This document shows, in pieces, positions 1-32,442 of a stretch of 32,442 nucleotides of DNA. Source of the DNA: Streptosporangiaceae bacterium (GTDB taxonomy: Bacteria > Actinomycetota > Actinomycetes > Streptosporangiales > Streptosporangiaceae); the NCBI GenBank assembly GCA_025935815.1, contig JAICUO010000009.1:1-32442 (forward strand), given 5' to 3'. Each line of letters begins with the position of its first letter. Position 1 is the first letter of the stretch. A program made the position numbers and the translations under genes. The notes beneath the pieces were generated by a model. It did not search any database, had not been told where the DNA came from, and saw only the letters and a program-made list of their open reading frames with translations.

Positions 1-2
1 CG

Positions 3-1109
3 ACCTACGCCTGGGAGGAGCCGAGCACGCCCGCCCGCGGTGGCTTCGGGCTGCTCGTCAGGGAGCCGGTCGGGGTCGTCGGCGCGATCATCCCGTGGAA
101 CGCCCCGATGCCGCAGATCGGCATGAAGCTCGCCCCGGCCCTGATCGCCGGGTGCACGGTCATCCTCAAGTCCTCCCCGGAGGCGCCCGGTGAGGGGTAC
201 GTCCTCGCCGAGGCGGCCGAGGCGGCTGGCATCCCGGCGGGCGTCATCAACATCGTCACCGCCGACCGCGAGGTCTCCGAGCTACTGGTCCGCGACCACC
301 GGGTCGACAAGATCAGCTTCACCGGATCGACCGCCGCCGGGCGCAAGGTCGGCGCGATCTGCGGCGGGCGGATCGCGCGCTTCACCCTGGAGCTCGGCGG
401 GAAGTCAGCCGCCGTGATCCTCGACGACGCCGACCTGGCGGCCGCCGCGCATTCGCTCGCGATGGCCGAGTGCATCCTGGCCGGCCAGGTGTGCGCGTCG
501 CTGACCCGGATCGTGGTCAGCGAGCGGCGCCACGACGAGCTGGTCGACGCCCTGGCCGCCAGCTTCTCCCAGGTCAAGGTGGGCAACCAGTTCGACCCGG
601 CCGCCCAGATGGGGCCACTGGCCGCGCGGCGCCAGCGGGACCGGGTCGAGGGCTACATCGCCAAGGGCATCGAAGGCGGCGCGGCGCTGGCCACCGGCGG
701 CGGCCGTCCGAAGGACCTGGACCGGGGCTGGTACGTCGAGCCGACCGTCTTCGGGAACGTGGACAACGGCTCTGTGATCGCCCAGGAGGAGATCTTCGGC
801 CCGGTCCTGTCGGTCATCCCGGCCCGGGATGAGGCGGACGCGGTCCGGATCGCCAACGACACGATCTACGGGCTGAACTCCGCCGTCTACACCGCCGACG
901 TTGAGCGCGCCCGTGAGGTCGCCGGGCAGATCCGGGCCGGCACCGTCGGGCACAACGGCTTCAAGTCCGACGCCACTATCGGCTTCGGCGGGTTCAAGCA
1001 GTCCGGCATCGGCCGCGAGGGCGGCCTGCAGGGCCTGCAGCCGTTCCTGGAGACCAAGACCGTCTTGCTGGACGGTCCCATCGCCCGCTACGAGCGCAGC
1101 GAGTCCTAG
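3..1109 (+). CDS. Aldehyde dehydrogenase family protein, 5' end outside the window
   Basis: Frame is open from base 3 (TYAWEEPSTPARGG...GVVGAIIPWNAPMPQIGMKLAPALIAGCTVILK), so the ORF-track start at 108 is internal. Has ALDH motifs ELGGKSA, catalytic GQVCAS and EEIFGPV. Confidence 0.95.
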   Translation, partial: TYAWEEPSTPARGGFGLLVREPVGVVGAIIPWNAPMPQIGMKLAPALIAGCTVILKSSPEAPGEGYVLAEAAEAAGIPAGVINIVTADREVSELLVRDHRVDKISFTGSTAAGRKVGAICGGRIARFTLELGGKSAAVILDDADLAAAAHSLAMAECILAGQVCASLTRIVVSERRHDELVDALAASFSQVKVGNQFDPAAQMGPLAARRQRDRVEGYIAKGIEGGAALATGGGRPKDLDRGWYVEPTVFGNVDNGSVIAQEEIFGPVLSVIPARDEADAVRIANDTIYGLNSAVYTADVERAREVAGQIRAGTVGHNGFKSDATIGFGGFKQSGIGREGGLQGLQPFLETKTVLLDGPIARYERSES

Positions 1110-1117
1110 GGAGAATC

Positions 1118-2584
1118 ATGGCAGCCCCCACTGACGTGCTCACCACTCCACTGCTGATCAACGGCACGGAACGGCCCACGGCCGAGTCCTTCCCGGTCTT
1201 CGATCCGGCCAGCGCCGGGTCGGTCGTCGGCTACGCCGCGTCCGCGACGGCCGCTGACGCGCGCGACGCGGTGACCGCCGCGCAAGCGGCCTGGCCCGCC
1301 TGGGCGGCGCTGCCGGCCGCCGAGCGGGTCACCATCGTGCTCGGCGCGCTGGCCACCCTGGACTCCGACGCCGCCCAGCGGGCGGAGATCTTGTCCAGGG
1401 AGAATGGCAAGATCCACTTTGAGGCGGCGATCGACCTGGCCGTCTTCGGCGGCCGGTTCCATCAGGCGGCCGAGTACGCCGCCAGCCTGGACGAACCGGA
1501 GATCATCAAGGGCCCGCCGTTCCACACGACGATCACCCAGCTGTCGCAGGGCGTCGTCACGATCATCTACCCGTTCAACTGGCCGCTGGCGATCCTGGCC
1601 GCGAGCCTGCCCTACGCGCTGATGGCCGGCAATACGGTGATCGCCAAGCCGCCGCCGACCACCCCCCTGTCCTCGGTGCTGACGCTGCGCCACCTGGTGC
1701 GGGCGCTGCCGCCGGGGGTGCTGAACGTCGTCACCGGCACCGACGAGGTGCTCGGCCCGGTTGTCGTCGGCGACCCGCGGGTCCGGCACGTGGTGTTCAC
1801 CGGCAGCGTCGGCGGCGGCAAGCGCATCATGGCGATGGCCGCCCCGAACCTCACCAACGTCACCCTGGAGCTCGGCGGCAACGACCCCGCGGTCATCCTG
1901 GACGACGCCGACCTGGACGAGGCGGCGATCGGGCGGCTGTCGGGCGCGACGTTCATGACCACCGGCCAGGTGTGCATGGCGGTCAAGCGGCTGTACGTCC
2001 CCCGCGCCCGCTACGACGAGGTCATCGACGGCCTGCGCGCCACCCTGGCCGGCACCAAGGCCGGCCCCGGCCTGGACGCCGCCACCACGATGGGCCCGCT
2101 GAACACCGCCCGCCAGCGCGACTACGTCGCCGGGCTGGTCGGGCAGGCGAAGGCGGCCGACGCCGACGTGCTCACGTTCGGCGAGATCACCGCCGACTCC
2201 CCCGGCAACTACCTGCTGCCCACGCTCGTCCTCAACCCGGCCGCTGACCTGCCCATCGTGACCGAGGAGCAGTTCGGCCCGACGCTGCCGGTGATCCCCT
2301 ACGACAGCGAGGCGGAGGCGATCGCGGCCGCCAACGACACCTGGTCCGGCCTGTGCTCATCGGTCTGGAGCGCCGACCCCGAGCACGCCATGGCCGTCGC
2401 CCGTCAGCTCCGCACCGGCGTCACCTTCTTCAACAACCACAACGCGACGGCCGTCGATGAGCGCGCCCCGTTCGGCGGCGTCAACCAGTCCGGCGTCGGC
2501 CGCGAGCTCGGCCGCGAAGGCCTCCTCGGCTTCACGGAAACCCACGTCATGGCCGTCCCCGAGCCAACCGAAGGCGGCCACTAG
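1118..2584 (+). CDS. Aldehyde dehydrogenase family protein
   Basis: 488 aa; IIYPFNWPLAI, LELGGNDPAVIL, catalytic TTGQVCMAVKR, EEQFGPTLPVIPY. Starts 9 nt after the previous gene with GGGAGA upstream. Confidence 0.95.
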   Translation: MAAPTDVLTTPLLINGTERPTAESFPVFDPASAGSVVGYAASATAADARDAVTAAQAAWPAWAALPAAERVTIVLGALATLDSDAAQRAEILSRENGKIHFEAAIDLAVFGGRFHQAAEYAASLDEPEIIKGPPFHTTITQLSQGVVTIIYPFNWPLAILAASLPYALMAGNTVIAKPPPTTPLSSVLTLRHLVRALPPGVLNVVTGTDEVLGPVVVGDPRVRHVVFTGSVGGGKRIMAMAAPNLTNVTLELGGNDPAVILDDADLDEAAIGRLSGATFMTTGQVCMAVKRLYVPRARYDEVIDGLRATLAGTKAGPGLDAATTMGPLNTARQRDYVAGLVGQAKAADADVLTFGEITADSPGNYLLPTLVLNPAADLPIVTEEQFGPTLPVIPYDSEAEAIAAANDTWSGLCSSVWSADPEHAMAVARQLRTGVTFFNNHNATAVDERAPFGGVNQSGVGRELGREGLLGFTETHVMAVPEPTEGGH

Positions 2585-2644
2585 CCCGCCCAGCCAACCA
2601 CCATTCCGCCCGCCAACCGCCAGCGCTCCGCGCCTCTTGCTGTT

Positions 2645-2678
2645 ATCCTGCGAGATCGACCTCCCCGGCTCGCAGGAT
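2645..2678. repeat. Perfect 10-bp inverted repeat with a 14-nt loop (hairpin 1)
   Basis: atcctgcgag (2645-2654) and ctcgcaggat (2669-2678) are exact reverse complements. Confidence 0.85.
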
Positions 2679-2733
2679 CATGATCGTGTGCTGGTAGTGA
2701 TAGCCCAGTATCACTACCAGCACACGATCATGA
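2678..2733. terminator. Perfect 25-bp-arm inverted repeat with a 6-nt loop; putative bidirectional terminator between convergent genes
   Basis: tcatgatcgtgtgctggtagtgata (2678-2702), gcccag loop, tatcactaccagcacacgatcatga (2709-2733); arms are exact reverse complements. Confidence 0.7.
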
Positions 2734-2785
2734 GGAAGATGTCCAGGCAGCGCGCATACAGCCACCGGCGTTCCGCTTCTTGCTG

Positions 2786-3067
2786 TTATCCTCGGGCTTC
2801 TTCGTGCCGGCGGCCATCGCGGCCAATGTGATCGGCGGGCGTGAACACCTGGCGGAAATGCCCGTCGAGTTCTGCGGCCGTCGCCGCCGCGAGCCCGCAA
2901 ACGCAGGTAAGGCCGAGTTCCCCTTCAAGGTGATATCGCCCGTCGGTCCCCTTGTCATCGTCGGGCGCGAACACCTCGAGCAGATGATCGTCAATCGTCA
3001 CGTCCACGCCCTCGGCTTCCGTGAAGCCGCACGAGCATCGCGCATCCGCCACGCTGTTACCTTTCAT
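2786..3067 (-). CDS. Small protein with two CxCG...DGRxH repeats (putative metal-binding)
   Basis: ORF 2786..3079 with in-frame ATG at 3067: MKGNSVADARCSCGF...DDHLLEVFAPDDDKGTDGRYH...CVCGL...ELDGHFRQVFTPADHIGRDGRRH. The internal repeat supports true coding. Confidence 0.7.
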   Translation of the reverse strand: MKGNSVADARCSCGFTEAEGVDVTIDDHLLEVFAPDDDKGTDGRYHLEGELGLTCVCGLAAATAAELDGHFRQVFTPADHIGRDGRRHEEARG

Positions 3068-3115
3068 TCCCAAGGGCACCGCCCAGCCCGGACGGCGCCG
3101 AGATTATGGTGGAAT

Positions 3116-3176
3116 ATTTTCCGGTTGCGGAAGATCTTCCACGCTATGACGGGAAGATATTCCGCAACCAGAAAAT
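3116..3176. repeat. Near-perfect 25-bp inverted repeat between two minus-strand genes (possible terminator or regulatory hairpin)
   Basis: attttccggttgcggaagatcttcc (3116-3140) against the reverse complement of ggaagatattccgcaaccagaaaat (3152-3176): 2 mismatches in 25. Confidence 0.7.
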
Positions 3177-3205
3177 GCTCCGCGATAATGCCGGGCTATC
3201 CGGGG

Positions 3206-3724
3206 CTAATCGCCCCAGGGGTGGTCGATCAGCGCTCGGGTGACCTTTCCGCCGGGCGGATCGGGTGGCAGGTAGGAGTCCCACTGCGTTCCGCTGAGGG
3301 TGTGCACGATTCCCAGGCCGCGCCCGGACTCGTCTTCTTCCCCGGCCGCGCGCCGCCTGGGCAGCTCGCGGACCGCGTCCCAGACCAGCACCAGGATCTC
3401 GCCGGTCCCGGCCGAGCCCGCGCCGCCGAGCACCCACAGCCGCACGGGCGGCAGCCCCGCCGCCCAGCGCGCCTCGCTCGTGGCGTTCACCGCGTTCGTC
3501 ACCAGTTCCGACACGACCAGGATCGCCGCGTCGGTGAAATCACCCAGCCCCCATTCGGCGAGCACATTTCGCACGTGGCCGCGCGCGGAGCCCACCGCGT
3601 TCCGGTACGCGCCCAGCTCCAGGAAAGTGCGCAGCGGGAATCCCGCCAGCCAGTTGTCATGGGTCAACGAGGGATGATGAGGGATGACAGGTGGTATCAG
3701 CGTATGGGCGTTCGGGGCGTTCAC
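3206..3724 (-). CDS. ATP-binding protein, RsbW-like anti-sigma-factor/serine kinase type (HATPase_c)
   Basis: 172 aa; FTDAAILVVSELVTNAVNA (N-box) and GRGLGIVHTL (G-box-like). Confidence 0.85.
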   Translation of the reverse strand: MNAPNAHTLIPPVIPHHPSLTHDNWLAGFPLRTFLELGAYRNAVGSARGHVRNVLAEWGLGDFTDAAILVVSELVTNAVNATSEARWAAGLPPVRLWVLGGAGSAGTGEILVLVWDAVRELPRRRAAGEEDESGRGLGIVHTLSGTQWDSYLPPDPPGGKVTRALIDHPWGD

Positions 3725-3877
3725 AATTTCTCTCCCGGTGTCGCAGGATGGGCCGGAAAACGTACGGCCACGATGCCGGAAGTGATGTACCGTTTGCCAT
3801 GAGTCACCGTCCGTTGTGATCGGGCGGCGCGGGAAGTTATGGCCGCCCGCGAAGCGTGTTATCGCCGGTGAGGGGAC

Positions 3878-4717
3878 GTGATCAACGTGGCCGGGTCGGG
3901 GCCGTACGCGAATGACGAGCTATGCCGGGATTTCGTGGAGAACCTGGTGGGCCTGCAGACCCGGCTGGGCTGGTCACAGGAGAAGCTGGCCGCCGAGGCG
4001 CACGTCGGCAAGGGCGTGATCGCGATGACCGAGTCCTACCAGCGCAAGCCGCAGGTCGATCACGGCATCGGCTACGACCGGGCATTCGGCCTCAAGGGCA
4101 TGTTCGAGGCCAAGGCGCAAGCCATCCAGTCCGGGGTATTTCCTGAGGTGTACCGGAGTTTCCCGGCGCACGAGGCCGCAGCGCATGACCTTTGCCTCTA
4201 CGAGCATTCGGTCTTCCCCGGTCTGATCCAGACGGAAGGGTACGCGCGGGCGGTGCTGTCCGCGTGGCCGAACATCAGAGCCGACGAGTTGGAGCGTCGC
4301 GTGAGCGCCCGCCTAAGTCGACAGGAGATCCTCGGCCGCGAGGAACCCCCGCCACCACGGGTCTGGGCACTGCTGGATGAGGCTGCCCTTCGCCGCCCAG
4401 TCGCGGACAGCGACGTGATGTATGAGCAGTGCATTCACGCCCTTGACGTATCGCGCCTGCCTCATGTGTCGCTGGCGGTGATCCCGTACGCCGCCCGCTG
4501 GCATGTCGGCCTGTTGGGCGCGTGCGCTATCGTCGAGCGAGAGGGCGTTCCGCGCGTCATGTGGCTGGATGACCTGGTTGATGGCCGGGTGGCGGAAGAC
4601 GCGGCGCTCGTTCGGCAGGCGGCGGTACGCTTCCGGGCGCTACAGCACGCGGCGCTGTCCGGCGTGGACTCGCGGGATCTGATCGAGAGGCTGGCCAAGG
4701 AGCTATGGAAGGGCTAA
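3878..4717 (+). CDS. Helix-turn-helix regulator with DUF5753-like C-terminal domain (Scr1 family-like)
   Basis: GTG start; LGWSQEKLAAEAHVGKGVI HTH; C-terminal YEHSVFPGLIQTEGYARAVLSAWP, RLSRQEIL, ALLDEAALRRPV. Confidence 0.88.
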   Translation: MINVAGSGPYANDELCRDFVENLVGLQTRLGWSQEKLAAEAHVGKGVIAMTESYQRKPQVDHGIGYDRAFGLKGMFEAKAQAIQSGVFPEVYRSFPAHEAAAHDLCLYEHSVFPGLIQTEGYARAVLSAWPNIRADELERRVSARLSRQEILGREEPPPPRVWALLDEAALRRPVADSDVMYEQCIHALDVSRLPHVSLAVIPYAARWHVGLLGACAIVEREGVPRVMWLDDLVDGRVAEDAALVRQAAVRFRALQHAALSGVDSRDLIERLAKELWKG

Positions 4718-4944
4718 GCGTCGACTGGCGCAAGAGCACCTACAGCGGCGGCAACGGCACGAACTGCGTCGAGGTAGCTACCTGGCGCAAGAGCACCCAC
4801 AGCGGAGCCAACGGCGCTAGCTGCGTTGAGGTTGGCGCCGCCACGGTCGGCGTCCAAGTACGAGACACCACCGACCACGCGGGCGCGGTGCTAACCATCC
4901 CCGCCAGCGCCTGGCGCGCGCTGCTGGCCGGGATCCGCGCCTAG
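4705..4944 (+). CDS. DUF397 domain-containing protein with duplicated N-terminal motif
   Basis: WRKSTYSGGNGTNCVEVA / TWRKSTHSGANGASCVEVG; VRDTTDHAGAVLTIPASAWRALL. Overlaps the upstream HTH gene by 13 bp. Confidence 0.9.
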   Translation: MEGLSVDWRKSTYSGGNGTNCVEVATWRKSTHSGANGASCVEVGAATVGVQVRDTTDHAGAVLTIPASAWRALLAGIRA

Positions 4945-4966
4945 CCACGGCGAAGAGCGCCGGTCC

Positions 4967-5407
4967 TCAGCTCAGCTGCTCGGCCAGGGCGAGGATGATT
5001 CCGCTCGGCCCGCGCAGGTAGCACAGCAGGAAGCTGTCCTCGAAGCGCGTCACCTCGCCGACCAGCTCGGCGCCGTGCGGGCGCAGGCGGGCGAGGGTGT
5101 CCGCGATGTCGTCGACGGCGAACATGACGCGGTGCAGGCCCCGGGTGTTCGCCGGGGTGATCTCCGGCTTGGGGACGATCGCCTCCGGGGCGTGATACTT
5201 CGCCAGTTCGAGTCGGCCGGGGGCGCCCGGGATCCGCATCATCGCGATCTCGCTTCGCATGCCGTCCAGCCCGACGACCTTCCCCGCCCAGCTTCCCTCG
5301 ATCGGCGTCCGGCCTTCCAGCTCCATGCCGAGCTCGGTGAAGAAGGCGACGGCGGCGTCGAGGTCGTCAACGACGATGCCGACGTTGTCCATGCGCGCAA
5401 TCGCCAT
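4967..5407 (-). CDS. VOC (glyoxalase/bleomycin resistance) family protein
   Basis: MDNVGIVVDDLDAAVAFFTELGMELEGR...GLHRVMFAVDDIADTLARLRPHGAELVGEV. Confidence 0.92.
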   Translation of the reverse strand: MAIARMDNVGIVVDDLDAAVAFFTELGMELEGRTPIEGSWAGKVVGLDGMRSEIAMMRIPGAPGRLELAKYHAPEAIVPKPEITPANTRGLHRVMFAVDDIADTLARLRPHGAELVGEVTRFEDSFLLCYLRGPSGIILALAEQLS

Positions 5408-5430
5408 GTCCCCGAGGATAGGCCCGGATC

Positions 5431-5904
5431 TCAGGCGGGCACGCTACGCCAGGTCATCTTCGGCTTGGGTGAGGAGGCCAGGCCGGTGATGTCGATCCGC
5501 GAGGGGCGCAGCCGGAGCAGGCCGAAGGCGGGATCGCCGGGGCCGCCCGGCCAGAAGGCCGCCGGGTCGTAGCCCAGCGGCGGCGGCGTGGTGCGGTACA
5601 GCTGCCAGACGCGCTCGCGGGTGGCCGCGTCGTCGGCCCACGACGCGGTCGCCTGGACCGTCACTACGTCCTGGCTGGCGTCCCAGTAGGTGAGGCTGAC
5701 GCGGGGTTGGTGCGCGATGTGGCGGGCCTTGAGGCTGTGCCGCGTAGTCGCGATCCAGCCGGTGCTGTCCTCCCAGATCGGGTGCAGCACCCGGGTCCAG
5801 GGCGCGCCGTCCGGTGCCACGGTGGCCAGGGTGCACCACGCGATCCGGCTGACCCGCTGGCGGAACTCCGCCGCCAGCTCGTCGAAGGCGTCGACTCGTT
5901 TCAC
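5431..5904 (-). CDS. Pyridoxamine 5'-phosphate oxidase family protein
   Basis: WCTLATVAPDGAPWTRVLHPIWEDSTGWIATTRHSLKARHIAHQPRVSLTYW. Confidence 0.85.
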   Translation of the reverse strand: MKRVDAFDELAAEFRQRVSRIAWCTLATVAPDGAPWTRVLHPIWEDSTGWIATTRHSLKARHIAHQPRVSLTYWDASQDVVTVQATASWADDAATRERVWQLYRTTPPPLGYDPAAFWPGGPGDPAFGLLRLRPSRIDITGLASSPKPKMTWRSVPA

Positions 5905-6752
5905 CGGAGCGTCCAGGTCGTCATGACGACAGTGTGCGCGGGCGCCGGCCCGGCTGTCTTGAACGTTTCGTCATGCATGACATGCCAGGGGGTGGGCCCG
6001 GCCACGCGGTGCAGGCGGCCCGGCGGGAACCCCGCGATGTACCCGAACTCGCGGGTGAGGTGCGGCTGATCGGCGAACGCGAGCCGGGCGGCGATGAGGG
6101 CCAGGGACGGCGCGTCCACGGCGCGCACCGCCGACAGCGCCCGCTCGAACCGCGCCAGCCGCGCGTACCGCTTCAGCCCGAAGCCGACCTCGCGGCGGAA
6201 GATCAGGCCCAGGGCACGCCGGTCGATCGCGAGCCGGGCGGCGACGGTGGCGACGCTGGTGCCCTTGCCCAGCTCGCGCCGCGCCGCGCCGATCAGCGCG
6301 GCGTCGGGGCGGCGGGTGCGGTCAGCCCCGTCCGCGAGGGCCCGCTCGAGGCCGTCGAGCAGCAGCGCCGGCGTCGCCGGCTCGCCAGCCTGCCCGGGCC
6401 CGCCGGCCAGCCGGCCCGTGAGCCCGCCCCGGTGGCGGCCCCACAGCTGCGGCAGCGGGACGCTGAGGTCGGCCAGCGTGTCGGCAGGCGCGTCACACAA
6501 CGGCCGGATGCCCCCCGGCCGGAAGACCACCCCGATCACCGGCTCCCGGGGCAGCGGCCCGGCCCGGCGAGGCCGGGACGCCGGCCCGTGCAGCACCCCG
6601 GCTCGCCAGCCGCCGGCCAGCGGCAGCACCAGGTGCGCCCGGCCGGCCGGCAGCACCGACTCGGTGACCTCACTGCCCGGGGACCACCACACGGCACTCA
6701 CCCATGACCTGAGCTCTGGCAGGCACGGGCGACGGCACACAACGCGCACCAT
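5901..6752 (-). CDS. AraC family transcriptional regulator
   Basis: Two-helix region VATVAARLAIDRRALGLIFRREVGFGLKRYARLARFERAL...IAARLAFADQPHLTREFGYIAGFPPGRL. 4-bp overlap with the PPOX gene. Confidence 0.88.
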   Translation of the reverse strand: MVRVVCRRPCLPELRSWVSAVWWSPGSEVTESVLPAGRAHLVLPLAGGWRAGVLHGPASRPRRAGPLPREPVIGVVFRPGGIRPLCDAPADTLADLSVPLPQLWGRHRGGLTGRLAGGPGQAGEPATPALLLDGLERALADGADRTRRPDAALIGAARRELGKGTSVATVAARLAIDRRALGLIFRREVGFGLKRYARLARFERALSAVRAVDAPSLALIAARLAFADQPHLTREFGYIAGFPPGRLHRVAGPTPWHVMHDETFKTAGPAPAHTVVMTTWTLR

Positions 6753-6792
6753 CTACGCTTACCCCGAAAATGGCGGGCAGTACGCTCAGCGG

Positions 6793-6905
6793 GTGCAACC
6801 CGACCTGCTGACCTCGGTGCTTGACCTGACCGGCGTGTTCGCCAACGGGCTGCTCGGCGGCGCCGTCGCGCGCAGCCAGGGCCTGGACTTGTTCGGGTTC
6901 GGCGC
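6793..6905 (+). pseudogene. Truncated remnant of the N-terminus of a TRIC/UPF0126-type cation channel protein
   Basis: GTG-initiated VQPDLLTSVLDLTGVFANGLLGGAVARSQGLDLFGF, then similarity is lost and the frame stops at 6960. Confidence 0.55.
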
Positions 6906-6961
6906 GAGCCGCAGCGGCTGCGCTACCCCGCACCGTCACTGGCAGGCTGACGCGAGCTGAG

Positions 6962-6994
6962 CCGCCCGGGACGGGCGAAGCGCGTCCCGGGCGG
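6962..6994 (-). terminator. GC-rich hairpin downstream of the glucoamylase gene
   Basis: ccgcccgggacg (6962-6973) / cgtcccgggcgg (6983-6994), perfect 12-bp stem and 9-nt loop, just past the stop at 7005. Confidence 0.75.
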
Positions 6995-7004
6995 ACCGTT
7001 CCTG

Positions 7005-10000
7005 TCAGCCCAGGGTGACCGGCTGGATGACCACGGGCCCAAGGGTGGGGTCAAGCTCGGTGGCCTGCGAGGTGCCCGCGGGCGTCAGCACGTCGACGGC
7101 CTTGGGCACGGTCGCCGGGTCGACCGCGCACACCGGCGCGGTCCCGCCCGGCGCGCAGACCCCGAACGAGAACCCCTGCGCCGTGGGCGAAAAACCGCGC
7201 GCCTGGTCCGAGCTGAAGCCGTCCTGGCCGGTCAGCACCACGGTGAACCCCCATCCGGCGGCCGGGGTGCCCAGCGCGGATTCCGGCAGCGCGACCGTGA
7301 TCGTCTTGTCTGCCTGCACGGGCAGCGTCAGGGCGCTGCCGACGCCGGCGCCGGCGGCGTTCACCCACTGGGTGGGGGCGAAGCCCTGCACCTCAACGCG
7401 CTGGCTCCAGGCGCCGGCCGGGGCGATCGCGTAGTTGCGGGCCGGGAACGGCGCCTGGGTGGACGTGGCGGGCGCGCCGGGCACGTGCACGTAGACGTCG
7501 AGCAGTTGCGCGCCGTTGAGCACCCCGAACGTGGGGACCAGGGTGCGCAGCGTGGCCCGCAGGTAGGCGAACGTGCCGTCGCTGAGGACCTGGAACCGGG
7601 TCAGGTCAAACGACCCGGCCACGAAGTCGGAGGCGGTCGGGTACTGGTAGCTGCCCGGGCCGTTGTCGTCGCCGGCCGGATCGCTCACATCCAGCACGGT
7701 CGCCCCGCCGCCCTCGTTGGTCACGGTGACCTGCGCGTACCCGGTGCTATGACCGCCGGCCGCGGTGGCCGCCACGGTGATCACGTTGCTGCCGAAGCTC
7801 ACCGGGACGGTCGTGGTGAAGCTCCCGTCGCTCTTCGCGGTGGTGGTCGCCAGCGTGGCCGGGGCGCCGGTGGTGGTGTCGGAGGTCGCGATCGTCACCG
7901 CGGCGCCCGGCTTCGTCGTGCCGGTCACGATGGTGGACGAGACGGCCAGCGTGGCGCCCGCCGCGGGCGCGGTGATGGTGACCGGAAGGCTGCCGGGCGC
8001 GCCCTGAGCGACGTAACGAGCGGTGGTGACGGCTGGGGTGTCAACGTTGCGCCCAGCCCCCAGGGAGGTGATCAGCCGCAGCTCCTGGGCCTGGGCCCAG
8101 CTCAGCGGGGACGCCGAGCCGGCCGCCTGGCCGTCGGTGAACCCGATGGAGGCGGTCGTGGGGTCGCTGCCGTACGGCGAGGCCGCCAGGTTCGGGTTCT
8201 CCCAGGCCTGCTCGGGCACTAGGCCCACGCCGGAGGAGAAGCGGGTGATCGCCGCCAGCAGGGCCTTCGCGCCGTGGGAGTCCCCGGCGGCGAGGTCGGA
8301 CTCGGCGCGCTCGCCGGACAGGACCGGCCACAGGTGCCCGGTGCCCTTGCCGGTCGGCGCCCACGGCGCGCCGTTCACCGAGCAGGAGGTCTGGCTGGGC
8401 TGGTAGCAGTCGCCGTACCCGTCGGCGCTGCCGTTGGCGGCGGAGTCGCCGTACCGGTAGTAGCCGGCTCCGCTCGGGGTGGTCACCGCGATGTGGTTGT
8501 CCCACACCGCGAGCGACGCCCGCACGTCGGGATCGGTGACCGGCAGTTCACCCAGCCGGACCAGTTCCTGGAAGCCGCCGTCGAGGACGGAGCGCTGGTC
8601 CAGGGTGGGGCCGCCATTGCCGAGGCTGTAGCTGATCGCGGCGTTCGGGTCACCGGTCTTGGACAGCCGGATGAAGTAGCGCGGCCCGTCGGGGCCGTTG
8701 GTGGTCACCGTCCACGACTTGATGGTGCGCTGGAAGTCATCGGCGGTGGCCTGGTAGACCCGCGCCCGCGCGGTGTCACCGTGCCGGGCGGCGATCGCCG
8801 ACGCGGCGGTCAGCCCGGCGATCTCGGCCGCGATCGTGGACGGGGAGTAGCCGGACTGCTCTTCCCAGCGCTCCACCCCGGTCGAGGGGCCGTTGGCGAC
8901 GAGGTAGTCCGCGGCCGGGCGGATGTGCCCGGTCCACAGCGCGTTGTCGCCGCCGAGCCCGGACAGGTAGGCCATCAGGATCGGGTAGGAGGTCTCATCC
9001 AGCTGGTTACCGCCCGTGTCGGGGGCGGCCTTGCCGTTGACCAGGGAGTTGCGCGGCATCGCGCCGCCCCGGAGCTGCTGGCGGTCGAACAGGAACCGGG
9101 TCGCCGCCTGGGCCGTGCCGACGTCCCCGTCGGCGAGCAGCCCGGTGAACGCCTCGTACAGGTCGCGGGCGAACACCTCGCGGTAGGAGCCGAAGTAGGA
9201 CGGCGCGCCGCCCGACAGCGCCCCGGCCGGGACCGACTGGCCCCACGGGCTGGCCAGCGACGCCACGATCGCGCCGGGGTAGGTCTTGTCCTCGCTCGCC
9301 TTCAGCACGTTGGCCGACAAGTAGTACGCGCCCGCCAACGAGGCCGGCCGCCGCAGCCCCGCGTCGTAGCGCGCCCAGCCAGTGCCGTACCCGGCCTGGA
9401 GCTGCCCGAACGGAGCACGAAGCGACTGGGTGGCCACCGACACCGACTGGGCCTGGGAGCGGCCGAACCCCAGCGCCAGCGTCACCGAGTCACCGTGGCG
9501 CGGGGTGACGTCCTGGGTCGCGGTGACGTGCCCGTCCGGCGCGGAGTCGTAGCCGGTGAGCGTCCGCGTGGAATCCAGCTGGGTAAGCCCGTCGCTGCCG
9601 GTGCCCGCGTACCCGACGCTGGCGGCGCCCGCCGGCTGGCCGGCCGCAGCGGCGGCCAGGGCCATGTAGGTCGGCACCGCGTAGTCGCGGTTCACGGCGT
9701 TCGTGGTCGTGTTGGTGCTGTAGATGACCGGGACCGGGCCGCCCGCCGAGGTGTCGATGACGCCCGTGTTGGCGCCGGCGTTGTCACCGCCTCCGCCGCC
9801 GTTGCCGTTGACGTGGGCGTCCACCCGCGCGTAGAGCCGCAGCCCGCCCAGGCTGGCGTGCGAGTGCGGCGCGTCCCGCAGCTGGGTGCGCAGCACGACG
9901 GTGTCCCGCGCCGGGTCGGTCAGGTAAGTGGTAACGAGCTGGAAGCCGTGCGCGGCGTCCGTGGAGGTCACCGTGCACGACATGCCGCTGGCGTCGGCGG

Positions 10001-10400
10001 TGACGGCGTAGCTCATGTCCCGCGTCTGCAGGTCGGTGAACGTGGCCCCGTCGGTCACGATGTACTGCAGCGTGCTCACGTTGGTGTTGTCGATCGTCGG
10101 CTCGTAGACGTCGGACAGCACCCCGCCGGCGACCGTGTACCAGACCTTGGACCCCGGGCCCGCGGCGGTGCCCACGCAGTCCTTGCGGGCCAGGTCGAAG
10201 TACGACGGCGCTCCGGGCGCGCCCGGCGCCACGTTGACCGCTGGCACGGTGCCCGCCTGGACTGTGCCCGCCAGCACGGTGGCGCCCGCGGGGCTGGCGG
10301 CGGCGACCGGGATGGCGAGCACGAGGGAAGTGGCGGCGGCCGCCACCACGAGACGGGTACGGCCAGGCCAGGTCACAGTTCGCTCCCAGGGAGTTCGCAT
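7005..10400 (-). CDS. Secreted GH15 glucoamylase/glucodextranase-like protein with Ig-like and C-terminal DOMON-like domains
   Basis: 1131 aa; signal peptide LVVAAAATSLVLAIPVAAASPAGA; GH15 segments YREVFARDLYEAFTGLLADGD, GVERWEEQSGYSPSTIAAEIAGL, GTGHLWPVLSGERAESDLA, EQAWE; then an Ig-like linker (ITAPAAGATLAVSSTIVTGTT) and VLDVSDPAGDDNGPGSYQYPTASDF. Confidence 0.92.
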   Translation of the reverse strand: MRTPWERTVTWPGRTRLVVAAAATSLVLAIPVAAASPAGATVLAGTVQAGTVPAVNVAPGAPGAPSYFDLARKDCVGTAAGPGSKVWYTVAGGVLSDVYEPTIDNTNVSTLQYIVTDGATFTDLQTRDMSYAVTADASGMSCTVTSTDAAHGFQLVTTYLTDPARDTVVLRTQLRDAPHSHASLGGLRLYARVDAHVNGNGGGGGDNAGANTGVIDTSAGGPVPVIYSTNTTTNAVNRDYAVPTYMALAAAAAGQPAGAASVGYAGTGSDGLTQLDSTRTLTGYDSAPDGHVTATQDVTPRHGDSVTLALGFGRSQAQSVSVATQSLRAPFGQLQAGYGTGWARYDAGLRRPASLAGAYYLSANVLKASEDKTYPGAIVASLASPWGQSVPAGALSGGAPSYFGSYREVFARDLYEAFTGLLADGDVGTAQAATRFLFDRQQLRGGAMPRNSLVNGKAAPDTGGNQLDETSYPILMAYLSGLGGDNALWTGHIRPAADYLVANGPSTGVERWEEQSGYSPSTIAAEIAGLTAASAIAARHGDTARARVYQATADDFQRTIKSWTVTTNGPDGPRYFIRLSKTGDPNAAISYSLGNGGPTLDQRSVLDGGFQELVRLGELPVTDPDVRASLAVWDNHIAVTTPSGAGYYRYGDSAANGSADGYGDCYQPSQTSCSVNGAPWAPTGKGTGHLWPVLSGERAESDLAAGDSHGAKALLAAITRFSSGVGLVPEQAWENPNLAASPYGSDPTTASIGFTDGQAAGSASPLSWAQAQELRLITSLGAGRNVDTPAVTTARYVAQGAPGSLPVTITAPAAGATLAVSSTIVTGTTKPGAAVTIATSDTTTGAPATLATTTAKSDGSFTTTVPVSFGSNVITVAATAAGGHSTGYAQVTVTNEGGGATVLDVSDPAGDDNGPGSYQYPTASDFVAGSFDLTRFQVLSDGTFAYLRATLRTLVPTFGVLNGAQLLDVYVHVPGAPATSTQAPFPARNYAIAPAGAWSQRVEVQGFAPTQWVNAAGAGVGSALTLPVQADKTITVALPESALGTPAAGWGFTVVLTGQDGFSSDQARGFSPTAQGFSFGVCAPGGTAPVCAVDPATVPKAVDVLTPAGTSQATELDPTLGPVVIQPVTLG

Positions 10401-10525
10401 CGACGGTGAAGAAGCTCCAACGCAAACGTAGACCCAAGACCGTTAACGCGCAGTAAATATCGCCCGCCGCCTCCGGAACAAGGAATGAACGCCCGCGCGC
10501 AATGCCACCTGGACATCCCGGCGGG

Positions 10526-11005
10526 TCATTGTGATAAGGCGCGGGTGCGGGTGGTGACCTTCACGCTGGTGTACTCGCAGCGGCGGGTGTCGCAGAGGAT
10601 CACGATGCCCTTCGGGCCGACGTTCAGGCCCGCGCCGTCGCGCTTTTCGACCTCAACCAAAGCCTCGCGCAAGGTGAGGTTCTCGCACCGGGGGCAGACG
10701 CCCGGCATCTCCTTGCCCCAGGGCCTGCCCGGACGGGCGAAGGTCCAGCCGCCCGCGACCAGCAAGGCCGCGACGGCGAAGGCCACGATGCCGATCCACA
10801 GCAACGCCGTCGTCACCGAGCCGAGCGGCAGCAGCGGGATGGACTTGATCAGCGGGCGCAGCTGGAAGAGCACCGCCCAGCCGATGACGGCGCAGGCCAC
10901 GGCCGCGACCACCGTGATTATCAGGGTGCGGCCCGACCGGCGGGCCTGGCGCTGCTTGAGCGCCGCCTGAAGAAGCAGTTCCTCGTCACTAGCCGACATG
11001 CACAC
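10526..11005 (-). CDS. Hypothetical membrane protein with C-terminal CPRC...C/C zinc-ribbon-like motif
   Basis: Two hydrophobic segments (TLIITVVAAVACAVIGWAVLF; ALLWIGIVAFAVAALLVAGGW), then VCPRCENL...LCDTRRCEY. Confidence 0.7.
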   Translation of the reverse strand: MCMSASDEELLLQAALKQRQARRSGRTLIITVVAAVACAVIGWAVLFQLRPLIKSIPLLPLGSVTTALLWIGIVAFAVAALLVAGGWTFARPGRPWGKEMPGVCPRCENLTLREALVEVEKRDGAGLNVGPKGIVILCDTRRCEYTSVKVTTRTRALSQ

Positions 11006-11081
11006 CAGTATCCGTCATGCCGGGGCCCGCCGTGAACAGCCTCGCCGTCCCAACACAAGATCGCTCACCCGGACCGGCGCG

Positions 11082-11495
11082 TTAGTCGAAGCGGAAGGTG
11101 GTCCAGGTCGAGCGCGGGCCGCTGGGGGTGATGGCTAGCAGCACGCGGCCGTCGGCTTCCAGCTCGGCGGCGAACTGGTCGTCGGCGGGAACGGCGCGGC
11201 CGTGCTTCTCGCGGATGGCGCGAAAGCGCGCCAGCTCCGCCCGGACGTCTTCCAGGATCTCCACGGTGCCCGACAGGGCCACGTAGCGGAAGCCCTCGGG
11301 GTCGTCGAAGACCAGCTCCACGCGCGGGTCCCGGCTGAAGATCTTGTACTTGGCCCGGCCGCGCGTCGTCGAGACGTAGAACCGCTCGCCGTCCCAGCCG
11401 TACCAGTTCGGGCTGGCGTGCGGGCGGCCGTCCTTGCGGATGCCGACCACGATGACGTTGCGGGGCTCCCCGAGGAAGGCGTCCAGCGATGACAT
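11082..11495 (-). CDS. PPOX class (probable F420-dependent) enzyme
   Basis: Internal ATG at 11495: MSSLDAFLGEPRNVIVVGIRKDGRPHASPNWYGWDGERFYVSTTRGRAKYKIFSRDPRVELVFDDPEG. The upstream extension to 11717 is low quality and overlaps the SDR gene. Confidence 0.85.
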   Translation of the reverse strand: MSSLDAFLGEPRNVIVVGIRKDGRPHASPNWYGWDGERFYVSTTRGRAKYKIFSRDPRVELVFDDPEGFRYVALSGTVEILEDVRAELARFRAIREKHGRAVPADDQFAAELEADGRVLLAITPSGPRSTWTTFRFD

Positions 11496-11515
11496 GCGGA
11501 TCCTCTCGTCGCGGC

Positions 11516-12325
11516 TCAGCCGAAGCGGCGGGCGCTGGGGTAGATCTGGGCGCCGTCGACAGTGACGTTGGCGCCGGTGACCCAGGAGGCGCGCTCCGAT
11601 AGCAGGAACGCCACGACGTCGGCGACTTCTTCCGGGCGGCCGAGCCGGCCGTGCGGGAAGTCCCGCGCGAGCCAGTCCGCGAACAGGCCGGGGTTGTGGC
11701 CGGCGAACCACTGCCACCCGCCGCCGGGGAACATGATGGAGCCGGGGCTGACCGCGTTGACCCGGATGCCGAGCGGCGCCAGCTCCTGCGCGGCGGTCGC
11801 GGCCAGGTGGATCTCCGCCGCCTTGGCGGTGGCGTAGGCGGTGCGCGGGGCCGGGTGCATGCCGGTGACCGAGGAGATGATGACGACGGCTTTCCCCCCG
11901 TCAGCCTGGCGCAGGTACGGCAGGCCGAGCCGGATCAGCTCGGCGGCGTGCCCGGCGTTGAACGCGAACGTCGCGGTGAACTCCCCCGGCTGCGCCGTGG
12001 TGAGGTCCCCCCGGCCGACCGTGCCGCCGGCGTTGGCGACCAGGTGATCCAGGCCGCCGAGGCGGGCCGCGATCTCCTCGACGGCACCGCCCAGCGCGGC
12101 CGGGTCCGTCACGTCAGCGGCCGCCGTGGCGACGCTCACGCCGTCATGGGCGGCGAGCTTCTCGGCGGCGCCGGCCAGGGTAGCCGCGTCCCGGGCGACC
12201 AGCCCGACGCTGGCGCCCTCCCCCGCCAGCGCCTGCGCGATCGCCAGCCCGATGCCCTTGCTTCCCCCGGTGATCAACACGCGCTTCCCGCGCAGCCCAA
12301 GGTCCATGCCGGCGATCTTAGCCAT
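11516..12325 (-). CDS. SDR family oxidoreductase
   Basis: VLITGGSKGIGLAIAQALAGEGA, LVANAGG, Y-x3-K (TAYATAKAAE), VNAVSPGSIMFPGG. Confidence 0.95.
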   Translation of the reverse strand: MAKIAGMDLGLRGKRVLITGGSKGIGLAIAQALAGEGASVGLVARDAATLAGAAEKLAAHDGVSVATAAADVTDPAALGGAVEEIAARLGGLDHLVANAGGTVGRGDLTTAQPGEFTATFAFNAGHAAELIRLGLPYLRQADGGKAVVIISSVTGMHPAPRTAYATAKAAEIHLAATAAQELAPLGIRVNAVSPGSIMFPGGGWQWFAGHNPGLFADWLARDFPHGRLGRPEEVADVVAFLLSERASWVTGANVTVDGAQIYPSARRFG

Positions 12326-12350
12326 CCCGGACGCGGCCGCCGCCTCCGGA

Positions 12351-14600
12351 TCACCGGGCGAAGAGAGCGTATAGGCCGCGGCGGCCTTCCAGGGGCTGGG
12401 GTGATGACGTGAAGCCGCGCTGGGCCAGCAGCGCCGCTTCCACGGCGTTGAACGCGGCCTTGCCGGCCTGCAGCTGGCCGAGGTCAGTCCCCTCGGCGGA
12501 GCACAGGCCCGCGGCCTGGGTGGCGGCGATGCCGATGGCGGCCCGCAGTCGCGGCTCGGGCAGCCCGAGCATCAGGCCGGCCGCGACGCACCCGCCGATC
12601 ACGGCGGCGATCACCTCGGCTGACCAGCCTTGCGCGCGGGCATCCGGCAAGCCCGCGGCCACCAGGTCGGACACCGCAGCGCCGACGGCGACGGCCTCGG
12701 CGCAGTTCTCCCCCCGGGCCGTCGCCGCCGCGCAGACCACCGCGGTACCGGCGTCGACGTCGGCCGACCCCGCCAGCGCGGCCACCGCGCGGACGAACGC
12801 GGTGAGCCCGTGGCCACCGGGCAGGACGCCCCTGCGGGCGGCCCACTCGACGGCCTGCGGCACCCGGGCCCGCTCGCCGGCGGTCACCGCGTCGTTGAAG
12901 AGGGAAAGGGCGTCCTTGGCGGTGCCCGTGGCCCGATCGGCGACCAGCATCTCATCGGCCAGGGCGGGCGGCGCGAGCGCCAGCGCGAGGACCGCGTCGG
13001 TGGTCGCTGCGGCGTCCGCCGCGGCGGGCGGGTCCGCCGGGGCGGGGGCGGGAGCGTCCGCGAAGACAGCGGAGGCCGCCCCGGCGCGGGCGGTCCCGGA
13101 CACCGCGGCACCCGGCCCCGGCCCCGCCTCTGGCTCCGGCTCCGGCTCTGGCTCCGGCTCCGGGCGGGCGGCGGCCAGCAGGTCCATGACGTAGGACATG
13201 CCCGGCGGCGCGTTGACCGCGTCCCGGATCCGCGCCGCCGCGGACGGCCCCAGGACCGGCGCCACCAGCTGGTCCACCTTGTCGAGGAGGTCCGCGTCGG
13301 TGAGCGGCCGGGCGGTGCTGCCGCGGGTGTGCGCCACGCGGACCTCGACCGGCTCGGCCGCCGCGAGCGTGACTCGCACCACCGCCGCGTCGCGGGGGCA
13401 CCCCGGGTCGGGATTGAGCGAGATCAGGTCCCGCAGCCGGGCCATCTCCGGGTCGGTCGCGACCGCGTCGCTGAACTCGGCCAGCCCGGCCTGGCCGTAG
13501 CGCAGCCCGGCGGCGATGCCGTGCCGGGCGCTGAACCGGGCGCCCAGCCCGCTGTCCGGGTGCACCAGGCCCATCAGCTCCAGGACGAGGGGGTTACAGG
13601 TGACCGTGACGCCGGTGATCGCTGGCGAGCCCGGGATCCGCGCGAACGCCTCGATCGCGGCGTCCATCGCGGGGTGGGCGACCACCCCGCAGGGATAGGT
13701 CTTGAAGGTGTTCAGCTCCAGTTCCCAGTCGTGGCCACCCGCGGACGCCCCCAGCAGGGCGGAGCGGTCGACGTGCTCCGCGCCCCCGGCCAGCACGTCG
13801 AGCACGCCGCCGGGACCGAGCGGGTCGGCCGGACCGGACAGGCCCGCGCTGGCCAGGCGGGCGGCCAGGATGCCGTTGGCCGCCGCCTTGCCCGCGTGCA
13901 GCGGCTTGGTCATCGAGCCGAACGCCTCCCGGTGCCCGACCGTCATCACCGCCGCCAGCGACAACGCGCTGGCCATCTGGCCGGTGCCCAGGCCGAGCAG
14001 CGCCGACTCCGCCACCGCGGCGCCGAAGACCCCGCAGGTCCCGGTGATGTGCCAGCCGTGGTCGTAGTGAGCGGGCGAGATCGCGTTCCCGATCCGCAGC
14101 TGCGCCTCGCACCCGGCGGCGAACGCCCCCAGGAACACGTCCCCGGAGACGCTGGCGTGGCCGGCCCCGGGGACCGCGGGGGTGACCAGTGCCGAGGCCA
14201 GGACCGTGGCGAGGATCGACGCGCCCGGGTGGATGACCGTCGCCAGGTGCGTGTCGTCGAAGTCGTCCAGGTGCGCAGCGGTGCCGGTGGCCAGCGCCGC
14301 CCAGTACGGGCCGGCGGTCCCGGCCAGCCCGGGGATGACCCCGCGCTCAGCCGTCGCGGCCTCGTCGTCCCCGGCCCCCTGCCCGCCTGGCCCCTGCCCG
14401 CCCACACCCTGCCCGCCGGCACCGCGCACGATGGTCACCGCGTCGGAGCCGGCCGCGCTGATCGCGGTGCCGAGCACGTTGAACAGCGTCCGCCGGGCGG
14501 CGGCCGATACCTTCGCGTAATCCGGGTGCCCGGTCGGTATATGCCGGGAAGCGTTCCGCATGGCCTCGCAGAACTCCATCGTGACCGAGTCAAAGTGCAT
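12351..14600 (-). CDS. MmgE/PrpD family protein with a second partial MmgE/PrpD-like domain at its C-terminus
   Basis: ATG at 14600 (MHFDSVTMEFCEAMRNASRHIP); first copy ...MTKPLHAGKAAANGILAARLASAGLSGPADPLGPGGVLDV...TFKTYPCGVVAHPAMDA; second copy GQLQAGKAAFNAVEAALLAQRGFTSSPQPLEGRRGLYALFAR. Confidence 0.85.
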   Translation of the reverse strand: MHFDSVTMEFCEAMRNASRHIPTGHPDYAKVSAAARRTLFNVLGTAISAAGSDAVTIVRGAGGQGVGGQGPGGQGAGDDEAATAERGVIPGLAGTAGPYWAALATGTAAHLDDFDDTHLATVIHPGASILATVLASALVTPAVPGAGHASVSGDVFLGAFAAGCEAQLRIGNAISPAHYDHGWHITGTCGVFGAAVAESALLGLGTGQMASALSLAAVMTVGHREAFGSMTKPLHAGKAAANGILAARLASAGLSGPADPLGPGGVLDVLAGGAEHVDRSALLGASAGGHDWELELNTFKTYPCGVVAHPAMDAAIEAFARIPGSPAITGVTVTCNPLVLELMGLVHPDSGLGARFSARHGIAAGLRYGQAGLAEFSDAVATDPEMARLRDLISLNPDPGCPRDAAVVRVTLAAAEPVEVRVAHTRGSTARPLTDADLLDKVDQLVAPVLGPSAAARIRDAVNAPPGMSYVMDLLAAARPEPEPEPEPEPEAGPGPGAAVSGTARAGAASAVFADAPAPAPADPPAAADAAATTDAVLALALAPPALADEMLVADRATGTAKDALSLFNDAVTAGERARVPQAVEWAARRGVLPGGHGLTAFVRAVAALAGSADVDAGTAVVCAAATARGENCAEAVAVGAAVSDLVAAGLPDARAQGWSAEVIAAVIGGCVAAGLMLGLPEPRLRAAIGIAATQAAGLCSAEGTDLGQLQAGKAAFNAVEAALLAQRGFTSSPQPLEGRRGLYALFAR
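13129..13163. repeat. Hexanucleotide (ggctcc)n-like tract encoding an EP-rich linker on the minus strand
   Basis: tctggctccggctccggctctggctccggctccgg; encodes PEPEPEPEPEAG in the MmgE/PrpD gene. Confidence 0.8.
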
Positions 14601-14819
14601 GCGGCCCACCGTAGTGCGCCGCTGCCACCTGGTTAAAGAGCCGTCAGCCAGGCCGCCGCGCGCACTGGGCGCGCCCGTAAGCGCCCCGCCCGCGACTTGT
14701 CGCATGATCATTAGCCGACCGCCGCAGCCTGGCGCCTTCGTCCCGGAGAACCAACAGCGCACCCCTGATTCGTGGAGGAGGACGAATACCTGGGACAATA
14801 CAGGACCTATCGTCGGCGC

Positions 14820-16250
14820 ATGCCCCAACTGGACGAGATCGGCGGCTGGATCGCCAAGCGCCTGCCCGAGCTCATCACCGAGCACAAGGTCCCCGGAGCC
14901 GCGATCGGCGTGTACGCCGGCGGCCAGGTCATCGACTACGCCTTCGGCGTGCTCAGCCACGCCACCGGAGTCGAGGCCACCACCGACTCGGTGTTCCAGG
15001 TCGGCTCGATCACCAAGACCTGGACCGCGACGCTGGTCATGCAGCTCGTCGACGAGGGCCTGCTCGACATCGACAAGCCGCTGCGCGGCTACCTGCCGGA
15101 GTTCACGCTCGCCGACGAGGCGGCGGCGCAGGCGATCACGACCCGGCAGCTGCTGTCGCACCAGGCCGGGTTCGAAGGCGACATCTTCACCGACACCGGC
15201 AACAACGACGACTGCGTCGAGAAGTACGTCGCGACCCTGGCAACCGACCCGCAGCTGTTCCCGCCCGGCCAGATGTTCTCCTACAACAACGCCGGGTACT
15301 GCGTGCTGGGCCGGCTCGTCGAGGTGCTGCGCGGCAAGCCGTTCGACCAGGCGCTGCGCGAGCACCTGTTCGCCCCGCTGGGGCTGGCGCACGCGGCGAC
15401 CGACGCCGCGTCGGCGATCTTGTTCCGGGCCGCCGTCGGGCACCTGCCGGGCGACCCGGCCGACCCGGACGCGTACCCGGCCCCGGCGCCCGTCTGGTCG
15501 CTGGTGAAGTCCAACGCCCCGGCCGGCGCGGCGCTGGCGATGCGCCCCCGCGACCTGCTCGCCTTCGCGGTCATGCACCTGGCCGGCGGCGTCGCCGCCG
15601 ACGGGACCCGGGTGCTCAGCGAGGCCAGCGTCGCCGCCATGCGGGAAACGCAGGTCGACGTGCCTCCCCTGGGCCTGATGGGCACGCACTGGGGACTGGG
15701 CTGGGAGCTGTTCCACTGGCCCAGCGGCACGGTCTTCGGCCACGACGGCGGCACCATCGGCCAGAACGCGTTCCTGCGGATCGTGCCGGGCCACGACGTC
15801 GCCATCGCCTTGCTCACCAATGGCGGGAACCCGATCGCGGTCTACCGGGAGGTCTTCGACCACCTGCTGTCCGAGCTGACGGGCATCCACCTCAATGAGT
15901 TCCCCGCACCGCCGGAGCACCCGGAGCACGTTGACGCGGCCCGGTACGTCGGCACCTACGCGAACTCGGTCAGCCAGTCCACCGTCACCCAGGATGAGGA
16001 CGGCCGGATCTGGATGGAGGACAAGCCGCTGGGCGAGCTCGCCGAGCTCGTCGGCCAGTCCGAGAAGACCGAGCTCGTCCACCTCACCGGGGACACCCTG
16101 ATCCCGGTCGAGCCCAAGTACGGAATCCACATCCCGCAGGTCTTCACCGGCGATGACGGCAGCGGCCGCGCCCTGTTCATCCACAGCGGCCGGGCCATCC
16201 GGCGCGCCGGCTTATTCACCCAGCGGCTGATTGCCCAAGCGGAGGCATGA
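14820..16250 (+). CDS. Serine hydrolase, beta-lactamase/S12 (CubicO/D-aminopeptidase-like) family
   Basis: ATG 14820; SxxK (GSITKTWTATL), YxN (YNNAGYCVLG), HDGGTIGQNAFLRIVP. Confidence 0.92.
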   Translation: MPQLDEIGGWIAKRLPELITEHKVPGAAIGVYAGGQVIDYAFGVLSHATGVEATTDSVFQVGSITKTWTATLVMQLVDEGLLDIDKPLRGYLPEFTLADEAAAQAITTRQLLSHQAGFEGDIFTDTGNNDDCVEKYVATLATDPQLFPPGQMFSYNNAGYCVLGRLVEVLRGKPFDQALREHLFAPLGLAHAATDAASAILFRAAVGHLPGDPADPDAYPAPAPVWSLVKSNAPAGAALAMRPRDLLAFAVMHLAGGVAADGTRVLSEASVAAMRETQVDVPPLGLMGTHWGLGWELFHWPSGTVFGHDGGTIGQNAFLRIVPGHDVAIALLTNGGNPIAVYREVFDHLLSELTGIHLNEFPAPPEHPEHVDAARYVGTYANSVSQSTVTQDEDGRIWMEDKPLGELAELVGQSEKTELVHLTGDTLIPVEPKYGIHIPQVFTGDDGSGRALFIHSGRAIRRAGLFTQRLIAQAEA

Positions 16251-16251
16251 G

Positions 16252-17880
16252 TTGAGAAGAGTCCTGACCAGCGCGGCGGCGTGCACCGTGGCCGCGCTCG
16301 CCGTCGCCGCCTGCAGCGGCGGCGCCAGCACCACGAACCGAACCCCGGGCAGTACCTCGAGCAACGGAGCCTCCGGCGGCCAGCAGTACGCCAACGGCAA
16401 GACGCTGACGATGACGCTGCCGTCGGACCCGGGCACCCTGGACCCGGACCTCACGGCCCTGTCGGTGGCGATCCAGGCCGACTACTTCCTGTACGACCCG
16501 CTGGTCAACATCCAGCCGGACGGCACCCTGGTCTCCGGCCTGGCCACCTCCTGGACCGGCGACACGACCAGCGCCACGTTCACCGTGAAGAAGGGCGTCA
16601 CCTGCTCCGACGGCTCGCCGCTGACCGCGAGCGACGTGGCGGCGAACATCAACTTCATCGGCAACCCGAAGAACGCCTCCCCCAAGATCGGCATCTGGGT
16701 GCCGCCGACCGCGACCGCGACCGCCGATGACTCCACCGGCGTGGTAACGGTGAAGTCCCCCGTTCCCGACGCGTTCCTCGTCCGCAACGTCGGCCAGACG
16801 CAGATCGTCTGCGGCGCCGGGATGAAGGACCGCTCCACGCTGAAGAACGGCGCCAGCGGCACCGGCCTGTACTCGCTGACCTCGGCGGTGCCCGGCTCGT
16901 CGTACACGCTGACGCTGCGCAAGGACTACACGTGGGGCCCGGGCGGGGCCAGCGCCACCGCGCAGGGGACGCCCGCGCAGGTCATCCTCAAGGTGGTCAA
17001 CAACATGACCACCGCGGCGAACTTGCTCCAGTCCGGCCAGGCGAACATCGCCGAGGTCCTCGGCCCGGACACCGCCCGGCTGAAGGCGCTGAAGCTGAAT
17101 GAGCAGGACATCGTGGCGCCCTACGGCGAGCTGTGGTTCAACGAGAAGAAGGGCATGCCGGGCGCCGACCTCGCGGTGCGCACCGCGCTGACCCAGGCGC
17201 TCCAGCTTGACCAGCTCGCCCAGGTATTCTCCAGCGGCAGCGGCAGCCCGGCGACCGGCCTGGTCGCCCCGGGGCTGAGCCCGTGCAAGGGCAACACGGT
17301 CGGGTCCAGCCTGCCCGGCTATGACCTGACGGCGGCGAAGGCGGGCCTGGCCGCGGCGGGCTGGAAGGCCGGCCCGGACGGCGTCTTGGCCAAGGGCGGC
17401 ACCCAGCTCGCGATCGCCTTGTACTACCCGACCAGCATCGGCAGCGGGTCCGCGGCCGGCGCGCAGTTCGCGCAGAAGGCGTGGTCGGCGCTCGGCGTCC
17501 AGGTCACGCTCAAGCCCATCACCGACCCTGAGCTGTCCACCGACATCGTCGGCGGGCAGGCCGCATGGGGCGCCGGGTTCATCCCGCTCGGCTTGACGCT
17601 GCCCAGCCAGGTGATCCCGTTCGTGTCCGGCGCGACGCCGCCGAAGGGCACCAACTTCGCCTTCATCAGCAACGCCGCCTACTCAGCCGACGTCGCCAAG
17701 GCGTCCGCGACCGCCGGGACGGCCGGCTGCCCGAGCTGGAACGCCGCCGAGACCGCGCTGTTCAAGAACCTTGACCTGGTGCCGTTCGTCGACTCGACGG
17801 TGCCGTGGTTCGGGCGCGGGGCGACGTTCTCGCTCAGCCAGGGCAGCCTGCTCCCGACCACGGTCAAGATGCTGGGCTAG
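16252..17880 (+). CDS. ABC transporter substrate-binding lipoprotein, family 5 (peptide-type)
   Basis: TTG start; lipobox LAVAAC; LTMTLPSDPGTLDPDL...YDPLVNIQPDGTLVSGLATSWT...FTVKKGVTCSDGSPLTASDV. Confidence 0.92.
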   Translation: MRRVLTSAAACTVAALAVAACSGGASTTNRTPGSTSSNGASGGQQYANGKTLTMTLPSDPGTLDPDLTALSVAIQADYFLYDPLVNIQPDGTLVSGLATSWTGDTTSATFTVKKGVTCSDGSPLTASDVAANINFIGNPKNASPKIGIWVPPTATATADDSTGVVTVKSPVPDAFLVRNVGQTQIVCGAGMKDRSTLKNGASGTGLYSLTSAVPGSSYTLTLRKDYTWGPGGASATAQGTPAQVILKVVNNMTTAANLLQSGQANIAEVLGPDTARLKALKLNEQDIVAPYGELWFNEKKGMPGADLAVRTALTQALQLDQLAQVFSSGSGSPATGLVAPGLSPCKGNTVGSSLPGYDLTAAKAGLAAAGWKAGPDGVLAKGGTQLAIALYYPTSIGSGSAAGAQFAQKAWSALGVQVTLKPITDPELSTDIVGGQAAWGAGFIPLGLTLPSQVIPFVSGATPPKGTNFAFISNAAYSADVAKASATAGTAGCPSWNAAETALFKNLDLVPFVDSTVPWFGRGATFSLSQGSLLPTTVKMLG

Positions 17881-17919
17881 GCCCTCCGGTAATCCACATC
17901 CCGCGGAGATAATCGACTA

Positions 17920-19008
17920 ATGGCTCTACCTCCCGGGGGCGCGACCCCCCGTACCCCCCGGGCCATGTCCCCGGCGGCGTTGGGTGAAACCGGCGGCGAT
18001 GACGGTGCGCCTGAGCGACCGGCCCCCAGCGGCGGGCTTGACTCGCTCATCGCGGCGGCGGCCAGCCCGTGGTCACGGTTCGCGGCCCGCCGCCTGGGAC
18101 AACTCCTCATCTCGGTCCTCGTCCTGGTCACCGCGTCCTTCCTCATGATCCACCTGGTGCCCGGGGACCCGGTCCGGGCGGCGCTGGGGCTCGACGCGAG
18201 CCAGGGCGTGGTCAACGCCCGCCGCGCCGCGCTCGGCCTGAACGACCCGCTGTGGCTGCAGTACGTCCACTACCTGCGCGACCTGCTGTCCGGCAAGATG
18301 GGCGACTCGATCACCTCCGGGCTGCCGGTCGCCCAGACGATCGGCCAGCGGCTGCCCGCCACGCTGGAGCTGGCCGGGTACGCGTTCGGGGTCGCCATCA
18401 TCGTCGCGATCCCGCTCGGCCTGACCATGGGCGTGCTGACCCGGGGCGGCCGGCGGCGCGGCGCGGAGCTGTCGTTCACCGCGGTCGCGGTGGTCCTCGG
18501 GGCGATCCCGGGCTTCCTGCTCGCGTTCGGCCTGATCGACGTGTTCAGCGTGCAGCTGGGGTGGACGCCGGTGGCGCTGCAGGGCGGCTTTTCCTCCTAC
18601 GCGCTGCCGGTCTTGTCGCTGGCGATCGGCCCTGCGGTGATCTTGGCCCGCATCCTGCGCCTGGAGGTCCTCGCCGCGCTGCAGGCCGACTACGTGCGCA
18701 CCGCCCGCGCCAAGCGGCTGCCAAGCGCGCGGCTGTACCTCGGGCACGTCCTGCCGAACGCGCTGACCGCGACGATCACGGTGTGCGGCCTGCTGCTGGC
18801 CGGGCTGGTCGCCGGGACGGTGCTGATCGAGAACGTCTTCGCGTGGCCGGGCCTCGGCCAGACCATGGTGGCCTCGATCATCAGCAAGGACTATCCCGTC
18901 GTGCAGGGGATCGTGCTCGTGTACGGGACCGGCGTGCTGCTGGTGAACCTCGCCGTCGACGTCACGCTGGCGCTACTGGACCCGCGCTCGACAATTCGGG
19001 AGGCATGA
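17920..19008 (+). CDS. ABC transporter permease (DppB/OppB type)
   Basis: RRLGQLLISVLVLVTASFLMIHLVPGDPVRAALG...VRTARAKRLPSARLYLGHVLPNALTATITVCGLLLAGLVAGTVLIENVFAWPGLGQ. Alternative in-frame ATG at 17965. Confidence 0.93.
   Translation: MALPPGGATPRTPRAMSPAALGETGGDDGAPERPAPSGGLDSLIAAAASPWSRFAARRLGQLLISVLVLVTASFLMIHLVPGDPVRAALGLDASQGVVNARRAALGLNDPLWLQYVHYLRDLLSGKMGDSITSGLPVAQTIGQRLPATLELAGYAFGVAIIVAIPLGLTMGVLTRGGRRRGAELSFTAVAVVLGAIPGFLLAFGLIDVFSVQLGWTPVALQGGFSSYALPVLSLAIGPAVILARILRLEVLAALQADYVRTARAKRLPSARLYLGHVLPNALTATITVCGLLLAGLVAGTVLIENVFAWPGLGQTMVASIISKDYPVVQGIVLVYGTGVLLVNLAVDVTLALLDPRSTIREA
17932..17962. repeat. Copy C of GC-rich interspersed repeat (short form)
   Basis: cccgggggcgcgaccccccgtaccccccggg; shares ctcccggggg and ccccccgtaccccccggg with copy B. 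Confidence 0.6.
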
Positions 19009-21176
19009 TGCGGACTGTCGCCCGTCGGGCGCGCCCAGCGCGATCGCGCTCTTCGATTGGGCGCGCACCGGGGGGCACGGGGGGATACTCGGTTCGTCCC
19101 CCCGGGCGACACTGGGGCAGGTCCCTCCGCACGCCCCTTGGCGCCTGCGCGGCGGCGCTGCTGGCGGTGATGGCGCTGATCGCCGTCCTCGCCCCGGTGC
19201 TGTGGACGGGGACGGCGAACGCCTTCGACACGTCCGCGATCTTGCGGGGCCCCTCGCCCGCGCACTGGGCGGGCACCAACAACCTCGGCCAGGATGTCTT
19301 CTTCCAGGTGCTGGTGGCGACCCGGCTGACGGCGGCGCTGGCGCTGGCCGCCACCGCGATCGGCGTGGGCACCGGGCTGCTGCTCGGCACGGCGCCGCTG
19401 GTGCTCGGCCGCCGCGCCGGCCGGGTCATCACCGCCGTGGTGAACATCGCGGTGGCGTTCCCGGCGCTGCTGCTGGCGCTGTTCTTCGCGGTGATCTTCG
19501 GCGTCGGGGCGCGCGGCGCGCTGCTGGCCATCGGCTTCGCGTCCGCCCCGACGTTCGCCCGGCTGACCAGGACGCTGTCGGCCTCCGTGGCGGGCCTGGA
19601 TTACATCGCCGCGGCCCGCATCGCGGGGGTAAGCCGCGTGCGGCTGCTGACCCGCCACGTCCTGCCGAACATCGGCGAGACCCTCATCGTCAACGCCACC
19701 ATCTCGGCGGGCGACGCGCTGCTGTCCTTCGCGGGCCTGTCGTTTCTCGGCCTGGGCGTCCAGGCGCCGTCGTATGACTGGGGCAAGCTGCTGTACGACG
19801 GCCTCAACGGCATCTACGTCCACCCGGTCGCCGCGCTGGCCCCCGGCATCGCCGTCATCCTGGCTGGCCTGGCCTTCAACTTGTTCGGCGAGGCGATGGC
19901 CCGCGCGCTCGGCGTCCCCGAGCTGGCCGGGGGCGCGATCGTGCGCGCCGCCCGGACCGGGCGCGGCGCCCGGCGCGCGCGGGCCGCGGCATCCCCCGGA
20001 TCAACGCCGTCAACGGCCCCTCCGTTCAGCCCAACGGAACCTGACGACTGCGTCCTTTCCGTCCGCGACCTGCGGGTCAGCTTCCCCGGCGGGGTGCACC
20101 CCGTGCGCGGCGTCAGCCTCACCCTGCGCCGGGGCGAGGCGGTCGGCGTCGTCGGCGAGTCCGGGTCGGGCAAGAGCCTGACCGCGCTGGCCATCGCCCG
20201 GCTGCTGGAGCCCCCCGCCGCCATCACCGCCGACCAGGTCCGGCTGCTCGGCCACGACCTGCTGCCGCTATCTCCCGGGGGGACGAACGGAGTATCCCCC
20301 CGTACCCCCCGGGGCGCGCCCGATGGAAAGGCAAGGGTATCGGGCACGCGGCCACGGGGGGTGGATCGTCATTTCCTCGGCACGTCGCTGGGGATGGTGT
20401 TCCAGGACCCGATGACCTCGTTCAACCCGGTCCGGCAGGTGGGCGGGCAACTCGCCGAGGTCGCCACCCAGCACCAGGGGATGACTCGTCGGCAGGCCGC
20501 CGCGCGGGCGGTGGACCGGCTGCGCGCGGTGCGCATCCCGGGTCCGGAGCGGCGCTACCGCCAGTTCCCCCATGAGCTGTCGGGCGGCATGCGGCAGCGG
20601 GCGATGATCGGCATGGCGGTCATGGGCAGCCCCGCGCTGGTGATCGCCGACGAGCCGACGACGGCGCTGGACGTGACCGTGCAGCGGCAGGTGCTGCGGC
20701 TGATCAAGTCCATCCAGGCCGCCGATGATCTCGCGCTGCTGTTCATCAGCCACGACATCACGGTCGTCGGGCAGGTCTGCGACCGGGTGCTGGTCATGTA
20801 CGCGGGACGGATCGTGGAGAGCCTGCCGTCGGCGGCGCTGGCGGCCAGCGCGCGGCACCCGTACACGCGGGCGCTGCTGGCCGCCGTCCCGTCGATGGAG
20901 ACCGACCGTGAGCAGCCGCTGGCGGTGGTGCCCGGCCGCCCGGCCGACCCCGCCGACGTGCGGCCCGGCTGCGCGTTCGCGCCCCGCTGCGCCTTCGCCG
21001 ACGACCAGTGCCGCGCCGCCGACCCGGTGCTGGCCACAGCGGGGGACGGTCATCAGGTCGCCTGCTGGCACCCCCAGGCCGCGCCGGCGCCGATCACCTT
21101 GCTTTCCGGCGCCGCTGCCGCGCCCGCCTCACCCACCACCCCGGCCACGCCGGCCGACGCGCGGGAGACGACGTGA
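19005..21176 (+). CDS. Fused ABC transporter permease (DppC type) and ATP-binding protein (DppD type)
   Basis: Single frame: permease SLRTPLGACAAALLAVMALIAVLAPVLWTG...ARIAGVSRVRLLTRHVLPNIGETLIV, then ATPase VGESGSGKSLTALAIARLL, MVFQDPMTSFNPV, LSGGMRQRAMIGMA, LVIADEPTTALDVT. ATGA overlap with the upstream permease. Confidence 0.93.
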   Translation: MMRTVARRARPARSRSSIGRAPGGTGGYSVRPPGRHWGRSLRTPLGACAAALLAVMALIAVLAPVLWTGTANAFDTSAILRGPSPAHWAGTNNLGQDVFFQVLVATRLTAALALAATAIGVGTGLLLGTAPLVLGRRAGRVITAVVNIAVAFPALLLALFFAVIFGVGARGALLAIGFASAPTFARLTRTLSASVAGLDYIAAARIAGVSRVRLLTRHVLPNIGETLIVNATISAGDALLSFAGLSFLGLGVQAPSYDWGKLLYDGLNGIYVHPVAALAPGIAVILAGLAFNLFGEAMARALGVPELAGGAIVRAARTGRGARRARAAASPGSTPSTAPPFSPTEPDDCVLSVRDLRVSFPGGVHPVRGVSLTLRRGEAVGVVGESGSGKSLTALAIARLLEPPAAITADQVRLLGHDLLPLSPGGTNGVSPRTPRGAPDGKARVSGTRPRGVDRHFLGTSLGMVFQDPMTSFNPVRQVGGQLAEVATQHQGMTRRQAAARAVDRLRAVRIPGPERRYRQFPHELSGGMRQRAMIGMAVMGSPALVIADEPTTALDVTVQRQVLRLIKSIQAADDLALLFISHDITVVGQVCDRVLVMYAGRIVESLPSAALAASARHPYTRALLAAVPSMETDREQPLAVVPGRPADPADVRPGCAFAPRCAFADDQCRAADPVLATAGDGHQVACWHPQAAPAPITLLSGAAAAPASPTTPATPADARETT
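19029..19106 (-). repeat. Copy A of GC-rich interspersed hairpin repeat, inside the permease-ATPase N-terminus
   Basis: Reverse complement of 19053-19106 matches 20274-20327 at 49/54 positions by eye; adjacent stem gcgcgccca (19029-19037) / tgggcgcgc (19058-19066). Confidence 0.85.
20271..20366 (+). repeat. Copy B of GC-rich interspersed hairpin repeat, inserted in-frame in the ATPase domain
   Basis: cccggggggacgaacggagtatccccccgtaccccccggggcgcgcccgatgga (20274-20327), followed by stem partner atcgggcacgc (20339-20349). Encodes SPGGTNGVSPRTPRGAPDGKARVSGTRPRG between DLLPL and LGMVFQDP. Confidence 0.85.
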
Positions 21177-21946
21177 GCGAACTGCGCTTTGAGGGCGCTA
21201 CCGTCCGGTTCGGCTCCCGCCGGCACGGCCACGTGGCGGTGGACGACGTTGACCTGGTGGTGCCCTCGGGCACGGTGGTCGGGCTGGTGGGCGAGTCCGG
21301 GTCGGGCAAGTCAACGCTGGCCCGCGCGGCCGTGGGACTGGCCCCGCTGACGGCCGGCCGGGTGCTGGCCGACGGCCGGCCGGTGCCCCGGCACGGGCGG
21401 CGCCCGGTACAGATGGTGTTCCAGGACCCGTTCGCGTCGCTGGATCCCCGGATGACCGTCGGGGAGTCGGTCGCCGAGGCCATCCCGCGGGGCTTCCCCG
21501 GCGGCCGGGCGGGCGGAGCATCCCGGCGGGCAGAAGCCAGCCGCCTGGCGGGGCTGGTCGGGCTCCCCGATGGGGTGGTCGACAGCTATCCCGCGCGGCT
21601 GTCGGGCGGGCAGCGGCAGCGGGTCGCGCTGGCGCGAGCCCTGGCCGGGCGGCCGCAGGTGATCATCGCCGATGAGATCACCTCCGCGCTGGACGTGTCG
21701 ACGCAGGGCGCGGTGCTCAACGTGGTCCGCGACCTGCAGCGGGAGCTGCGCCTGTCCATGCTGTTCATCTCGCACAACCTCGCCGTCGTGCGCTACGTCA
21801 GCGACGTGGTCGCGGTGATGCGGGCGGGGCAAATCGTGGAGTGCGGCCCGGCCGAGCGGGTGCTCGCCGCTCCTGGGCATGAATACACCCGTGAGCTGCT
21901 CGCCGCCGTGCCCCGGCCCGGCTCGGTACTGACAGCCGAGGACTGA
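21173..21946 (+). CDS. ABC transporter ATP-binding protein (DppF/OppF type)
   Basis: GTG 21173 (MSELRFEGATVRFGSRRHGHVAVDDVDL); VGESGSGKSTLARA, LSGGQRQRVALARAL, IIADEITSALDVS. 4-bp overlap with the upstream gene. Confidence 0.95.
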   Translation: MSELRFEGATVRFGSRRHGHVAVDDVDLVVPSGTVVGLVGESGSGKSTLARAAVGLAPLTAGRVLADGRPVPRHGRRPVQMVFQDPFASLDPRMTVGESVAEAIPRGFPGGRAGGASRRAEASRLAGLVGLPDGVVDSYPARLSGGQRQRVALARALAGRPQVIIADEITSALDVSTQGAVLNVVRDLQRELRLSMLFISHNLAVVRYVSDVVAVMRAGQIVECGPAERVLAAPGHEYTRELLAAVPRPGSVLTAED

Positions 21947-21969
21947 CGTACGTTGACAAGGAGTGAGCC

Positions 21970-24900
21970 GTGACCCGACGCCAGCGCATCGCTGACCTGA
22001 CGACCTTCGCGCTGCCCGAGCAGCCGGCGCTGTCCCCCGACGGCCGCGCGGTCGTCTACGTGCTCGCGACGACCGATGAGGCGACCGGCGACACCGTGCG
22101 GTCCCTGTGGCGGGTCGCGGTGACCGCGGGCGCGGCGGGGGGCAGTGCCCGGCCGCTGACGCGCGGCCGGGCCGACGCCGCCCCCGCCTGGTCGCCGGAC
22201 GGGACGTCGGTCGCGTTCTTGCGCAGTGCCGCTGAGAACGCCGGCGACGGTCCGGCGCAGCTCTGGCTGCTGCCGATGGACGGTGGCGAGCCCGCGCCGC
22301 TGACGACGCTGCCGCTGGGCGCGGGCGCGCCGGCGTGGTCCCCGGACGGGACCATGATCGCGTTCGGCGCGCCGGCTGACGCCGAAGGCCTTGATCGCGG
22401 CGCGCGGGCCAAGGCCCCGGTGGTCGCCGACCGGCTGGACTACCAGGCCGACGGGGCCGGGCTGATCGGCGCGATCCGCACCCACCTGCACGTGCTGGAC
22501 GTGGCGTCCCGTGAGGTCCGCCAGGTCACCTCCGGCGACTGGCACGCCGGGTCGCCGGCCTGGTCTCCCGACTCCGCGCGGCTGGCCTTCAGCGCGGCGA
22601 CGGCACCGGACGCCGACCTGGATTACCGGGCGCCCGTGTACGTGATCGACGTCGACCGCCAGGACGCGCGGCCCGAGCTGGCGGCCCTGCCGGCCGGCAC
22701 CGGCGGCCCGCTCACCTGGACCGCCGACGGAACGGCGCTGCTCGTCGCCGGCATGACCGGTGCCCCCGTCGGGCACACCGGGCTGCTGCGCGTTCCCCTG
22801 ATGCCAGCCGGCACCTCGCCAGCCGGTGCCCCGGTGGCCAGCAGTGTCGCCACCAACATCGCCGCGGCCCTGGACCGCAACGTGATGCCAGGCGGACCCG
22901 GGTACCCGGGCGGGCCGCCGCAGCTGGGCGCCGACGGCGAGACAGTGCTGTTCTGCGTGCGGGACCGCGGGTGCACGCATCTTTACTCGGCGCCCGCCGA
23001 TGGCGCTGGCGTCCCCGGCCCGGTCATCGCGGGCCCGGGCCGGGTGGTATCCGGGCTGTCGGTGGCCGGCGGCGGGAACACCGCCGTGGTCGTGCTAGCC
23101 ACGCCGGCCAGCTACGGCGAGGTCGTCGCGGTCGACCTCGCGACGGGCACCGAGACCGTGCTCACCGACCATGGCGCTAGCCAGGCCGGCGTCACGCTGT
23201 TCGGGCGGCAGGAGCGGGAGTTCACGATCTCCGACGGGACCACCGTGCACGGCTGGCTGGTCCGCGACCCGGCCGCCAGCGAGCCGGGCCCGCTGCTGCT
23301 GGACATCCACGGCGGGCCGCACAACGCGTGGAACGGCGCGGCCGACCCAGTTCACCTGTACCACCAGGAGCTCGCGGCCCGCGGCTGGACCGTCTTGCTG
23401 CTGAACCCGCGGGCCAGCGACGGCTACGGCGAGGCGTTCTTCAATGGCGCAATCGGCCGGTGGGGCGACGTTGACGCGAAGGACCTCCTGGAGCCGGTCG
23501 ACGCGCTCGTCGCGGAGGGCATCGCCGACCCGGGCCGGCTGGCGGTGACCGGCTACAGCTACGGCGGCTACATGACCTGCTACCTGACCAGCCGGGATGA
23601 CCGGTTCGCGGCGGCGGTGCCCGGCGGCGTGGCCACCGACTTGACCAGCATGGCCGGCACCTCCGACCAAGGGCACGCGCTGGCCGCCCGGGAGCTGGGC
23701 GGCCAGTGGTGGGCGGCCGGCGACCGCGAGCGGTTCGCCGCGATGTCCCCGCTGACCCACGTGGACCAGGTGCGCACGCCGACGCTGATCCTGCACGGCG
23801 CCGACGACGCGACCTGCCCGGCCGGGCAGGCGCAGCAGTGGCACACGGCGCTGCGCGAGCGCGGCGTCCCCGCCCAGCTCGTGCTCTATCCGGGCGCGTC
23901 GCACCTGTTCATCTTGTCCGGCCCGGCCGCGCAGCGCGCCGACTGGAACCAGCGGGTCGTGGACTGGGTCGAGGAACACGCCGCGGGCACGCCGCGCCCG
24001 ATCGACGCCGCGCACTGGCGGCGGCGGCTGGCCGCCCTCGCCGAACGCCACAACGTCCCCGGGGCCGCGCTGGGCATCTTGCGCCTGCGGCCCGGACGCG
24101 AGGACGAGCTCGTCGAGGCCGCCTGCGGGCTGCTGAACGCCGACGCCGGAATTGAGGCGACCACCGACTCGGTGTGGCAGATCGGCTCGGTCTCCAAGGT
24201 GTGGACCGCGACGCTGGCCATGCAGCTCGTCGATGACGGGCTGCTGGACCTGGACTCGCCGGTCGCCGACTACCTGCCCGAGCTGGAGCTCGCCGACGCC
24301 GACGTCGCCAAGACGGTGACGATGCGGCACCTGCTGACGCACACCAGCGGCATCGACGGGGACGTGTTCACCGACACCGGGCGCGGTGATGAATGCCTGG
24401 AAAGGTACGTAGCGTTGCTGGCCGAGGTGAAGCAAAACCACCCGCTCGGCGCGACCTGGTCCTACTGCAACTCCGGGTTCTCGCTGGCTGGCCGGGTGAT
24501 CGAGAAGATCACCGGCGGCACCTGGGATGCTGCGCTGCGCCAGCGGATCTTCACCCCGCTAGGCCTGGCCCGCACGGTGACGCTGCCGGAGGAGGCTCTG
24601 CTGTTCCGCGCGGCGGTCGGGCACGTGGACGTGGCCGGGCAGCGGCGCGTCGCCCCGGTCTGGACGCTGCCGCGCTCGGTCGGCCCGGCCGGGCTGATCT
24701 GCTCTACCCCCGCCGACGTGCTCGCGTTCGCGCGGATGCACCTGACCGGCGGGAAGGCCGCCGACGGCACCCAGGTGCTCAGCGCGGCCGCCGCCCGGGC
24801 CATGACCGAGCACCAGGCCGACCTGCCCGACAAGTTCGTCCTGGGCGACTCGTGGGGCATCGGCTGGATCCGGTTCGGCTGGGGCGGGCGGCGGCTGGTC

Positions 24901-25389
24901 GGCCACGACGGCAACACCATCGGGCAGGCCGCGTTCCTGCGCGTCTTGCCGGACGCTGAGGTCGCCGGGGCGGGGCTGGCCGTCACGCTGCTGACCAACG
25001 GCGGCAACCCCCGTGACCTGTACCAGGACCTGTACAGCGAGATCGTCGCCGAGCTGGCCGGGGTCACGATGCCGGCCCCGATCGAGCCTCCGGCGCGGCC
25101 GGTCGAGTCCGACATCACGCCGCACCTGGGCACCTACGAGCGGGCGAGTGTCCGGATGGAGGTCGAGGCCGGCCCGGACGGGCCGGTGCTGCGCACCACG
25201 GTCCTGGGCCCGCTCGCGGAGCTCACTCCCGACCCGGTCTCGCAGTACCCGATGGTCGCGGTGGCGCCGGACCTGTTCGTGGTCCGCGAGCCCGAGGCGC
25301 AGACCTGGATCCCGGTCACCTTTTACTCGCTGGCCACCGGTGAGAAGTACGTCCACTTCGGCGCGCGCGCGACCCCGAAGGTGAGCTGA
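21970..25389 (+). CDS. Fusion: S9 family (acylaminoacyl/prolyl oligopeptidase-like) peptidase plus C-terminal S12 beta-lactamase-like serine hydrolase
   Basis: GTG start with AAGGAG upstream; WD40/TolB-like repeats (PAWSPDGTSVAF), S9 nucleophile VTGYSYGGYMT, HGADDATCP, GASHLF; then RHNVPGAALGI, SxxK GSVSKVWTATLAMQLVDDG, YxN YCNSGF, HDGNTIGQAAFLRVLP. No stop between domains. Confidence 0.93.
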   Translation: MTRRQRIADLTTFALPEQPALSPDGRAVVYVLATTDEATGDTVRSLWRVAVTAGAAGGSARPLTRGRADAAPAWSPDGTSVAFLRSAAENAGDGPAQLWLLPMDGGEPAPLTTLPLGAGAPAWSPDGTMIAFGAPADAEGLDRGARAKAPVVADRLDYQADGAGLIGAIRTHLHVLDVASREVRQVTSGDWHAGSPAWSPDSARLAFSAATAPDADLDYRAPVYVIDVDRQDARPELAALPAGTGGPLTWTADGTALLVAGMTGAPVGHTGLLRVPLMPAGTSPAGAPVASSVATNIAAALDRNVMPGGPGYPGGPPQLGADGETVLFCVRDRGCTHLYSAPADGAGVPGPVIAGPGRVVSGLSVAGGGNTAVVVLATPASYGEVVAVDLATGTETVLTDHGASQAGVTLFGRQEREFTISDGTTVHGWLVRDPAASEPGPLLLDIHGGPHNAWNGAADPVHLYHQELAARGWTVLLLNPRASDGYGEAFFNGAIGRWGDVDAKDLLEPVDALVAEGIADPGRLAVTGYSYGGYMTCYLTSRDDRFAAAVPGGVATDLTSMAGTSDQGHALAARELGGQWWAAGDRERFAAMSPLTHVDQVRTPTLILHGADDATCPAGQAQQWHTALRERGVPAQLVLYPGASHLFILSGPAAQRADWNQRVVDWVEEHAAGTPRPIDAAHWRRRLAALAERHNVPGAALGILRLRPGREDELVEAACGLLNADAGIEATTDSVWQIGSVSKVWTATLAMQLVDDGLLDLDSPVADYLPELELADADVAKTVTMRHLLTHTSGIDGDVFTDTGRGDECLERYVALLAEVKQNHPLGATWSYCNSGFSLAGRVIEKITGGTWDAALRQRIFTPLGLARTVTLPEEALLFRAAVGHVDVAGQRRVAPVWTLPRSVGPAGLICSTPADVLAFARMHLTGGKAADGTQVLSAAAARAMTEHQADLPDKFVLGDSWGIGWIRFGWGGRRLVGHDGNTIGQAAFLRVLPDAEVAGAGLAVTLLTNGGNPRDLYQDLYSEIVAELAGVTMPAPIEPPARPVESDITPHLGTYERASVRMEVEAGPDGPVLRTTVLGPLAELTPDPVSQYPMVAVAPDLFVVREPEAQTWIPVTFYSLATGEKYVHFGARATPKVS

Positions 25390-25392
25390 CAA

Positions 25393-26538
25393 ATGGACCT
25401 GACCAGCCTGCCCGCCGCCATGGCGGAGCGGCTGCCGCGGATCCTGGCCGACATCGAGGAGCTGGTGCGCTGCGAGTCGCCGTCGGCGGACCTGGCCGCG
25501 GTGGCCGCCAGCGCCGACGTGGTCGCCGGGGTCGGCGCGCGGCTGGTGGGATCGGCGCCGGAGCGGATCGTGATCGACGGGCGGACGCACTTGCGCTGGC
25601 GGCTCGGCGACGCCTCGCGGGACGAGGGATTGCCGCGGGTGCTGCTGCTCGCGCACCATGACACTGTGTGGCCAATCGGGTCGCTGGCAACCCATCCGTT
25701 TTCCGTCGATGACGGCGTGCTGCGCGGCCCCGGCTGCTTTGACATGAAGACCGGGCTGGTTCTCGCGCTGCACGCGGCGGCCCAGCTGCGCCCGTGCGGG
25801 GTGACCATCTTGGTGACCGGCGATGAGGAGGTCGGCTCGCGGACCTCCCGCGAGCTGATCGAGGCCGAGGCGGCCGGCTGCCGCGCGGCCCTGGTGCTGG
25901 AGGCGTCCGCCGACGGCGGCGCGGTCAAGACCGCCCGCAAGGGCACGTCGCTGTACCGGGTCCGGGCGCTTGGCCGTGCCGCGCACGCCGGCCTGGAGCC
26001 CGAGCGCGGCGTGAACGCGACCGTCGAGCTGGCCTGCCAGGTGCTGGCGGTGGCCGGCATCGCCGATGCCGGGCGCGGCACCACGGTGACCCCGACGGTG
26101 CTCGCGGCGGGCCGCACCTTCAACACGGTGCCCGACGACGGGGCGTTCGACGTGGACGTGCGCGTCTGGGACGACGCCGAGCAAGCCCGGGTGGACGCCG
26201 CGATGCGCGCGCTGGCCCCGGCGACCCCCGGCGCGCGGCTAGAGGTGACCGGCGGCCCGAACCGCCCGGCGCTGTCCCGGTCGTCCTCGGCGGCGCTGTT
26301 CGACCGCGCGTGCGCGCTGGCCGCCCGGCTGCGGCTGCCGCCGCTGGAGCAGGCCGCGGTCGGCGGGGCCTCCGACGGCAACTTCACCGCCGGGGTCGGC
26401 ACCCCCACCCTTGACGGCCTGGGCGCGGTGGGCGGCGGGGCGCATGCCGACCATGAGCATGTCCTGGTCGCGGAGCTGCCTGGGCGGGCGGCGCTGCTGG
26501 CCGCACTGATCCACGACCTGTTGAATGAGGCTTCATGA
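25393..26538 (+). CDS. M20 family metallopeptidase/deacylase
   Basis: LLLAHHDTVWPIG, GPGCFDMKTGLVLAL, VTGDEEVGS, GRAAHAGLEPERGVNA. Confidence 0.94.
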   Translation: MDLTSLPAAMAERLPRILADIEELVRCESPSADLAAVAASADVVAGVGARLVGSAPERIVIDGRTHLRWRLGDASRDEGLPRVLLLAHHDTVWPIGSLATHPFSVDDGVLRGPGCFDMKTGLVLALHAAAQLRPCGVTILVTGDEEVGSRTSRELIEAEAAGCRAALVLEASADGGAVKTARKGTSLYRVRALGRAAHAGLEPERGVNATVELACQVLAVAGIADAGRGTTVTPTVLAAGRTFNTVPDDGAFDVDVRVWDDAEQARVDAAMRALAPATPGARLEVTGGPNRPALSRSSSAALFDRACALAARLRLPPLEQAAVGGASDGNFTAGVGTPTLDGLGAVGGGAHADHEHVLVAELPGRAALLAALIHDLLNEAS

Positions 26539-27422
26539 CCCCGGATATCATCACGGACCTCTTTCCGGCGGAGGAAGCCGCCCGGCGAGCCGCCGACGCC
26601 GCGAGGGTGAGCATCCGCGAGCTTGACAGCATTGAGGACCTGGAGGCCGCCGTCGCCGTGTTCGACGAGATCTGGCACCCCGAGCCGGGAACCCAGCCGA
26701 TCAGCGCCGAGCTCATGAAGGCGCTGCGCAAGGCCGGCAACTACATCACCGGCGCCTACGACACCGACGGCGGGCAGCTCGTGGGGGCGTGCGTCGGGTT
26801 CTTCGGCCCGCCGTCGCACGCGTCGCTGCACAGTCACATCGCCGGCGTGTCCGCGGCCGGGCTGGGGCGCAGCGTCGGCTTCGCGCTGAAGGTGCACCAG
26901 CGGGCCTGGGCGCTGGAGCACGACGCCACCGAGATCGCCTGGACCTACGACCCGCTGATCCGCCGCAACGCCTACTTCAACCTGGTCAAGCTCGGCGCCC
27001 GGGCCGCCGAGTACCTGCCGAACTTCTACGGCGGCATGCAGGACCAGATCAACTCCGGCGGCGACACCGACCGGGTGCTGGTCAGCTGGGACCTGCGCGC
27101 CCCCCGCGTCGCGGCGGCGTGCGCGGGGAAGCCCAGCCCGGCCAGCGCGCAGGCGCTGATCGCCGCCGGGGCCCGCGTGGCGGTGACGGTCGCCGCCGAC
27201 GGGTACCCGGCGCTGTCTTCCGGGCGATCGGGATCGCCGGCCACTACGGTGCTGGTGGCCATCCCGCCCGACGTCGAGCGGCTGCGGGCCAGCGACCCCG
27301 GCGCCGCCGCCGCCTGGCGGTCCGCGGTCCGGGACACGCTGGGCGAGCTCATGGCCGCGGGCGGCCGGGTTACCGGCTTCGACCGGGCCGGATGGTACGT
27401 GATCGAAGGAGGCTCACGATGA
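26535..27422 (+). CDS. GNAT superfamily acyltransferase (COG3375-like)
   Basis: AWTYDPLIRRNAYFNLVKLGARAAEYLPNFYGGMQDQINSGGDTDRVLVSWDLR. 4-bp overlap with the M20 gene. Confidence 0.88.
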   Translation: MTPDIITDLFPAEEAARRAADAARVSIRELDSIEDLEAAVAVFDEIWHPEPGTQPISAELMKALRKAGNYITGAYDTDGGQLVGACVGFFGPPSHASLHSHIAGVSAAGLGRSVGFALKVHQRAWALEHDATEIAWTYDPLIRRNAYFNLVKLGARAAEYLPNFYGGMQDQINSGGDTDRVLVSWDLRAPRVAAACAGKPSPASAQALIAAGARVAVTVAADGYPALSSGRSGSPATTVLVAIPPDVERLRASDPGAAAAWRSAVRDTLGELMAAGGRVTGFDRAGWYVIEGGSR

Positions 27423-28540
27423 AGCTAGCCGGGGTGGAACTCCGCCGGATCCAGATGCCGCTGGTGGCGCCGTTCCGGACGTCGTTCGGCACCGAGACGG
27501 CCCGCGACATCCTGCTGCTGCGCGCGGTCGCCAGCGGAGGATCATCGGGGGAGGCCGAGGGCTGGGGCGAGTGCGTGGCGATGTCCGACCCGCTGTATTC
27601 CTCGGAGTACGTGGACGCCGCCGCCGACGTGCTCCGCCGTTTCCTGATCCCCAAGCTCGCCAGCGTCGCCGACCTCGACGGCGCGCGGGTCGGCGCCGCC
27701 CTGGAGCCGTTCAAGGGCCACTGGATGGCCAAGGCCGCCCTGGAGATGGCCGTCTTGGACGCCGAGTTGCGCCTGGCGGGCCGCTCCTGGGCCCGGGAGC
27801 TGGGCGCGACCCGCGACCGCGTCCCCTGCGGGGTGTCGGTCGGCATCATGAACTCGATCGGCGAGCTTCTCGACGCGGTCGCCGGCTACCTGGAGGCCGG
27901 CTACGTCCGGATCAAGCTCAAGATCGAGCCCGGCTGGGACGTCGAGCCGGTCCGGGCGGTGCGCGACCGGTTCGGCGGCGACATCCTGCTGCAGGTCGAC
28001 GCGAACACCGCCTACACCCTGGCCGACGCGCGGCACCTGGCCAAGCTGGATGAGTTCGGCCTGCTGCTGATGGAGCAGCCGCTGCCCGAGGAGGACGTGC
28101 TCGGGCACGCGGAGCTGGCAAAGGTGGTGCGCACGCCGGTCTGCCTGGATGAGTCGATCACCTCGGCGCGGACCGCCGCCGCGGCGATCACGCTCGGCGC
28201 CTGCCAGGTCATCAACATCAAGCCGGGCCGGGTCGGCGGCTACCTGGAGGCCCGCCGGATCCACGACGTGGCCGCCGCGCACGGGATAGCGGTCTGGTGC
28301 GGCGGCATGCTGGAGACCGGCCTGGGGCGGGCCGCGAACGTGGCGCTCGCCGCGCTACCCGGCTTCACGCTGCCCGGCGACACCTCGGCCTCCGACCGCT
28401 ACTACCGGTCCGACATCACGGCTCCGTTCCAGCTCCGCGACGGCCACCTGGACGTGCCCACCGGGCCCGGGCTCGGGCTGGCGCCGCTGCCCGGCCGGCT
28501 AGCTGAGGTCACGACGTCAGTCGAGTGGGTGCCAGCGTAA
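27419..28540 (+). CDS. Enolase superfamily, o-succinylbenzoate synthase / N-succinyl(acyl)amino acid racemase-like
   Basis: VPLVAPFRTSFGTE-like N-terminus; KxK (VRIKLKIEPGW), metal ligands QVDANTAYT, LMEQPL, VCLDESI and catalytic INIKPGRVGG. ATGA overlap with the GNAT gene. Confidence 0.92.
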   Translation: MKLAGVELRRIQMPLVAPFRTSFGTETARDILLLRAVASGGSSGEAEGWGECVAMSDPLYSSEYVDAAADVLRRFLIPKLASVADLDGARVGAALEPFKGHWMAKAALEMAVLDAELRLAGRSWARELGATRDRVPCGVSVGIMNSIGELLDAVAGYLEAGYVRIKLKIEPGWDVEPVRAVRDRFGGDILLQVDANTAYTLADARHLAKLDEFGLLLMEQPLPEEDVLGHAELAKVVRTPVCLDESITSARTAAAAITLGACQVINIKPGRVGGYLEARRIHDVAAAHGIAVWCGGMLETGLGRAANVALAALPGFTLPGDTSASDRYYRSDITAPFQLRDGHLDVPTGPGLGLAPLPGRLAEVTTSVEWVPA

Positions 28541-28567
28541 GCGAGAAATACGCGGTAGCTTCGGCGG

Positions 28568-30298
28568 GTGAGCATGCGCCCGCAAGCTAGCTTGCGCCGG
28601 GTCCTGGATGACCTGGGCGTCACGCTGCTGGAGCTTGTCGCCGGCGACCCGCCCGCGGCCCAGATCGGCGGCGTGGTGATCCATGACCCGGTGGATGAGC
28701 CGGCGCTGCCGCGCCACGCGCTCGTCCTCGGCGTCGGGGTGCGCGAGCCGGCCGAGGTCGCCGCGCTGCTGCGGACCCTGGGCCGCCACGAGGCCACGGG
28801 CCTGGTGCTGCGGCTGCCCGTCGCGGCTCCCCAGCCGGTGCTCGACGCGGTCGCCGCCTCGGGCGTGCCGCTGCTCGGCCTGACCCGCGGCGCGTCCTGG
28901 ACGCAGCTCGCCGCGCTGCTGCGGTCCCTGCTGGCCGAGGGCGATGTCGGCGACGACGGCCCCGAGACGCTCGGCGGCCTGCCCTCCGGTGACCTGTTCG
29001 CGGTGGCCAACGCGGTCGCGGCCCTGATGGACGCGCCGGTCACCATCGAGGACAGGTCCTCGCGGGTGCTGGCCTTCTCCGGCAGGCAGGACGAGGCGGA
29101 CCGCTCCCGGGTGGAGACGATCCTGGGCCGCCAGGTCCCGGAGCGGTACTCCCGCATGCTCACCGAGCGCGGCGTCTTCCGCGACCTGTACCGCAGCGAC
29201 CAGCCGGTCTACATCGAGCCGCCCGGCGGGCTGGCCGACTTTATCGTCCCCCGCGCCGCCGTCGCGGTCCGGGCCGGGGATGAGGTTCTCGGCTCGATCT
29301 GGGCCGCGGTCCGCGAGCCGCTTACCCCGGACCGGGAGCAGGCGATGCGGGACGCGGCGCGCCTGGTCGCCCTGCACATGCTGCGGATCCGGGCCGGCGC
29401 CGACGTTGGCCGCCGGCTGCGCACCGACCTGGTCAGCACCGCCCTGGAAGGCGGGACCGGCGCGGGCGAGGCGGTCAGCCGGCTGGGGCTGGCTGACCAG
29501 CCCGTCGTGGTGCTCGCCCTGGCGGTCCCCGGGATCGCGCACCCTGATCTCATCGAGCACCGCACCACCGGGACCGTCGCCACCGGGACCAGCATCGGCG
29601 GGACCAGCACCACCGGGACCAGCACCGCCGCGACCAGCGCCGCGCTGGCCACCGAGCGGCAGCGCCTCGGCGACGGGCTGGCGATGCACTTGAACGCGAT
29701 CCACCCGCGGTGCGCCATCGCGCTCATCGGCGACGTCACCTACGGCCTGCTGCCGGTCACCGCGGGGACCGACGGGGAGCAGCGCGCGGCCCGGATCGCC
29801 GCGGACTTCCTGGACCGGATCGGCGGCCGCGGCCAGGCGGTGATCGCGATCGGCCACGTGGCCAGCGACGCGGCCGGGCTGCCGGCGGCGCGCGCGCACG
29901 CCGACCGGGTCCTGCGGGTGCTGCTGGGCGGAGCATCCGGGCTGGGCGGAGCATCATCCGGCGACCGCCGGGTCGCCTGCCTGTCCGACGTCCACGCGGA
30001 GGCGCTGCTGATGGAGCTGCGCGACCTGGCCGCCGCCCACGGTGACCGGCCAACCGGCGCGGTCGCGCGGCTGCTGCGCTACGACGCCGAGCACCGCACG
30101 AACCTAGTCGACACGCTGCGCGCGTGGCTGGACGCCTTCGGCGACATCCCGGTGGCCGCGGCGGCCATGTTCGTGCACGTGAACACCTTCCGCTATCGCC
30201 TTCGGCGGCTGGCCGAGGTCAGCGGCATCGACCTCACCGACCCCGACCAGCGCTTCGCCGCCATGCTGCAGCTACGGGTCATGTCCCGCCGCGACTGA
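28568..30298 (+). CDS. PucR family transcriptional regulator
   Basis: N-terminal PucR-like domain; C-terminal HTH AWLDAFGDIPVAAAAMFVHVNTFRYRLRRLAEVSGIDLTDPDQRFAAMLQLRV. Confidence 0.92.
   Translation: MSMRPQASLRRVLDDLGVTLLELVAGDPPAAQIGGVVIHDPVDEPALPRHALVLGVGVREPAEVAALLRTLGRHEATGLVLRLPVAAPQPVLDAVAASGVPLLGLTRGASWTQLAALLRSLLAEGDVGDDGPETLGGLPSGDLFAVANAVAALMDAPVTIEDRSSRVLAFSGRQDEADRSRVETILGRQVPERYSRMLTERGVFRDLYRSDQPVYIEPPGGLADFIVPRAAVAVRAGDEVLGSIWAAVREPLTPDREQAMRDAARLVALHMLRIRAGADVGRRLRTDLVSTALEGGTGAGEAVSRLGLADQPVVVLALAVPGIAHPDLIEHRTTGTVATGTSIGGTSTTGTSTAATSAALATERQRLGDGLAMHLNAIHPRCAIALIGDVTYGLLPVTAGTDGEQRAARIAADFLDRIGGRGQAVIAIGHVASDAAGLPAARAHADRVLRVLLGGASGLGGASSGDRRVACLSDVHAEALLMELRDLAAAHGDRPTGAVARLLRYDAEHRTNLVDTLRAWLDAFGDIPVAAAAMFVHVNTFRYRLRRLAEVSGIDLTDPDQRFAAMLQLRVMSRRD
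29566..29640 (+). repeat. Five 15-bp tandem repeats within the PucR-type gene
   Basis: caccgggaccgtcgc / caccgggaccagcat / cggcgggaccagcac / caccgggaccagcac / cgccgcgaccagcgc. Confidence 0.9.
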
Positions 30299-30303
30299 TC
30301 GGC

Positions 30304-30327
30304 CGCACCCCTCAGCTGAGGGGTGCG
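30304..30327. terminator. 24-bp perfect palindrome after the PucR gene
   Basis: cgcacccctcag|ctgaggggtgcg, starting 6 nt after the stop at 30298. Confidence 0.7.
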
Positions 30328-30465
30328 CGCCACGGGCGGCACGCCTGGTTCCCTTTCAGCTCCCGACTCGGGTCCCCGGCCACCGCCGCGTCTCCACAGA
30401 ACCGCCTATGGGAACTTCCGGGTTCCGTTATCAGATAGCTTGTCAGCGGCATCTTTTCGTGATAG

Positions 30466-30499
30466 AATTCGATGTATATCATCGAATTTATCAATTCGA
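30466..30499. promoter_or_regulatory. AT-rich overlapping inverted repeats upstream of the DUF222 gene (operator/promoter candidate)
   Basis: aattcgatg-tatat-catcgaatt (30466-30488) overlapping tcgaatt-tatc-aattcga (30482-30499) in an otherwise GC-rich region. Confidence 0.5.
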
Positions 30500-30540
30500 A
30501 TGAGTGTGAGTGCAGGCGAGCTGGGCGGAGGTGCGCGAAG

Positions 30541-31384
30541 GTGGACTTCATGGCCGAGGGGCCGGGCGACGCTGACGCACGCCTCGCTGACGGCGATCGA
30601 CGCGACGACCGGCTGGCCGGCTTTGCGCAGCACCGGTGCGGGGACAGCGCCCGGCCGAACGCCTGGCACGTGATGGTCCTCAGCGACCTGACCGGCGCGG
30701 ACGACCGGTGCCCGGACGCGACCGATGACGAGGCCCTGGGGCTGATGGGCCGGTGGAAGGCGGCGGAGTCCTGGGCGGCGGCGCGCAAGCTGGGCGTGGC
30801 GAGGGAGATGATCCGCCGCCGCGCGGTCCCCGAGAAGGGCATGGCGACGGCGGGCCTGCCCTGGGAGTGGGAGCCAGACCTTCAGCACGAGGTGGCCGCC
30901 CAGCTGCGCACCTCGCTGGTCGCCGCGGGCAAGCTGCTGCACCTGGCCTGGTCGCTGGAGGCCCGGCTCCCCCGCATCGGCGGCGCCCTGTCCGACGGCC
31001 GGCTCGATCCCGGGCAGGCCAAGATGATCGTCACCGAGACCGACGCCCTGCCCGACGACAAGGCCACCGCCGCCCAGGAGCTCATCATGGCCGGCCTCGA
31101 TGACTGCAACACCTGGGCCGGCCTGCTGCGGCTGGTCCAGCGGGCGGTGTGCACGGTGGACCCCGACGGGGCCCGGCGGCGCCGTGAGCAGGCCGAACGG
31201 GAGACGGCGCGCGTCCGCCTGTGGCGCGAGTCATCCGGCGCGTGCGCGCTGGCCGGCCATGCGCTGCCCGCCGATGAGGCCCTCGCCGCGTGGGGGCACG
31301 TGGAGGCCCGCGCCCAGCACTACCGCGCCCGGGGCATCAGGGAGTACATCGACCTGCTGCGGGTGATGGCCTACCTCGACCTGC
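30541..31384 (+). CDS. DUF222 (13E12 repeat-type) protein, 5' exon, interrupted by a putative group II intron
   Basis: GTG 30541 with ggagg upstream; LPRIGGALSDGRLDPGQAKMIVTETDALPDDKATAAQELIMAGLDDCNTWAGLLRLVQRAVCTVDPDGARRRREQAERETARVRLWRESSGACALAGHALPADEALAAWGHVEARA...VMAYLDL. Runs into GTGCG and non-homologous sequence; no HNH domain reached. Confidence 0.75.
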
Positions 31385-32442
31385 GTGCGCCACGAGGCGC
31401 ACGGCCGTATTGCCCGTAAAGCGGGCAGGGAATAGAGGAGGTGTCCCTGGGCCTGATGGCTTAGCCGGGACCCGCAATGGAACCGGCGAAAATAGCATGT
31501 CAGTAAACCGGCAGTGGCGCCGAGGCATTCGGGCTACGGGCCGGGAGGCCCGTGTGATATGGCGAAAGCCGAATTGCCTGAATCCCAGTCTCCAGAAGGC
31601 GTATCAGGTCGCCCGCCGGAAACAAAATGCCTGATTACCGGTGCCGGTCCCTGCGGCAAGGCTAGGAGGTACTTGCTGCAATCCTCTGGGACGCAGGAGC
31701 GATGTCCAGCGAGGGCATTTAAGGAGACGGACGGGACGCCTAAGTCACGCTAGATACGTACGGCTGTGTGAACGTGGGATCGACCCCGGCGCGCGAGCGG
31801 CCCGGGGCGACGGAGTGCCCGTAGTAGTCGCGGGGGTAGCGTCCCGCCAATTCTGGAGACCGGGAAAGCCGGACCACAGGGCGAAGGGGCACAGGTGGCT
31901 GGACCCAGCAGGAGCACGAGGTATGCGTAATGCAGAGCGCCGAAGTGGTAGTGAGGGTCCTCCGCGAGCGTGGCGGGAAGGGACTGCCATGTGATGAGTT
32001 GTACCGGCAGATGTTCAACAGGGACCTGTACCTGGCGGCCTACGGGAACATTTACTCTAACAAAGGGGCGATGACCCCCGGGGCCGGCGGGGGAACCGCG
32101 GACGGCATGTCAGAGGCGGAAGTTAACCAGATCGTCGGGCTTATGCGGTCCGAGCGCTACCGGTTTTCCCCGGCGCGCCGGGTCTACATACCGAAGAAAA
32201 ACGGGAAGCTCCGTCCCCTCGGCATGCCGGAATGGCGGGATAAGATTGTCGGCGAGGTAGTTCGCATGCTACTTGAAGCGTACTACGAGCCGCAGTTCTC
32301 GCCACGTTCGCACGGGTTACGGAAAGGGCGCGGGTGCCACACTGCGCTACGGGAAGTCCGTGATACCTGGACCGGGACCGCGTGGTTTATCGAGGGTGAC
32401 ATATCTGACTGCTTCGGGAGTCTTGACCATGAGATCATGCTC
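31385..32442 (+). mobile_element. Group II intron, 3' truncated by the window end
   Basis: 5' GTGCG start (31385) forming gtgcgcc-acga-ggcgcac stem; about 545 nt with no convincing CDS, then an intron-type reverse transcriptase. Confidence 0.8.
31930..32442 (+). CDS. Group II intron reverse transcriptase/maturase, N-terminal part (open at window end, absent from ORF track)
   Basis: Manual translation from ATG 31930: MQSAEVVVRVLRERGGKGLPCDELYRQMFNRDLYLAAYGNIYSNKGAMTPGAGGGTADGMSEAEVNQIVGLMRSERYRFSPARRVYIPKKNGKLRPLGMPEWRDKIVGEVVRMLLEAYYEPQFSPRSHGLRKGRGCHTALREVRDTWTGTAWFIEGDISDCFGSLDHEIML. Confidence 0.93.
   Translation, partial: MQSAEVVVRVLRERGGKGLPCDELYRQMFNRDLYLAAYGNIYSNKGAMTPGAGGGTADGMSEAEVNQIVGLMRSERYRFSPARRVYIPKKNGKLRPLGMPEWRDKIVGEVVRMLLEAYYEPQFSPRSHGLRKGRGCHTALREVRDTWTGTAWFIEGDISDCFGSLDHEIML

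Follow-up and report, generated by a model that had tools for sequence, protein, structure and literature searches.

Genes at the locus

The window analysed here is the whole stretch of 32,442 nucleotides from a Streptosporangiaceae bacterium (contig JAICUO010000009.1). It carries an operon on the forward strand (Table 1), one gene of which encodes a single polypeptide joining an S9 peptidase to an S12 hydrolase, hereafter the S9::S12 fusion. Upstream lie a stand-alone S12 hydrolase and the components of a Dpp-type peptide importer. The stand-alone enzyme (start at 14772 or 14820) lacks a signal peptide and shares 46% identity with the S12 half of the fusion, as found by searching the genome against itself. 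The substrate-binding lipoprotein probably begins at about 16261, and the DppC permease and the DppD ATPase are encoded in a single frame in relatives also. The genes are tightly packed: the GTG of DppF overlaps the DppD stop, 3 bases separate the stop of the fusion from the start of the M20 gene, and ATGA overlaps link M20 to GNAT and GNAT to the racemase.

Other features of the window were also recorded. An inverted repeat of 58 bases, 90% complementary, has both arms within the DppC–DppD gene. Upstream of the operon and divergent from it is a coding stretch that resembles MmgE/PrpD by eye. On the 3′ side lie a DUF222 protein and a reverse-transcriptase-like ORF, similar by eye to group II intron proteins, which runs off the window.

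Table 1. Features of the window and regions of the fusion protein; positions are nucleotides of the window unless marked as residues (aa)
Feature	Position	Strand	Basis
MmgE/PrpD-like coding stretch	12351..14500	-	by eye
Stand-alone S12 serine hydrolase	14772..16250	+	PF00144, 235 bits; SITK, YNN and HDG motifs
Peptide/dipeptide ABC substrate-binding lipoprotein (family 5)	16231..17880	+	SBP_bac_5, 163 bits; lipobox AVAAC
DppB/OppB-type permease	17920..19008	+	BPD_transp_1; Opp2B-like below cut-off
DppC permease fused to DppD ATPase, one ORF	19005..21176	+	translation
Inverted repeat, two arms	19052..19109 / 20271..20328		
DppF-type ATPase	21173..21946	+	ABC_tran, 104 bits; OppF-like
S9::S12 fusion, 1139 aa	21970..25389	+	translation, Pfam, motifs, structure model, fold search
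 beta-propeller	aa 1 to ~410		
 S9 catalytic domain	aa ~415 to 672		
 linker	aa 667 to 683		
 S12 domain	aa 684 to 1016		
 C-terminal strand-rich domain	aa ~1040 to 1139		
M20 metallopeptidase/deacylase, carboxypeptidase G2-like	25393..26538	+	PF01546/PF07687; alignment to 1cg2
GNAT acyltransferase	26535..27422	+	AlphaFold model, GNAT matches in PDB
N-succinylamino acid racemase (NSAR/NAAAR)	27419..28540	+	589 bits to Amycolatopsis NAAAR 1sja
PucR-family regulator	28568..30298	+	HTH_30, 77 bits; syntenic in relatives
DUF222 protein	30472..31419		
Reverse-transcriptase-like ORF	from 31930, runs off window (32442)		by eye

Architecture of the fusion protein

The fusion gene starts with GTG, is preceded by AAGGAG and contains zero internal stops. 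Pfam detects PD40 repeats (best at residues 61–88), Peptidase_S9 (PF00326, residues 467–672, 142 bits) and Beta-lactamase (PF00144, 207 bits, over the whole S12 domain), the last two far over their cut-offs. Membership of both families is clear. The S9 half combines a propeller and a Peptidase_S9 domain with the triad Ser530 (the nucleophile, in GYSYGG at 528), Asp613 and His645; the S12 half has the PF00144 fold with the SxxK, YxN and HxG/KTG signatures, present as SVSK740 (the nucleophile motif), YCN832 and HDG979. The N-terminus shows no hydrophobic stretch, its maximal hydropathy over 15 residues being 0.87 versus 2.09 in the neighbouring substrate-binding lipoprotein. The protein is accordingly predicted from its sequence to be cytosolic, and both active sites are intact. 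A first-pass annotation of this DNA had described two serine-hydrolase folds with separate nucleophiles in one uninterrupted ORF and no obvious signal peptide, and both observations are borne out. Its proposal of a cytoplasmic bifunctional peptidase for imported peptides fits the intact sites, the missing signal peptide and the Dpp-type importer immediately upstream; bifunctionality is what we infer from these features. The structure model is moderate (pLDDT 72.7, pTM 0.58), too weak to say how the active sites face each other or whether substrates are channelled.

Conservation and origin of the fusion

Uninterrupted fused homologues were found at 39 loci in six named families of Actinomycetes, a count taken from the retrieved loci of a class-wide search made with the S12 domain alone. 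Across these homologues the S9 nucleophile is kept in 38 of the 38 sequences that cover it (one has a gap), the aspartate in 38/39 and the histidine in 39/39, while every homologue (39/39) retains the full set of six S12 motif residues. The full fusion is present, among the 60 nearest genomes, in three that belong to the same genus and one that belongs to another family; in several relatives of the same family S9 and S12 are encoded by adjacent separate genes that share a few bases. Scanning GTDB genomes added ten named isolates with a single uninterrupted fused ORF: Prauserella muralis, Kibdelosporangium persicum, Streptomyces sp. MnatMP-M17, S. spinosisporus, Amycolatopsis kentuckyensis, Actinomadura geliboluensis, A. 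barringtoniae, Leucobacter sp. G161, Nocardioides sp. Root1257 and Nonomuraea zeae. An assembly or frameshift artefact is rejected, since the ORF is uninterrupted in isolates and metagenome-assembled genomes (MAGs) of several families. The combination, which had been considered unusual at first reading, is thus a conserved architecture and not a one-off: no frameshift or stop lies between the domains, and within one branch of the Actinomycetes the arrangement is fairly frequent. A literature search, with most subscription papers outside its reach, found no description of the S9::S12 fusion or its function.

In a maximum-likelihood tree of 86 S12 domains, all 39 fused domains fall inside one well-supported set of 42 rows that has three unfused members, and the stand-alone S12 of the window belongs to a separate clade, S12a. 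The simplest account of the 42-row set is one gain of the fusion followed by up to three losses; in other words, the fusion most simply arose once. The tree and the GTDB scan together also reject a chance fusion in one MAG.

The order of the operon is conserved across several Actinomycete families. The same block, with minor shuffling, is present in P. muralis, K. persicum, both Actinomadura species, S. spinosisporus, the Nocardioides isolate and 23 more fused loci. In an even sample of 346 genomes of the class, NSAR occurs in 96 and the S12 family in 44; 41 have both, where 12 are expected (Fisher p 5e-23, shared ancestry ignored). The two genes usually lie within 10 kb of each other, and within 20 kb in 36 genomes. 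All 25 fused genomes of this sample have the importer, M20 and GNAT, and 24 have NSAR; in the remaining one the contig ends after GNAT.

Comparison of the two halves with known enzymes

In a fold search the S9 half matches the S9 carboxypeptidases 8wt1 (G. stearothermophilus) and 5yzn (D. radiodurans), with which it shares the propeller and alpha/beta-hydrolase fold, the catalytic triad and ~30% identity across its whole length; unlike them, the window protein continues into a C-terminal S12 domain. Judged from sequence, the half resembles the carboxypeptidase-like branch of S9.

For the S12 half, an informative comparison is with Pab87, a MEROPS S12 (CubicO) peptidase that acts specifically on peptides with D-residues and whose gene has a dipeptide ABC transporter and a D-aminoacylase encoded nearby (PMC2651629). 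The two have in common the SxxK, YxN and HxG motifs, nearby dipeptide-transport genes and a strand-rich domain after the catalytic domain, whereas fusion to an S9 peptidase is particular to the window protein. In the structure model, the last ~100 strand-rich residues may be the counterpart of the C-terminal lipocalin-like domain of Pab87. Membership of CubicO itself is rejected, since the YAEAF/L, FFYLN and C-terminal ERY motifs (PMC2651629) are absent: at the second of these positions the fusion reads TWSYCN, and it ends in GARATPKVS. By analogy, motifs and context are suggestive of D-specificity in the S12 half.

The racemase pathway and its Bacillales counterparts

The racemase of the window is orthologous to the crystallised N-acylamino acid racemase of Amycolatopsis; the A. 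kentuckyensis copy, from a cluster of the same type, is even closer to that enzyme (667 bits). Along with orthology, the catalytic Lys, Asp and Glu residues are in place, namely the Lys–Lys pair (K168 and K268) and three metal carboxylates (D194, E219 and D244). A dedicated MenC (PRK02901, over cut-off) is encoded elsewhere in the genome (G000:C592), as in 10 of 11 genomes tested. NSAR is therefore not needed for menaquinone, and a role as the OSBS of that route is unlikely.

Pfam gives no match for the GNAT of the window, but its model (pLDDT 88.7) matches GNAT structures in the PDB. Searched with a profile made from it, 13 of 20 Bacillales loci have a homologue immediately next to NSAR (E 1e-44 to 1e-59); two Bacillota genomes, neither known to have NSAR, gave no match. 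A GNAT of an NSAR-linked family thus adjoins NSAR in the window, and it is predicted from sequence to be a D-amino acid N-succinyltransferase. The M20 protein, which keeps the metal-ligand motifs when aligned to carboxypeptidase G2, is likewise a predicted L-desuccinylase; both enzymes could act on acetyl instead of succinyl groups.

The pathway of Geobacillus, a genus of the order Bacillales, reportedly comprises a D-amino acid succinyltransferase, NSAR and an L-desuccinylase. The window shares with it the NSAR, orthologous to the Amycolatopsis enzyme, the adjacent M20 deacylase and a neighbouring GNAT from the family that accompanies NSAR in Bacillales; it differs in the addition of an upstream peptide importer and of S9::S12 and S12 peptidases, which would be a plausible source of D-amino acids for the pathway. 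In the account of Sakai et al. 2006 given in PMC8762209, the G. kaustophilus pathway, in which GNAT acts on D-amino acids with succinyl-CoA alongside NSAR, converts D- to L-amino acids irreversibly.

NSAR loci of Bacillales carry S12, GNAT, M20, Dpp and an M55 D-aminopeptidase, and constitute independent support from another phylum. One (L236:3780-17325) has the order M81-like, NSAR, substrate-binding protein, Dpp, regulator, S12, GNAT, M20 and M55 (D-aminopeptidase in Pfam), and another (L233) the order GNAT, regulator, M19 dipeptidase, NSAR, S12, substrate-binding protein and Dpp.

Proposed function and alternatives

The reading favoured here, to which we give a probability of about 0.7, is that of a cytosolic bifunctional peptidase in a catabolic operon for D-amino acid-containing peptides, feeding the NSAR pathway. 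The Dpp-type importer would take in short peptides of mixed chirality; the S9 half would remove or open at L-residues, while the S12 half and its stand-alone paralogue would cut beside D-residues. GNAT would N-succinylate the freed D-amino acids, NSAR would invert the products and the M20 desuccinylase would then release L-amino acids, a series that makes the conversion from D to L effectively one-way. The NSAR pathway of the operon implies that the S12 half handles D-residues. By placing complementary stereospecificities on one chain, the fusion would bring a peptide stalled at one residue next to the enzyme able to remove it. The first-pass annotation had spoken of sequential cleavage of imported peptides; imported peptides agree with the present reading, and sequential cleavage overlooks the NSAR pathway as the point of the operon.

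The pathway part of this reading is well supported by genomic context. The complete picture, in which the fusion is a mixed-chirality-peptide machine with L/D handover, the role of NSAR is D-peptide catabolism and one lineage has an internal start for S12, is put forward more tentatively, at somewhat less than even odds. NSAR is in wide industrial use as a racemase, and what is known of its natural role comes mainly from the one Geobacillus pathway. If the proposal is true, its natural feedstock would be peptides with D-residues and the releasing enzyme would be named. A single chain whose two serine sites have opposite stereo-preferences would make a useful D-peptide-degrading tool, and the protein would clearly exemplify a fusion retained for the handover of substrate.

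The strongest competitor, though considerably less probable, holds that the S12 half alone matters to the pathway, S9 being a general L-peptidase joined to it by loss of a stop codon and coupled only through co-expression. The few-base overlap of the unfused pairs is in its favour, as stop loss would fuse them, and S9 has decayed or disappeared in several relatives. Beside an intact S12, the S9 gene is decayed in G012 (L049), with the catalytic YSYGG replaced by YRYGS, and in G011 (L051), with an internal loss; in G313 and G023 S9 is absent and S12 retained. Of the two partners S12 is therefore the more constant, and S9 is dispensable in these four otherwise similar loci. Against this account, several families have retained the fusion, both of its active sites being invariant (residue counts above), and unrelated fusions of an alpha/beta-hydrolase to S12 exist in three Bacillales genomes. 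The first, after NSAR and GNAT (L207:8091-10385), is a protein of 765 residues with a different alpha/beta-hydrolase (Abhydrolase_1, S33-like); its homologues (L234:7427-9739 and L235:7406-9724) lie beside M81 and Dpp importer genes. An alpha/beta-hydrolase has thus been joined to S12 at least twice in a setting of peptide import or NSAR.

It is improbable that the S12 half is an esterase, an amidase or a beta-lactamase-like detoxifier, with N-acyl- or ester-capped peptides or antibiotics as targets of the fusion. Its nearest solved relatives do include the esterase IS11 and the PBP-type cyclase Ulm16, and its best PDB sequence match is the thermophilic IS11 itself (7spn, 192 bits), so that sequence does not settle whether it is a D-peptidase. 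Family VIII esterases also have SxxK and YxN. IS11 differs, however, in being a single S12-type protein with no S9 partner, and we know of no peptide-import or NSAR context for it. The importer, NSAR, GNAT and M20 fit neither ester nor beta-lactam chemistry, the Bacillales counterparts adjoin an M55 D-aminopeptidase and an M19 dipeptidase, and the fusion, unlike resistance beta-lactamases, has no signal peptide. Slightly weaker still is a role in defence or competition, in which the operon would import and destroy peptide antibiotics with D-residues, amino acids being a by-product: many hosts belong to antibiotic-producing groups of Actinomycetes and some known D-stereospecific peptidases break down non-ribosomal peptides, for example one that cleaves gramicidin (PMC9541196), but cytosolic enzymes that are coupled to an importer and accompanied by a complete D-to-L salvage pathway look nutritional, and the conserved block is without resistance or efflux genes.

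Linker and possible internal start

In family f21 the linker, otherwise variable, carries in 18/18 fused genes (L148–L164 and L043) an AAGGAG ~6–7 bases before an in-frame ATG, replaced by GTG in G058. The AAGGAG–ATG pair is found neither in the gene of the window nor in fused genes outside f21. In f21 it is a possible internal start, by its sequence, that would yield S12 alone, and such a signal fits an origin of the fusion from two coupled genes through loss of a stop codon.
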